Shown: positions 1 to 64,000 of the stretch, one piece after another
Position numbering within the stretch: position 1 is the first letter of the stretch
Layout: the number at the start of each line of letters is the position of its first letter
Assembly: GCA_021776235.1 (NCBI GenBank)
Contig: JAJFGG010000161.1
Span: forward strand, 62,001-126,000
Direction: 5' to 3'
DNA from: Alphaproteobacteria bacterium
GTDB lineage: Bacteria; Pseudomonadota; Alphaproteobacteria; GCA-2731375
DNA: 64,000 bases
Translations under genes and position numbers: made by a program
The notes under the pieces: model-generated
Database searches by the model: none
What the model was told of the DNA's origin: nothing
What the model saw: only the letters and a program-made list of their open reading frames with translations

Positions 1-1
1 C

Positions 2-1006
2 CAGCCCCACCGGGTGGCGGAGAAAGTCTCGACCCTGGATCTGCTTTCGAGCGGTCGGGTGGAATTTGGTATGGGAGAGGGTGCGGGCCCGGCTGAATTG
101 CATCCCTTTGGCACCCGGGTGCGTGACAAACGGGAACGCTGGGAAGAGGGCGTGAAGGCCACGATCCCCATGTTCACCAAGGAAGATTGGAAATTCCACG
201 GTGAGTATTACGATTTTCCGGCCCGTAGCGTGTTGCCAAAGCCATTTCAGAAACCGCACCCGCCATTGTGGGTCGCTTGTTCCAACATTCAGACCATTAC
301 CCTGGCCGGGCAATGGGGCATGGGCGCCCTGGGCTTTACCTTCATATCACCGGATGCGGCCAAGGCCTGGGTACACCATTACTACGACAACCTGTTGCAC
401 CATCGAGCGCTGCTGACCGACTATCCGATCAACCCCAATGTCGCCATGGTTTCCGGTTTTATGTGTGCCGATACGGACCAGGAAGCGATCGAGAAGGCGG
501 CGGGATGGACCTTTTTCATTTTCGCCTTGTCTCACTACGGCCGGGCCGGCATTGATGCCCCGGGAAAGGGTGATCTGTGGAAGTTGTACCAGGACTGGCG
601 CGGCTCGGAGAAAGCCCAGGCGGCCTTGAAGGCGGGGCTGATTGGCTCGCCCGCGACCATCCGTGACAAGCTGCGCCAGTTCGAGGCAGCCCATGTTGAT
701 CAGGTGATCCTGTTAAATCAGGCCGGCAAAACCTCGCATCAGGATATTTGCGACAGCCTGAAACTCTTCGCCGAAGAGGTGATGCCGGAATTCCACGAAC
801 GTCAGCCGGAACACGAGGCCTGGAAGGCAAAGGTGTTGGACGGCAGCATCGATCTGGAGGCTCTCGATACCCAGCCCTATGACCTCTACAGCCACCAGAA
901 CGAGGATATCGTGCGTCTCAGCCCGGAACAGTTGAAGGCGCACATGGCGGCCAAGGAGGCCGAACAGAAAGCCGCCGCCAAGGTTGCCGACGGCGCAGCG
1001 GACTGA
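2..1006 (+). CDS. LLM class flavin-dependent oxidoreductase (5' truncated by window edge)
   Basis: Frame is open to the window start; 'VSTLDLLSSGRVEFGMGEG...HPFGTRVRDKRERWEEGVK' matches the luciferase-like monooxygenase pattern. Confidence 0.85.
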   Translation, partial: QPHRVAEKVSTLDLLSSGRVEFGMGEGAGPAELHPFGTRVRDKRERWEEGVKATIPMFTKEDWKFHGEYYDFPARSVLPKPFQKPHPPLWVACSNIQTITLAGQWGMGALGFTFISPDAAKAWVHHYYDNLLHHRALLTDYPINPNVAMVSGFMCADTDQEAIEKAAGWTFFIFALSHYGRAGIDAPGKGDLWKLYQDWRGSEKAQAALKAGLIGSPATIRDKLRQFEAAHVDQVILLNQAGKTSHQDICDSLKLFAEEVMPEFHERQPEHEAWKAKVLDGSIDLEALDTQPYDLYSHQNEDIVRLSPEQLKAHMAAKEAEQKAAAKVADGAAD

Positions 1007-1102
1007 CCCGGCTGGTTCGCGGCAGATGCTCCGCCGGGGCGTCTTTGGGATTTGGAGCAGGTTTGAATCACTTCAGCCTTCCTGACAAGGGGCAAGTCAA
1101 CA

Positions 1103-2146
1103 ATGGATCCACAAGGCACCGAGCCCGAAGGCTATAACGTCGAGGCGGTCGAAACCTGGATTGCCGAGAATGTAACCGGATTGACGCCGCCCTTTACCTG
1201 GACCCGCCTGCAGGGCGGTCATTCCAATCTTACATACCGTATTGATGACCCCGAGGGGCGCTCGGCCGTTGTCCGCCGGCCGCCACAGGGCGAGTTATTG
1301 CCCAAGGCCCATGACATGAGCCGCGAATGGGCGCTGATATCGGCGCTGGGTCCAACGCCGGTACCGGTCGCGCCGGCCATGGGGTTTTGCGAAAGTCCCG
1401 ATGTCACCGGCGCCTGGTTCTATGTGATGGGACTGATAGACGGCCGCCCGCTTTATAATGCAACGGATACGGAAGCCTTGGTCCCTTACGAGAAACGGCC
1501 GACGTTGGCGTGGTCCTTCGTCGATGTCCTCGCCGGACTGCACGCGCTCGACCCCGACGAGATCGGTCTCGGCGAACTGGGTAGAAAAGAAAATTATGTC
1601 GGGCGCCAGCTTCATACCTGGTTCCGCTCTTGGACTTCTTCGGCGGAAGATGCCGAATACGATGACCCGAGGGCCCACGAGCTACAGGAATTCTTGAGCG
1701 GCAATATCCCCGACCAGGGACCGGCCAGAGTTGTTCATGGGGACTATGGCCTGCACAACTGCCTGATCGGATCTGATGCCTGTGTTGCCGCCGTGGTCGA
1801 TTGGGAAATATCCACCCTTGGCGATCCCCTGGCCGACCTCGCCTATGCCTTGAACCAATGGGCGGAACCTGATGAGGATCGCGACGGTGCCGCCACGGCC
1901 TTGCCGGGATTTCCAAGACGGGCCGAGTTGGCCGCCCGGTACGCCGAAAAGTCCGGCCGGGATTTATCCCTGCTGGACTACTACATCGGCTTCAACTGGT
2001 GGAAAACCGCCTGTATCGTCCACGGCGTCTATGCCAGATATCGCGCCGGCAAGAAAAGCGCTGATGGTGTTGATCTGGATAACTTGCGCATGCGCATCGG
2101 CCAATCCCTAGACCTCTCATCGCGCGCCCTCGCTTCGATACGATAA
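1103..2146 (+). CDS. Phosphotransferase (APH) family protein, ACAD10/11-like kinase domain
   Basis: 'LQGGHSNLTYRI', 'VVHGDYGLHNCLI', 'VVDWEISTLGDPLADLAYAL' are APH-family motifs; acyl-CoA dehydrogenase gene adjacent. Confidence 0.9.
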   Translation: MDPQGTEPEGYNVEAVETWIAENVTGLTPPFTWTRLQGGHSNLTYRIDDPEGRSAVVRRPPQGELLPKAHDMSREWALISALGPTPVPVAPAMGFCESPDVTGAWFYVMGLIDGRPLYNATDTEALVPYEKRPTLAWSFVDVLAGLHALDPDEIGLGELGRKENYVGRQLHTWFRSWTSSAEDAEYDDPRAHELQEFLSGNIPDQGPARVVHGDYGLHNCLIGSDACVAAVVDWEISTLGDPLADLAYALNQWAEPDEDRDGAATALPGFPRRAELAARYAEKSGRDLSLLDYYIGFNWWKTACIVHGVYARYRAGKKSADGVDLDNLRMRIGQSLDLSSRALASIR

Positions 2147-2229
2147 ATTGAACCGGGCTCCTCTAAAATTTGGCAGCAATGCCAGGGTCTTTCAGGTTTG
2201 AAACAGGCAGTGCATGCTCTGAGAATGTC

Positions 2230-3522
2230 CTAAATCTGATCGTCAATGGGTCCGAACACATCGCCATATTTCTCCCGGGCCTGCTGCGTCAGTTTCAAAC
2301 CGTGGCGGCTTGGGAAGATATCGTTGCTGGCCTGATAGTCCCGCAATACCTGCCGCGCGACGGTAATTTTGTGTACTTCCGTGGGGCCGTCCGCCAGGCC
2401 CATATGGAATGACTCGATGATTTGGCTGGTAAACGACATTTCCGATGAGACACCCAAAGAGCCATGCAGTTGCAGGGCGCGGGCGGCGACATCGTGGAAA
2501 ACCTTGGGCATGGCCGCCTTGATCGCGGCGATGTCCTTGCGCACCTTCATATAATCCTTGTGCTTGTCGATTAGCCAGGCGGTGCGCAGGACCAGCAGGC
2601 GGAATTGTTCAATCTCGATCCAGGAATCGGCGATTTTCTCCTGCACCATTTGCTTGTCAGCCAAACGTCCGCCCTGGGTTTCCCGGCTCAAGGCCCGTTC
2701 GCACATCATGTCAAAGGCATTGCGGACCTGGCCGATGGTGCGCATGGCATGGTGAATGCGGCCGCCGCCCAGGCGGGTCTGTGCGACGGCAAAGGCGTCA
2801 CCCCGGCCTCCCAGCATGTTCTCGTTGGGCACGCTGACATTGTTATACCGGATATAGGCGTGGCTTCCTTCCTCGCCGCTGTGAATACCCACATTGCGGA
2901 TGATTTCGACCCCTGGCGTATCCGCTGGAACGATGAACATTGACAGGCGGCGGTAGGGCTCCGCCTCCGGGTCGGTCACCACCATCACAATCAGGAAGGA
3001 GGCGTAACGGGCGTTCGATGAAAACCATTTCTCGCCATTGATCACCCAGCCATCGCCGGAAGGCTCCCCCCGCGTGGTGAAGACCTTGGGGTCAGCGCCG
3101 CCCTGGGGCTCGGTCATACAAAAGCACGAGACGATCTCATTATCCAGCAACGGCTGCAGGTAGGATTGCTTTTGCGCTGCCGTGCCATAATGCGCCAGTA
3201 TTTCCGCGTTGCCCGTATCGGGCGCCTGGCAACCAAACACCGTTGGGCCAAAGCGGGAGCGCCCCAGGATCTCGTTCATCAGGGCCAGCTTTACCTGGCC
3301 GTAACCCAAGCCGCCCAGATCGGGTCCGAGGTGGCAGCCCCATAGTTTGCGTTCGCGCACCCGTGCCTGCAAGGGGCGGACCAACTGGTTCCGCCTGGCG
3401 TCTTTTAGGTCATAGGGGTTGCCCAGAATATGGTCCAGGGGCTCGACCTCCGTGCGCATGAACGCCTCGATCCAATCAAGCTCGGCTTGATCATCCGCAT
3501 CGGTTTCGAAGTCCCAGGCCAT
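2230..3522 (-). CDS. Acyl-CoA dehydrogenase
   Basis: 'CFCMTEPQGGADPKVFTTRG', 'INGEKWFSSNA', 'ALQLHGSLGVSSEMSFT' ACAD motifs. Confidence 0.92.
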   Translation of the reverse strand: MAWDFETDADDQAELDWIEAFMRTEVEPLDHILGNPYDLKDARRNQLVRPLQARVRERKLWGCHLGPDLGGLGYGQVKLALMNEILGRSRFGPTVFGCQAPDTGNAEILAHYGTAAQKQSYLQPLLDNEIVSCFCMTEPQGGADPKVFTTRGEPSGDGWVINGEKWFSSNARYASFLIVMVVTDPEAEPYRRLSMFIVPADTPGVEIIRNVGIHSGEEGSHAYIRYNNVSVPNENMLGGRGDAFAVAQTRLGGGRIHHAMRTIGQVRNAFDMMCERALSRETQGGRLADKQMVQEKIADSWIEIEQFRLLVLRTAWLIDKHKDYMKVRKDIAAIKAAMPKVFHDVAARALQLHGSLGVSSEMSFTSQIIESFHMGLADGPTEVHKITVARQVLRDYQASNDIFPSRHGLKLTQQAREKYGDVFGPIDDQI

Positions 3523-3546
3523 GATACCCTCCCGCCGTTCGCCGTA

Positions 3547-4224
3547 TTAATCCAAATCCATAAACGTCGTAAAATCGTCAATCGGCAGCTTGTCGACGCG
3601 AAACTCGTTCTCCGGTGCCGCTGTGTCCTCAAAGCCGACGGCGACGCCGCAGGCCAGCAATTCCTCGTCGGGCATGCCCAGGTGCCGGCGCACAATGCTG
3701 TGGTACCAGGTGAAAGCGGCCTGACCGCAGGTGTGCAATCCCTCGCCCCGGGCGCCAATCAGCAAATTTTCGATAAACATGCCGACATCCATGTAGGTGC
3801 CGGTGGCCAGGTCCCTGTGAAAGCCCACAAACATCCCTACAGGTGCGTCGAAGAATTCAAAATTGCGGCTCATCTGGGCCTGCCGCGCGGCCATGTCATC
3901 GCGGGCGATGCCCAGTTTGGCGTAGAGGCCAAAGCCGGTTTCCCGGCGCCGGGCCTGGTAGGGTTCAAACCATTTGGTCGGGTAGTATGGGTATTCGGGC
4001 ACATAGTCTTTTGGGTCACCATTGGCGATAGCATCCAGAATATCGCCGGTAATAGCGGCTTTCGTTGCGCCGCCGACCACGTATAGTTTCCACGGTTGGA
4101 TATTATGGCCGCTGGGTGCCATGCCGGCGCCTTCAATAATGCGCCGCAGGCTTTCCATGGGCACGGGAGCAGGCAAAAAGCGGCGTACCGAACGGCGGCT
4201 CATGATCGCGTCGTGAACATCCAT
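3547..4224 (-). CDS. Nitroreductase family protein
   Basis: 'MDVHDAIMSRRSVRRFLPAPVP...GAGMAPSGHNIQPWKLYVV' N-terminal nitroreductase signature. Confidence 0.92.
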   Translation of the reverse strand: MDVHDAIMSRRSVRRFLPAPVPMESLRRIIEGAGMAPSGHNIQPWKLYVVGGATKAAITGDILDAIANGDPKDYVPEYPYYPTKWFEPYQARRRETGFGLYAKLGIARDDMAARQAQMSRNFEFFDAPVGMFVGFHRDLATGTYMDVGMFIENLLIGARGEGLHTCGQAAFTWYHSIVRRHLGMPDEELLACGVAVGFEDTAAPENEFRVDKLPIDDFTTFMDLD

Positions 4225-4492
4225 GATTTGTGTGCTCCTCGGCTAAAAACTCTGCAATTCTAGGCGTCGGCCCTCAGACCGGTCAAACGGGCCAGACATT
4301 AGTTGCTGATCTTTTCCGCTTCGCCCACGATACGCCGGACCGGTTCCGCCTCGACGACCAATTGCATAGCGTCCTGGACCGTTGGTATTACATGTCGCAA
4401 TTCAGGGAACCTGTTATAAGCGAGGCCTGGATTTAGTCCAGTGGGCATGGATCAGCCCGTTTGAAACGTCAAATACAGGGATACCGCTGAAC

Positions 4493-5419
4493 ATGGTGCC
4501 GGGTATGCGTTATGCCGATGGTGAGTTCGACCGTGCGGCTGAATGGCGGCAAGACGCCGATTGGCTGGCCGTGCGCCGTGCCGCGCCGGACAGCAGGGTT
4601 TATCCTATTTGGCGCCACCGCTACATATTTGCAGACAACAAGGCCCCGGTTTGGCTGGCGCCGCCGGCGGCGGCGGCGCTGGCTGATTTGGGGCAATCGG
4701 TGTTGCTGGGCCTGGTCGACGAAACGGCGCACTTCAGCCTCGATATTTCAGCTTTGTCCGAAGACAACCTGGCCAATGTGCTTGCTGGCACAGCTCATGA
4801 TCTTCGGGATGTGGCCATGAACCTGTCGCACCGGACGGCGGCCATCCTGGCCTTTGGCCGGGGTATGTCAATCTGGCATAAGGACCACGAATATTGCGGC
4901 CGCTGCGGCGGGCCAACCAAGGTGGAACGGGCCGGTCATGCCCGCCGTTGCCTGGGCGAGAATTGCGGCCGCTTGCATTTTCCACGCACCGATCCTGCCG
5001 TCATTACCCTGGTTGTCGATGGCAACCGCTGTCTTCTCGCGCGCCGGGCGACCATTTCCATACCGCGGTTTTCCACCGTTGCCGGCTTTGTCGAACCCGG
5101 CGAGACACTGGAAGATGCGGTGCGCCGGGAAGTGGCCGAGGAAGTAGGTGTAACGGTCGGACCGGTCCTCTATCGCGGCTCTCAGCCCTGGCCGTTTCCG
5201 TCCTCATTGATGGTCGGTTATTGGGCCCGCGCGCTCGATCCCCGGATCAAGGTCGATGGTGAGGAAATCAGCGAAGCAGCCTGGTTCACACGCGGGGATA
5301 TCGATCGGGCCGTGGCGGGCGGCGATATCATTCTGCCGCCCGATGATTCTATCAGCCGCCGTTTGGTGGAAGACTGGCGTGCCCTGCCGGAAGGGATGAA
5401 TATTACCGGTTTGGCGTGA
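4493..5419 (+). CDS. nudC: NAD(+) diphosphatase, NudC-type Nudix hydrolase
   Basis: Zn finger 'CGRCGGPTKVERAGHARRCLGENCGRLHFPRTDPAVI' and Nudix box 'GFVEPGETLEDAVRREVAEEVGV'; the ORF track starts at 4382, a start at 4493 or 4505 is more plausible. Confidence 0.9.
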   Translation: MVPGMRYADGEFDRAAEWRQDADWLAVRRAAPDSRVYPIWRHRYIFADNKAPVWLAPPAAAALADLGQSVLLGLVDETAHFSLDISALSEDNLANVLAGTAHDLRDVAMNLSHRTAAILAFGRGMSIWHKDHEYCGRCGGPTKVERAGHARRCLGENCGRLHFPRTDPAVITLVVDGNRCLLARRATISIPRFSTVAGFVEPGETLEDAVRREVAEEVGVTVGPVLYRGSQPWPFPSSLMVGYWARALDPRIKVDGEEISEAAWFTRGDIDRAVAGGDIILPPDDSISRRLVEDWRALPEGMNITGLA

Positions 5420-5646
5420 TGCAGCGCCGATATCCGCCGTATACGCCCCGAGAGCATTGCCGCTCATTTAAAGAAATTTGCGCCTGCGGCCTTGAAGACC
5501 ATCAAGAACCTAGCAAATACCTACTGTGGCCGTGGTGCCATCAATCTTTTTTGGGGTCGGACTTGATGCCGTCCATACAATGAGGGGGGTATGATGCGTT
5601 GCGCCGCTGTGTTAACTCCGCACCGTCTAATTTGGAATAATGTGCT

Positions 5647-5835
5647 ATGCGCCTGTTGATCGCGTTATTGTTGCCATGGCTGCTATTTTTCACGATTGGC
5701 CGCGTATTTGCTGGCATTATCTGTTTAATTTTGCAAATTACCGTAATCGGTTGGGTGCCGGCCGCGATCTGGGCGGTTTATGCGCTGAGCCAGTACAATA
5801 TGGACAAACGCTTTGATGAGTTGGATCAAGCATAG
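5647..5835 (+). CDS. YqaE/Pmp3 (UPF0057)-like small membrane protein
   Basis: 62 aa with two hydrophobic segments; 'GRVFAGIICLILQITVIGWVPAAIWAVYAL' resembles the Pmp3 pattern. Confidence 0.75.
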   Translation: MRLLIALLLPWLLFFTIGRVFAGIICLILQITVIGWVPAAIWAVYALSQYNMDKRFDELDQA

Positions 5836-5867
5836 TTCCAGCTGACGGGATAGAGAGGAATACGGAC

Positions 5868-7076
5868 ATGACCGATGCATTTATTTACGACCACGTGCGC
5901 ACGCCACGAGGCAAGGGGCGGGCCAGCGGGTCCTTGCATTCAGTAACGCCCGTGGAATTGGCATCGACCGCGCTACGGGCCATCCGGGACCGCAATGATC
6001 TGGACACCGCCGAGGTCGACGATGTGATGCTGGGTTGTGTTGCGCCGGTCGGGGAACAGGGCGCCGACATTGCCCGGACGGCGGTGATCAACTCCGAATA
6101 CGCTGAAAGTACCGCCGGCGCCCAGGTTAACCGTTTCTGCGCGTCGGGTCTGGAGGCGGTCAATATCGCGGCCGGGCAGATCATGTCGGGTCAGTCGGAA
6201 ATGGCCATCGGCGGCGGTGTGGAAAGTATGAGCCGGGTGCCCATGGGTTCCGATGGCGGCGCCTGGCCCACGGACCCGACCGTGGCATTTCGCAGCTATT
6301 TTGTGCCCCAGGGCATCTCTGCCGATCTGATTGCGACAAAATACGGCTTTAGCCGGGACGACGTGGACAGCTATGCCGTTGAGAGTCAAAAACGCGCGCA
6401 ACGGTCCTGGGACGAAGGCCGCTTTGATAGTGCCGTGGTGCCGGTCGTGGATATCAATGGCAATACCGTTCTGGGTACGGACGAGCATATGCGGCCGGAA
6501 ACCGACATGCAGTCCCTGGCCTCGCTGGAAGCGTCATTTATCACCGCCGGTGAACAGTTTGGCTTCAATTCGGTTGCCATTCAGCGCTATCCGGAGATTG
6601 AGAAGATCGAGCATGTCCATCATGCCGGCAACTCCTCGGGCATCGTCGATGGCGCGTCGGCCGTCTTGCTGGGCACGTCTGAAATCGGCGAGAAGCTGGG
6701 CCTGAAGCCACGGGCCCGAATCCGCAGTTTTGCCTCCATCGGCTCGGAGCCGACGATCATGCTGACCGGGCCATCCCTGGCGGCGGAAAAGGCCTTGAAG
6801 CGGGCCGGTATGAGCAAGGCGGATATTGATTTGTGGGAACTGAACGAGGCGTTTGCCGCGGTCGTCCTGCGCTTCATGCAGGCCCTAGATATCGATCATG
6901 ATCAAATCAACGTCTGTGGCGGGGCGATTGCCATGGGGCATCCCCTGGGCGCCACCGGGGCAATGATCCTGGGCACGGTGCTGGACGAATTGGAACGCAC
7001 CGGTAAAAGCACGGCGCTGGCCACACTTTGTGTTGGCGGCGGCATGGGCACGGCCACCATAATCGAGCGTCTGTGA
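5868..7076 (+). CDS. Acetyl-CoA C-acyltransferase (thiolase)
   Basis: 'NRFCASGLEAVNIAAGQI', 'GGGVESMSRVPMG', 'NVCGGAIAMGHPLGATGAMI', 'LCVGGGMGTATIIE'. Confidence 0.95.
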   Translation: MTDAFIYDHVRTPRGKGRASGSLHSVTPVELASTALRAIRDRNDLDTAEVDDVMLGCVAPVGEQGADIARTAVINSEYAESTAGAQVNRFCASGLEAVNIAAGQIMSGQSEMAIGGGVESMSRVPMGSDGGAWPTDPTVAFRSYFVPQGISADLIATKYGFSRDDVDSYAVESQKRAQRSWDEGRFDSAVVPVVDINGNTVLGTDEHMRPETDMQSLASLEASFITAGEQFGFNSVAIQRYPEIEKIEHVHHAGNSSGIVDGASAVLLGTSEIGEKLGLKPRARIRSFASIGSEPTIMLTGPSLAAEKALKRAGMSKADIDLWELNEAFAAVVLRFMQALDIDHDQINVCGGAIAMGHPLGATGAMILGTVLDELERTGKSTALATLCVGGGMGTATIIERL

Positions 7077-7137
7077 CGCTCCAGTTGAAAAATCGGGCCA
7101 CCTGACGAAGTCAAAACAACGTGTATCTGGGACAAAT

Positions 7138-9270
7138 ATGATGATGGATTACGATGTAGATGGTGACGGCGTCGCCACCATTTCCTGGAATGTTTCGAAC
7201 CGCCCCATGAATGTCCTCAACCAGGAAACCATGGCGGCCTATTCCGCCTGCCTGGACAAGGCCATTGACGATGAAAACGTCAAAGGGGTGATCGTCACAT
7301 CGGCGCATCGGGAATTCATGGTCGGGGCTGATCTGTCTGCCATGGGCGATGGCGACAGGGCGGCGTTCCAGACCTTCATTCAGATTGTGCATCAGATGTT
7401 CCGGCGCATGGAGAAAGCCGGCAAGCCGTTCGTCGCGGCCATCAATGGCCATGCCCTGGGCGGCGGCTACGAGCTGTGCCTGGCCTGCCATCACCGAATT
7501 GCCGCCGACGACCCAAAGATCAAGATCGGCCTGCCGGAAGCCAAGATCGGCCTGCTGCCCGGCGGTGGCGGTACCCAGCGGCTGCCGCGCCTGATCGGCA
7601 TGCAACCGGCCCTGCCCCTGATGCTGGAAGGGCGGGAAATGGCGCCGAAGGCCGCCCTGAACATGGGGATGGTCGATCAGGTGGTGCCGGCGGATCAGTT
7701 GCTGGCCGAGGCCAAGGCCTGGGTACTGGGTGACGGTCAGAAGAATTCTGTACAGCCCTGGGACAAAAAAGGCTTCAAGCTTCCCGGTGGCGCCGTGCAG
7801 TCGCCCACCGGCCAGCAGGCCTTTGCGGCCGGCAACGCCATGCTGCATCAACGGACCTATGGCAACTATCCGGCCCAGCAGCACATCATGTCCTGCGTGT
7901 ACGAGGGCTGTCAGGTTGATATCGATACCGGCCTGGCAATCGAAATCCGCTATTTCATCGCCACCGCGTTGACGCCGGAAGCAAGGAATATGATCCGTCT
8001 GTTCTTTGCCATTACCGAGGCCGGCAAGGGCGCCGGACGGCCGAAGGATGTCGCCGCCACCAAGTACAGCAAGATCGGTATCCTGGGCGCTGGCATGATG
8101 GGCGCCGGCATCGCCTATGTGACCGCCATGGCCGGCATGGACGTGGTCCTGCTGGATATGGAGCAGGCCAGTGCCGACAAGGGCAGGGCCCACGCCGAGG
8201 ATCTGCTGAAGAAGCGGGTTGCCCGGCGGCGTATGGACAAAGATGCCGCCGAGGCCATTTTGGCCCGCATACATGCCACCGCCGATTTCGCTGATTTGGC
8301 GGGCTGCGAACTGGTGATCGAGGCGGTGTTCGAAGACCGCGCCGTCAAGGCCGACGTGACGGCAAAGACCCTGGCTGTGACGGGAGATGGCATCACCTTC
8401 GCTTCCAACACCTCGACGCTGCCAATCACCGGTCTGGCCAAAGCCTCGTCCCGGCCCGACAACTTCATCGGGCTGCATTTTTTCTCGCCGGTGGACCGTA
8501 TGCCCCTGGTCGAGATCATTCTCGGCGAAGGGACCTCGGATGAGACCCTGGCGCGGGCCATGGACTACGTGATGGCGATCCGCAAGACACCTATCGTGGT
8601 CAACGATTCCCGTGGTTTTTATACCAGCCGGGTTTTCGCCACCTATGTGCGCGAGGGTTTGGCCCTGTTGGCGGAAGGCGTCGCGCCGGCCTTGATCGAG
8701 AATGCCGGTAGAATGGCGGGCATGCCTGTCGGTCCGTTGGCCATGGCGGACGAGGTCTCGATCGATTTGATGTACAAGGTCGGCCTGCAGACGCAGAAGG
8801 ACCTGGGCGATGATTACGTGGCAATGCCGGGCGATGATCTGGTGCGCCGCATGGTCGACGACCTGGGCCGGATCGGCAAAAAGGCAGACAAGGGCTTCTA
8901 TGACTACCCCGAGAAGGGCAGCAAACGCCTTTGGCCCGGTTTGGCGGAAGAATGTCCCCCGGCCGCCGAACAGCCTGATGTAGAGATCGTCAAAAAACGC
9001 CTGATCTATATTCAGTCCGTGGAGACGGCCCGCTGCATGGAAGAGGGGGTGATCACTGAAAAACGGGATGCGGACGTAGGGTCGATCATGGGCTGGGGCT
9101 TTCCCCCTTTCCGGGGCGGTGTTCTCAGTCTGGTCGATACCATCGGTATCGAAGATTTCGTCGCGGAATGCGACCGCCTGGCCCAGGCTCACGGCGCCCG
9201 CTTCAGCCCGCCAAAATTGTTGCGGGATATGGCCGCCAAGGGTGAGGGCTTCTACGGCAAGGCGGCCTAG
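7138..9270 (+). CDS. Bifunctional enoyl-CoA hydratase / 3-hydroxyacyl-CoA dehydrogenase (FadJ/FadB-like)
   Basis: Crotonase region 'GHALGGGYELCLACH' followed by 'GILGAGMMGAGIAYVTAMAG' NAD-binding domain; directly downstream of a thiolase. Confidence 0.94.
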   Translation: MMMDYDVDGDGVATISWNVSNRPMNVLNQETMAAYSACLDKAIDDENVKGVIVTSAHREFMVGADLSAMGDGDRAAFQTFIQIVHQMFRRMEKAGKPFVAAINGHALGGGYELCLACHHRIAADDPKIKIGLPEAKIGLLPGGGGTQRLPRLIGMQPALPLMLEGREMAPKAALNMGMVDQVVPADQLLAEAKAWVLGDGQKNSVQPWDKKGFKLPGGAVQSPTGQQAFAAGNAMLHQRTYGNYPAQQHIMSCVYEGCQVDIDTGLAIEIRYFIATALTPEARNMIRLFFAITEAGKGAGRPKDVAATKYSKIGILGAGMMGAGIAYVTAMAGMDVVLLDMEQASADKGRAHAEDLLKKRVARRRMDKDAAEAILARIHATADFADLAGCELVIEAVFEDRAVKADVTAKTLAVTGDGITFASNTSTLPITGLAKASSRPDNFIGLHFFSPVDRMPLVEIILGEGTSDETLARAMDYVMAIRKTPIVVNDSRGFYTSRVFATYVREGLALLAEGVAPALIENAGRMAGMPVGPLAMADEVSIDLMYKVGLQTQKDLGDDYVAMPGDDLVRRMVDDLGRIGKKADKGFYDYPEKGSKRLWPGLAEECPPAAEQPDVEIVKKRLIYIQSVETARCMEEGVITEKRDADVGSIMGWGFPPFRGGVLSLVDTIGIEDFVAECDRLAQAHGARFSPPKLLRDMAAKGEGFYGKAA

Positions 9271-9311
9271 AGTGGAAAATATTGGCACGAAATTGATTGC
9301 GGGGAACACTG

Positions 9312-10157
9312 ATGGGGCAACCACATATCGAAATCAAACCGCTCTCCGGGGCGCTGGGGGCGGAAATCCATGGCCTTGATTTGGCCGCGGATTTGGATAA
9401 CAGCTCCATGGCAACGGTGCGCGAGGCATTCGTCGACCATGGTGTGGTGTTTTTCATGGACCAGGATTTGACGCCGGCACAGCATTTGGATTTCGCCCGC
9501 CGTTTTGGCCCCATCGACATCAACAAGTTTTTCGAAACTGTCGAGGGTTATCCGGAAGTCGCCCAGGTCCGCAAAGAGGCCGGCGATACCACGAATATCG
9601 GTGGCGGCTGGCATACCGATCATAGTTATGACGAGGTCCCGGCCCTGGGTTCCATGCTTTATGCCAAAGAGCTGCCCGCGAGAGGCGGCGATACGATGTT
9701 CGCCAGCATGTATGCAGCCTACGACGCGCTATCGCCGGGCATGAAGGACATGCTGGATGGCTTGCAGGCCGTGCACAGCGGCGCTCGAGCCTTTGGCCCG
9801 GATGCACAAAGTAACAAGGGGCGTGACGCGAAGTTCAATCTATCCGAGATCGCCTTGGCCGAGGTCGAACATCCCGTGGTTTGCACGCACCCGGATTCGG
9901 GCCGCAAGCACCTTTACGTCAACGGTGGTTTCACCATGCGTTTCGCCAATATGACCGAAGCGGAAAGCGCGCCATTGTTGCAGTATCTGTTGCAGCATGC
10001 GGCCAAACCGGAGTTCACCTGCCGCTTTCAATGGCGGCCGGGCGCCATGGCGTTCTGGGATAACAGCTGTACCCAGCATTTCGCCCTTAACGACTATCAC
10101 GGTCAGCGCCGCTTGATGCACCGGGTCACGATCCAGGGCCGGCGCCCGCACGCCTAA
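9312..10157 (+). CDS. TauD/TfdA family Fe(II)/2-oxoglutarate dioxygenase
   Basis: 'HTDHSYDEVPALGSMLYA' (HxD) and 'WRPGAMAFWDNSCTQHFALNDY' distal His motif. Confidence 0.92.
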   Translation: MGQPHIEIKPLSGALGAEIHGLDLAADLDNSSMATVREAFVDHGVVFFMDQDLTPAQHLDFARRFGPIDINKFFETVEGYPEVAQVRKEAGDTTNIGGGWHTDHSYDEVPALGSMLYAKELPARGGDTMFASMYAAYDALSPGMKDMLDGLQAVHSGARAFGPDAQSNKGRDAKFNLSEIALAEVEHPVVCTHPDSGRKHLYVNGGFTMRFANMTEAESAPLLQYLLQHAAKPEFTCRFQWRPGAMAFWDNSCTQHFALNDYHGQRRLMHRVTIQGRRPHA

Positions 10158-10179
10158 TTATTGCCAGGAAGGAAGCGCC

Positions 10180-11013
10180 ATGTCGTTTCAGGAAGTGATC
10201 TATCAGGTCGAAGAAGATGGTGTCGCCGTGGTGACCTTGAACCGGCCCGAGCGCTTGAATGCCATGACCCTGACCATGGCCGGCGAAATTCGTGCGGCCA
10301 TGCAGCAGGCCAGCGATGATGCCGCGGTGCGGGTCATCGTATTGACCGGCGCCGGACGCGGATTTTGCGCCGGCGCCGATGCGGCTCGTCTGCAGAGCCG
10401 GGCCAGCGGCGATGCGGCGGTCGAGGAAGAAACCCTGCCCTTTACCGGCGCCATCGAAAACGGCCTTGATCTGCCGGATGCCTTTGCCGCCAAGTACGCC
10501 TGGATATCGTCGGTGCCGAAACCCGTGATCGCCGCCGTCAACGGCCCGGCGGTGGGCGTCGGCATGGTCCTGCCCATGTTCGCCGATATCCGCTTCGCCG
10601 CCGATACCGCGCGTTTTGGCACTGCCTTTGCGCAACGGGGCCTGGTGCCGGAATACGGCCTGGCCTGGTTGCTGCCGCGCCTGATCGCCCCGTCAAAGGC
10701 CTTTGATCTGCTCTATAGCGCCCGCTTGGTGGATGCCGCGGAGGCCTTGGATATGGGCCTGGTGGACCGGGTTTACCCAACCAACGAGTTGCGCGCCGCG
10801 GTGATGGATTATGCCCGCCAAATGGCCAAGGGCGTTTCTCCGCGCTCTACCCGCGTCGTCAAGGAACTGGTCTACCAGGGCCTGGATCAGGGCTTTGACA
10901 AAGCCATGGCCCGGTCCCTGGACGAAATGTCCGAAGCCGCGCAATCGGACGATTTCCGCGAGGGTATCGCCGCCTGGCGCGATAAACGGGCGCCCGACTT
11001 CACCGGTAAGTAG
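10180..11013 (+). CDS. Enoyl-CoA hydratase/isomerase family protein
   Basis: 'VTLNRPERLNAMTLTM', 'GAGRGFCAGADAARL', 'AVNGPAVGVGMVLPMFADIRFAA'. Confidence 0.93.
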   Translation: MSFQEVIYQVEEDGVAVVTLNRPERLNAMTLTMAGEIRAAMQQASDDAAVRVIVLTGAGRGFCAGADAARLQSRASGDAAVEEETLPFTGAIENGLDLPDAFAAKYAWISSVPKPVIAAVNGPAVGVGMVLPMFADIRFAADTARFGTAFAQRGLVPEYGLAWLLPRLIAPSKAFDLLYSARLVDAAEALDMGLVDRVYPTNELRAAVMDYARQMAKGVSPRSTRVVKELVYQGLDQGFDKAMARSLDEMSEAAQSDDFREGIAAWRDKRAPDFTGK

Positions 11014-11150
11014 GCAGGAAATTTCCGGCTCAACTGCAAAGGCATTAGACCGGCTTAGAGTTCATCGAAGGGCGCCCCCCTCCCAAAGTCTAGTCATTGC
11101 CGAACACTGTCCCTCACAAAATTGACCTGTAGAACGATAGAGCGGTACGA

Positions 11151-11179
11151 TTGACGTCATTCGTCATTTCAGCTATACT
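11151..11179 (+). promoter_or_regulatory. Predicted sigma70-type promoter of the higBA locus
   Basis: TTGACG (11151-11156), 17-nt spacer, TATACT (11174-11179), just upstream of the higB start. Confidence 0.6.
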
Positions 11180-11187
11180 GATAGCAG

Positions 11188-11580
11188 ATGATTGGCAGTT
11201 ACCGAGACAGAAAAACTGCGAGCTTCGCCCGTGGCGAATTCGTCAGGGCGTTTCACGGTTTCGCGGACCAGGCAGGGCAACGATTGGCGATTTTACATGC
11301 CGCGACATCGCTCAATGACCTGCGATAAATAAATAGCAATCGCCTGGAAGCGCTCAGAGGTGACCGTCAGGACCAATACAGCATTCGCATCAACAACCAG
11401 TGGCGGATTTGTTTTGAATGGCCCGGTGGCCATCCTGGCCCGATCAACGTGGAGATAACCGATTACCACAAAGGAAAGGAAAAAGGCCATGTTGCGACAT
11501 GCAACCCATCCAGGCGAGGTCCTGAAGGAAGAACTAGACGTACTGGGCATCACAGCGGCCGAACTGGCGCGTCAGATTGA
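11188..11580 (+). pseudogene. higB: HigB/RelE-type toxin interrupted by an in-frame TAA stop
   Basis: Frame translates 'MIGSYRDRKTASFARGE...[50 protein letters not shown]...[13 protein letters not shown]'; family motifs lie on both sides of TAA 11326-11328 in the same frame. Confidence 0.8.
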
Positions 11581-11818
11581 AGTACCGCCGAACAGGCTAA
11601 GCCAGATCATCAACGGCAAACGTGCCGTCACGGGTGATACCGCCCTCAGGCTTGGCCATTGGTTCAAGACCGATCCGCAATTCTGGATGAACCTGCAGGC
11701 GCAATTTGAGCTGGTTGCCGCCCGCGACGCCGCAGGGGAAAATATTCAGGCATTGCCAACGCGCGCCGCCCATGCGCCAAAGGCCGAACAAGCACCGTTG
11801 CTATTAGATGGTGGTTGA
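11489..11818 (+). CDS. higA: HigA family addiction module antidote (XRE)
   Basis: '[72 protein letters not shown]' is the classic HigA pattern. Confidence 0.95.
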
Positions 11819-11936
11819 TAGGATTGGGAATGTGTCTGTCACTCTTGCGCGCGAGGGCGCGCCGCTCAGCGGGGATGGCGCATCAGCGCCGAGTCGCCGT
11901 CGCGGCCTGGATTACATTGCTGGTAATTGCAACTGA

Positions 11937-12446
11937 TCAAAAAATTCCGGCCGTCAGGCCCGCCGCCATGGCGGCGCCGAGGTCATGACATTGCTCTGCG
12001 AAATCTTCCTGCCAGTCGCCGCGCAGGAGCAACGGCGCCTGTACGGCCCGCCAGCGTAGCCCGGTGGTGATGGTCTCCACGCCGCGCCGGGTGCCGGTAC
12101 CATCGTGACCGGCCCGTATGTACAGACAATAGGGCCGTCCCTGGGTTTCTTCCAGGCAGGGGTAATAGCTGCGGTCGAAAAAATCCTTCAGGGCGCCGCT
12201 CATATAGCCAAGGTTTTCGGTGGTGCCGAGGATGATGCCGCTGGCCGCGAGGACGTCTTCGGGTCCCGCCTCGAAGGGGTTGCGCGCCACGACCTCGATG
12301 TCCTGGCTGCCGTCCGTTCGGGCCCCGGCGACCGCGGCATCGAACAGCCGTCTGGTGTTCGGCGACGGCGCGTGCGCGACGATGAGAAGCCTTGGTTTTG
12401 TCACGAGATATTCGTCATGAATTTGCCGCTCCATTGGCGGCGTCAA
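11937..12446 (-). CDS. Flavodoxin / NADPH-dependent FMN reductase-like protein
   Basis: 'RLLIVAHAPSPNTRRLFDAAVAGAR', 'SGIILGTTENLGYMSGALKDFFDRSYYPC'. Confidence 0.8.
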   Translation of the reverse strand: MTPPMERQIHDEYLVTKPRLLIVAHAPSPNTRRLFDAAVAGARTDGSQDIEVVARNPFEAGPEDVLAASGIILGTTENLGYMSGALKDFFDRSYYPCLEETQGRPYCLYIRAGHDGTGTRRGVETITTGLRWRAVQAPLLLRGDWQEDFAEQCHDLGAAMAAGLTAGIF

Positions 12447-12464
12447 AGGCCATGCCAGTCCCTA

Positions 12465-13016
12465 TCAGGCCTCCAGCTCCGTATCCCAATAGAGGAAATC
12501 GCTCCATGATTCATGTAGATAATTGGGCGGAAAGGCCCGGCCCTTATCATGTAATTGACGCACTGTCGGACGGTGTGGCGCAATTCGCGGCTGCATGCCG
12601 CAGGCTTTTGGCATCCGACCGCCTTTGCGCAGGTTACAGGGCGCGCAGGCCGCGACGACATTTTCCCAGGTCGTGCGCCCGCCCCGGCTGCGCGGGACCA
12701 CATGATCAAAGGTCAAATCATGGCCGGCGCCACAATACTGGCATATGAACCGATCACGCAAAAACAGGTTGAAGCGGGTGAAGGCCGGGTATTTCGCGGG
12801 TTGGATGTAGCGCTTCAAGGCGACCACGGAGGGCAATTCCATGGCAAAGCCCGGCGATCGGATCACCCGGTCATAGGCTGATAGCACTTGCACCCGATCC
12901 AAAAACACCGCCTTTACCACATCCTGCCAGGACCACAAGGACAAGGGATAGTAGCTCAACGGCTGATAGTCAGCGTTGAGAACCAGGGCGGGGCAACGTT
13001 CGAGTGAGACCTCCAT
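12465..13016 (-). CDS. HNH endonuclease
   Basis: 'CQYCGAGHDLTFDHVVPRSRGGRTTWENVVAACAPCNLRKGGR' with paired CxxC and HNH core. Confidence 0.92.
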   Translation of the reverse strand: MEVSLERCPALVLNADYQPLSYYPLSLWSWQDVVKAVFLDRVQVLSAYDRVIRSPGFAMELPSVVALKRYIQPAKYPAFTRFNLFLRDRFICQYCGAGHDLTFDHVVPRSRGGRTTWENVVAACAPCNLRKGGRMPKACGMQPRIAPHRPTVRQLHDKGRAFPPNYLHESWSDFLYWDTELEA

Positions 13017-13132
13017 AACCACCGTACCATAACCAAGCCGATCTTAACGATTCGTCAATTTTGGCAATTTGACGCCGCTTTTGCCAGCGTAAATTAAGAA
13101 AGGCCTGGTTCCGCGCTATTTCATTGATCATT

Positions 13133-13756
13133 TCAGCCTGCGGTCTCTCGCTGGTTTATATGACGGTAGTGCAGCCATAGCACGCGGGCGGCATAGGTGC
13201 GGTAGGGACGCCAGGGCTCGGCCAGGTCGGGCATTTCCTTGATTGTCGGCCGTTCCGGTAAGTCCAACAGGTCGCGGGCGCCTTCCATCAGGGCAATGTC
13301 CGCGGCGGGCCAGATGTCGGGCCGTTGCATGACCGCCAGCAAATAGATTTCGGCCGTCCAACGGCCAATACCCTTGATTTTGACCAGATCCTCGATCACC
13401 GCCTCGTCCGGCATGCTGCGCAGCCGGCGGAAATTCAATTGCCCCGACGCCACCGCTTCGGCCAGGCTGCGGGCATAGGCCGCCTTTTGCCGGGACAGGC
13501 CAAAGGCGCGCAAGGCGGCATCATCCCGGGCCAGGACCGCCTTTGGATTGACGGTACCCAGGCCCCGGCGCAACCGGCCCCAGATGGCATTGGCCGAGGC
13601 GATTGAAACCTGTTGTTGGACAATGATTTTCAGTACCGTCTCGAACCCGCCGGGCCGTTTGCGCGATGGTGGTTCACCGTGCCGGCGCAGGACTTTGGCA
13701 AAGCGCGGTTCCAGCATCCCGACCTGATGAAAGCCGTCTTCCATGTTTTCAGTCAT
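13133..13756 (-). CDS. DNA-3-methyladenine glycosylase (HhH-GPD family, AlkA-like)
   Basis: 'IIVQQQVSIASANAIWGRL', 'LVKIKGIGRWTAEIYLLAVMQRPDIWPAADIAL' HhH-GPD. Confidence 0.9.
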   Translation of the reverse strand: MTENMEDGFHQVGMLEPRFAKVLRRHGEPPSRKRPGGFETVLKIIVQQQVSIASANAIWGRLRRGLGTVNPKAVLARDDAALRAFGLSRQKAAYARSLAEAVASGQLNFRRLRSMPDEAVIEDLVKIKGIGRWTAEIYLLAVMQRPDIWPAADIALMEGARDLLDLPERPTIKEMPDLAEPWRPYRTYAARVLWLHYRHINQRETAG

Positions 13757-14645
13757 CGGCGGCGGCGGGTGGTGCAGGGGGCCGGTTGTTATCCAGCAGG
13801 GTCAGGACTTCGGTCAACAAGGCGCCGGTTTGCCGCCGGTAGGCCGGCACATCCATGCCCCGCCAGTCATAGAACCCGATACCCGTCTTGGTGCCCAAAT
13901 GGTTGGCGGCAAATTTCCGCTGCACCAAGGCGCTGGGTTCTTTGCTGAGATGCAGGGTTGGGATCAGTTCCCGCTGGGCCAGGGCGTGGGTATCCAGGCC
14001 GGATAGATCCTTTTGCTCGATCATTCCGGTCACGCTCATGCGCGGTCCCAGCAACTGCTTGGCCGCGAGATCGATGTCCTCGGCGCTGCAAATGCCCCGT
14101 TCGATCAAATCGTAGGCCTCGTGATAGAGGGCCTGTTGCAGACGGTTGATCAACAGTCCATCGACAGGCTCGGACAGGGTTATGGGTTGCTTGCCCACCT
14201 GACGCAATAGGACGACGGCCCGTTCGATGGTGGCGCTGTCGCTTTGGGCAACGGCGGCGACCTCGACAATGGGCGTGACGTCGGCGGGTTGGAAGTAATG
14301 CATGCCGCAGAATTTCTCCGGATAGCGCAAGGCATCGGCCAGTTTCTGCAAGGGCAGGGACGAGGTGTTGGACGCGATTATGGTGGCGCCTTGGTAAGCC
14401 GCCTCGATCTGGGCATTGAGCGTCAACTTCAGATCGATTATCTCGGGAATGGTTTCAACGATCAATTCCGGCGCCGCCGCGGGCAGGGCGCCGAAAACCT
14501 CGATTGCTGGATCGACGCCGCTGACCGCGTCCGGATTGCGGCTCAAGATTCCTGTCTTCAGACCCGCCCTGGCAAAGGAGTGCGCGATGCCCTTGCCCAT
14601 GACGCCTGACCCTGCAACAAGCACCATGATCGTGCTATCTGCCAT
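13749..14645 (-). CDS. 3-hydroxyacyl-CoA dehydrogenase family protein
   Basis: 'VLVAGSGVMGKGIAHSFARAG' Rossmann motif, 'ASNTSSLPLQKLADALRYPEKFCGMHYFQP'. Confidence 0.9.
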   Translation of the reverse strand: MADSTIMVLVAGSGVMGKGIAHSFARAGLKTGILSRNPDAVSGVDPAIEVFGALPAAAPELIVETIPEIIDLKLTLNAQIEAAYQGATIIASNTSSLPLQKLADALRYPEKFCGMHYFQPADVTPIVEVAAVAQSDSATIERAVVLLRQVGKQPITLSEPVDGLLINRLQQALYHEAYDLIERGICSAEDIDLAAKQLLGPRMSVTGMIEQKDLSGLDTHALAQRELIPTLHLSKEPSALVQRKFAANHLGTKTGIGFYDWRGMDVPAYRRQTGALLTEVLTLLDNNRPPAPPAAADD

Positions 14646-14699
14646 GCTATCCTCCTATGACCAGTTCATTGCACCCCTGATAGCCCAATAGGCCTACCT

Positions 14700-15551
14700 T
14701 TGTCACCGACCGCCGTTGTCAGATTTGCCCCCAGTCCCACAGGTCTGCTGCACCTGGGCAATGCCTATTCCGCCTTGTACAGCTTCGAGGCGGCCCGCCA
14801 TCTGGACGGGCGGTTCCTGTTACGGATCGAGGATATTGATGGGACGCGCTGCCGCCCCGAGCATGAAGCCGCCATGTTGGTGGATCTGGCCTGGTTGGGG
14901 CTGGTCTGGGAACAGCCGGTGCGCCGGCAATCAGAACACATGGCCGATTATGCCGTCGCACTGGAAAGCTTGACGGCGGCGGGTCTGACCTATCCCTGTT
15001 TTTGCACCCGCAAGCAGATCGCCCGGGAGATCGCCGCCGCGCCTTCGGCCCCCCATGGCCCGGATGGCGCACTTTATCCTGGCACCTGCCGCGGCCTGCC
15101 AGAGGGCGAACGGCAGGACAAAATCGCCGGCGGCGTGGCCTATGCCGTCCGTCTGGACAGTGGCCGCGCCGCCGCGCAGGCCGGCCCGGGGCTGCTGTGG
15201 CACGACCGGCGGCGGGGCGTGCAGGCTTTGCAAGCCGGCCTGCATGGCGATGTGGTTTTGGCCCGCAAGGACACGCCCACGTCCTATCATCTGGCGGTTA
15301 CCGTGGACGATGCCCTGCAGGGCATTACCCTTGTGACCCGCGGCGCCGATCTGTTCGCCGCCTCGCATGTGCATCGCCTGTTGCAGGCGTTATTGAAATT
15401 GCCGACCCCGGAATACGATCATCATCCGTTGCTGCGTGATGATGCCGGCGTCCGCTTGGCCAAGCGTGACGGCGCCGTCAGTTTGGCGCAATGGCGCCAC
15501 GATGGCCATGACCCGGCGCAGCTTCGCCACGTCTTGGGATTTGCCTGGTAA
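14700..15551 (+). CDS. gluQRS: Glutamyl-Q tRNA(Asp) synthetase
   Basis: 'RFAPSPTGLLHLGNAYSALYSFEAAR', 'RIEDIDGTRCRPEH', 'RLAKRDGAVSL'; shortened GluRS without anticodon-binding domain; TTG start. Confidence 0.92.
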   Translation: MSPTAVVRFAPSPTGLLHLGNAYSALYSFEAARHLDGRFLLRIEDIDGTRCRPEHEAAMLVDLAWLGLVWEQPVRRQSEHMADYAVALESLTAAGLTYPCFCTRKQIAREIAAAPSAPHGPDGALYPGTCRGLPEGERQDKIAGGVAYAVRLDSGRAAAQAGPGLLWHDRRRGVQALQAGLHGDVVLARKDTPTSYHLAVTVDDALQGITLVTRGADLFAASHVHRLLQALLKLPTPEYDHHPLLRDDAGVRLAKRDGAVSLAQWRHDGHDPAQLRHVLGFAW

Positions 15552-15926
15552 GCAGCGCGGATCGGGCCTTTACCCTCTGGACCGCAGCCGTTTGCGCCGA
15601 AGGAGGAGTTGACAGGGACGGCCACTCTCACATGAGGCAGGGGCACCGATCCGCGCTTGTGCCAAAGCTAGCATCCGCAGTTGCACCGAGAAAATGATCG
15701 CCATCACACTTGAGTAGCATCCTATTCGGCCGCGCAAATGGTGCCTGATCGCAACAACGACCGGTAAAATCATGCTGGCCAGTCGAAATCCACCGCTCCT
15801 GCCCGCCGGGACGGGGCCTCGACATCCGGGCTCTGAGCCGCTAATCACCATTGGTTTCCTGGGCCCATCCGCGGGTCGGCCCTTAACGTCTGACGATGCC
15901 AAATGTGGCTTTGAACGAGGATAATC

Positions 15927-17612
15927 ATGCAGGCTGCCGAGCTTCGGGATGAGAGTATTACCGCTGATGAGTTATTGTCCCTGTGCGGCGCGGCGCTGGC
16001 GGCGGCCGACGGGCTGTTGGCCCGGGCCCGGCAAAGCGTACGGGCGCTCGTCGATAAGGATGGCGCCATTGATGGCTCCCGGATTGAAGCACAGCAATTC
16101 GCGGTGCACGGTCTGGCCTGGCTGGCAACCTATGGCGAGGCCCTGCGGCAAAGCCTGGCCTGGGCTGAAAATCTGTCGGCGGCCGGCCGCTTTGGCGCCA
16201 TGGAGCAATTACTGCTGCAACTGGGGTTTGGCGGTTATCTGACGGAAATGGCCAATGGCATCGCCATGAGCCAGATCGAGGTCGTGCGCCCGTCCGATCT
16301 GGGCCTCGACGGCGATGATCTGGCGGCATTTCGCGGCGCGGCGGTGGAACGTCTGATGCGCCTGGGCAATACCCAGGACAGCCGTGATCGCCTGGCCGGA
16401 ATGCTGGTTGAAGCTGCCGGTGGCGGCGAATTCGGCGAACTGGGCCTGGATGAAACACTGACCCTGGTGCGCGATCAGTTCCGCCGCTTCACCGAGGACA
16501 ATGTCACGCCCGATGCCCATGGCTGGCACCTGCGGGACGAATTGATCCCCCTGGACGTGGTCCAGGGGATGAGCGATCTGGGTGTTTTCGGCCTGACCAT
16601 TCCAGAGAATTACGGCGGCCATGGCATGGGCAAGACCGCCATGTGCGTCGTCTCGGAAGAGCTTTGCCGGGGTTATATCGGTGTCGGCTCGCTTGGCACC
16701 CGCTCGGAAATCGCCGCCGAATTGATCCTGCATGGCGGCACCGAGGAACAGCGCCAGGAATGGTTGCCAAAGATCGCCTCCGGTGAAATTCTGCCCACGG
16801 CGGTGTTCACGGAACCCAACGTGGGCTCGGACCTGGGCAGTGTCGGTACCCGGGCCATACGTGATGGTGATGTTTACCGGGTACAGGGCAACAAGACCTG
16901 GATCACCCATGCCGCCCGCGCCGATATGATGACCCTTTTGGCGCGGACGGATTCCGAGCAAGCCGGCTATCGCGGTCTGTCCATGTTCCTGGCGTCCAAG
17001 CCACGCGGCGAAGGCGATGATCCTTTCCCTGCCAAAGGCATGTCGGGCGGCGAGATCCAGGTGCTGGGCTATCGCGGCATGAAGGAATACGAGATCGCTT
17101 TCGACGGCTTCGAAATAGCAGCGGAAAATCTGCTGGGTGGCGAGGAAGGCCGCGGCTTCAAACAATTGATGGCGACGTTCGAATCCGCCCGCATCCAGAC
17201 CGCAGCCAGAGCCGTGGGCGTGGCCCAGAACGCTTTCGAATTGGGCCTGAACTATGGCATCGAGCGTCAGCAGTTCGGCGGTCCCATCGTGCGCTTTCCC
17301 AGGGTGGCGGGAAAGTTGGCCTGGATGGCTGTGGAGATCATGCTGTCGCGGCAATTGACCTACTTCGCCGCCCGGCAAAAGGATCAGGGCCGGCGTTGCG
17401 ACCTGGAAGCCGGCATGGCCAAATTACTGGCCGCCCGCGTGGCCTGGTCATCGGCTGACAATGCGGTGCAGATCCACGGCGGCAACGGTTTTTCCTTGGA
17501 GTTCCCTATCAGCCGCGTCCTCTGCGATGCCCGTATCCTGAACATTTTTGAAGGGGCCGGAGAGATCCAGGCCCAGGTTATCGCCCGGCGGTTGCTGGAA
17601 AGCCATAACTAG
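15927..17612 (+). CDS. mcd: Acyl-CoA dehydrogenase with N-terminal extension, (2S)-methylsuccinyl-CoA dehydrogenase-like
   Basis: 561 aa; ACAD motifs 'AVFTEPNVGSDLGSVGTRA', 'QIHGGNGFSLEFPISR' preceded by a ~150-aa extension, the size/layout typical of Mcd. Confidence 0.65.
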   Translation: MQAAELRDESITADELLSLCGAALAAADGLLARARQSVRALVDKDGAIDGSRIEAQQFAVHGLAWLATYGEALRQSLAWAENLSAAGRFGAMEQLLLQLGFGGYLTEMANGIAMSQIEVVRPSDLGLDGDDLAAFRGAAVERLMRLGNTQDSRDRLAGMLVEAAGGGEFGELGLDETLTLVRDQFRRFTEDNVTPDAHGWHLRDELIPLDVVQGMSDLGVFGLTIPENYGGHGMGKTAMCVVSEELCRGYIGVGSLGTRSEIAAELILHGGTEEQRQEWLPKIASGEILPTAVFTEPNVGSDLGSVGTRAIRDGDVYRVQGNKTWITHAARADMMTLLARTDSEQAGYRGLSMFLASKPRGEGDDPFPAKGMSGGEIQVLGYRGMKEYEIAFDGFEIAAENLLGGEEGRGFKQLMATFESARIQTAARAVGVAQNAFELGLNYGIERQQFGGPIVRFPRVAGKLAWMAVEIMLSRQLTYFAARQKDQGRRCDLEAGMAKLLAARVAWSSADNAVQIHGGNGFSLEFPISRVLCDARILNIFEGAGEIQAQVIARRLLESHN

Positions 17613-17775
17613 GCGGCCGGCCGCCAACGAACTTCTGATAGCCGGAGATCCGGCCGGTGAAATCTATGGCAATGCCGGCGTCTCTTGCTATGCTCGCCTG
17701 AAAGCTGTGAATTTCCGGGTCATGCCGGCTAGGCCTTGGCGCCTGCCAATGGTCCGGCAAGGGAGGCAGGGGTGA

Positions 17776-19215
17776 ATGGTGGCACGGACCGGTGAACAGT
17801 TTCTCCTGGGCCTGCGGGGCGCGCGGGAGCTTTGGGTCGGCGACGACAAGGTCGCCTCGGTGCCGGATCATCCGGCCTTGGCCGGGGCCGCGACGGCCCT
17901 GGCCGAAGTCTTCGACCTGCAGCATCGCGAAGCCGACGCTTGCCTGATGCCCGATCCCGAAACCGGCGAGCCGATCAATGTCAGCCATATGATTCCGCGC
18001 TCCCAGGCGGACCTGGAGCGCCGGCATCGCGGCCTGGAGTGTATCGCGGAATATTCCATGGGCCTGATGGGCCGCACCCCCGACTACATGAATGTGACAT
18101 TCGCCGGCTTTGCCGGGCGGGCCGACGAATGGGCCATCAACGGCAATGGCCAGGGGGCCGAAAATCTCGTCAGTTATCAGAAAATGCTGGCCCGCAAGGA
18201 TCTGTCCCTAACCCACACCATCATACATTCCACCGTCAATCTGGCCGCGGGCACGGTGCCCGACGGTCTTGATCCGGCCCAGTTGCACAAGGTGGAAGAG
18301 ACCGAACATGGCATTGTGGTGCGGGGCTCGCGGGTGCTGGCGACACTGGCGCCGTTCGCCGACGAACTGGCCGTCTATCCGGGCATGCCAATGCCGGATG
18401 CGGCGGCGCAACACGCGTTGTCGTTCTGCATTCCCATGGACACGCCGGGCCTGAAATTCATCTGCCGCGACAGTGTCGCGGTAAACAGCAATAAATTCGA
18501 TCATCCCCTTTCCAGCCGCTTCGACGAGCAGGACGCTTTCGTCATTTTCGACGATGTCGAGGTGCCGCGCGACCGCCTGTTCATTGACGGCAGCCTGGAA
18601 GCCTACAACACGGCCATGCGAACCAGCTGGTGGCCGAACATCATGCAGCAAACCATGATCCGTGCTCATACCAAGCTGGATTTCGCCAGGGGTCTTGGCC
18701 TGCGCATGGCGGCGGCGATCAACCGGGAGGACCCTCAGACGCAACAGATGCTGGGTGAAATCGCCATGTATGCGGAATTCGCCCGGGCCGCCATTTACGC
18801 CGCGGAACAGGCGGCCCATGAATATGGCAACGGCATGTGGTGTTGCGAGCTGCCGCCGTTGCTGGCATTGCGGGCGGCGCTGCCGGCGTGGTTCCCGCGG
18901 GTCAATGAAATCATCCGCCAGATCGGTTCGCACAACATGCTGACAACGCCGTCCAGGGCGGCCCTGAACGACCCTGAGCTGCGGCCGTTGATCGACCGCT
19001 ATCTAATGGGCGTCGGCGTCGATGCGGAACAGCGCGACCGTATCTTCCGGCTGGCCTGGGATTTTGCCGGCACCGCCCTGGGCAGCCGGAACGAACAGTA
19101 TGAGCGCTTTTATCTTGGCTCCGTTGGCCGCAATCAGACAGTGGCGCATAATTTTCTGGACCGTGACCGCGCCGTGCGCCTGACCGATCGCTTTCTGACG
19201 GAGGAACTGGACTGA
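17776..19215 (+). CDS. 4-hydroxyphenylacetate 3-hydroxylase (HpaB) family protein
   Basis: 'MGRTPDYMNVTFAGFAG', 'HTIIHSTVNLA', 'ISSRFDEQDAFVIFDDVEVPRDRLFI'-like motifs ('SSRFDEQDAFVIFDDVEVPRDRLFI'). Confidence 0.9.
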   Translation: MVARTGEQFLLGLRGARELWVGDDKVASVPDHPALAGAATALAEVFDLQHREADACLMPDPETGEPINVSHMIPRSQADLERRHRGLECIAEYSMGLMGRTPDYMNVTFAGFAGRADEWAINGNGQGAENLVSYQKMLARKDLSLTHTIIHSTVNLAAGTVPDGLDPAQLHKVEETEHGIVVRGSRVLATLAPFADELAVYPGMPMPDAAAQHALSFCIPMDTPGLKFICRDSVAVNSNKFDHPLSSRFDEQDAFVIFDDVEVPRDRLFIDGSLEAYNTAMRTSWWPNIMQQTMIRAHTKLDFARGLGLRMAAAINREDPQTQQMLGEIAMYAEFARAAIYAAEQAAHEYGNGMWCCELPPLLALRAALPAWFPRVNEIIRQIGSHNMLTTPSRAALNDPELRPLIDRYLMGVGVDAEQRDRIFRLAWDFAGTALGSRNEQYERFYLGSVGRNQTVAHNFLDRDRAVRLTDRFLTEELD

Positions 19216-19277
19216 ATTTTAAGACCTGGATCTGATGCCGGCGTGGGCACCATGCGGTGCGCCATTCACGAGCCGAA

Positions 19278-20723
19278 TTACTGAATCTGCTTCGGCAGCC
19301 AGGTTGCCACTTCCGGCACCCAGATCAGCAAGACCAGGACAAAAAGCTCTATGACAATGAAGGGCAGGGCTGACTTCACCACCTGGCCCAAGGTCACCTC
19401 GAACTGGGCAACGCCTTTCATGACATAAAGCAAAAGGCCGAATGGCGGGGTCAACAGGCTGATCTCCATGGTTATCAGCATCAGCACCATCAGCCAGATG
19501 ACATCGATATTGAAGGCCACCTGCAGGGATTGGGAGCCCAATAGAAAAAACGGCAGGGTCAGCAGCAACATGCTGACCTGATCCATGAACGCGCCGAGGA
19601 ACAACAACACGGCCATCATCGCGATCACCACCATGATCGGCGTCAGATCCAGTTGAGTGATTTGCTGCAACAGTCCATCCGTCGCCCCGGAATTCGCCAG
19701 CGCCTGGCTGAAGACCAACGAGCCGGCGATGATGAACAGGATCATGGTGTTGATCTTGGCGGTCTCCATCAGGGACCTGGCGACGTCCCGCCAGGTGAAA
19801 TCGGCGCCTTCGATGCCGGAAATTCGGATCACGGTCTTGAAAAGACGAAAGAAATAGCAGACCGCCAAGGCGGCGAGACAGCCCAGGGCGGCGGCCTCGG
19901 TCGGCGCTGCAATCTTAAAGAAGATGCTGCCGACCACGATCACGAAAATCACCAGCAATGGCAGAATATAAAAGAAGAACGGCAGCACGCGGTTCAACAT
20001 GCGGCGGCCGCGGCCGTTGTAGACTGCGCCGGCGATCCGCCGGCCGCCGAGATGCAGCGATATGGTCAAGGGCCCGTCCATGTCGCCATGGTCCGGTACA
20101 TAGGCCGGCGCCAGGGCTGGATTGAGCATGCAGCGCCCCACCACATAGGCGAAGAACAGCACGGCCATAAGCATGCCCGGCACGATGCCGGCGATCAGCA
20201 ATTGCGCCACTGATTGTTCCGCCAGGCTGGCCAGCAGCACCGCCAGGGCCGATGGCGGGATTAGCATAGCAATGCCGCCCACGGCCATGATCGGGCCCAT
20301 GGCGATGGAAGGCTGGTACCCGCGCTTGATCATGTCGGGCAGCAGGACCGAGCCCAGGATCGCGGTATTGGCGATGGTGGAGCCGGACAAAGAGGAAAAC
20401 ACCGTACCGCCGACGATCGAGACCACGGCCAGGCGGCCGGGAACCCGCGAGATCAACCGGTCGATGGCGCCGATGGCCTTGAAGGCCACGCCGGTCTGCA
20501 AAAGGATTTCGCCCATCAGCAGGAACAGCGCGATCGGCGCCAGGGTAAATTTAATGGCGTTGTGGAACTCTATCGGCATGAACAGCAGGCCGATATCGCC
20601 GTTGATGAACAGATAGGTACCCAGGATGTTCGCCGCGAAGAAGGCAAAGGCGACCGGCAGGCCCAGAAACATGAAGGCGCAGACCGTGCCGAGCAAAAGA
20701 CCGAGCGCAAAGTACCATTCCAT
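19278..20723 (-). CDS. dctM: TRAP transporter large permease subunit (DctM)
   Basis: Many TM segments; 'SGSTIANTAILGSVLLPDMIKRGY', 'LITMEISLLTPPFGLLLYVMKGVA'. Confidence 0.93.
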   Translation of the reverse strand: MEWYFALGLLLGTVCAFMFLGLPVAFAFFAANILGTYLFINGDIGLLFMPIEFHNAIKFTLAPIALFLLMGEILLQTGVAFKAIGAIDRLISRVPGRLAVVSIVGGTVFSSLSGSTIANTAILGSVLLPDMIKRGYQPSIAMGPIMAVGGIAMLIPPSALAVLLASLAEQSVAQLLIAGIVPGMLMAVLFFAYVVGRCMLNPALAPAYVPDHGDMDGPLTISLHLGGRRIAGAVYNGRGRRMLNRVLPFFFYILPLLVIFVIVVGSIFFKIAAPTEAAALGCLAALAVCYFFRLFKTVIRISGIEGADFTWRDVARSLMETAKINTMILFIIAGSLVFSQALANSGATDGLLQQITQLDLTPIMVVIAMMAVLLFLGAFMDQVSMLLLTLPFFLLGSQSLQVAFNIDVIWLMVLMLITMEISLLTPPFGLLLYVMKGVAQFEVTLGQVVKSALPFIVIELFVLVLLIWVPEVATWLPKQIQ

Positions 20724-20726
20724 GGG

Positions 20727-21293
20727 TTAGAAACCCGAACTTGTCGGACTATTGCCGGTGTCCGCGATCTCGACCGCGCGGCGGATACGAAACAGGAACT
20801 CGACGGCGAGCAGAAAGAATGAACCGGCGAAGACCGCCAACATGTACCAATTGGCGATGCGTAAATCCTTGTCGGGCAGGGTACCGTCCTCGAACTCCGA
20901 CAAGGCCGCGCGTGCGCCATAATAGCAGAGCAGGAAGCAGAGCAGGGCGCCCGCCACATCGACACCCTGTTCCAGGCGGATCGCCCGCCGTTTGGGCAGC
21001 GCCGCAATCAGGACATCGACACGCACATGAGCGCCTTCCTGCAACACCCACGGCGCGCCGATAAAGACGCCGACATAAAGAGCATATTCGACGGCTTCGT
21101 AAAGCCACCAGATGTTGCCCCACTGCATGTTGATAAGCAGCAGGTTCAACGGGATGAGCAGCGCGATCAAGCCGACCGATATGGCGACCAGGGCGGCCAG
21201 AAAGAATGTGACCTGCCTGAACCCGGTCTCAAGGGCATCAATTTGCCGGCGCATAATGTCGTCTAACGTTTTCACGTGAAGCGGTTGATCCAT
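20727..21293 (-). CDS. dctQ: TRAP transporter small permease subunit (DctQ)
   Basis: 4-TM small protein directly upstream of dctM; 'GAHVRVDVLIAALPKR'. Confidence 0.9.
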   Translation of the reverse strand: MDQPLHVKTLDDIMRRQIDALETGFRQVTFFLAALVAISVGLIALLIPLNLLLINMQWGNIWWLYEAVEYALYVGVFIGAPWVLQEGAHVRVDVLIAALPKRRAIRLEQGVDVAGALLCFLLCYYGARAALSEFEDGTLPDKDLRIANWYMLAVFAGSFFLLAVEFLFRIRRAVEIADTGNSPTSSGF

Positions 21294-21296
21294 ACG

Positions 21297-21332
21297 CGAT
21301 GGGGACCGCCGATTTGGTGGCGGTCCCCATCG
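21297..21332 (-). promoter_or_regulatory. Perfect 14-bp stem-loop between dctP and dctQ
   Basis: CGATGGGGACCGCC / gatttggt / GGCGGTCCCCATCG, read directly. Confidence 0.8.
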
Positions 21333-21348
21333 TCCATGGTATCAGCCG

Positions 21349-22326
21349 CTATTTGGTGAAGAGTTTTTGCAGTTTCGGACCATGTTCCGGACTGCGGGCC
21401 AGAACTTCTTTCCAGCCCTCCGCCTTGGCCGCGCTGACCCATTTGTCCCGTGCGGCGCCACTCAACGCGATGGTCTTGACGCCGTTGCTTTCAAACCAGG
21501 CCTTCTGTTTTTTCGCCAAAGCTTTGAAACCGTCGCTGGCCGGGTCGGCCTGGCCTTCAAACATCAAACCAACCTTGTTCAACAGACCCTGCTGCGCCTT
21601 ATCCAGGCTGTTCCATTTCTTCAAATTGACCAGGGTATGCAGGGTGCCGTCATAAAAACCGGGATCGACCCGAAATTTGGTGACCTTTGCCCAGGCCGGT
21701 ATCCAGCCCATGAGTGGCCAGCCAAAGCCCTGTACCGTGTTGTTTTCCATATAGGTGTAAACCTGCGCGATGGTCGAAGTTTGCACCGTTGCACCCAGGG
21801 ACTTGAAAAACGCCGTATAGACCGGAGATACCCTGATGTTCATACCTGTCAGGTCGGCACCGGTAATCTTTTTGTTGGTATAGAGATGAAAAGTGCCAAA
21901 GGTGTGGTGGCGGGCAATAAACTGCAGGCCCTTGGCGTTGAACAGTTTTTGCATATAGTCGAGGGCGCCGTTCTGACGCAGCTCTGGATAGCTATAATCG
22001 GAAAACCGCAGGACCGGCGCCTCTGGCAGGACGTTGCCGAAATAGGCTTCGGTGCAGCCGACCATGTCGTATGCGCCTTTCGCCATTTTCTGGGTCAGGG
22101 TGAAGGGACTGCCGATCGCCGGCGCGCCGCCGACCATTTTGATCTGCAGGACGCCCTTGCCCTGCTTGTTGACTTCGTTGACCACCGCCTCGAACGGTTT
22201 CGAGACCGGGCTGCCAATGGGGAAACAACTGGCCCCCGTCAAGGTGACTTCCGCTGCCTGGGCCGGCATCGCCATGACGCCAATGACCGTCGCCGCGGCA
22301 ACGAATACTGCGTTTTTCCTGAACAT
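21349..22326 (-). CDS. dctP: TRAP transporter substrate-binding protein (DctP)
   Basis: Signal peptide 'MFRKNAVFVAAATVIGVMAMPAQA'; 'GMNIRVSPVYTAFFKSLGATVQTSTIAQVYTYMENNTVQGFGWP'. Confidence 0.92.
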   Translation of the reverse strand: MFRKNAVFVAAATVIGVMAMPAQAAEVTLTGASCFPIGSPVSKPFEAVVNEVNKQGKGVLQIKMVGGAPAIGSPFTLTQKMAKGAYDMVGCTEAYFGNVLPEAPVLRFSDYSYPELRQNGALDYMQKLFNAKGLQFIARHHTFGTFHLYTNKKITGADLTGMNIRVSPVYTAFFKSLGATVQTSTIAQVYTYMENNTVQGFGWPLMGWIPAWAKVTKFRVDPGFYDGTLHTLVNLKKWNSLDKAQQGLLNKVGLMFEGQADPASDGFKALAKKQKAWFESNGVKTIALSGAARDKWVSAAKAEGWKEVLARSPEHGPKLQKLFTK

Positions 22327-22567
22327 GTCTCTCGGACCTCCCCGTCCTTTTGTGCCGGGGCTTTTTCCTTGGGCGCCCCACCCCCAGGCATGCATTCGTG
22401 GCACGCGTTGGCGGAATTCTAACAACATTGCCCGCCGCCGCACAGGCATTTTCCCGCCGCCGGGCAGGCCTGTTGATCGGGGTGCGCCAGCACCGGAAAG
22501 CGCCGACGGCCCGTCAATTTGCTTTGCAGGCGCCCGCCGATTTGCTAGATGCTTAATTCCCTAGCAC

Positions 22568-22657
22568 GGATGGGTGCCCGAGTGGTTGAAGGGACCGGTC
22601 TTGAAAACCGGCAGGCGTGAGAGCGTCTCGTGGGTTCGAATCCCACCCCATCCGCCA
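22568..22657 (+). tRNA. tRNA-Ser (anticodon TGA)
   Basis: GGATGGG/CCCATCC acceptor, anticodon stem CCGGT/ACCGG with loop CTTGAAA, variable arm, GTGGGTTCGAATCCCAC T-arm, encoded CCA. Confidence 0.96.
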
Positions 22658-22678
22658 ATTTATATGTGGTCCGACCCG

Positions 22679-22718
22679 GAGACATAGGTAACAGCTTGTG
22701 CCGAAGACATGGGTGACA
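22679..22718. repeat. Tandem pair of related 15-mers, possible IS end remnant
   Basis: gagacataggtaaca and aagacatgggtgaca, 25 nt apart; resembles sequence commonly seen next to IS481-like transposases. Confidence 0.35.
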
Positions 22719-22965
22719 CACTTGGTCCCACATTAAGATTTGCTCAATCGTCTGCGATAGCCGCCGTGTAGGCGCTCCTGGCGCAGAAGTACCGGCTTAT
22801 TATCTGCCACGCTACGGCACGCCGCCATGAGGTAATCCGGGCCGCAGGCGGAAGGTTTCGCCGGCGGCACTGTAAAAATTGTTGGCCTAGCCGAAAATGT
22901 CTAGGCTATATAATAATTGAGTGTGCACACATCCCACGATATCGAGATTGAAAGGGCCATCCACC

Positions 22966-23358
22966 ATGAAGATTATCTTGTCTTCGATAGTCGTTGCTCT
23001 ACTCGCCACGGGCGCCATGCCTGCCTTTGCGGATGAGGCTTGGCAGGCCTTCGAGTGCCAACTCGTCGGTGAGCAAACCGCGGACGACGTGCTTGATTCA
23101 GCCGAGAAGTGGCTAACGGCGGCGCGAACCATGCAGGGTGGCGAGAAGATGGAGCTCAGAGTCCTCATCCCGCACGCAACCGGGGGCGGTGAGACCGACT
23201 TCTTGTTTATCCTAAATGCGCCGTCCTTCGCGGCCTGGGGAACGTTCTGGGACAATTACGAGGGATCTCCGGCGCACAAGATTGACGAGGAATCCCAAGC
23301 TATGGCTGTCTGTCCCAGCAGCCGGCTGTACGAGAGCGTGAGGGTTGAGGCCAAGTAA
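22966..23358 (+). CDS. Hypothetical secreted protein
   Basis: 'MKIILSSIVVALLATGAMPAFADEAWQAFEC...' clear signal peptide; no family recognised. Confidence 0.65.
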   Translation: MKIILSSIVVALLATGAMPAFADEAWQAFECQLVGEQTADDVLDSAEKWLTAARTMQGGEKMELRVLIPHATGGGETDFLFILNAPSFAAWGTFWDNYEGSPAHKIDEESQAMAVCPSSRLYESVRVEAK

Positions 23359-23635
23359 GGACACCTCTGATCTGTATGAAGGATTGGGCTGAGACTGATA
23401 CTCGTCCCATCGCATGATTGGAGGCGCGCTGGCGCCGGGTTTACCCCTGGGTCGCAGCCTCACGCCGTATTAGCCACTGAGACGTTTTCCGGCCCTGGTC
23501 ATCCGGCGTAGATGGCTATACCTCCGCCGGCTCCGTCGAACATGCCCTTGATCACGGGCAGTCCCGCCGACGGCTAGCAAGCAAACGGGTTGGTTCCGAT
23601 TGAAGGGTGAACGTGGCGTATGGTGAGGTGACTAC

Positions 23636-26600
23636 ATGATGGGGCTCATTCTGCCCGCGATCGTCATCGCTGTGTTTTGCATCACTTATCTGGCATGGCA
23701 GCGCTATGTCCGGATCGCCCGAAGTCCGACCGAAGGCGCGACGGATACGTCTCCTTACAGCATCACGGAGGTCTTCGGTGAAGCGCATCTCCTCAATGTG
23801 CCGCACCAGCGGGGAGCCTGCTGGCTGACGGACATTTTCAGCCGCTCGGCGAGGCGCTATCCGCAGCACATCGCCCTGCAGGTTCCGCATACCGGGGAAT
23901 CCCTTACCTTTGCCGAGCTCGACAGGGAAGCCGCGAAAGTGGCCGCTGCTCTGTCCCGTTTCCTCAACGGAGCGGACCAAGTCGTCGCCCTGTCCATGGC
24001 GCAGGACAACTGGCAGGCTGTTGCCTGTCATCTGGGCATCCTCAAGGCTGGCGGCACGGTCGTGTTCCTGGATACCGCACTGCCCGAGGCGATGCTCTCC
24101 CACATGCTTGCGGATGCCCGGCCGGTGGTCGTTCTCACGCGCGGCGAGGCCAGATTTCGCGATTTCCCGACCCTGGATGTGCTGTCATTGCAGGACGAGT
24201 TGCCCCGGACTGCCCCGCCACCTTGGCTGGACGATCCGGCCCAGCGTCTCGCAACCATCTTCTACACGAGTGGTACCACCGGATTGCCGAAGGGCGTGGA
24301 ATGCCCGCACGCCGGATATGTGAACCTGGCGCTGACTTATGCCGACTACTTCGATCTGGTGCCGGGTATGGACGCGACCACGCTCACATCGTCGCTCGGA
24401 TATGACGGAAGCATCTCCGAAATGTACAGCGCGTGGGTCTCCGGCTGCTCTGTCGTGATGCTGACGAATGAGGAAATCCGTTCAGGCCCGGAGCTTCTCC
24501 CGGTCCTGCGCGAGGCGGAGGTGACCGTGCTCTTTTGTCCACCGGTGCTGCTGTCCACCCTGACGCCGACGCCGGAACTGGACCTGCCCTACCCGCTCTG
24601 CCGCTACATCGTGCCGGCCGGCGAAGCGTTTCCACCTGCATTGGTCGAACCATGGACCCGCGCACGACGACAGATCATCAACACCTATGGTCCAACCGAG
24701 GCCAGCACCGACACGAGCCGCCAAACCCTAAGGCCGGGCGAACCCGTTACAATTGGCTCGCCGCTGGCAAACGTCACATACGTCATCCTGGAACCTGGTA
24801 CGCTCCGTCCGCTGCCGCATGGAGAGGCCGGCGAACTCTGCATCGGCGGCGTACATGTCGCGCGAGGCTATCGGAACTTGCCTGAACAGACCGCCGAGAA
24901 GTTCATTTCGCATGCTGAGTTTGGCCGCCTTTACCGCACGGGTGACAGGTGCCGGATCGATTCCATGACGGGACAGGCGGACTTCCTCGGTCGCATCGAC
25001 ACACAACTCAAAGTTCGCGGGCATCGCGTGGAAGTTCAGGCCGTCGAGGATATCCTGCAAACGCAGATCCTGGAGATCGACGCGGCGGTGCTCGACTATC
25101 AGAATGAAGAACTGGTCGCTTTCCTTGCTGCGCCCGGGTTCCAGACCCGCGGATCGTCAGACGTCAGCCCGGCACCGCCAGGGTGGGTAGAAAACGTCAC
25201 TAACAGCCTGGCCCGGCAGCTTCCGGAACCGTCCATTCCGACCCGCTTTTTTCTTGTGAAGAGCTTTGTACTGAACCAGAGATCCGGCAAGATCGACCGG
25301 GGACAGCTGCCGCGGCTGTCGGATCTGTTGCAAGGCGCTGATCCGGACCCGGACGGCAGGCAGGGACGCACGGCGACAGCTTCCCCGGATCAAGTGGCGG
25401 ATAACACGACAACGCGTCCCGAGGATCACGATACTGATCCCGGCGACGGGGATGCCCTGTCGATCTGCCGCGGACTTTTTGGCCCATCTCTCGGCTGGGA
25501 CGATGCCTTTGTAGATCATGGCGGTCATTCCATCCTCATCGCGCAGCTGGCACAGAGATTGCGCCGGGCGGGGTGGTCGGTACCGGTTCGCGCTCTGCTC
25601 AGCAACTGCGATACGGCGCGCAAAATCTCGAATTGTCCGAAGGAATCTCACGTCCCCACCATGAACGTGACCGCGGCCGCCCAGCGCGGTCAAGACGATA
25701 TCAGACGCGATGAGGTGGCCGCAACGGTGCTGTCCGTGGCGGCTTTCACTGTTCGGCAGATCCTTTTCCTTGCCCTACTGTATGCCCCGCATTTGATGGG
25801 TTTCCTCGCTGCGGTGGCCTATGGCGAGGTCGGAGCGTTCTTCGTCAACGCCAAGCTCTGGAAATTCGTCGCCGTCGGCTTTCTCCTCTTCATCGCCGGC
25901 TTCGCCCTGCCATTCGCCAACCTCTTATGGGTTCTGGCGCTCAAACGGTGCTTGATAGGGGCGGATTTCAGGGCAGGGGCGGTCATTGGCGCATTTCCGA
26001 AGTGGAGCCGAATGCATCTGCGAATCTGGTGCGTTGGGCGCTTGCAAGGCGCGGTCCTCGGCCCGCTGGACGTGATGTTTCGCAGTCCGCCCGTGATGGC
26101 CTTCGCACTCCGGCAACTCGGTGCGAAGGTCGGGCGACATACCGAATGCGCGCATGAGGTCACATTCTCCGGACCACTGGATCTTCTTCACATCGGGGAC
26201 GGCGTCGCAGTCCAGACCGGAGCTTACATCCAGACGGTGCGATGGATGGGGGCGGCACTGCATATTGGCCCCGTCCAACTGGAGCAGGACTGCAAGATTG
26301 GCATGCGGGCCTGCGTGGGCAGTAATGTTGTGGTTGGCCGCGGTGCCTGGGTTACACCTTTCACGGCCGTTCTGAGCGATGTCGGACCGGCGGAGATGTG
26401 GGAAGGCGCGCCTGCGCGGCCGGTCGGGCGATGCACGAAGCTGAAACGCGTGACGGCGCATTGCCGGCCGAGCCTCCCGATGTGGTCTCGTGAGGCCGCC
26501 AATATTTCTCTCCAGGCGCTGTTGGATTTCGTCCTTCTGGTCGCCCCCGTAACCGCGGTCACTTGGGTCGCCACGGCGATCATGCCCAGCGCTCGGGCGG

Positions 26601-27958
26601 AGCCTGCCGGCAGCTACTTCATGACGGCGCCGCTCGGCGAAATTATCGGGACGATGGGAGGTTACATTTTCGCCACCACATGGGTTTCGATCGTGCTGAC
26701 TTCGGTTCTGGTCTGCCTTTTCGTACGTTCAACGCGAGCCTCTCCAGGGCTCTATCCCTCGCGCGGGCTTCAGGGCGCCCTGCTCCTGTATCGTCAGAGA
26801 GTGATGAACCTGATTCAGCGTATCTGGACTTGGACCATCATGGGGCAGTACCTGCGGGCTCTCGCGGGTCTTGGCTTTTCGCGGTTGGGCGGCTCGGAGT
26901 GCGATCTCATGCTGAACCTCGTCCCCGAGGCCGCGACGGCCGACGCGAAGGTGTTTTGGGCCAATGGTTGCTTCACGAACATGGTTGACCACGATGCAGG
27001 GCAACTGATCCTGCGGCAACTCGACATGCCGGCGAATTTCTTCGCCGGAAACAACTGCGTCGCCGAAGAGGGTCACTTTCCGACGAATTTCCTGCTCGGC
27101 GTCTCGTCGCCTGGTAACGGCAGCACCTTCCGGCGCCAGATGCATTCCCGGCTCTGCCCGCCGATCACCGTTGCCGGCAACCCGCCGGTGCGGTTTGCCA
27201 GCGCCGATTTCGAAGCCGAGAAGCGCAACCAGATCCTGCCGAGCTATGCTCTTTTCCTCGGGCGCGTCTTGCTGAATGACATCTTCAGCATCGGGTTTCT
27301 GCGCACCGCCGATCCGCTCGTCTACGTCGTCCTGTTCACGGTTTTGCTCCGCTTTGGGGGCGATGCGCTTCTGAGCGCGTTTATCGCCATCGTTCTGACC
27401 GAGATCACTCTGATTCTGGCCTGCGTCATGGTCAAGAAGCTGCTCGTCGGCAGCACTTGGGGTGCCGACCATTCCGCACCGTTCTGGTCCTGGCGGCATT
27501 TCACCTACTTCTTCGCGCAGGACTGCTTCTTGGCTTGGTGCAGGATACCCTTCGCGGTTGCGGCCGGGACCGTGCTGCCAAATCCCGTGCTGCGTTGGCT
27601 GGGGTGCGAGATCGGACAGCGGTCCATCCTGGTCTCGCCGCTGCAGGCCTTCGACTGGAATGCGGTGAGCATTGGCGATGACGCCCTGGTCGACGGTATC
27701 CTGCAATTTCATTCGCTGGTAAACATGACGTTGGCCGTCAAGCGCACGCGGATCGACGACGGCGCTGTCGTCAATACAGGCGCCACCGTGATGGGTGGGG
27801 CCGTGATCGACGCAGGGACGACCCTGCTGCCGCTCGCCCTTGTCCTGAAAGAAATGCACCTGTCGACGTGCGTCTACTGGGGCAGCCCGGTGGAACCGGC
27901 AGACCAGCTAGAGAGCGGGCCGATAGAGCCCAGACTTCCCGATGCAGCACCACTCTGA
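23636..27958 (+). CDS. Pls/PosA-type NRPS-like protein: N-terminal TM, adenylation domain, thiolation domain, membrane C-terminal domain with LbH (hexapeptide) segments
   Basis: A-domain 'IFYTSGTTGLPKGVE', 'NTYGPTEAS', 'YRTGDR', 'GRIDTQLKVRGHRVEVQAVE', 'RSGKIDRGQLP'; carrier 'WDDAFVDHGGHSILIAQLAQRL'; several TM segments; LbH-like 'GDGVAVQTGAYIQT...QDCKIGMRACVGSNVVVGRGAWVTPFTAV' and 'IDDGAVVNTGATVMGGAVIDAGTTLLPLALV'; 'APFWSWRHF'. Confidence 0.88.
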   Translation: MMGLILPAIVIAVFCITYLAWQRYVRIARSPTEGATDTSPYSITEVFGEAHLLNVPHQRGACWLTDIFSRSARRYPQHIALQVPHTGESLTFAELDREAAKVAAALSRFLNGADQVVALSMAQDNWQAVACHLGILKAGGTVVFLDTALPEAMLSHMLADARPVVVLTRGEARFRDFPTLDVLSLQDELPRTAPPPWLDDPAQRLATIFYTSGTTGLPKGVECPHAGYVNLALTYADYFDLVPGMDATTLTSSLGYDGSISEMYSAWVSGCSVVMLTNEEIRSGPELLPVLREAEVTVLFCPPVLLSTLTPTPELDLPYPLCRYIVPAGEAFPPALVEPWTRARRQIINTYGPTEASTDTSRQTLRPGEPVTIGSPLANVTYVILEPGTLRPLPHGEAGELCIGGVHVARGYRNLPEQTAEKFISHAEFGRLYRTGDRCRIDSMTGQADFLGRIDTQLKVRGHRVEVQAVEDILQTQILEIDAAVLDYQNEELVAFLAAPGFQTRGSSDVSPAPPGWVENVTNSLARQLPEPSIPTRFFLVKSFVLNQRSGKIDRGQLPRLSDLLQGADPDPDGRQGRTATASPDQVADNTTTRPEDHDTDPGDGDALSICRGLFGPSLGWDDAFVDHGGHSILIAQLAQRLRRAGWSVPVRALLSNCDTARKISNCPKESHVPTMNVTAAAQRGQDDIRRDEVAATVLSVAAFTVRQILFLALLYAPHLMGFLAAVAYGEVGAFFVNAKLWKFVAVGFLLFIAGFALPFANLLWVLALKRCLIGADFRAGAVIGAFPKWSRMHLRIWCVGRLQGAVLGPLDVMFRSPPVMAFALRQLGAKVGRHTECAHEVTFSGPLDLLHIGDGVAVQTGAYIQTVRWMGAALHIGPVQLEQDCKIGMRACVGSNVVVGRGAWVTPFTAVLSDVGPAEMWEGAPARPVGRCTKLKRVTAHCRPSLPMWSREAANISLQALLDFVLLVAPVTAVTWVATAIMPSARAEPAGSYFMTAPLGEIIGTMGGYIFATTWVSIVLTSVLVCLFVRSTRASPGLYPSRGLQGALLLYRQRVMNLIQRIWTWTIMGQYLRALAGLGFSRLGGSECDLMLNLVPEAATADAKVFWANGCFTNMVDHDAGQLILRQLDMPANFFAGNNCVAEEGHFPTNFLLGVSSPGNGSTFRRQMHSRLCPPITVAGNPPVRFASADFEAEKRNQILPSYALFLGRVLLNDIFSIGFLRTADPLVYVVLFTVLLRFGGDALLSAFIAIVLTEITLILACVMVKKLLVGSTWGADHSAPFWSWRHFTYFFAQDCFLAWCRIPFAVAAGTVLPNPVLRWLGCEIGQRSILVSPLQAFDWNAVSIGDDALVDGILQFHSLVNMTLAVKRTRIDDGAVVNTGATVMGGAVIDAGTTLLPLALVLKEMHLSTCVYWGSPVEPADQLESGPIEPRLPDAAPL

Positions 27959-27992
27959 AGAACGCGCACAAGATTGCAAGAATAGGGTCAGC

Positions 27993-28064
27993 AAGAATAG
28001 GGTGAGGTCTTTCTCTTTGAATATATTTGGTGAACTTCAAGAAGAAAGACCTGACCCCATTCTT
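27993..28064. repeat. Imperfect 29-bp inverted repeat downstream of the NRPS-like gene
   Basis: aagaatagggtgaggtctttctctttgaa (27993-28021) versus ttcaagaagaaagacctgaccccattctt (28036-28064). Confidence 0.75.
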
Positions 28065-28188
28065 GTGATAAACGGATAACGGATCTTATCGCGGCACGCC
28101 CGCGCGCGTGAATTCCAGATAGAAGTGCACGACGATTGCGAGAGCAGGACATGACGACTGTTTTGTCGGGTGCCCTGACAACCCTCGC

Positions 28189-28965
28189 CTAACCGTGGCC
28201 GATATAGTCCATGCGGCCGCCATCCACGGTAAGGACCTGTGCGGTGGTGAACCCGGCTTCGGGGCTGGCGAGGAAGGCGACAGCGGCGGCGATGTCCTCC
28301 GGCGCTCCGACACGGCCGACCATGGTGCGTTCGCGCATCCCGGTGACGCGATCAGCGAACTCTGCCTCCGTGGTGTTGCGGCGGACCATGTCGGTGACGA
28401 TCCAGCCGGGGCAGACGGCGTTCACAGTAATGCCGGCGCGGCCAAGTTCCATCGCGAAGCGCCTGGTCAGGATCAGGACCTCCGCCTTCGTCGCGGCGTA
28501 GAAGGTGGTGCCGGGCAGCGCGGTGCCGATAGCGGCGTTGGAAGCGATATTGACGATGCGCCCGTAGCCTCTCGTCTTCATGCCGTCCATGATGGCGCGA
28601 ATGGTATTGATGACGCCGTTGACGTTGACGCGGCGCATGCGGTCCAGGGCCGCCTCGTCGTAGGTCTCCAGGGTAGCGGGGCTGGAGATGCCGGCGTTGT
28701 TGACCAGGATGGTGGGCGGGCCAAGCTGCGCCTCCGCCTGGGCGATCAGGGACTGGACCTCGGCAGGGCTGGACACGTCCGCGCGCACGGCGATGGCCGT
28801 GGCGCCCTTGGCGCGCAACTCCTTGACCAGAGAGTCGGCGGGCTGCGGCTGGGCCGTGTAGTTGACGCAGATGGCCGCGCCCTGGGCGGCGAGGCGGGTG
28901 ACGATGGCGCGACCTATGCCACGTGAACCGCCGGTGACAATCGCGACCTGCTGGGTGGAAGGCAT
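28189..28965 (-). CDS. SDR family oxidoreductase (3-oxoacyl-ACP reductase-like)
   Basis: 'VAIVTGGSRGIGRAIVTRLA', 'LVNNAGISSPA', 'YAATKAEVLILTRRFAMELG'. Confidence 0.93.
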   Translation of the reverse strand: MPSTQQVAIVTGGSRGIGRAIVTRLAAQGAAICVNYTAQPQPADSLVKELRAKGATAIAVRADVSSPAEVQSLIAQAEAQLGPPTILVNNAGISSPATLETYDEAALDRMRRVNVNGVINTIRAIMDGMKTRGYGRIVNIASNAAIGTALPGTTFYAATKAEVLILTRRFAMELGRAGITVNAVCPGWIVTDMVRRNTTEAEFADRVTGMRERTMVGRVGAPEDIAAAVAFLASPEAGFTTAQVLTVDGGRMDYIGHG

Positions 28966-29250
28966 GCCAGCAGCCTATCTGTCAATGCCGGCGTCAGCAA
29001 GCTTGAATGGTCAGTTCTGGAGCTATTGCAAGGGCCGCGCGCGGACGAATCTCATGGCTCGATTGGGGGCGCGAAACCCTGATCCCGGCGGCCGAAGAGG
29101 CCGCTTCGCAAAGGGCAATGGCGGACCGATAGGGGGTCGACCTCACTGCCATAAAAAGGCAGGCTGTCAGAACCGCCGGGCCGGCCATCCGGGTGCTGTC
29201 CTCAGCGCCAGCGGCCCTGCTTCGATAAGAACAACACTGGAGATTTGACG

Positions 29251-30018
29251 ATGCGAGCGAACAAGATCAAGCAGATGTGGCAAGACGGTAAATGCGTGAC
29301 CCTGGGTTGGCTCTCCGTGTCCCACGGTTTCACGGCCGAGGTTATGGCGCGTCTGGGCTTCGATGCCCTGTGCGTTGATTTGCAGCACGGCACCTCGGAA
29401 ATGAATGACGTCTGGCCCATGCTGCAGGCGATCTCGCAGACAGACACGGTCCCGGTCGTGCGCGTCGCATGGAACGAGCCGGCGCCGATCATGAGGGCCC
29501 TGGACCTGGGCGCCTACGGCATCATCGTACCGCTGGTCAATACGGCCGAGGAAGCGGCAAAGGCGGTGGCCGCGTGCCGCTACCCGCCGGTCGGCATGCG
29601 CTCGTCGGGACCCATACGCGCGGCGCAATATGGCGGCGCCGACTACCAGGCCAACGCCAACGACGAGATCGTCATCATGGCCATGATCGAGACCAAGGAG
29701 GGCCTCGCCAACCTCGATGCCATCTGCGCCACGCCCGGCCTCGACGCCGTCTACATCGGGCCGGCCGACCTGTCCTTCGCGTTGGGTCTGGAGCCGCGCG
29801 GCGATAATCCCGACCCGATCCATCTCGCTACCTGCGACAAGATCCTCGAGACCGCCCATAAAAACGGCATAAAGGCCGTCATGCACTGCGCCAGCGCGGC
29901 GTTTGCGGCGGGTGCCGTGGAGCGCGGCTTCGACATGGTGATGCTGACGTCCGATCTCGCGTGCATGATTGCCGGCGCGCGGCTGCAGCTTGATGAGCTC
30001 AAGGCCAAGACCGCCTGA
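29251..30018 (+). CDS. HpcH/HpaI aldolase/citrate lyase family protein
   Basis: 'VTLGWLSVSHGFTAEVMARLGFDALCVDLQHGTSE', 'MIETKEGLANLDAICATPGLDAVYIGPADLSFALG'. Confidence 0.93.
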   Translation: MRANKIKQMWQDGKCVTLGWLSVSHGFTAEVMARLGFDALCVDLQHGTSEMNDVWPMLQAISQTDTVPVVRVAWNEPAPIMRALDLGAYGIIVPLVNTAEEAAKAVAACRYPPVGMRSSGPIRAAQYGGADYQANANDEIVIMAMIETKEGLANLDAICATPGLDAVYIGPADLSFALGLEPRGDNPDPIHLATCDKILETAHKNGIKAVMHCASAAFAAGAVERGFDMVMLTSDLACMIAGARLQLDELKAKTA

Positions 30019-30020
30019 GG

Positions 30021-30962
30021 ATGGCAGGGCCTGCAGAGCTCATTCTGCACCATTACGATTTCTCCAATTATGCGGAGAAAGCGCGGCTGGCGCTTGGCTA
30101 TAAGGGGCTGACGTGGCGGTCGGTGATCATTCCGCCCGTCGCCCCCAAGCCTGATCTGACGCCGCTGACCGGCGGCTATCGGCGAACGCCGGTGCTGCAG
30201 ATCGGTGCCGACATCTATTGCGACACGAAGCTTATCCTGCGGGAGCTTGAGCGGCGGCAACCGCAACCGACATTGTATCCCGCTGGCTGCACCGCGATTG
30301 GTGAGGCGATTGCCTATTGGGCCGAGCATCAGCTTTTCCGGCCGATCTCGCTCTATGTGTCCGGCACCAATCTGGATCTCTTGCCGGACAATCTGCAGGC
30401 CGACCGATCCATGATGCGGGGCCTGCCGGTGCCCGATGCGGAAACGGTGCGGCGCGCGGCACGGCGCAACGCACCTGCCGTGCGGGTGCAAATCGCCCGG
30501 GTCGAGGCAATCCTGTCCGACGGCCGCGACTGGATGGCCGGCCCCGCGCTAAGCGTCGGCGACTTCGCGGTTTATCATGCCTTGTGGTTCATCTCGGCCC
30601 GCAGCGGGCGGTTGGCGCATGAGCTGGCGCCCTATGCCCTAACCAGGAACTGGATGGGGCGCATGGCTGAGTTCGGACATGGATCGTGCTCACCCATTAC
30701 GGCGGCGCAAGCGCTCGATGTGGCGCAAGGGGCGCGACCGGCGCCCTTGCGGGCCTCGGAACCGTTTGTCGAGGACCCGCAACCCGGTACAAATGTGCGA
30801 ATCCGCGCCGACGATTACGGCCGGGATACAATCGAGGGTGAGCTCGTCCTGATTGATGCCGAAGAGGTGGCACTGCGCCGCCGGGACCCGAAAACCGGCG
30901 ACGTCGTCGTACATTTCCCCCGCCTTGGTTACGACCTGCGGGCGGTCACTTCCCGATTATAG
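30021..30962 (+). CDS. Glutathione S-transferase family protein
   Basis: 'LILHHYDFSNYAEKARLALGYKGLTW', 'GGYRRTPVLQIGADIYCDTKLILRELE' thioredoxin-fold N-terminus. Confidence 0.85.
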   Translation: MAGPAELILHHYDFSNYAEKARLALGYKGLTWRSVIIPPVAPKPDLTPLTGGYRRTPVLQIGADIYCDTKLILRELERRQPQPTLYPAGCTAIGEAIAYWAEHQLFRPISLYVSGTNLDLLPDNLQADRSMMRGLPVPDAETVRRAARRNAPAVRVQIARVEAILSDGRDWMAGPALSVGDFAVYHALWFISARSGRLAHELAPYALTRNWMGRMAEFGHGSCSPITAAQALDVAQGARPAPLRASEPFVEDPQPGTNVRIRADDYGRDTIEGELVLIDAEEVALRRRDPKTGDVVVHFPRLGYDLRAVTSRL

Positions 30963-31143
30963 CCCGGAACTACCCTAGCCAAATTGCGTCAGTTTGCTAT
31001 GCTGGGATTTCCGGATCATCTTTTCATCAATACTGGGCTCGGATGATCCGTTTGCCGATCCGCCGGTGTTTGGCTGGCGTTTGATAGGCCCGTGCATGTA
31101 CCCCGACCGCGCCGTGATCCGGCCGTGGTCTTGAGCTGCGCTC

Positions 31144-32223
31144 ATGGGTGAGCCCAATGTCTTTGAACGAGATAATGTAGTGTCCGCTACAGGGAGCCTT
31201 ATTGTGTCCATCTCCGCGGCTGAAACAGCCGAAGATATTTCGAAAATTGCCTTTGGTTTCATGGCGTCGAAATCGTTATTCGCCGCTCTCCATGTTGATC
31301 TTTTTTCCCATCTGTCGAAAAATCCCAAGACCGAGGCCGAACTCGCCAAGGCAGCGGATGTCCCCGTCAACCGCATCACGACCCTGACCCGCGCCCTGCG
31401 CAGCCTTGGCCTGTTGGTGCGGGAAGAGGGCAAACTGGCCAATGCCCCAGCCTCTGAGTTTTTTCTGGTCAAGGGCGCGAAATACGATTTTGGTGATTAT
31501 CTGCGCTATCAGATTGACGGCCAGATGTATCCGGTGCTGGATCAGTTGAACGATGCCATGGATGGGACTCTGGATCCGGAAGCAATTGAATCATACGCCA
31601 GCTGGATGTCTGATCCGGTGCAGGCGCGGATTTATTCCAAGGCCCAGCATGCGGGTTCCCTCGGCCCGGGCCGCACCATCGCGGAACTGGTTGATCTGGA
31701 CGATGCCCGTACCCTGTTGGATGTGGGTGGCGGTACGGGCGCCATGACCATCAGCTTGTGCAAAGCCAATCCCGAATTGAGCGCGACCATCGTTGATTTT
31801 CCCAATGTCGCGGAAATCGGCTGGGAATATATCTCCGAAGCAGGCCTGGTGGACCGGGTGCGCTATATTCCCGCCAATGCCCTGGAATGCGAATGGCCGA
31901 CGGAACGTTGCGCGGTATTGATGTCCTATCTGTTCTCTGGCGTGCCGGAAGACGCCATAGAGCCGTTGATCGCCGACGCCTTCAAAACCCTGCGCCCCGG
32001 CGGCACACTGATGGCGCATGATTTTATGGTCGATGCGGAAAAGGCAGAGCCGCAGCTGGCCGCCCTATGGCATCTGCAGCACATGGCCTTCACGCCGGAA
32101 GCTGCCTCCATGACGGCGGCCCGCATTGCCAAGGCCATGGAAGCCGCCGGTTTTATCACGCCCACCGAGGCCGAGGTCATTCCCGGCATGACCCGTATCG
32201 TGCATGCCCGCAAACCTGAATAG
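31144..32223 (+). CDS. SAM-dependent methyltransferase (acetylserotonin O-methyltransferase-like)
   Basis: N-terminal winged helix plus 'TLLDVGGGTGAMTISLCKANPELSATIVDFPNVAEI'. Confidence 0.88.
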   Translation: MGEPNVFERDNVVSATGSLIVSISAAETAEDISKIAFGFMASKSLFAALHVDLFSHLSKNPKTEAELAKAADVPVNRITTLTRALRSLGLLVREEGKLANAPASEFFLVKGAKYDFGDYLRYQIDGQMYPVLDQLNDAMDGTLDPEAIESYASWMSDPVQARIYSKAQHAGSLGPGRTIAELVDLDDARTLLDVGGGTGAMTISLCKANPELSATIVDFPNVAEIGWEYISEAGLVDRVRYIPANALECEWPTERCAVLMSYLFSGVPEDAIEPLIADAFKTLRPGGTLMAHDFMVDAEKAEPQLAALWHLQHMAFTPEAASMTAARIAKAMEAAGFITPTEAEVIPGMTRIVHARKPE

Positions 32224-32261
32224 AGAGGGAGAATAGCCCGGCACGCTTCCTCTCATTGAAG

Positions 32262-32900
32262 CTATGGCCGTCGCCCTTTCAGGTTGAAGAATAGGCATAT
32301 GAGGTATGCGGCGATCGCCACCATGGTAATGGGCGGCATGCCGCCGGCCCACTGCCCGGGCGTCAGCCAGCCCTTGAAACCCATAATGAGCAGGTGTCCC
32401 GCAGCCAACAGGCCGGCGAGCCGCAACGAACCAAATGACGTGATGAGGGCCAGGAAGGCAGCATCGCCTTCCTGCCTGGTCTTGAAGCTGATGTTGTATA
32501 GCCACAACCAGATGAATGCGAGAACGCCAAGCAGCATGCTCCAGCTGCCGACCATACTGAGAGAACCGTCGGTGGCAAAAAACTTGCCATAGTAGGCCCC
32601 TGACCCGAACAGCAGAACGGCAAAGAAAACATGCGCCAGGATCATCACGAAGGCAACGGTGCCGATCTCCTTGCGGCTGTCGAGCCAGTCGTCGGGGACA
32701 TCCACACCGATTTTCCTGGCTGGCCCCAAAGCAAAATTTATCGCCAGCAGGATAAAGCCGGCCAGGGAGACCACCTTGTTGAAGACGAACAGCGCGAAAT
32801 CTTTCAGTGGAACGCCTTCAAATACGTGATAGCGGAAAATCCCATAGGCCAAAGAGAACAGGAATACGACGGCAATAATCTGTACGGATTTCTTTGACAT
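32262..32900 (-). CDS. Ferric reductase-like / cytochrome b-type transmembrane protein
   Basis: Multi-TM; conserved His in 'ILAHVFFAVLLFGSG' and 'LAAGHLLIMGFKGW'. Confidence 0.6.
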   Translation of the reverse strand: MSKKSVQIIAVVFLFSLAYGIFRYHVFEGVPLKDFALFVFNKVVSLAGFILLAINFALGPARKIGVDVPDDWLDSRKEIGTVAFVMILAHVFFAVLLFGSGAYYGKFFATDGSLSMVGSWSMLLGVLAFIWLWLYNISFKTRQEGDAAFLALITSFGSLRLAGLLAAGHLLIMGFKGWLTPGQWAGGMPPITMVAIAAYLICLFFNLKGRRP

Positions 32901-32969
32901 GAACGGTCGTCTCCTATGCTGGCGCAGGCGGCGGAGCGGTGAGGCTCTAACCTGTATCGGACCATTTAT

Positions 32970-33079
32970 GACAATAGAGCAACCTGCGTTCATTTGAACG
33001 CAGACAAGTTGCTCGGGCTCTTTAAGATAGATCAAATTATCAGCGCAAAAATGATTCTATGTTTGGGCTGTTTGATCTA
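32970..33079 (+). repeat. Dispersed ~110-bp two-hairpin repeat, copy A
   Basis: gacaatagagcaacctgcgttcatttgaacgcagacaagttgct...gtttgggctgtttgatcta; aligns along its length with 54885-54995. Confidence 0.9.
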
Positions 33080-33223
33080 GCCGACCTGCGCGCGTTCCCC
33101 AATCTCGTAGATTCGGCGTACCAGCCCGGCTACACTCTGTGCCATGCCGATTAAGTTTCAGCCAAGACCTGCTGCCCTTGTCGCAATCGATGTCGCCGCC
33201 GACCGGCGAAAGGGCGGTGCGTT

Positions 33224-34615
33224 TTGAGCCGCGCCGGCAACCCGGCCGCATTAGGAACAACCAGGCCGATGCAGACCGGCAAGCCGATCAACGCCTTCAA
33301 TTTTCTGCGGCAGATTCGTGATAATGGGATCTCGATCTATCCGCCCTCGGCGCACCAAGTGGACTTTGCCTCCCGGCGCCTTGGTCTGCAGCAGTTTATC
33401 CTGTTGAATCATCCCGATTACATTCAACACGTTCTGGTGCGCAACCAGGAGAACTATCCCAAGGGACGCCTGACCCGGCAGATCCTGGGCCCGGCGCTCG
33501 GCCGCGGCCTACTGAATAGCGAGGGCGACTTCTGGCGCCGGCAACGGCGTATCGCGGCGCCGTCGTTTCACCACAAGCGCCTGATCGATCTGGCGGACGT
33601 GATGTCGGATACCGCATTGCAGACCGCGGACAAATGGCGCCTCGCGGCGCAGAGCGGCGGTTCACTCGACATCACCCGTGAGATGATGCGCCTGACTATG
33701 GAGATTGTCGCCAGGTCGCTGTTCTCCCATGACATTGCCGGATCCATCGACCAGTTGGGCGCGGCCATCACGGTAATGATCGATAGCATCGGAAGGCCCA
33801 GCCTGCTGGATCTTCTGGGGCTGCCGGAATGGCTGCCCCGGCCGCGTAGCCGCGAATTCAACGCGGCGATGGCGCTGATAAACAACACCATCTACGAAAT
33901 TCTGCGCCAGCGCCGGGCCGCAACACAGGCTTCCGGGGCGGACTCCGGTGACCTGCTGGGGATGCTGCTGGCGGCCCGGGACGAAACGACCGGGGAAGGC
34001 ATGAGCGATCGCCAACTGCGGGACGAGGTGGTGACAATTTTTGCCGCCGGTCACGAAACCACGGCGGTGGCCATGAGCTGGACCTGGTACCTGTTGTCAC
34101 AGCACCCGCAGTACGAAGCCAGGCTGCATCTGGAATTGGATCAGGTGCTGGCCGGGCAGGCGCCGCGCTTCGCGGATCTGGAACAACTGCCATATACCCG
34201 GATGGTCTTCGAAGAGGCGCTGCGGCTCTATCCACCGGCATTTTCTCTGACCCGCGTGGCGGTGGCCGATGACCGTGTTGGGCCGCACCGCATTCCGAAG
34301 GGCGCCATGGTCACCCTGTCTCCATGGGTGACCCACCGCGACCCGCGGCTTTGGCCCGATCCGGAACGCTTCGACCCGGATCGCTTCCTGCCCGAGGCTG
34401 TACGCCAGCGCCACAAGTTTGCCTATTTCCCGTTCGGCGGCGGCCCCAGGGTCTGCATCGGCAATAGTTTCGCCCTGATGGAAGGCCGGCTTATCCTTGC
34501 CGCCCTGGCGCAACGTTATCGTCTTCGCCTCGAGCCGGGCCACCCGGTGGAGCCCCAGGGCCGCATCACCCTTCGTCCCCGGCATGGCATGCCCATGACC
34601 ATTGAAGAACGCTGA
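33224..34615 (+). CDS. Cytochrome P450
   Basis: I-helix 'IFAAGHETTAVAMSW', ExxR 'FEEALRLYP', heme loop 'FPFGGGPRVCIGNSFALME'. Confidence 0.94.
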   Translation: MSRAGNPAALGTTRPMQTGKPINAFNFLRQIRDNGISIYPPSAHQVDFASRRLGLQQFILLNHPDYIQHVLVRNQENYPKGRLTRQILGPALGRGLLNSEGDFWRRQRRIAAPSFHHKRLIDLADVMSDTALQTADKWRLAAQSGGSLDITREMMRLTMEIVARSLFSHDIAGSIDQLGAAITVMIDSIGRPSLLDLLGLPEWLPRPRSREFNAAMALINNTIYEILRQRRAATQASGADSGDLLGMLLAARDETTGEGMSDRQLRDEVVTIFAAGHETTAVAMSWTWYLLSQHPQYEARLHLELDQVLAGQAPRFADLEQLPYTRMVFEEALRLYPPAFSLTRVAVADDRVGPHRIPKGAMVTLSPWVTHRDPRLWPDPERFDPDRFLPEAVRQRHKFAYFPFGGGPRVCIGNSFALMEGRLILAALAQRYRLRLEPGHPVEPQGRITLRPRHGMPMTIEER

Positions 34616-34658
34616 CAATAATGTGGTGAATTTGGACCCAGGACATTAGGCTTCGCAT

Positions 34659-35699
34659 ATGCATTTCGGGATATTCATGGAGTTCGGGTTGCGCGATGGC
34701 GGCTCCGAAGCGGCAGCGTTTCGCGAGGGTTTGGATCTCGCCGACGCCGCCGAGGCCTGGGGCTTGGATAGCGCGTGGCTCTCCGAGTTTCATTTTTCGC
34801 CTGAGCGTTCGGTGTTGTCCTCGCCTATCGTGGTCGCGGGGGCCCTTGCGGCGCGTACCCGGCGCATGCGAATTGGCATGGCGGTATATGTATTACCCCT
34901 GAACAATCCATTGCGGATCGCCGAAGAGGCCGCGACCGTGGACCAGATTAGCGGCGGTCGCTTCGATTTTGGTATTGGCCGAAGCGGCTTTGTCCGTTCC
35001 TATAACAGCTACAATATCGACTATGGTGAAAGTCAGGGGCGCTTTGACGAGGCCCTGCAAATTCTGCGCGAAGCCTGGTCCGGCAAGACATTCTCGTTCG
35101 ACGGACAGTTTTACAAAGTGACCGACGCACAGGTGGTTCCACAACCCGTGCAACAGCCCTATCCGCCCATGCGCATGGCGGCCACGTCTGCGGGCACCTT
35201 CAAAACAGTCGCCGAGCAAGGTTTGCCGTTATTCGTCGGCCTTCGTGGTGATGGCTTGGGGACCCTGGTGGAGAATATCAAAGTGTATCGGGAAACCTGG
35301 CGCAGGTCAGGGCATGACGGCAAAGGCAGCGTCTTTTTGCGGGTTCCGGTCTATGCCGCCGATACGGAAACCGCCGCGTTCGAGGAGCCACGCGACAATA
35401 TCATTCACTATTTCGAACGCCAGGCGCGTTTGATCGCGGCAAGCAGCCCCAAGGGCGGCAACGCCGAGCGCCGCAATACAGCGGCGGAATTGTCGGCCTT
35501 GTCCTATGACGACATTTTGCAGGACCGGGTGGCGTTTGGCACCGCGGCCCGGTTAATAGACCGGGTTAACGAATGGCGCGATAAATTGGGCATTGACGGG
35601 ATTACGGCGGAAACCAACGCTGGCGGCTTGTTGAGCGAGGCGCAGGTCAAAAACAGCCTTCGCATCATTACCAGGGACGTCATGCCTGCCTTCAAGTAA
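34659..35699 (+). CDS. LLM class flavin-dependent oxidoreductase
   Basis: 'MHFGIFMEFGLRDGGSEAAAFREGLDLADAAEAWGLDSAWLSEFHFSPERS', 'DQISGGRFDFGIGRSGF'. Confidence 0.92.
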   Translation: MHFGIFMEFGLRDGGSEAAAFREGLDLADAAEAWGLDSAWLSEFHFSPERSVLSSPIVVAGALAARTRRMRIGMAVYVLPLNNPLRIAEEAATVDQISGGRFDFGIGRSGFVRSYNSYNIDYGESQGRFDEALQILREAWSGKTFSFDGQFYKVTDAQVVPQPVQQPYPPMRMAATSAGTFKTVAEQGLPLFVGLRGDGLGTLVENIKVYRETWRRSGHDGKGSVFLRVPVYAADTETAAFEEPRDNIIHYFERQARLIAASSPKGGNAERRNTAAELSALSYDDILQDRVAFGTAARLIDRVNEWRDKLGIDGITAETNAGGLLSEAQVKNSLRIITRDVMPAFK

Positions 35700-35762
35700 G
35701 GCATGTTCCGTATAATTGCCCGAATTGGAAATTTCCGCGACCCTGCATACCCCGGCTCGAAT

Positions 35763-36641
35763 TCAGGATGGGTATGGCGAGGCCCAGGGTTGGTTGTCAT
35801 AGCCCGGCGCGAAGGCCCTATTGGTCTGCGCTGGGTTGCGGTTGATAAGCTGACGTGCGTAAAGCGGATGGGTCATTGAGCGGATTTCATGTTCGAGCGG
35901 ATACAGCACATCGCCGCTGTCCAGGTCGACGATATGAAGGAAGCGGTATTGGTGCTGGTTGCTTTCTTCGGTGATCAGGCCGCGATCGAGCAGTTTCGCA
36001 TGCGGCTGCGAAAAATTGTTGACGTAAAGTTGTAGATGATGGCCGTCGTATTTTGGCAATCGCCCCTTCGACTCCCGGAAAATCAGCTGCTGGTGATGAC
36101 CTGCTACGACATGCGCCGCGGGCGCCTTTTCGAACGCTTTGACCCTGGCCGCCGTATCAAGGATTTCCCGGTAGAAGCGCGCGATGCCCCTGGCTGTACC
36201 AGCCGGAACATTGAACAGAACATAGGCCATGCCCAGCCGGGTTGAGCCAAACTTCGCATTGACTTGATGACAGCGGATTTTGTTGCCCCACGGGCAGGTG
36301 ACGTCGATGTGACCGTTCCCTGACCGGTAGGCGAACTTCGTGCCCTTCAGGTCGGGGCGCACGGCCTTTAGACTGTTTGCGAGGTGTTTCAGATCCGGCA
36401 CCACCAGCCCGACCCGCCCGCGCAGCACCTGGGGCTTGCCGGTCGGCAAGTGAAACTGGCTGCGGCCCACATTGACCCACATGTTGATCACGCCCGTCAC
36501 GAGATACGGATCGCGCGTGAGCCCCAATCCGGTAATGTAGAACAATGTCGCCAGCCGCTGGTCAGGCACCCGCACATTGACATGTTCAAGGCTGACGACA
36601 TTGGCCAGGTCTTCAGCGGCGCGGTCGAATTGCTTCCCCAT
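35763..36641 (-). CDS. VOC (glyoxalase/dioxygenase superfamily) protein
   Basis: 'VVSLEHVNVRVPDQRLATLFYITGLGLTRDPYL', 'DGHHLQLYVNNF'; start chosen at MGKQFDR with upstream GGGAAG. Confidence 0.75.
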   Translation of the reverse strand: MGKQFDRAAEDLANVVSLEHVNVRVPDQRLATLFYITGLGLTRDPYLVTGVINMWVNVGRSQFHLPTGKPQVLRGRVGLVVPDLKHLANSLKAVRPDLKGTKFAYRSGNGHIDVTCPWGNKIRCHQVNAKFGSTRLGMAYVLFNVPAGTARGIARFYREILDTAARVKAFEKAPAAHVVAGHHQQLIFRESKGRLPKYDGHHLQLYVNNFSQPHAKLLDRGLITEESNQHQYRFLHIVDLDSGDVLYPLEHEIRSMTHPLYARQLINRNPAQTNRAFAPGYDNQPWASPYPS

Positions 36642-37017
36642 TTGAAACTTCCCTGTGGCGTGGCCAACGATTTTGACATTTCGATACTGTGACAGGTTCG
36701 GGGCCGGCAGCAAGTCGTCGTGTTCAAATGACCGGGCGGAACCTTCCGGCTACGTCCCCGGCCCCAAAGCATTCGAAGTCTATGTACCGACAGGCAACAA
36801 GTCCATGGATGCTTGGCCAAAATTGGTTCATTCGCCTCCCTGTGCGGCCCTGGGGTCGTGGCCGGTTGTTGCGGGCATAGTGGTTGAGAGGCACTGGTAC
36901 CGTTTATGGGTACCTATCACCGCAAGGCGGTATAACAGGCAGTCTCGTATGGTACTGAATTCCGGGTTTGCCGAAACTCTGAAAATCTTTGATTCGACTC
37001 TTAGCCGTTCATCAGGC

Positions 37018-37305
37018 TCAAGGCATGAGACGCCGAAATTCGTGCATGGCCTTCTTCTGCTGCAGCGCCAGATGCCGCAGACCCTGTAGCGTGCAACACC
37101 CGCCAAGCTTCATATCCTCGAGTGCTTTTGCCGTATCGTCACAAACGGACCGCAACTTAGTGGCCTCTGGAGCGGAGAGCAGTGTGGATATTTTTATGCC
37201 GTATTGGATTGATTTATGGAGTTTTGCGATTGCCACCTCGCATTTTTCCAACGTCTCGTCGTTTTGCCCGGCGCAAAACATTTCCACTTGAATAATGTTT
37301 GACAT
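37018..37305 (-). CDS. Small predicted helical protein, unknown function
   Basis: 95 aa, Cys-containing, amphipathic; downstream of MCP on same strand. Confidence 0.5.
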   Translation of the reverse strand: MSNIIQVEMFCAGQNDETLEKCEVAIAKLHKSIQYGIKISTLLSAPEATKLRSVCDDTAKALEDMKLGGCCTLQGLRHLALQQKKAMHEFRRLMP

Positions 37306-37409
37306 CGAGATTTCCCGCAGCCCCTGAATGGCACGCGGCTAGGCGCCCTGTAAAATTGGCAGCCAGCCAGCGAAACAACGGTTGCCCCCGACATCAGGGA
37401 GTTACTGCG

Positions 37410-37454
37410 CGGGGTCAAGCGCATGCGCCATGCTGGCGCACGCGCTTGACCCCG
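37410..37454 (-). terminator. 21-bp stem hairpin (one mismatch) adjoining the MCP stop codon
   Basis: CGGGGTCAAGCGCATGCGCCA / tgc / TGGCGCACGCGCTTGACCCCG; no T-tract, so terminator role uncertain. Confidence 0.5.
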
Positions 37455-39134
37455 TCAGGCGGCTCTCACTTCAGCCAGGAATTTATCGACCTCGCCCCGC
37501 AGGGTCTCGGACTGGCGCGAGAGTTCCTGAGCCGATTGCAGCACCTCGCCCGAGGACTGGCCGGTTTCGGTGACGGCCTGGTTGACCTCGGTGATGTTGG
37601 CGTTTACCTCGTTGGTGCCGGACGCCGCATCCTGGGCATTGCGGCTGATTTCACCCGTTGCGGCGCCCTGTTGCTCGACGGCAGCTGCGATTGATCCGGC
37701 GATCTCGTTGATTTCCGAAATCGTCTTGGCGATTCCATCGATGACCTGCACGGATTCGCCGGTTGCACTCTGGATGCCGCCGATCTGGCCGGCAATTTCC
37801 TCGGTCGCTTTGCCCGTCTGGGTGGCCAGGTTCTTTACCTCGGACGCGACCACCGCGAAGCCCTTGCCGGCATCGCCGGCTCGGGCCGCCTCGATGGTGG
37901 CGTTCAGAGCCAGCAGATTGGTCTGGCTGGCGATGTCGTTGATCAGGTTCACCACATCGCCGATCTTTTGTGACGCTTCCACCAGTCCCTGGATTTGCCC
38001 GGTCGCCTGTTCGGCGGCCTCGACGGCCTGCTGTGCGATACCTGCTGATTTGGCTACCTGGACCGAGATCTCCTGGATCGAAGCCGCCATTTCCTCCGAA
38101 GCCGAGGCCACGGTCTGGACGTTTGCGCTGGCCTGTTCGGAAGCGGCCTCGACGGACGCCGTACGGCTGGCTGCACCCTCGGCGGAGGCCGTCATGGACT
38201 GGGCCGTGCTCTCCATCTCGGTCGCAGCAGAGCTGACGGTATCAACCACGCCGCGCACGCTGGCCTCAAAGTTGTCGGCCATTGTATTCATGGCTTGGCT
38301 GCGCTCTTCCTCCGCGCGATGCTTGGCCGCCTCCTGTTCGGAGCGCAGACGCTCGGTCTCGATCATGTTCTGGCGAAACACTTCAACGGCAGAGGCCATT
38401 TCGCCGATCTCGTCGCCGCGCCCGGCGCCGGGAATTTCGACATCTGTATCGCCTTCGGCCAGGATACCCATCACCGACGTCATGTTTCGGACCGGGTGGC
38501 TGATACTGCGGGCCGCAAAGAAGCCTGCGCCTCCGACGATCAGGCAAAGGCTAATCACCCCGCCAATGGTGTAGGTCAGCACATTCGTGGCCTGTTCGTT
38601 CATCAACCGAACTTCGGTGCCTGCCGCGCCGCGCGCCGCCGACTGCTGGTCCGTAAGCACGGTTTCCAGCCGCTGGCGAACTTCGGCCAACGGACCGTTG
38701 AATTCAGCTAGCGCTGCTTCCTGGGCAAACTGAGCTGCGGAACCGTAAACCTTGTCCGCGCTGGCGCCGAAGGTGACGAATTCGGCCTTCATGGCTTCCA
38801 ATTGTTGCGTTACGCCGGCATTGGCTGCGCCTTCGATCTGGCTGTCGATTGCCATCTGGGTTTCTTCAAGCAGGCCTTCGAAGGTGGCCTTGTCGGCGGC
38901 GAGGTTGTCCATGTCCATTTCGGAAGGCGCCCGGCCGACCATGGCCAGTTGTGTTTGGAACTGCACGGCAAGATCGGCGCTGTTGGCGAGGCCGACGAAT
39001 GATTCTTTATACAGGCGTTCGCCCGATGACTGCAGCTGCTGGGCGCTAAATACGGCGTATGCACCTAGCATAGCAATGGCGATGATTGAGAGCCCGAGCA
39101 GGGCAAACAGCCGGACGGAAAGAGTGATTTTCAT
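37455..39134 (-). CDS. Methyl-accepting chemotaxis protein
   Basis: HAMP-like '[27 protein letters not shown]', signalling hairpin '[48 protein letters not shown]'. Confidence 0.96.
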
Positions 39135-39259
39135 GGTTCTATTCCCCCTTTTTGGGCGTCCACCACTTCTTGGCACCGCGCATATGGTGTGCATGGGTGT
39201 GGGACGATTGAAGCTGAGACGGCCATGACGGCTGGTTGCCGCCATGGCCGCTGGACAGG

Positions 39260-40009
39260 CTATTTTGAAGCCTTGGCGATTGCCGCAATCAGACGTTTGT
39301 GATCGGAAGACGGCGCACCCTTGGTAACGATCGAAAGGGGCTGTTTGGCCGAGACGCCAGCGATTACAGCGACACTTTTGTCGATGGTGCTGGAATTGCC
39401 GTAACTAATGGCAATTTTTGTTTGCGAAACCGCCTTGACGAGTTGTTTCGGTGCTGCCAATTGACGGCCACCGGCGAACATCCCCTTGCCGTCGAGAAAC
39501 TGCTTCTCGACTGTTGCGCGAGTGCCGTTGCCCGGCCGTTCGATAAACACCACGATTTTGCCGGAGTTGCCGCCGACTTCGCTCCAATTCTTGATCTTTC
39601 CGCTAAAGATCCCGGCGATCTGCGCTTTGCTCAAGGATTTTACCGGATTGGACGGGTGCACGATAAACTGCACCTTATTGGCGCCAATCGCATGGGCTTG
39701 CAGGTCCATACCATTTAGAGCACCGGGCTTCTTCTTCTCTACCTGACCTTTTTCAAAATCCAGGTCTGCTGAAATCATGGCGATATCAGCGCGGCCCTCG
39801 GCCAGATCGATCAGGCCATTACCTGATCCGTTGGTGACGATAGCAAGCGTGTCACCGCCGTCCTTTTCAATCTGCGACTGATTTGGCAATACGATGCCCT
39901 TACCTACGGTGCCGGACCCATGCAGGCGGATTTCGGCACTACTTACGCTCACGATGGCACTGGCACACATGGCGGCCAACGCGACAGTACGAAGTGTGTG
40001 ATAAAACAT
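39260..40009 (-). CDS. PstS-like (phosphate ABC-type) periplasmic substrate-binding protein
   Basis: Signal peptide; '[10 protein letters not shown]', '[30 protein letters not shown]', '[19 protein letters not shown]'. Confidence 0.85.
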
Positions 40010-40102
40010 GTGGTAAATCCCTCTTTGATTCAATGGATGACAAGTAATATGAAGAAAAAATATTAAGTAGTGATTAATAAAATAGACATAATGGGATATC
40101 TG

Positions 40103-40129
40103 TTCACTATAAACAGTACATATAGTGAA
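40103..40129. promoter_or_regulatory. Perfect 9-bp inverted repeat, candidate operator
   Basis: TTCACTATA-aacagtaca-TATAGTGAA in AT-rich divergent intergenic region. Confidence 0.55.
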
Positions 40130-40324
40130 TTAAAATGAAAAAACGCCAACGTTATTAATAATACTGAAGTACAAGACAAACAGGAATACTTGCGACAAAA
40201 TGTCATATTATACTTTGAAGCCAAATTGAATATGTTATGAGCGATGAAGGATAAATTCGTTTAGGCAAAGTTTCGCCGCGCCGCGGCCCGGAATTTGCCT
40301 GTCTAGATATGCGGAGATAATGAC

Positions 40325-41068
40325 ATGTTGTCAGGACGTCGTGTTTTGATCGTGGAAGACGATCCGGCTAGCCGCGAAATGGTCGTTAAACTGCTGTCGG
40401 GCGAAGGCGCTGACGTCGTTCAAGCCAGCTCTCGGGGAGAGTGGGAGGTCGTATGGCAAGATGAGAAATTTGATCTGGTCCTGCTGGACCTGAACTTGCC
40501 TGACGGCGACGGCCTAAGCATTCTTCGTCAGATTAGAGAGGATTCTGACGTTGCCGTTATAATTCTGACAGGAAAAGGTGAGGAAATCAGCGAAGTCCTG
40601 GGGCTTGAGCTAGGCGCAGACGATTATGTCATGAAACCATTTCGCCAGCATTCTCTGTTGGCGCGCATAAAGAATGCGTTACGGCAGGCGGGCGACACTG
40701 GCATCACGGATGAAGATGATCAGATGTCCCGCTTCAAAGTCCAGGGTTGGCGTTTCGATACGGAACAACGCGACTTGATTGCGCCCGATGGCAGTCGCAT
40801 ACCCTTGACGGCGGCGGAGTATCGCCTATTGCGCACTCTCTTTGAACAGCCAAACCGGGTCATTTCGCGCAGTGAATTGTCGGCGGCGGTGTTTGGCCGG
40901 GGCGTTGAGGATGACAAAAGAAGCATAGATACCTTGGTGTCTCGTCTCAGAGCCAAGTTCGGCTCCGACGAACTCTCCAAATCAATTATTCGCACAGTGG
41001 TAGGCGCCGGCTATTCCTTCAATTCAGAACTCGCAAATCGGTCCCCGACTGATAATAGGCCAAGCTGA
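40325..41068 (+). CDS. OmpR-family response regulator
   Basis: 'VLIVEDDPASREMVVKLL', 'LVLLDLNLPDGDGLSILRQIR', 'GADDYVMKPF', C-terminal winged helix 'LVSRLRAKFG...IRTVVGAGYSF'. Confidence 0.95.
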   Translation: MLSGRRVLIVEDDPASREMVVKLLSGEGADVVQASSRGEWEVVWQDEKFDLVLLDLNLPDGDGLSILRQIREDSDVAVIILTGKGEEISEVLGLELGADDYVMKPFRQHSLLARIKNALRQAGDTGITDEDDQMSRFKVQGWRFDTEQRDLIAPDGSRIPLTAAEYRLLRTLFEQPNRVISRSELSAAVFGRGVEDDKRSIDTLVSRLRAKFGSDELSKSIIRTVVGAGYSFNSELANRSPTDNRPS

Positions 41069-41098
41069 ATGCCGGTCCCGCTAGATATATAGTTCCTG

Positions 41099-44000
41099 TC
41101 AGCCATCAAGGACCTGGCGAACCTTTGATCCTAGACCAACGCGGCCAAATGGTTTCGCCAGCAACTGTATGCCGGGGTCCAGCCGACCACGATGCGTCAT
41201 TGCATCCTCGGTATACCCTGACATAAACAGCACCTTAAGGCCGGGAAACTGATTGCAGGCTTCATCGGCCAGTTGCCGCCCGCTCCGGCCGCCCGGCAGG
41301 ACGACATCGGTCAGAAGCAGGTTGATCCGTCGGCTCTGTCTGATTTGTTCCAGGGCCGCGGCCGCCGTACCAGCCTCAAACACTTCATAACCAAGGTCGT
41401 CCAACATATTGACCATTACCGTGCGCAATTTGGCGTCATCCTCGACCACCATTATCACTTCGCCCCGAGAGGTGGCGTCGACAGTTATTTGGGAACTGTC
41501 ACCGGTCCAGGATTCTGCGTCGTCAGAAGCTCGCGGCAGATAGATTTTCATCGTCGTACCTTCACCGACTGTACTATAAACCCGTGCGTGACCGCGGGAC
41601 TGCTTCACGAAGCCATAGATCATACTCAGGCCCAGCCCAGTGCCTTCAGCCAAGCCTTTTGTGGTGTAGAAAGGTTCAAAAATCCGCGCCATTACTTCGG
41701 GCGGCATGCCGGTTCCAGCATCACTGATCGTCAAAAGTATGTATTGGCCCGGCTCGACCTCTGCCTGTGCAGCTGCATGGGCATCCTCCAAGCGGGCGTT
41801 TGCGGTCTCTATGGTCAAGCGCCCGCCGTCAGGCATGGCGTCACGGGCATTTAGCGCTAGATTGAGAATGGCATTCTCCAACTGGCTCGGATCGACTTCG
41901 CATTGCCAGAGGCCTGCATCTAGCACCAATTCAATTTCTATGGAGGTACTCAAAGTCCGCACGAGAAGGTCGTACATTCCCTTGATTAATTCGTTGGCAT
42001 CGACGGCTTTCGGCTGCAATGGCTGTTTGCGTGAGAAAGCCAAAAGGCGGTGTGTCAGATCGGCGCCGCGTCGCGTCGCACCAATTGCGGTTTCCACAAA
42101 ATCGGCAACCTCCAGGCTGTGCTCGGTTCGCGAAAGCAATAACTCGAGGTTGCCCAAAATGACCCCAAGCAAATTATTGAAATCGTGCGCTATTCCGCCG
42201 GTAAGTTGGCCAACCGCTTCCATCTTTTGGGATTGCCGCAGACGCTCTTCCAGCGCGTGGCGTTCGCTTATATCTACCCCTAGGCCGAAATAGCCGATTA
42301 CAGTTTGATCGGGCCCAATCTGTGGAACATAGACAAACTCCATCTGTCGCTCGCGGCCGTCAGGATACGTAACAGTTGTCTGGAATTCCTGCTGTGTTCC
42401 CGATAGCGCCGCCTCGATGTGCGCACGCAGTTTATCGTGGAATTTATGACCCACAATTTCACGGGCAGTTTTTCCAATGATTTCCGCAGCCGGCCGGTCC
42501 AGCAATTTCTCTGCCATTCTGTTGACGAATTTATAACGTTGGTCGGAGTCGATTTGAACGATTGACGCTGGAAGATTGTCGGTGATCAGGCCAAGCTGCT
42601 GCTCGCGGTCGCGGAGAGCATCCTGCACCTGCTTGCGTTCTGTCACATCGGTACCAATATTGACGATGCTGCCGTCCGGCATCTTCTGCTCCCGCATCAA
42701 AAGCGTAATGCCATCTCGCCGGGGCAATTCAAATGCAGGGCCGGGATTGCGGTGACTTTCCATTCTTGCAGCGAGCCAGTCTTCCTCCCGGCCGATCGCA
42801 TCAAGAGGCATCTGCGCGGCGACGAGTCCTCGCATGCGTGCTTCAAAGGTTGCGCCCGGGCGAAGGGCTGCAGCGTTGCCAGGATAGAATTTGCGGAGCG
42901 CCTGGTTGGCAAAAACCAACTTGTCCTCGGAATCATATACCGAGATAATATCGTCGAGACCATCGATGGCTGCGGTTAACCGACGCTGGGTCTCCTCTGC
43001 TCGTTTGCGTTCCGTGATATCTTTCAAGAATGCGAAGGAACCAAGGAATTCACCCTTGTCGTCGCGGATTGTCGTGGCATTCACGTCAAATTTTATCTCG
43101 GCGCCGTCCTTGGCTTTGAAAGAGCTTTCATATTGCCGATGGTCATTTTCGGTGCCCTTGACGATTTGCGTCTTGAGAAATGCATGATTTTCCTCGGCGA
43201 CGAAATCATACGCCGGGCGGCCGATAAGCTCGTTGCGGTCAAAACCAAGCATGTTGCACATGGCGTCGTTAACCTCAACGGTGCGGGCCTCCGCATCAAT
43301 ATGCCAATAACCCTCCTGCGTCCTGGCGATCACGTCCCGATAACGCCGCTCACTTTCGCGTAGCACAGTATAGGGCCGCCTCAAATTCGACACGACGATG
43401 GCTTGGAAAATGAGCCAGAAGGAAAAGAGCTTGAATATATGCCCGGCTATGTTTGACAGCCCAAAAACGCTGACATAGAAAGTGAACGAAAGTTCCGCGC
43501 ACATTGTCATGATGATGGCAGTGGCGATCAACAACTTTTCGTCGGTCGAGATGTCTAGCCCATGACGGAACAAGGCAATTAGTGCCAGCGCCAGAATTAG
43601 AACAATCAGATACTCACTATAAATTTTGAAATCGGTAAGACCTTCACCTTCTACGAAGCCAGTTGGGAACTCCCCTGCCAGGATCAGAGTTGTCAGTCCA
43701 ACAGCAACAATTGCAAAAAACACCGTCAGCAGAAATCCATTTTGCCTTCTTACTGCTGAAAAGGGGGCAGCCAGCAGCAAAGCCGCTTCCGAATAACGGG
43801 CGGCAAGCCAGAACTGCACCGCTATGTTGCCATCGCCTTCCAAAAAGACATTCATTCCCTTGTAAACAAGGGTATGCATTAGGTCCAGCGAGCCGATCCA
43901 GAAGTAGCCATAAGCCAGAAAAAGCAGGAGATTATTTCTCGAATATTGGCGAGTCGACAACGCAATTGCCAACATGATGAAAGAAATCACAATGACGAAA

Positions 44001-44137
44001 AGTTCCGCCAGGGTGTGGAAACCAAGGGGGCTGTACTGAACAACAACCACCAGAAAAATGGTCATGGCGGCTGGAGGCGCCCAAAGACGCCAGTCCATTA
44101 GTGGTTCAAGCCATCTCTCTTGGGTAGTCAAATTCAA
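41099..44137 (-). CDS. MASE3-PAS hybrid sensor histidine kinase with C-terminal receiver domain
   Basis: N-terminal TM 'FHTLAELFVIVISFIMLAIALS...GSLDLMHTLVYKGM'; PAS repeats; 'GGIAHDFNNLLGVILGNLELLLSRTE'; ATPase 'GTGLGLSMIYGFVKQSRGHARVYS'; receiver 'LLLTDVVLPGG'. Confidence 0.94.
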   Translation of the reverse strand: MNLTTQERWLEPLMDWRLWAPPAAMTIFLVVVVQYSPLGFHTLAELFVIVISFIMLAIALSTRQYSRNNLLLFLAYGYFWIGSLDLMHTLVYKGMNVFLEGDGNIAVQFWLAARYSEAALLLAAPFSAVRRQNGFLLTVFFAIVAVGLTTLILAGEFPTGFVEGEGLTDFKIYSEYLIVLILALALIALFRHGLDISTDEKLLIATAIIMTMCAELSFTFYVSVFGLSNIAGHIFKLFSFWLIFQAIVVSNLRRPYTVLRESERRYRDVIARTQEGYWHIDAEARTVEVNDAMCNMLGFDRNELIGRPAYDFVAEENHAFLKTQIVKGTENDHRQYESSFKAKDGAEIKFDVNATTIRDDKGEFLGSFAFLKDITERKRAEETQRRLTAAIDGLDDIISVYDSEDKLVFANQALRKFYPGNAAALRPGATFEARMRGLVAAQMPLDAIGREEDWLAARMESHRNPGPAFELPRRDGITLLMREQKMPDGSIVNIGTDVTERKQVQDALRDREQQLGLITDNLPASIVQIDSDQRYKFVNRMAEKLLDRPAAEIIGKTAREIVGHKFHDKLRAHIEAALSGTQQEFQTTVTYPDGRERQMEFVYVPQIGPDQTVIGYFGLGVDISERHALEERLRQSQKMEAVGQLTGGIAHDFNNLLGVILGNLELLLSRTEHSLEVADFVETAIGATRRGADLTHRLLAFSRKQPLQPKAVDANELIKGMYDLLVRTLSTSIEIELVLDAGLWQCEVDPSQLENAILNLALNARDAMPDGGRLTIETANARLEDAHAAAQAEVEPGQYILLTISDAGTGMPPEVMARIFEPFYTTKGLAEGTGLGLSMIYGFVKQSRGHARVYSTVGEGTTMKIYLPRASDDAESWTGDSSQITVDATSRGEVIMVVEDDAKLRTVMVNMLDDLGYEVFEAGTAAAALEQIRQSRRINLLLTDVVLPGGRSGRQLADEACNQFPGLKVLFMSGYTEDAMTHRGRLDPGIQLLAKPFGRVGLGSKVRQVLDG

Positions 44138-44487
44138 ACCCCGTTCGCACGCCCCCGAGCAAGAATCCGAAACTCAGTCGCATATATTATCTGAATGCAT
44201 TGATGACAATGATTGCCCAATCCGACGTAGGAAGCCCTGGACAGTTACGGTCCCAAGGCACCGAATGGTGGCAACGATATAGTTAAACAACGGTAAATGA
44301 AACCATGCCGGTTCCATACAATGAACGCATAATTCAACAAGACGCCCCCGCTTCAAGCGTGCGGACCGGATGGTCCGACCCTGCAAAACACTATTCCGTT
44401 AGGGATATTACAGCACGCCCTGGTTGGCGGTAAGCTACAATAGGACCGCCGCGGCAAGTGCGCCGGTTCAACGCGGAGGGAGGCAAA

Positions 44488-45732
44488 ATGGATCAGACCA
44501 AACTTGGGGAATATGTCAAAGGTATCCCGCTTGAGGATTTCGACATCAGCGACCCTGAACTCTACAGAACGGATAGCTGGCGCCCCTATTTCAAGAGGCT
44601 ACGGGAATCGGCCCCGGTGCACTACTGCCGTGACAGCCCGTCCGGACCCTATTGGTCCGTCTCCGGTTACGACCTTGTGTCCGAGGTGGAGCTCAATCAT
44701 AAAGTTTATTCAAACCGCGCGGAGTTCGGCGGCATCCAGCTGCAGGATATCGCACCAAAGATGAACCGGCTCAGTTTCGTCTCGATGGACCCGCCCGAAC
44801 ACACCGGCCGACGCCGATCGGTCGCGCCCATAGCAAATCGATCCAGCCTGAGAGGCGTGACCGACCTGATCCGCGAGCGAACCGCGAAGGTTCTGGAGGC
44901 ATTGCCCCGCAACGAGGTTTTCGACTGGGTAGACCTGGTGTCGACCGAACTTACATCGATGATGCTGGCGACGATGTTTGATTATCCCCAGGAGCGCCGG
45001 CGTGAGTTGATCTTCTGGTCGGATGTCGCGACAGCAAATCTGAATGCCCCAAATCCCCTGGTGAAAACCGAGACGGAACGTTATGCGGAGTTGGAGCGCA
45101 TGGCCGACAGCTTCGCACCGTTGTGGCGGGAACGCGCCAACGGCAAGGGTGGGTTTGATTTGATCACCATGCTCGCCAATAACGACGCGACCATGAACAT
45201 GGACCACGAGGAATTTATCGGAACCTTGTTTCTGCTGATCGTCGGCGGCAATGACACGACGCGAAATTCGATGACCGGCGGATTGCTGGCCTTGCACGAC
45301 AATCCCGGCGAACTGGATAAGGTCCGCAATGATCATGCGCTGGTTCCGAACATGGTTCAGGAAATGATCCGCTATCAAACGCCGGTGATACACATGCGCC
45401 GGACCGCATTGGAAGATGCCGTATTGGATGGCCAATCCATATCCAAGGGCGACAAGGTGGTCCTGTGGTACATTTCCGCCAACTTTGACGAAACGGTGTT
45501 TGATAATCCCAACGAATTTCTTGTCGACCGCGGCAATGCGCGGCGTCACCTATCCTTTGGCGCCGGAATACACCGGTGCGTCGGCGACGGCCTGGCGGAA
45601 CTGCAATTACGGGTATTGTGGGAGGAAATCCTGGCACGGGACGTGCGGGTCCAGGTTATGGGGCCGGCGGAGCGTGTCTATTCGAATTTTATCCGCGCAT
45701 TTTCGTCACTGCCCGTAAAAATCGTGAGCTAG
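44488..45732 (+). CDS. Cytochrome P450 (CYP153-like)
   Basis: 'LFLLIVGGNDTTRNSMTGG', 'FGAGIHRCVGDGLAELQLRVLWEEIL'; start chosen at MDQTKLGEY. Confidence 0.9.
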   Translation: MDQTKLGEYVKGIPLEDFDISDPELYRTDSWRPYFKRLRESAPVHYCRDSPSGPYWSVSGYDLVSEVELNHKVYSNRAEFGGIQLQDIAPKMNRLSFVSMDPPEHTGRRRSVAPIANRSSLRGVTDLIRERTAKVLEALPRNEVFDWVDLVSTELTSMMLATMFDYPQERRRELIFWSDVATANLNAPNPLVKTETERYAELERMADSFAPLWRERANGKGGFDLITMLANNDATMNMDHEEFIGTLFLLIVGGNDTTRNSMTGGLLALHDNPGELDKVRNDHALVPNMVQEMIRYQTPVIHMRRTALEDAVLDGQSISKGDKVVLWYISANFDETVFDNPNEFLVDRGNARRHLSFGAGIHRCVGDGLAELQLRVLWEEILARDVRVQVMGPAERVYSNFIRAFSSLPVKIVS

Positions 45733-45801
45733 AAAACTTAATGCGCCGTATTTGACAGGCGGCGGCGCATAGCATCCGGCCCAAAAAATGCCGCATCTTG
45801 A

Positions 45802-45823
45802 GCGCCCGAGCCAACGCGGGCGC
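45802..45823. terminator. Short GC hairpin between convergent genes
   Basis: GCGCCCG-agccaacg-CGGGCGC; no clear T-tract. Confidence 0.3.
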
Positions 45824-45850
45824 CCTCGGGTCAGCGCGCTTGAAAGCCCG

Positions 45851-46912
45851 CTAGGCGCGGGCGTCGACGTCAGCGACAAGCCTGCGCACCAGCGGAATTA
45901 GTTCGGCTCCATATTGCTCGGCATCCGGCAACGGGTCATAGCCGCGGATGAGCAGGCTGGTCGCACCCAATTTGTAGTATTCGACCATCGCCCGCGCCAC
46001 TGTATCGGGCGCGCCGACCAATGCTGTCGAATTGCCGCGCGCGCCTGTCGCCTGGGCCAGCTTCATCCAAAGGCAGCTATCCTGATGTTCCCCGGTCTCC
46101 GCCGCCGCCAGTAAACGTTGGGAGCCGATATTCTCCTGGCCTCCGGGCTTGCGCCCAGCTCTCTCAATCTGTGCCAATACGGCGCGCGCTTTGTCCCATG
46201 CCTTATCGTCGGTCTCCGCCAGGATCGGTCTGGTCGACAGACTGAATGTTGGCGTCCGGCCTTTGGCCCCGGCAGCGGCACGAACGCGGGCCATGAAGTC
46301 AGCGGTATCCGCCAAGGGTTCTCCCCAGAGCATAAAAACATCGAGATGTGGCGCCAGCGCGGCAATCGCCGCATCCGAGCCACCGCCGCCATAGATTGGG
46401 ATATGGGGTGTTTGCCGACAGCGAATATCGGCATGTGCGCCTTCGACCCGATAGAACTCTCCGTGGTGGTCAAAAGGCGCGGTTTCAGTCCATGTCCGCC
46501 GCAGGATGCCGGCATACTCGTCGAGCCGGCGGTATCGATCGTCGTGATCGACGAAATCACCGTCCATGGCTTGATCCGCATGGCTGCCGCCTGCGATCAG
46601 ATGCACGGCCAGACGCCCACCGGTCAGCTGGTCCAGCGTCGCCAGCTTGCGGGCGGCCAGGGTTGGCGCGATGAAGCCGGGCCGATGCGCCAGTAGAAAA
46701 GCCAAAGATTCGGTATGCGCTGCAGCGTGGGCGCCAACCATGAAACCGTCCGGCGCATCTGAGAAATAGCCAATTAAAACGCGGTCGAAGTCTGCGGCTT
46801 CGTGTATTTTCGCCGATTGCGCAACGACTTCGGCGTTGAATGCCGGCCCCGCTGGCGGGATGATTTCCGACGCCACGCGTGGCGCCACCCACCCGATCAT
46901 CTCTACTGGCAT
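45851..46912 (-). CDS. LLM class flavin-dependent oxidoreductase (alkanesulfonate monooxygenase-like)
   Basis: 'IGWVAPRVASEIIPPAG', 'LDQLTGGRLAVHLIAGGSHADQAMDGDFVDHDDRYRRLDEY'. Confidence 0.9.
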   Translation of the reverse strand: MPVEMIGWVAPRVASEIIPPAGPAFNAEVVAQSAKIHEAADFDRVLIGYFSDAPDGFMVGAHAAAHTESLAFLLAHRPGFIAPTLAARKLATLDQLTGGRLAVHLIAGGSHADQAMDGDFVDHDDRYRRLDEYAGILRRTWTETAPFDHHGEFYRVEGAHADIRCRQTPHIPIYGGGGSDAAIAALAPHLDVFMLWGEPLADTADFMARVRAAAGAKGRTPTFSLSTRPILAETDDKAWDKARAVLAQIERAGRKPGGQENIGSQRLLAAAETGEHQDSCLWMKLAQATGARGNSTALVGAPDTVARAMVEYYKLGATSLLIRGYDPLPDAEQYGAELIPLVRRLVADVDARA

Positions 46913-47192
46913 CGCGATGACCTTCCAGCGCTGACCGCCGGCGGATTGTTATGACCGGTCTGCATGTTTTGATCCCTCCGCTGGGCCGTATGCTTTTACA
47001 TGGCGCTGAACATTTGCAGATTGTCGACAGACAGCCTGTTTAGCGCTACGCCAGCCTATGATAATCCGGCTGGCCCGGCAATTGCAGGGCGGCGGCGTTG
47101 GCCATGGACCATAGGAGCAATCCGTGGCTCTATATATACGTAGTCAAGGGATGCATTCGGCCCACCCAACCGGCATATTTGAATGGTGATGC

Positions 47193-48554
47193 ATGGCGAG
47201 AGATCAGGCAGTTGTCTTGGGGGCCGGGATTGGTGGTTTGTTGGCCGCCGGGGTTCTGGCACGTCATTTCAACCGCGTGGTGGTGATTGAGAAAGACGAA
47301 ATTGCTATAGCGCCCGATCGTCCTAACGAATTTCCGCGGCCGCGCAAGGGGGTGCCCCAGGGTCCGCAGGTGCACGCCATTCTTAAGGGTGGGGAGTATA
47401 TCATTGCCGCAATCTTCCCGGGTTTCAGGCAGCGCTTGTTGGCAGCGGGCGGCGTTGCGGTGAAAGTCGGGCCGGAGCTTCAGGTTTATGAAGGCGGCGG
47501 CTGGCATCCAAACAGGGACAGTGGCATGGTGATACATACCCAGAGCCGGGCCCTGCTGGAACAGGTGATCCGTGATTGCCTGCTAGAGTTGGCTAACGTC
47601 GAACTTCGTTCCGGCTGCCGTTTTGCCGACTTGCTGGTTTCGGAAGAAGACGGAATACAGAGCGCGGTGCAGGGTGTTCGTGTCGCTGCAAATTCCTCAT
47701 CCAAAGTTGAAACCGTTCCGGCGCAGTTGGTCGTTGATGCCATGGGCCGGGGCAGCCGAATGCCGAAGTGGTTGGCGGCAAATGGTTACGGCACCCTGGC
47801 GCGCTCCAGAGCTGGTATCGATGTGCATTATACCACCTTGTTGTTGCGCCAACCGCCTGACTATCGTGGCAAGCCCAATGGTTGGGTCATACGGGCAACG
47901 GCGCCCGGGACAAAACGAGGCGCCACCATGATGGCTATTGAGGGCGGGCGCTGGCTGTTAACCCTGGTCAGTCGTTTTGGCGATCTTCCGCCATTGGACT
48001 ATCCGAGCTGCCTGGAGTTTACCAAGACCCTTGAAGGCGATGTGATTTATGACTTGATCCGCGATGCCGAAGTGGATACCCCGCCGTGCCGTTTCATGAT
48101 CCCCGAAGCGACCTTGGCCCATTTTGACCGGATGGCAAACCTGCCGGCCGGGCTTCTGCCTTTGGGCGATGTGATTGCTGGTTTCAATCCAATGCAGGCC
48201 CAGGGTATGACAATCGCGGCGTTGCATGCGGAAATCCTGGATGATGCCCTGTCCAGACAGGCGGCAAGCTGCGGCGAACTTGCCAGCCTGTCGCGGGACT
48301 ATGTCAAAGCCGCTGTTCAGACCAGCACGACAGCTTGGCATACAGCGGTGAACATTGATTTCTCTTATCCGGAAACCAAAGGCGACCGGCCCGCTGACCT
48401 GAGGACCCAGCAGCGGTTCCGCCGCGCCCTACGCGAAATGATGGAAACCGACCCTGAACTGCATCGCCAGGCGATCCAGGTGCAGCAGATGCTGCGCCCC
48501 GGTTCGGTGCTGGCGCGTGCCGACGTGTTGGCGCGCGCGAATAATCTGGACTAA
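47193..48554 (+). CDS. FAD-dependent oxidoreductase/monooxygenase
   Basis: 'AVVLGAGIGGLLAAGVLARHFNRVVVIEKD' FAD-binding GxGxxG; 'LPLGDVIAGFNPMQAQGMTIA' GD motif. Confidence 0.88.
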   Translation: MARDQAVVLGAGIGGLLAAGVLARHFNRVVVIEKDEIAIAPDRPNEFPRPRKGVPQGPQVHAILKGGEYIIAAIFPGFRQRLLAAGGVAVKVGPELQVYEGGGWHPNRDSGMVIHTQSRALLEQVIRDCLLELANVELRSGCRFADLLVSEEDGIQSAVQGVRVAANSSSKVETVPAQLVVDAMGRGSRMPKWLAANGYGTLARSRAGIDVHYTTLLLRQPPDYRGKPNGWVIRATAPGTKRGATMMAIEGGRWLLTLVSRFGDLPPLDYPSCLEFTKTLEGDVIYDLIRDAEVDTPPCRFMIPEATLAHFDRMANLPAGLLPLGDVIAGFNPMQAQGMTIAALHAEILDDALSRQAASCGELASLSRDYVKAAVQTSTTAWHTAVNIDFSYPETKGDRPADLRTQQRFRRALREMMETDPELHRQAIQVQQMLRPGSVLARADVLARANNLD

Positions 48555-48602
48555 CTTGGCGATCAGCGAAGCAATAACGGTAAATGCATTTGGAGTGCGG
48601 AT

Positions 48603-50369
48603 ATGAGCGATGCCACGATTGAAAAGCTGAAAGGCGCGGATTGGGTGGCGCCGGATTGCAGCGGCATGAATTTCTTTTCAATCGACAAGGGATTGCAAAG
48701 CGGCATGGCTGCCTATCTGCCAGAGGGTCTGCGTGCTGTTGTCGAACCGCAGATGCATCGATTGGGGGAACTGGCCGGTGGCCGTCTTGATGCACTGGCC
48801 CGGATTGCGGACCGCCATCCGCCTGTCCTGCACCCCCGCGATGCCGCCGGACGAGACTTGGAAACTATCGAACATCATCCGGCCTATCGGGAAATGGAAC
48901 AATTGGCCTACGGTGAATTCTCCATCCACCGTATGTGCCATGTGGCGGGTGTGTTCGGCTGGCCCGAGGTCATGCCGCCTCTCGTGCGCTATATCTTTCA
49001 GTACCTGTTTGTGCAGGGTGAATTCGGCCTGATGTGTCCGGTCTCCATGGCCGATACGGGTCTGACCCTGATGCGAAATCAGGGCTCCCCGGAGCTTAAG
49101 GAACGCTATCTGCCGCGCATGTTGTCTAACGATCTGGACCAACTGTGGCGCTGCGCCCAGTTCTTGACCGAACAAGGTGCGGGCTCCGATGTTGGAAACA
49201 TCGAAGTCATGGCACGAGCGGAAGACGATCACTGGCGCATTGACGGCGACAAATGGTTCTGCTCCAACGCCGACGCTGAAGTCATTCTGCTATTGGCCCG
49301 AACCGAGGGCGCGGTGGCAGGCAGCCGGGGACTAAGCATGTTTCTGGTGCCGCGCAATTTGCCCGATGGCAGCCGCAACAGCTATCGCATCGTGCGCTTG
49401 AAAGACAAATTGGGGACCTGGTCCATGGCCTCGGGGGAGGTCACCCTTGACGGTGCGACCGGCTACCTGATCGGCGAATTGAACACAGGTATCAAGCAGA
49501 TCATGAAGACGGTCAGCCTGTCACGGCTGTCCCATGGTGTACGGGCGGCGGCGATGATGCGCCGTTGCCTTAACGAGTCCCTTCAGGTCGCGCGCAACCG
49601 TCAACAATTCGGCCGGAATATTGTCGAATTTCCCCTACTGCGCCGTCAATTGATGAAGATCATGCTGCCCACGGAACAGGCTCTGAGTATGTTCCTGTTC
49701 ACGGGTCACATCATGGCCGATGCCAACAATGGAAATGCCGAGGCGGAAAGCCTGGTTCGGATTCTCACGCCGCTGCTGAAGTTTCGCGCCTGCCGCGACA
49801 ATGTGCCCGTGGCCACCGGCGCCATGGAAGTGCGCGGGGGCAATGGCTATGTGGAAGACTGGGTCAATCCGCGTCTGATCCGTGATGCTCAGGTGGGTTT
49901 GTTGTGGGAGGGCACCTCGAATATCAATGCCCTTGATGTTATGACTCGGGCCATTGCCAAGGTCCGCGCCCATGAAACCCTGGCCAGTACCTTGCAGAAC
50001 AAGATCGAGGATACTCCTGGTTTGCCGGGCCAGTTCAAGGGCCTGTTGCAGGCGCAAGTGGAACGGGCCATTACCTTCGCCGAGGAGGTGGCGGATGATC
50101 CGGCCCAGGAGGATAAGGGACGTCTCGCGACCAACGCGCTTTACCACGCCACCTCTGCCGTTCTGCTGGCCTGGGAGGGAGCGACGATTGGGTCCAGAGG
50201 CGGGGATGCCAGCAGACTATTGCTTGCCCGTTTAGTGATCGACCATCGTTTGCGCCCGCAGGACCCGTTGGCGTCAGGCGAGAACCGCTTCGACAAGGCC
50301 GCTGCCAGTATCCTTTTGAATGATGTTCCGGCCTCCTTGGCCGAAGTTACGGATGTTCTCGCATTGTAG
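48603..50369 (+). CDS. Acyl-CoA dehydrogenase with C-terminal extension
   Basis: 'LTEQGAGSDVGNIEVMARA', 'DGDKWFCSNADAEVIL', 'GGNGYVEDWVNPRLIRDAQVGLLWEGTSNINALD'. Confidence 0.93.
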   Translation: MSDATIEKLKGADWVAPDCSGMNFFSIDKGLQSGMAAYLPEGLRAVVEPQMHRLGELAGGRLDALARIADRHPPVLHPRDAAGRDLETIEHHPAYREMEQLAYGEFSIHRMCHVAGVFGWPEVMPPLVRYIFQYLFVQGEFGLMCPVSMADTGLTLMRNQGSPELKERYLPRMLSNDLDQLWRCAQFLTEQGAGSDVGNIEVMARAEDDHWRIDGDKWFCSNADAEVILLLARTEGAVAGSRGLSMFLVPRNLPDGSRNSYRIVRLKDKLGTWSMASGEVTLDGATGYLIGELNTGIKQIMKTVSLSRLSHGVRAAAMMRRCLNESLQVARNRQQFGRNIVEFPLLRRQLMKIMLPTEQALSMFLFTGHIMADANNGNAEAESLVRILTPLLKFRACRDNVPVATGAMEVRGGNGYVEDWVNPRLIRDAQVGLLWEGTSNINALDVMTRAIAKVRAHETLASTLQNKIEDTPGLPGQFKGLLQAQVERAITFAEEVADDPAQEDKGRLATNALYHATSAVLLAWEGATIGSRGGDASRLLLARLVIDHRLRPQDPLASGENRFDKAAASILLNDVPASLAEVTDVLAL

Positions 50370-50470
50370 ACGCGTCTGTAGCCATTGATTGCCGGTACTT
50401 CCAGGACGCAGAAACTGGCAAATTGCGGTAGATAACATTACCCTGAATTCCGGAAAACGAGGAGAATGCC

Positions 50471-51238
50471 ATGCGCTTCAGAGGTCAAGTTGCAGTCATC
50501 ACGGCCGCCGGCGCCGGTATCGGTAAAGCAACGGCCGAGATCATGGTCCGGGAGGGTGCGACTGTTATTGCTATCGACGTTGACGAGTCACGGCTGGAGG
50601 CGCTGAAAGACGAAACGGCCGATGCGCCGGGTAAGCTGATCGGCAAAATGCTTGATGCCGCGGATCAGGCTTCGGTTCGCAAGGCCGTCGCCGAAATCTC
50701 GCATACTCAAGGCCATGTTGACATCCTGGTCAATGCTGTGGGCGGCAGCACGATCATTGCATCACCGGCGGCCACTGTTGACGAATTATCTTTTGAAGAT
50801 TGGCAGAAGCTGATCAATTTCAATCTCAACGCCACCTTCTTATTCTGCAACGCCGTTGTACCGCTGATGAAGCAGGCCGGCCGCGGCAAGATTATCAATC
50901 TGGCGTCGATCGCCGGCCGTGGTCTGAGTGGCGCCAGCAGCAGTGCTTATGCCGCGGCCAAGGGCGGTATCATTGCGTTTACGAGAAAGCTTGCCAACGA
51001 ACTGGGCCCTTCCGGGATCAACGTCAATGCCATCGCGCCGAGCCTGACCTTAACGGAAAGAATACGGCCGCATTGGGAAAAACGAGATTCCCAACAACAA
51101 GCGCTGGAGATCGAACGGACACCGCTTCGACGCGTTGCCGAAGCGGTGGATCAGGCACGGGTAATTGCCTTCCTGGCGTCGCAGGATGCCGACTTTGTAA
51201 CCGGCCTCACCATCGATGTGACCGGAGGGATTTCCTAG
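50471..51238 (+). CDS. SDR family oxidoreductase
   Basis: 'VAVITAAGAGIGKATAEIM', 'ILVNAVGGS', 'SSSAYAAAKGGIIAFTRKLANELG'. Confidence 0.93.
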   Translation: MRFRGQVAVITAAGAGIGKATAEIMVREGATVIAIDVDESRLEALKDETADAPGKLIGKMLDAADQASVRKAVAEISHTQGHVDILVNAVGGSTIIASPAATVDELSFEDWQKLINFNLNATFLFCNAVVPLMKQAGRGKIINLASIAGRGLSGASSSAYAAAKGGIIAFTRKLANELGPSGINVNAIAPSLTLTERIRPHWEKRDSQQQALEIERTPLRRVAEAVDQARVIAFLASQDADFVTGLTIDVTGGIS

Positions 51239-51321
51239 CCGGTCCGGTAGAGACCGGACGGAGGGACCGGTCTGTTTGGTTTGCGCCACCAGCAAAGTTG
51301 TACCTGGGATAGACAGGGCGG

Positions 51322-52617
51322 TCAGTCTTCGTCGGGTACCCGTAGCCGCCGGCCCACGGCGCCCGACGCGACGAGCGCCTCGATCGCCGGCGCGTCAAAA
51401 TCAAGTCCGAGCAAAATGCGGTCGGTTTCGCTTCCGAAAGCAGGCGTTGGGTCACTCGGCTGAAATCCGCCGTTGTCGAGCTCTACCGGCGGTCCAAGCA
51501 CTCGTACGGTTCCGGCGGTAGGGTGCGCCATGTCGTGAAACATGTGGTTTGCGTGGGCGTGCGGGTCATCGAACAATTCAATCGGGAAGCGCACGGCCGC
51601 GACCGGGATGCCGGCCTCGTTCAGACGAGCGATCCAGGCCTCCGCCGAGGCCTGCCGCATGATGCTTTCGACCTCCGTCTTCAACGCCGCGTAGTAGGGG
51701 TCCCATCGCGGGCCTTGAAGCGATGTTTCCTGCAGACCCTGGTCTTCAATGCCCAGAACTTCGGCGAATTTCATGCGCAGTGAATGACTCCCGCAGGCGA
51801 CCGCAATGGCGCGGTCGGCCGTCTCGAAGGTACGGAAATAGATCGCGCTCATGGACGGAAACCGCGGATTCGGCATAGCCGCGGCCTGCTCTTCATAGGC
51901 TGCGTTGGCGGCCCGCTGCTCTGCCAGTCGCTGCAAGGCCGCCTCATGTGCGGGGCCGTCCTGGTCTTGGGATCGAACGAGCTGGTTGTTGGCCAGGGTC
52001 ATTGCGGCCTGCATCAGCGACACATCGACGATGCCGCCTTTGCCCGTACGTTCGCGGCGCAACAACGCCGACGTGACACCGAAAGACAGGCACATGGCGC
52101 ACATATAATCTGCACTGACCGGATCGCCGGATGCCGGACGGCCGTCGATCATACGTCCGTTGGCAGCCATCAATCCGCTGCGTGCCTGCAGGACGATGTC
52201 CATTCCCGCCAGGCCGGCGTCCGGGCCGCGCTTACCGAAGGCGGTCACCGACGCGATCACCAGCCGTGGATGGGCGGCAAGCAAGTCCTCGGGCTTCAAG
52301 CCGAGCTTTTCCTCTAGCCCGGGGCGGAAGTTGATGAGCACGACATCCGCCCAGGCCAGGATGCGCTCGATGACCGGGCGGGCGGCCGGATTGCTAAGAT
52401 GTAGAGGAAGGGAGTGCTTACCTCGGTTGCGTGAGAGAAAGATCCGTGACTCGCCCGGTGCAAGGGGGTTGAACCGGCGCGTCGGATCGCCTTCGGGTGC
52501 TTCGATCTTGAGTACTTCGGCCCCCCCGTCAGCCAGCATCTGCCCACAAAAGGGCACGGCAATGAACTGCCCGAATTCGGCCACCCGAATGCCGTCGAAC
52601 GGCCTCGCCTCGCTCAT
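51322..52617 (-). CDS. CaiB/BaiF family CoA transferase
   Basis: 'FDGIRVAEFGQFIAVPFCGQMLADGGAEVLKIEAPEGDPTRR', 'FLSRNRGKHSLPLHL'; start chosen at MSEARPFDG. Confidence 0.94.
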   Translation of the reverse strand: MSEARPFDGIRVAEFGQFIAVPFCGQMLADGGAEVLKIEAPEGDPTRRFNPLAPGESRIFLSRNRGKHSLPLHLSNPAARPVIERILAWADVVLINFRPGLEEKLGLKPEDLLAAHPRLVIASVTAFGKRGPDAGLAGMDIVLQARSGLMAANGRMIDGRPASGDPVSADYMCAMCLSFGVTSALLRRERTGKGGIVDVSLMQAAMTLANNQLVRSQDQDGPAHEAALQRLAEQRAANAAYEEQAAAMPNPRFPSMSAIYFRTFETADRAIAVACGSHSLRMKFAEVLGIEDQGLQETSLQGPRWDPYYAALKTEVESIMRQASAEAWIARLNEAGIPVAAVRFPIELFDDPHAHANHMFHDMAHPTAGTVRVLGPPVELDNGGFQPSDPTPAFGSETDRILLGLDFDAPAIEALVASGAVGRRLRVPDED

Positions 52618-52821
52618 TGTTTGCTTCCGTTTGCCTGTTGGTTTCGGTGATTTTAGGGCAAAACGAAGCATATCGATATGATAAAGCGCCATTCGGTTCA
52701 GACGATTTGCGCCGTCAGGTAACGGACCATCGACGCGGAGGAGATTTTTCCGCGCGCAATTGAAACAAACATGCATGGGAACTATCCTCGCTGGGACCGA
52801 AGTGTTTTTAGGGGATCAACG

Positions 52822-53745
52822 ATGACGACGGATAGTTGGCAAATTGGTGAGGTAAAGATCACGCGGATTGTTGAATTGAGTGCCGTGCGAACGCCTGACT
52901 TCGGCTATCGCAACCTCTCGAGCGAAGAAATTCAGGCCGAGACCTGGCTGCAACCGCATTTCGCCACGGATGACGGACAACTTAAGAGCTGTATTCAAGC
53001 CTTTGTTCTGGAGTCACAGGGGCGGCGGATCATTGTGGATACCTGCGTCGGCAACGATAAACCCCGCAGCAATGCCGGTTGGAACCAGCTGCAAGGTTCT
53101 TTCCTTGACGATCTTGCCGCCGCCGGTTATCCGCCTGAAAGCATCGACGTTGTACTATGCACCCACCTGCATGTTGACCACGTCGGCTGGAACACCGTCC
53201 TGGTCGATGGTCAATGGGTGCCTACATTTCCAAACGCGCGCTATCTATTCGGCCGGACCGAGTGGGAACATTGGCGGCAGGAGGCAGTGACCGCCATAGC
53301 CGGCGACGTGGATCGGGAAATCGCCGAGTCGGTCATGGACTGCGTGGCGGTCAACCAGGACTCGGTCCGTCCAATAATCGAAGCGAACCTGCATGAACTG
53401 GTCGATGTGGACCACCAGGTAACTGACGAGGTGCATCTCGAACCGACGCCGGGGCATACGCCGGGCCATGTCAGCGTTGTAATCTCGTCGTCCGGGCGGC
53501 GCGCCGTGATCACGGGCGACATGATGCACCATCCCATCCAGATTGGCTTGCCGCACGTGGCAAGTAAATTCGACCACGATGTCGCCCGCGCCCGAAATAC
53601 GCGGGTCGATTTTCTGCAACGGTATGGTGATGATGAAGTGCTTGTTTTCGGCACTCATTTTGCGGCACCAACCGCCGGCTGGGTGGTTTCACATGGTGAT
53701 GGCTGGCGTTTTCTTGTGGACAAGCCGGGCAGCGGGACAGCCTGA
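52822..53745 (+). CDS. MBL fold metallo-hydrolase
   Basis: 'VVLCTHLHVDHVGWNT' (HxHxDH), 'TPGHTPGHVSVV', 'GDMMHHPIQ'. Confidence 0.93.
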   Translation: MTTDSWQIGEVKITRIVELSAVRTPDFGYRNLSSEEIQAETWLQPHFATDDGQLKSCIQAFVLESQGRRIIVDTCVGNDKPRSNAGWNQLQGSFLDDLAAAGYPPESIDVVLCTHLHVDHVGWNTVLVDGQWVPTFPNARYLFGRTEWEHWRQEAVTAIAGDVDREIAESVMDCVAVNQDSVRPIIEANLHELVDVDHQVTDEVHLEPTPGHTPGHVSVVISSSGRRAVITGDMMHHPIQIGLPHVASKFDHDVARARNTRVDFLQRYGDDEVLVFGTHFAAPTAGWVVSHGDGWRFLVDKPGSGTA

Positions 53746-53860
53746 GGCAATTGAGGCGTGCCGTTAGCCTGGGTCAATAGCGGAATCGACGTTTTCGTAA
53801 TGTGCAAGGCATGCCAAGAGCAGATCATGCTTGCCACAGAACCAGAATTGGGAGATGACA

Positions 53861-54874
53861 ATGAGTGAACCAGCAACGACCAATCGCACGATTGTTGTCG
53901 CGTCCCGCCCAACCGGAAAGCCTGGACCTGAGAATTTTGCCAGTAGAACGGTTCCCGTGCGGGCCCCGGTAGATGGCGAAGTCCTGCTGGAAAGCCTATA
54001 TCTATCCATCGACCCGGCCATGCGGGTTTGGCTGGAAGAAGACCCTGGATATGTACCCCCACTGGCGATTGGCGACGTCATGCGGGCATTTGGTGTCGGC
54101 CGGGTGTTAGCCGGCCGATATGACGGCCTTTCTGCGGGCGACTACGTCACGGGCCGCCTCGGCTGGCAGAGCCAGCCGACCCTGCAAGGTGCCGATTTGA
54201 ACAAGATTGACCTGGAATTGGGCACACCCATCGACTGGCTGGGGCCTTTGGGCACGACCGCACTGACCGCCTATTTTGGAATACTGCGAATTGGCCAACT
54301 AGCGGCCGGAGAGACCGTGCTCGTGTCCGCGGCTGCGGGCGCGGTTGGCCAAATGGCCGGACAAATTGCCCGAGTTCATGGCGCCCGAACCGTCGGCATC
54401 GCCGGTGGTGCCGACAAATGTGCCCTGGTTACGGATGAATTCGGTTTCGATCAGGCCATCGATTATAAGGCCGAAGATAATATGGCGGCAGCGATCGCCG
54501 CGGCCTGTCCCGATGGCGTTGATATTTATTTCGATAACGTGGGGGGTGAGATTTTAGATGCCGCCCTCACTCATATCCGGCAAAAGGGCCGGGTTGTGGT
54601 TTGTGGCCGCATTTCGCAGACAGCCGGCCACAGGCAAGGCCTTTACAATACCGGACAATTGATCGGCCGCCGCGCCCGCATGGAAGGTTTCATTGTCAGC
54701 GATTTTGCCGACGAATTCGATGCTGCCCAACGCTGGTTGGCCGCGCGGATCAAGGCTGGCGAGATTCACCAGAAGATACACGTCCTAGATGGTTTGGCGC
54801 AGGCACCCGAAGGCCTGCGCATGCTGTTTACCGGCGAGAATTTCGGCAAATTGGTGGTGAAGGTTGCAGACTAG
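53861..54874 (+). CDS. NADP-dependent medium-chain oxidoreductase (CurA/leukotriene B4 dehydrogenase-like)
   Basis: 'LGPLGTTALTAYFGILRIGQLAAGETVLVSAAAGAVGQMAGQIARVHGARTVGIAGGADKC', 'YFDNVGGEILDA'. Confidence 0.93.
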   Translation: MSEPATTNRTIVVASRPTGKPGPENFASRTVPVRAPVDGEVLLESLYLSIDPAMRVWLEEDPGYVPPLAIGDVMRAFGVGRVLAGRYDGLSAGDYVTGRLGWQSQPTLQGADLNKIDLELGTPIDWLGPLGTTALTAYFGILRIGQLAAGETVLVSAAAGAVGQMAGQIARVHGARTVGIAGGADKCALVTDEFGFDQAIDYKAEDNMAAAIAAACPDGVDIYFDNVGGEILDAALTHIRQKGRVVVCGRISQTAGHRQGLYNTGQLIGRRARMEGFIVSDFADEFDAAQRWLAARIKAGEIHQKIHVLDGLAQAPEGLRMLFTGENFGKLVVKVAD

Positions 54875-54884
54875 TCGCGTTGTC

Positions 54885-54995
54885 GACAATTAGAGCAACC
54901 TGCGTTCATATGAACGCAGACAAGTTGCTTTAACTCTTCGAAATAGATCAAGTTGTCAGCCCAAAAATGATTCCAATTTTGGGCTGTTTGATCTA
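54885..54995 (+). repeat. Dispersed ~110-bp two-hairpin repeat, copy B
   Basis: gacaattagagcaacctgcgttcatatgaacgcagacaagttgct...gcccaaaaatgattccaattttgggctgtttgatcta; aligns with 32970-33079. Confidence 0.9.
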
Positions 54996-56141
54996 GGCCT
55001 TCTCCAGAATGTGGATGGCGCAGGCTGTGCCCATGCCCGGGCCACCGCCGACCACGTGGGTCAGGCCCATACGCGCGCCCTTGACCTGGCGCTCGCCGGC
55101 CTCGCCACGCAGATGGGTGCTGACCTCGTATATGTTGGCAATTCCCGTCGCCCCCAGGGGATGACCCTTGGACAACAAGCCACCGGAGACGTTGACCGGC
55201 ACTTTGCCGCCCAGCGCCGTTTCGCCCGCGTCGATGAAGGACCCGGCCTCGCCATCGGCGCACAGGCCGAGGTTTTCGTAATGCACGATCTCCGCCGTGG
55301 CGAAACAGTCATGCAGTTCCACTAGGTCGATATCGTCCGGTCCGACGCCGGCCGACTCATAGGCGCTCTTGGCCGCCAGCCGGGTCGCGGCAGAGAAATC
55401 GGGCATCGCCAGTTGCCGCTCCGCAAACGGGTTGCTGCTCATTTCCGAGGCCCGCACCTTCACCGCCCGGTCCATCAGGCCGAGCTTCCTGGCGGTTGCT
55501 TCGGAGGCCAGCACCGCCGCCGCCGAGCCATCAACGTTGACTGAGCACATCAGCTTGGTGTTTGGATAGGAGATCATCTCAGCGTTCATGACCTCTTCCA
55601 GCGGGGTTTCAATGCGGTACATCGATTTCGCGTTCATCGTCGAATGATGATGGTTCTTCACCGAGACCTTGGCGAACTGTTCAAAGGTGGTGCCGTATTC
55701 ACGCGAATGCTCGACGCCGATCTGGGCGAACATGGTCGGCATGGTGCCGGAGCCCAAAACCCCTTCGGTTGAAACGCCGCCGCCGCCGCCGCCCAGCAGG
55801 CCCTTGCCCATCTGCTCGACCCCGACCGCCAGAACCATGTCGAAGACACCAGCCTTGATCGACATCCACGCATCGCGGAAGGCCGTGGCGCCGGTCGCGC
55901 AGGCATTCGCGACATTGACCACCGGAATGCCGGTCTGGCCGATCTCTGCCAGCATCCGCTGCCCGACCATGTTGTTGGCCTGGCCCAAATTGCCGCAATA
56001 GAGCGCCTGCATCTGATCGATGGTAAGGCCGGCGTCGTCCAGCGCCAGCAGTGCCGCCTCCGCCGCCAGACCCGGCACCGTGCGGTCCGGATAGCGGCCG
56101 AATTTGATCATGTCGATTCCGACGACGTAGACATCACTCAT
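54993..56141 (-). CDS. Lipid-transfer/SCP-x-type thiolase family protein
   Basis: 'VVNVANACATGATAFRDAW', 'DLVELHDCFATAEIVHYE', 'VNVSGGLLSKGHPLGATGIANIYE'. Confidence 0.9.
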   Translation of the reverse strand: MSDVYVVGIDMIKFGRYPDRTVPGLAAEAALLALDDAGLTIDQMQALYCGNLGQANNMVGQRMLAEIGQTGIPVVNVANACATGATAFRDAWMSIKAGVFDMVLAVGVEQMGKGLLGGGGGGVSTEGVLGSGTMPTMFAQIGVEHSREYGTTFEQFAKVSVKNHHHSTMNAKSMYRIETPLEEVMNAEMISYPNTKLMCSVNVDGSAAAVLASEATARKLGLMDRAVKVRASEMSSNPFAERQLAMPDFSAATRLAAKSAYESAGVGPDDIDLVELHDCFATAEIVHYENLGLCADGEAGSFIDAGETALGGKVPVNVSGGLLSKGHPLGATGIANIYEVSTHLRGEAGERQVKGARMGLTHVVGGGPGMGTACAIHILEKA

Positions 56142-56180
56142 TTGTTTTCTCCTATCTCGATCAGTTCTCGCCTGTGTGCG

Positions 56181-56606
56181 TTATGCCGCATCGGGGACGA
56201 AAAAGTAGGCCAGGTATTTCTCATTGCTGCCCGGCGGAACCACTTCGCGGTAGTCGATCCGTACCGGCATGTCGAACTTGAGGTTGTCCAGCTCCGCGGG
56301 CACGTCTTTCAGTATGCCCTTGATATGGGAGCCGTCGTCAAGATCGGCGATGATATCGATGAAGGGCGTCTCGACGCCGGGAAAGCTGCGATGTACGATC
56401 GTATAGGCATAGAGCTTGCCGCTTTCCGACAGCGCGACCGGCGCCATGGCGTCCCGCGCATAGCAGCGGGCGCAGATTTCACGCTCGCCAACAAAGGTAT
56501 GACTGCAGGCCGCGCATTTGCTGCCCTGCAGAAATGGCTTGCCGTTCGCGTCGCGTTTCAGGTGCGCGACAATGGAGGGGGCTTCGGTGGCTTCGGTTTC
56601 CGTCAT
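56181..56606 (-). CDS. Zn-ribbon/OB-fold (DUF35-type) protein
   Basis: 'FLQGSKCAACSHTFVGEREICARCYARD' Zn ribbon followed by OB-like segment; adjacent to thiolase. Confidence 0.9.
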   Translation of the reverse strand: MTETEATEAPSIVAHLKRDANGKPFLQGSKCAACSHTFVGEREICARCYARDAMAPVALSESGKLYAYTIVHRSFPGVETPFIDIIADLDDGSHIKGILKDVPAELDNLKFDMPVRIDYREVVPPGSNEKYLAYFFVPDAA

Positions 56607-56741
56607 AGCTATACTCCGGCGGAGGATGAGAACTGAACTTGTCCTCCTTTATGCAACAATTCCCAAGTTATCTTCAAACTCGATTTATCCATACATATTC
56701 GCAGCTATCGACATGACCAAGAAGCTGGCCTTCCAAGACGG

Positions 56742-58340
56742 CTACTCTGCATGTAATCCAAATATCTCGCACTCGCCGGTTACACCGCGCAGGGTATGGT
56801 GGCCCAGGGATACGACGAGGTCTGGCACACTTTCGGCGAATGCCGACGAAAGCAGAATTTGCCGGTCAAGTGCCTTGGTCAGACTTTCGATGCGCGATGC
56901 CTCATTTACGGCGGAACCTATAACCGTGAAATCAAGCCGTTTGGTCGTGCCAATATTGCCATAGGTCAGATCGCCGCGATGCAGCGCGATGCCAAATTCG
57001 ATTAACGGCGCGCCGTCCGCCGCCCGTTCCGTGTTGACAGATTCAAACTGTGCCGAGGCTGCGCGTGCGGCGGCTAACGCGTGGGCGCCTGCTTCAGGTT
57101 CTTTTTGCTGCGGATCGTCGATGGCGAAGATCGCCAGCACTGAATCGCCGATGAATTTCAGCACCTCGCCGCCATGGTCAAGCACGGCGCCTGCGACAAT
57201 ATCGAAATAGCTGTTGAGCAGTGACAGATAGTCCTCGCGCGATAGAGCGGCGGCGAGGGATGTCGAATCCCGCAAATCGGTAATCCAGATCGCGGCGTGG
57301 ATATCTTCGCCATCACCGCGTCTGACCAGCCCGTCCATCACACGCTGGCCGGCGTCCGAGCCCAAATAGGTACGCAACAATGTCGAGGATGATAACCGCA
57401 GGGCGTGGGATTCAAACAGGCGACTAAGAGTTGGCAAAATCTCATAGATCTGGCCCAACTCCTCGGTGGAGAACCCTCCGGGCGCATCCGACACCAGGGT
57501 CAGAATGTTGAGTTGCTCGTCCGAGAACTCAAGCGGCATGGCCACATAGTCAGTAGCGCCCTCGGCTACCAGATCCCTCAGTACGGGAAAATCCAGCAGC
57601 GAGTCGGGTCCTTCCAGGCGCCGGCGCACGCCGCCCTCGCCATCTATGACCTTTGCAAACGGACTATTGCGGTATTGCTCGCTTTGCAGGTTCTCGTGGG
57701 AGATTTCAAATTCCGTGACCCCGTCGCTGTCCGGCCGCCAGGTATAGATGAGGGCGAACAGCAGCGGGTTCATGGTGCGCACGAGAAGCCGAAGCTGGGA
57801 CAGGGGCAAGCCCGACGCCGCCATGGCCTCCGCCAGACGCTGCACCAAATTCCGTGACGACGTTGCCTTCCAGGCCTCATGGACCAGCCAATTCACCAAT
57901 GGGTTTGGCTTTGCCTTCGCCGTATTGCGCGGCTGTTCGGTGATTTCAATTTCGTCGGCATACCAGCCATCAACCGCACTCCAATTGAATGCCATATACG
58001 CCCGAACGCTGGACGACTCGTCATAGGGCGTCTCATAGCTCCACACCGCGTCCTTGAGCAATGTCTCGCCAACCTTGATCGCCCAATAGGACGCGTTGCC
58101 CTTGAACGGACAATGGGTGTGCAGATCGCTCTTCACCAACAGATCCATGCGGACGTCGTCGCGGGGAAAATAAAACACTGGTGCCAACCGGGTCTCGTGC
58201 ATTACCAAGACATCACGGCTGTCCGCCAAGGTTTGACCCTGGACATCGGCGCGTATGCGGCGTGGCTCGGCTTCAAAGGACAGCCGGTACCCTTCGTGCG
58301 CCCGCATGGGGCGTTTCTCGCCTACCGTAACTTCTGACAC
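56742..58340 (-). CDS. DUF427-like domain fused to class III adenylate/guanylate cyclase domain
   Basis: N-term 'VLVMHETRLAPVFYFPRDDVRMDLL...THCPFKGNASYWAI' DUF427-like; C-term 'IWITDLRDSTSLAAALSREDYLSLLNSYFDIVAGAVLDHGGEVLKFIGDSVLAIFA' cyclase. Confidence 0.85.
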   Translation of the reverse strand: MSEVTVGEKRPMRAHEGYRLSFEAEPRRIRADVQGQTLADSRDVLVMHETRLAPVFYFPRDDVRMDLLVKSDLHTHCPFKGNASYWAIKVGETLLKDAVWSYETPYDESSSVRAYMAFNWSAVDGWYADEIEITEQPRNTAKAKPNPLVNWLVHEAWKATSSRNLVQRLAEAMAASGLPLSQLRLLVRTMNPLLFALIYTWRPDSDGVTEFEISHENLQSEQYRNSPFAKVIDGEGGVRRRLEGPDSLLDFPVLRDLVAEGATDYVAMPLEFSDEQLNILTLVSDAPGGFSTEELGQIYEILPTLSRLFESHALRLSSSTLLRTYLGSDAGQRVMDGLVRRGDGEDIHAAIWITDLRDSTSLAAALSREDYLSLLNSYFDIVAGAVLDHGGEVLKFIGDSVLAIFAIDDPQQKEPEAGAHALAAARAASAQFESVNTERAADGAPLIEFGIALHRGDLTYGNIGTTKRLDFTVIGSAVNEASRIESLTKALDRQILLSSAFAESVPDLVVSLGHHTLRGVTGECEIFGLHAE

Positions 58341-58627
58341 GTTATCTAAGTTCCAACACCATGAGGTCCATGTTTGGCAGAAAATGTTTGGCGTTCATTA
58401 CAAACTCTACATAGGTTCGCATTGGCGGGCTCGCCACTCAAAGAGAATATGTTCGTACAGCCCTGTCAGGAGGCCGGCACCGCAATATCAACGTTATTCC
58501 GCCTGGTTAACATACGCCAAAAACGGCTCGATGAGCACCCCGAGATACAGCTGTAGCTCTCGGAAAATCGTTTCCTTGTTATCTGTCGTAAATCCGCGTT
58601 CATGTGGAAAACGACAGGATATATGGA

Positions 58628-59050
58628 TCAGTTTTGGACGGGCAGTGCAAAAGCCTGGCCGCTCAATAGGCCCCAGGCAAGTAAGCATAACCCGAGCACG
58701 CCAATAGCAAAGGCAAGCGTTCGAAGGCCAGCTATTCCAGATAGATACAGAGGTGCATGAAGAATTCTTGCGACAAGATAAATTTGTGCCCCAAGCACAG
58801 TGTAGCCATTTGAAACGCCAAGAATTGCTGTCAGGAGCACCAACGGTGTAAATATGTGAAGACCTTCCTTGAGGTTCGCAATTGCTCTATGCAACCGTCC
58901 TCCCAGTCCTGGCTGCAGGTGGGGGATATCATCTCGCCCAGAAAGTGCACTTATATTTCCATACTGCTTCATGGTTATCATGACCTGGATTGCGGTTAGC
59001 ACAAACAGGAACAGTAGAACGGCCAAAAGCATTATGATCTCTTGGGTCAT
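58628..59050 (-). CDS. MAPEG family protein
   Basis: 140 aa, multi-TM; 'RAIANLKEGLHIFTPLVLL', 'GAQIYLVARILHAPLYLSGI'. Confidence 0.85.
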   Translation of the reverse strand: MTQEIIMLLAVLLFLFVLTAIQVMITMKQYGNISALSGRDDIPHLQPGLGGRLHRAIANLKEGLHIFTPLVLLTAILGVSNGYTVLGAQIYLVARILHAPLYLSGIAGLRTLAFAIGVLGLCLLAWGLLSGQAFALPVQN

Positions 59051-59196
59051 GTCGTTTGATCTCCATTTTATTGCGTGTTTATGAGTGGCGAATTGTCGGG
59101 ACAGGTCCCGACGGCATTCAACGCACCCTATGCCGTGACATGCGGCGACGTAAGCGTCATAAGGGACGAGAAAAGTCTGATCGGGACACTTGAGCT

Positions 59197-60174
59197 ATGA
59201 AAAAGGTCGTCATTCTTGCCGCGGAGAACACGATCCTCTCTACCATCGCCTCACCTATGGATATGTTCCTGCAGGCGGGTGTGTTGTGGAATTTGACGAT
59301 GGGAGAAGAGCCTACTCCCGAATTTGATGTGAAAATCGTCACCTCGGATGGCGGCCCGGTCATGGCGCTCAATCAAGTTCCAATCATACCTGCCTGCGCC
59401 ATGCACGATATCGAAGATGCAGACGTGATTATTCTTCCATCGCAGGGATTTCTTTTTAATCCGCAGGATAAGGATCATTCCGACAGAATTGAATGGCTCA
59501 AGACTTGGTATGAAAAGGGTTCCGATCTGGCAAGCGTTTGCGCCGGCGCGTTCACCCTGGCATCCACGGGATTGCTTAATGGTAAAACTGCGACAACGCA
59601 CTGGGGAATGGCAAAACAATTTGCAAAGGACTTCCCCGAGGTTGACTTGAGAACGGACCTGCTCGTGACGGACGAAGGACGCTTGTTCTGTGGCGGCGGC
59701 ATTACTGCAGATCTAAATTTGTCGCTGTATCTTATTGGGAAATATTGTGGGCGGGAAATTGCGCTGCAGAGTGCTCGATGCACTTTGGTCGACCTGGATC
59801 GTATCTGCCAGTCACCGTTTGCGATGTTCAGTCCTGAAAAAAATCATAGTGATAACAAAATTTTGGAAGCTCAGGAGTGGATGGAGAACAATCTCAGAGA
59901 CAAAATCAGTATGGAAGCCATGGCAAAAGAGGCAGGCATGAGCCTTCGCCACTTTAACAGACGGTTTAAGTCAGCGACTGGAGAAACTGTAACCAAGTAC
60001 TTGCAGCTGGTCAGGGTTGATGCGGCAAAGGTGGACCTGGTCAATACAAACCTGCCCTTCGATGAAATATCTCTGAACACAGGTTATGAGAACGTCAGTT
60101 TTTTCCGAAGGGTTTTCAAGAAAAATACCAGCCTAACGCCAGCGGAATACAGGCGAAAATTCTGCCAATTCTGA
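59197..60174 (+). CDS. GlxA family transcriptional regulator (DJ-1/PfpI + AraC HTH)
   Basis: 'LASVCAGAFTLASTGLLNGKTATTHW', C-terminal AraC 'MAKEAGMSLRHFNRRFKSATGETVTKYLQLVRVDAAK'. Confidence 0.94.
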   Translation: MKKVVILAAENTILSTIASPMDMFLQAGVLWNLTMGEEPTPEFDVKIVTSDGGPVMALNQVPIIPACAMHDIEDADVIILPSQGFLFNPQDKDHSDRIEWLKTWYEKGSDLASVCAGAFTLASTGLLNGKTATTHWGMAKQFAKDFPEVDLRTDLLVTDEGRLFCGGGITADLNLSLYLIGKYCGREIALQSARCTLVDLDRICQSPFAMFSPEKNHSDNKILEAQEWMENNLRDKISMEAMAKEAGMSLRHFNRRFKSATGETVTKYLQLVRVDAAKVDLVNTNLPFDEISLNTGYENVSFFRRVFKKNTSLTPAEYRRKFCQF

Positions 60175-60381
60175 AAGATCACCCGGTGTTTCGGCACTGT
60201 TTGAACGTCCATTTTGCGTCAATGAACTCTGGTCCATGATCCTAGGTGCCGATGGGTCTATTCAGCGCGGCCATGGCCAAAGAATACCGCTCACCATCCA
60301 GGTGCTGTGATCTTGCCTTTGTGAGCGGCCTCCGGCAACCTCGGCCTGGCCGCACCGCCGGCATCAATCTTGGAGGGATGG

Positions 60382-61368
60382 ATGCGCATTACCGTTGACG
60401 AGGCCCACATGCTGGTGCAACGGGTCATGACCGCCAACCAGCACAGTGTTGAGTATGCGCGCATCATCGCGGATCACATCGTCGATTGCGAATTGCGCGG
60501 CCTGGGCTATGGCGGACTGGCGCGCGTGGTTTCGATTGTCGAGCGTTTGCAACGGACTGGCGCCCCGACGCGCCCGGTCGAGGTGGCGCACCAGACCCCG
60601 GTTTCGGCACGATTGAGCGGCAATGACAATCTTGGTTATGTCGTCGCCTTCAAGGCGGCCGAGATCGTGATCGAGAAGGCCCAGGCGGCTGGCCTGGCGA
60701 TGGTTGGCGCAGATGGGACCTGGTACACGGGTATGCTGTCGCTCTATGCAGAGATGGCGGCGGCGAAAGGCCTGATAACCATGATCGCCTCGAACGCGAC
60801 GCCCTGGGTGGCGCCCCATGGCGCGGCCGAAGGCCGCTTCGGGACCAACCCCATATGTTTTGGTTTTCCCAGCAGCGCTGATCCGGTGATCTGGGATATA
60901 GGCACTTCGTCGATCATGCATGCCGAAGTCGTGCTGGCGAAGCGCCATGGACACATGCTCGAGGCCGGGCGGGCTTTCGACAGTCAGGGGCGTCCGACCA
61001 CGGATCCCGAAGCGGCCCTGGCTGGCGCCTTCACCCCCTGGGGCGGGCACAAGGGTTCGGGCCTCGGCCATGTCGTGCAAATGCTGGGCATCCTCGCCGG
61101 CTCGCCGGTGCAACCTCCGGAACTGGCCGAGTTTGGCTTTGTCATCGTGGCCATGAAGCCTGATTTGATGATGCCGGAAGGGGACTATCGCGCCCGGGTC
61201 ACGGAATATGCCGAAGCCGTCCGTGCGGCCCGTCCCATCGAAGGCGGCCCGGCCGTCCGCATGCCCTTCGACCGCTCCGCCGCCGAACGCCGCCGCCGGC
61301 TGGCCGAAGATGCCATCGACGTCCCGGATTTCGTCCACGCCCGGCTAACCGAGTTCGCGCTTTCGTAG
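60382..61368 (+). CDS. Ldh family (malate/L-lactate dehydrogenase-type) oxidoreductase
   Basis: 'GTWYTGMLSLYAEMAAAKGLITMIASNATPWVAPHGAAEGRFGTNPICFGFPS', 'GGHKGSGLGHVVQMLGILAG'. Confidence 0.92.
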   Translation: MRITVDEAHMLVQRVMTANQHSVEYARIIADHIVDCELRGLGYGGLARVVSIVERLQRTGAPTRPVEVAHQTPVSARLSGNDNLGYVVAFKAAEIVIEKAQAAGLAMVGADGTWYTGMLSLYAEMAAAKGLITMIASNATPWVAPHGAAEGRFGTNPICFGFPSSADPVIWDIGTSSIMHAEVVLAKRHGHMLEAGRAFDSQGRPTTDPEAALAGAFTPWGGHKGSGLGHVVQMLGILAGSPVQPPELAEFGFVIVAMKPDLMMPEGDYRARVTEYAEAVRAARPIEGGPAVRMPFDRSAAERRRRLAEDAIDVPDFVHARLTEFALS

Positions 61369-61413
61369 AGGCCCGCTAGCGGATTTCTTGAGCTGGATTC
61401 AGCTATGGCGCCG

Positions 61414-61851
61414 CTAGGTGCTTTGGAGCTGCGCCATGAAGCCACCGCCATCGGCGAAGACCGTGCCTTCGGCAACTTTTCCGTCACGGATGGTGAAAAA
61501 AGCCGCCGCGGGCCGGTTGACCCGATTGCCCGTCGCGGGCAGCCCGTTGAAGTCGCCGCGGTGAACCCCGCTGAAGACGTAATGCACCGCGACCGTGTCG
61601 CCGTCCCCGACGATTTTCTGGATGCTGAAGCGCGCCTCGTCGAAGGCCTCGTGGCGCGCCTTGAGGTCCTCTACATGCTCCGCCAGGGACGCCATGCTGG
61701 CAACGCCGTGGCCATGGCGAACGTAGTCAGTATGAAACGTGTCGTATACCACCGACATGTCCTGCTTGTTGAAGCCATCCTCCATGATGTGACGGACAAG
61801 TTCCTTGTTTTCTTCCGCTGTCATGATTTCCTTTTCCTCAATTTCTGGCAC
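61414..61851 (-). CDS. SnoaL-like / NTF2-like ester cyclase family protein
   Basis: 'NKELVRHIMEDGFNKQDMSVVYDTFHTDYVRH', 'DGDTVAVHYVFSGVHRGDFNGLPATG'. Confidence 0.88.
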   Translation of the reverse strand: MPEIEEKEIMTAEENKELVRHIMEDGFNKQDMSVVYDTFHTDYVRHGHGVASMASLAEHVEDLKARHEAFDEARFSIQKIVGDGDTVAVHYVFSGVHRGDFNGLPATGNRVNRPAAAFFTIRDGKVAEGTVFADGGGFMAQLQST

Positions 61852-61874
61852 AACCCGGCGCTTTGCAATTCTTC

Positions 61875-63419
61875 TTATCTGCCCAAGCTACTCGATAATT
61901 GTTCCCTTATGGTGCGTTTCATGACCTTGCCGCTGGGATTGCGCAAGAGTTCCTCGGCGAAGGTGATATCGCGGGGCACCTTGTAGCCGCCCAGATGCTG
62001 CCTGCAATGGGCAACGATCTCATCAGCCGTGGGCTGGCGTCCAGGTTGGGACACTATGACCGCGGCCAGACGTTCGCCCCATTGGGCATCGGGTATGCCG
62101 ACTACGGCGGCCTCGGCCACGCCTTCATGGCGCAGCAGAACTTCCTCAACCTCCCGGGGGTATATATTGATGCCGCCGGAAATTACCATGTCCTTGCGGC
62201 GGTCCATAATGGCAAGGAAGCCATCATGGTCCATGGCGCCCATATCCCCGGTCAGCAGCCAGGATCCATCCAGGGCCTCGGCCGTGGCGGCCTCGTTGCG
62301 GCAATAACCGTTGAACAGTGTCGGTGATTTGACCCAGATATCGCCTATTTCGCCGGGCTCGGCGGGGCTGCGGTCCTGGCGCCGGACGGCGATCTCGGTG
62401 CCGACGATCGCGGGGCCGACGGATCCGGGCTTGTCGTCAATCAACTCCGGCGCCAGGGCCGTGGCGATGCCGACCTCGGTGCAGCCATAGCACTCGTGGA
62501 TAATGCCTTCGCCAAAGAACTTCACCGCCCGGTGTTTCAGGGTTCGGGCAAACGGCGCCGCGTTGACGACAATGCCGTTGAGACGAAAGCCGCCGCGCTG
62601 TTGCAGCAGATCCGGGGGCAACGACAAAATTTGATGCACATGCGTCGGCACCATGAAGGCGGACGTCACCTCGCCGCTGGCCAGACGGGCCATGACGTGT
62701 GCCGGATCGAACGCGGCAAGCAGTTCCAGCGTGCCGCCGTTGAAGACACTGGCCATGGCAAAGCCGAAACCGCCGCCGTGAGCCAGAGGCGCAAAACAGA
62801 GATGCCGGTCGGCGGGGCCCAGACAGCGGAAATGGTGCGCCATGGCGTTGAACAGGTGGCTGCGGCAGTGGTGTGACAGCATGACCCCTTTTGGCTCGCC
62901 CGTGGTTCCGGATGTATAGGGAATACAGAATGTCGCCTCCGGATCGGCCGGCGGCACCGGTGCGACAAGGGATTGCCGGGCCAGGGACGCTTTGTATCCG
63001 GCATCGAGCGAGACGATGGCGCTATCGGCCAACCCGGCCAGGTTGGCCAACAGATCGTCTGGGCAGAACACCACCTTGGCCTGGCAGTTTTCCAGTATCT
63101 GCCTCAATTCTTCCGGCGCAGCGCGGTGGGTGGGTGTCGCCACCATGATGCCGGCCCGGGACAGACCGGCAACCAACTCGATATAGGGCAAACAATTGGG
63201 CGCGTAAATTGCCGCGCAGTCGCCTGGACGCAATCCCAGATCGTCACGCGCCAGCGCCGCCACCCGCTGGATCCGCTCCGCCAACTGCCCGAAGCTCAGG
63301 CAACGATCCTCGAACAGCAATGCCGGTTTGTCGGGGTGTCTCAAGGCGCCCGCCACGACACCGGAGGCAATATCGGCGCCGACCAATTCGGCTGTCACCT
63401 GAAACCCGGGCGAGCTCAT
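61875..63419 (-). CDS. Acyl-CoA synthetase / AMP-dependent CoA ligase
   Basis: 'FCIPYTSGTTGEPKGVMLSHH', 'YGCTEVG', 'LLTGDMGAMDHDGFLAIMDRRKDMVISGGINIYPREVEEVL'; start reset to MSSPGFQ, ATGA overlap with upstream gene. Confidence 0.94.
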   Translation of the reverse strand: MSSPGFQVTAELVGADIASGVVAGALRHPDKPALLFEDRCLSFGQLAERIQRVAALARDDLGLRPGDCAAIYAPNCLPYIELVAGLSRAGIMVATPTHRAAPEELRQILENCQAKVVFCPDDLLANLAGLADSAIVSLDAGYKASLARQSLVAPVPPADPEATFCIPYTSGTTGEPKGVMLSHHCRSHLFNAMAHHFRCLGPADRHLCFAPLAHGGGFGFAMASVFNGGTLELLAAFDPAHVMARLASGEVTSAFMVPTHVHQILSLPPDLLQQRGGFRLNGIVVNAAPFARTLKHRAVKFFGEGIIHECYGCTEVGIATALAPELIDDKPGSVGPAIVGTEIAVRRQDRSPAEPGEIGDIWVKSPTLFNGYCRNEAATAEALDGSWLLTGDMGAMDHDGFLAIMDRRKDMVISGGINIYPREVEEVLLRHEGVAEAAVVGIPDAQWGERLAAVIVSQPGRQPTADEIVAHCRQHLGGYKVPRDITFAEELLRNPSGKVMKRTIREQLSSSLGR

Positions 63420-64000
63420 TTCGCGCCATTGCTTTCCGTGGTGCGTTTCGGGGCGCTTTCCGGCAGATGAAACAGTTTCAGGGCGTTGTCGCGCAGCAAT
63501 TTGGCCTTGGCTTCTGCGCGCAGTTCCATGCTGTTGATTTCCGCCATGGCGCGTTCCGGGTCGATCACCGGCCAATCGGTGCCGAACAGCACCTTGTCCT
63601 GACCATAACTGTTCAGGTAGTGCACGATTTGCGGCGGCCAATGTTTCGGTGCATAGGCATCGACACCGATAAAGACATTCTCGTGCTTCCAGGCCATGGA
63701 GATCATCTCGTCCGTCCACGGTACGCCGATGTGTATTCCGATCAGCTTCAAATCGGGAAAATCGATCGCCACCTCATCCAGGGTGATGGGGCGGCCCACG
63801 CTGGGCAGGCGGCGCTCGCGGGAATAGATCAGGTTATGGCCGACCTGCATCATAATCGGTATGTCCAGTTCGCAGCACTTCGCGTAATAGGGATAATAGC
63901 GCCGGTCATTCGGCGCCAGGCCGAACCAATGGGGATAGAGATGGGCGCCGACGAAGCCCAGTTCCTCGACCGCGTGACGCAACTCGTAAATGCCGGCCAT
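63416..64000 (-). CDS. Amidohydrolase family protein (5' truncated by window edge)
   Basis: 'GFVGAHLYPHWFGLAPNDRRYYPYYAKCCELDIPIMMQVGH', 'VLFGTDWPVIDPERAMAEI'. Confidence 0.9.
   Translation of the reverse strand: MAGIYELRHAVEELGFVGAHLYPHWFGLAPNDRRYYPYYAKCCELDIPIMMQVGHNLIYSRERRLPSVGRPITLDEVAIDFPDLKLIGIHIGVPWTDEMISMAWKHENVFIGVDAYAPKHWPPQIVHYLNSYGQDKVLFGTDWPVIDPERAMAEINSMELRAEAKAKLLRDNALKLFHLPESAPKRTTESNGAK

Follow-up and report, generated by a model that had tools for sequence, protein, structure and literature searches.

The stretch of alphaproteobacterial DNA analysed here (64,000 nucleotides, referred to as the window) carries a gene for a membrane-anchored single-module synthetase that is Pls-like by anatomy, but represents a new sister subfamily and is not a canonical member of the Pls/PosA family. 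The best explanation, to which we assign a probability of roughly 55 per cent, is that this synthetase makes a short oligo-amide by means of a membrane acyltransferase core.

Domain organization of the synthetase

The features of the locus are given below with the evidence in parentheses; residue numbers refer to the synthetase.

22966..23358, + strand: small secreted protein of 130 aa, N-terminus resembling a signal peptide (ferredoxin-like alpha/beta fold, dimeric; family in 15 related clusters)
23636..27958, + strand: membrane-anchored single-module synthetase, TM - A - T - three repeats of TM pair + soluble segment (NCBIfam/Pfam, ortholog alignment, hydropathy, AlphaFold)
23636..23704, + strand: N-terminal TM helix, residues 1-23 (hydropathy; conserved in orthologs)
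23837..25315, + strand: adenylation (A) domain, about residues 68-560 (profile matches; code D257 G258 S261 F300 V326 A328 T350 T358 D359 K552)
25487..25633, + strand: carrier (PP-binding) domain, residues 618-666, phosphopantetheine Ser632 in DHGGHSI (PF00550)
25715..27895, + strand: terminal membrane domain, residues 694-1420 (end-to-end TIGR02353 match, below cutoff)
25715..25957, + strand: TM pair 1, residues 694-774 (hydropathy)
26114..26416, + strand: C1-segment left-handed beta-helix, about residues 827-927 (AlphaFold and PDB structure matches; PF00132 just below threshold)
26495..26740, + strand: TM pair 2, residues 954-1035 (hydropathy)
27290..27460, + strand: TM pair 3, residues 1219-1275 (hydropathy)
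27599..27901, + strand: C3-segment left-handed beta-helix, about residues 1322-1422 (AlphaFold)

An earlier note on this DNA had placed a 1440-aa protein at 23636-27958 and described an adenylation domain, a GGHS carrier motif and no recognisable condensation or thioesterase domain. Coordinates and length proved exact and the domain description was borne out: the A domain matched TIGR01733 over residues 91-484 (E 1.5e-88) as well as PF00501, the carrier domain matched PF00550 over residues 618-666 with the GGHS serine at Ser632, and neither a condensation nor a thioesterase domain was found in the synthetase with the Pfam and NCBIfam profiles. The core motifs of the A domain, the equivalents of Asp235 and Lys517 and the carrier serine are all intact, and a PPTase is present in the genome. 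Hydropathy located a TM helix at residues 1-23, followed by six TM helices arranged as three pairs around three segments. The sequence APFWSWRHF, singled out in the same note, is part of a motif that is largely invariant across the clade.

Orthologs on sufficiently long contigs align with the synthetase over the full length, N-terminal TM included. Comparison with the nearest relative, L007, gave a dN of 0.169 and a dS of 0.955 (dN/dS about 0.18); over the first 500 aligned codons, which cover mainly the A domain, the ratio was about 0.10. The full-length alignment and the low ratio show that the ORF is a real, constrained gene under strong purifying selection.

Relation to the Pls/PosA family

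With its A and T domains followed by a terminal membrane domain that contains three TM pairs, the protein is laid out like Pls (epsilon-poly-L-lysine synthetase) and PosA (delta-poly-L-ornithine synthetase), and the likeness extends to the beta-helix acyltransferase-like fold and the lack of C and TE domains. TIGR02353, the Pls/PosA terminal-domain model whose use the earlier note had proposed as a check, aligned end to end (15-694 of 695, E about 1e-45), but with a score of only 156.2 bits for the whole protein and 159 for the terminal domain against a curated cutoff of 423.1. All 31 clade members tested matched this model (best E 1.3e-55). For comparison, 24 other genomes among 299 of the phylum contained TIGR02353 proteins, 23 of them scoring 506-945 bits and one outlier 368.

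In a terminal-domain tree (a quick tree with midpoint root, long branches flagged) 28 clade rows were set apart from nine canonical rows with 100% SH-aLRT on a branch of 3.5 changes, and the synthetase fell outside all sampled canonical members. Compared with canonical proteins, its A domain is 32-34% and its terminal domain 19-24% identical. The N-terminal TM, correctly noticed before as departing from the usual layout, is fixed in the clade and missing from eight of the nine canonical proteins. The earlier assignment to the Pls/PosA family thus stands for architecture and for the end-to-end TIGR02353 match, but not for strict membership, which is ruled out by score (about 159 vs 423 bits), pocket (Glu replaced by Ser261, see below) and tree placement; failing on these three counts, the protein belongs to a sister subfamily.

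The substrate pocket

The ten-residue code reads DGSFVATTDK (D257, G258, S261, F300, V326, A328, T350, T358, D359 and K552), with positions set by motif alignment to GrsA. The Asp235 equivalent is D257 in YDGSISEMY and the GKIDR lysine is K552; these are the two residues from which an alpha-amino acid substrate had been proposed, and their presence supports that prediction. Extraction of the full code, also suggested at that time, gave DGSF(V/I)ATTDK in every A domain that was fully readable, 28 in total (window and 27 orthologs), V/I at position 5 being the sole variation. Comparison with code tables yielded no match worth relying on.

Position 3 is Ser261 in the window protein and Ser in 27/27 orthologs resolved there, and Glu in all 24 canonical proteins scored; the clade code is unlike every canonical code sampled. 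In PosA the corresponding E221 is an essential pocket residue that contacts the side-chain amine, and every cationic homopolymer synthetase is said to conserve it (PMC10522769). Because this glutamate is absent and the TIGR02353 score lies below the cutoff, oligomerisation cannot be assumed from homology.

These data also bear on the possibility that the enzyme is after all a canonical one, its product being one of the known cationic homopolymers (poly-Lys, poly-Orn, poly-Dap or poly-beta-Lys). It shares the domain order, and its relatives carry SbnA/SbnB like the poly-Dap producer (PMC4668381). However, the TIGR02353 cutoff was missed by more than 260 bits, the protein lies outside the sampled canonical members, and its code differs both from all the sampled canonical codes, with their Glu at position 3, and from the poly-beta-Lys code DGESISVVNK (PMC10522769), so that we regard this as improbable. 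Among the canonical relatives, L074 carries DSECYGGVTK, the code of a Bdellovibrionales enzyme reported to activate arginine modestly (PMC10522769).

Structure of the terminal domain

The AlphaFold model of the synthetase (31 alignment rows) had a pLDDT of 74.5 and a pTM of 0.80. The two LbH-like segments of the membrane C-terminus that the earlier note had recognized appear as two confident left-handed beta-helices, in C1 and C3. Of the C1-C3-like subdomains, for which the note had suggested structure prediction, C2 was for the most part poorly modelled, below pLDDT 50. The published PosA model has three left-handed beta-helices, and the TM pairs of the synthetase and its two confident beta-helices agree with it (PMC10522769). 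A search by sequence found no solved structure of the terminal domain.

The top PDB structure matches of this domain were hexapeptide acetyltransferases acting on sugars and small molecules, and weak NCBIfam matches to WcaF- and NeuD-type envelope acetyltransferases were obtained in all 31 clade members tested. Together with the missing pocket Glu, these similarities count in favour of the main rival explanation, in which the protein is no polymerase and its beta-helix membrane domain hands just one aminoacyl group on to an acceptor in the envelope (lipid, glycan or small amine), to give an aminoacylated or guanidinylated envelope component or a small conjugate. Against it, the studied proteins with the order A - T - terminal domain, namely Pls, the PDAP synthetase and PosA, make amino-acid polymers (PMC10522769, PMC4668381). 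We consider single transfer possible but rather unlikely; further evidence on both sides comes from the gene neighbourhood.

Distribution and gene clusters of the relatives

A terminal-domain scan of genome contigs identified 40 loci (identity about 40-74%), whose hosts belong to the Alpha- and Gammaproteobacteria, Desulfobacteria, Acidobacteriota, Verrucomicrobiota and Planctomycetota. In the tree the window protein groups with L007 (a Filomicrobium MAG) within a set including Desulfobacteria, Acidobacteriota and Verrucomicrobiota, and this nesting in a multi-phylum set makes horizontal transfer of the gene likely. Fourteen further genomes from the order of the window organism lack the gene. 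Neither a plasmid nor a viral setting was supported: only two plasmid matches were found, at 24% identity and one of them annotated as Pls/PosA, and there was no match among viral contigs.

The recurrent neighbours of the synthetase are SbnA, SbnB, an amidinotransferase, a PPTase (PF01648), a TraX-like or DUF418 protein, S41 and DUF4344 peptidases and a small secreted protein. Counting only loci with enough flanking sequence, 21 of 24 have the amidinotransferase upstream, frequently at a distance of about 10-100 bp, the PPTase is present in 16 of 22, and SbnA together with SbnB in 12 of 20. SbnA and SbnB synthesize diaminopropionate, and representative homologs from the clusters scored above the curated cutoffs. 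StrB1-like amidinotransferases transfer the amidino group of arginine to an amine. The cluster enzyme is closest to StrB1 (371 bits), with SxtG, HsvA and AGAT more distant; it aligns over its full length with the StrB1 of streptomycin synthesis (1bwd), and the Cys-containing motif GGGFHC is kept in most copies. Unlike StrB1, it is coupled to a membrane synthetase and not to aminocyclitol genes.

TraX-like proteins occur at ten loci and DUF418 proteins at 13, never together, and these proteins match PF05857 or PF04235 above cutoff. Both families have been placed in the transmembrane acyltransferase superfamily, the assignment of TraX being borderline (PMC12423673). Unlike the TraX and DUF418 proteins known from that work, the relatives' copies are tied to the synthetase, and in four Acidobacteriota (L018, L025, L027 and L033) the synthetase carries the TraX domain as an in-frame fusion, which ties acylation to the pathway. 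The recurrence of these envelope acyltransferase families, and the lack of an exporter among the recurrent neighbours, are further points for single transfer; the clusters contain no recurrent glycan or lipid pathway genes, which speaks against it.

Another close system is that for poly(L-diaminopropionate) in Streptomyces albulus PD-1, also with a single-module membrane synthetase, whose SbnA/SbnB pair has its counterpart in the relatives (PMC4668381). At pocket position 2, however, the PDAP synthetase carries Phe, and the Glu is described as common to all such synthetases (PMC10522769), whereas the window clade has Gly and Ser and adds the amidinotransferase and TraX/DUF418. A literature search found no description of such a cluster; the operons with similar gene names in a 2010 survey (PMC2922099) are different ones, built around tRNA-synthetase-like proteins.

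The window locus and its genome

The only linked cluster partner kept in the window is the small secreted protein; no linked amidinotransferase, SbnA/B, PPTase or acyltransferase (TraX or DUF418) was found there. The downstream SDR, aldolase, GST, O-methyltransferase, P450 and luciferase-like genes are not among the recurrent neighbours of the relatives and were excluded from the system. Genome checks were single searches of draft genomes, in which absence is not proof. In the window genome they detected no cluster amidinotransferase, no L007-type DUF418 protein and no true SbnB (best match to the SbnB model 105 bits vs a cutoff of 327); two PPTases were found, a Sfp-like one of 292 aa and a short AcpS-like one. 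Of 14 further genomes tested, 12 had the amidinotransferase; it was not found in those of L007 and L009. SbnB above cutoff was found in three of these 14, a set picked mostly for lacking SbnB near the synthetase; it was undetected in L007 and L009, the latter having only a below-cutoff homolog. Several genomes had the amidinotransferase without SbnB.

The loss of linked genes, the failure to find the amidinotransferase, SbnB and DUF418 elsewhere in the genome and the absence of the gene from the 14 genomes of the order could mean that the window copy is an orphan in decay, left over from a cluster that has lost its precursor genes. An intact 1440-aa frame with all catalytic motifs, the dN/dS value against L007 and the retention of the small secreted partner next to the gene argue otherwise, and we think decay very improbable. 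On our preferred reading, the window genome keeps a reduced form of the relatives' pathway.

No A-domain residue was found that distinguishes clusters with SbnAB from those with the amidinotransferase only; the pocket can therefore not be assigned to either activity. Since the pocket is fixed while the precursor genes vary, the substrate cannot be read from the cluster either. The pocket is unchanged where amidinotransferase and SbnB were undetected, which suggests that the amino acid activated may differ from the product of these enzymes.

Proposed function

Starting from the observed architecture, conservation, invariant pocket, cluster linkage and TraX fusion, we infer the order of reactions, oligomerisation, substrate and capping as follows. 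As the code is the same in every member, the A domain would adenylate one fixed alpha-amino acid and load it on Ser632 of the enzyme's own carrier domain once this has been phosphopantetheinylated, in the window genome presumably by a PPTase acting in trans. The three TM/beta-helix segments would together make up a single acyltransferase core embedded in the membrane, with a fold akin to that of hexapeptide acetyltransferases, and this core would pass the aminoacyl group from the carrier to an amine, either on another copy or on a growing chain. The product would be a short oligo-amide, perhaps a homopolymer, made at or across the inner membrane.

The relatives' pathway would include the amidinotransferase in most cases, diaminopropionate synthesis by SbnA/SbnB in many and a TraX-like or DUF418 acyltransferase in most. 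Given the recurrence of these genes, the ancestral product was most likely a guanidinylated, acyl-capped, Dap-related oligo-amide, and that of the window protein is possibly a guanidinylated, acyl-capped oligo-amide as well. A more specific proposal, which we put forward tentatively, is that 2-amino-3-guanidinopropionate (guanidinylated Dap), or an amino acid related to it, is the building block of a short oligo- or poly-amide which the clade makes and which TraX- or DUF418-type proteins acylate, and that this pathway has spread horizontally across several phyla. If true, this would be, to our knowledge, the first guanidine-bearing product of any Pls-type synthetase.

Few products of Pls-type synthetases are known. 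The clade described here is distinct, widely scattered and situated below the curated-model cutoff of the family, and its conserved gene set predicts a new chemistry in which guanidinylation is combined with acylation. It provides a defined cluster that could be expressed, together with a fixed pocket that bears on how the missing Glu relates to substrate choice.

Genes flanking the synthetase

On the two sides of the synthetase gene, the window also carries the following genes:

Within 15927-22449, (+), upstream: acyl-CoA dehydrogenase and HpaB-type hydroxylase, opposed to the TRAP transporter genes
Within 15927-22449, (-), upstream: TRAP transporter set DctM-DctQ-DctP, opposed to the preceding pair
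28189-35699, downstream: run of oxidative/modifying enzymes, comprising an SDR (-), HpcH/HpaI aldolase, GST, O-methyltransferase, cytochrome P450 and luciferase-like monooxygenase

The downstream enzyme run possibly represents a separate set, either catabolic or biosynthetic.

Synthetase loci in relatives

In four Acidobacteriota loci of synthetase relatives (L018, L025, L027 and L033), the TraX-like acyltransferase was found to be joined in-frame to the synthetase. Two synthetase copies are present in Delta proteobacterium NaphS2, of which L011 is intact and the second (L040) has its frame split over several ORFs. The main gene of L037 is followed, after approximately 3 kb, by an additional 580-aa ORF (L037:15059-16801) that groups in the synthetase sequence cluster.

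Among loci L007-L046, S41 peptidases recur next to the synthetase at ten loci and DUF4344 putative metallopeptidases at six. These two peptidase groups perhaps play a role in processing or self-protection.
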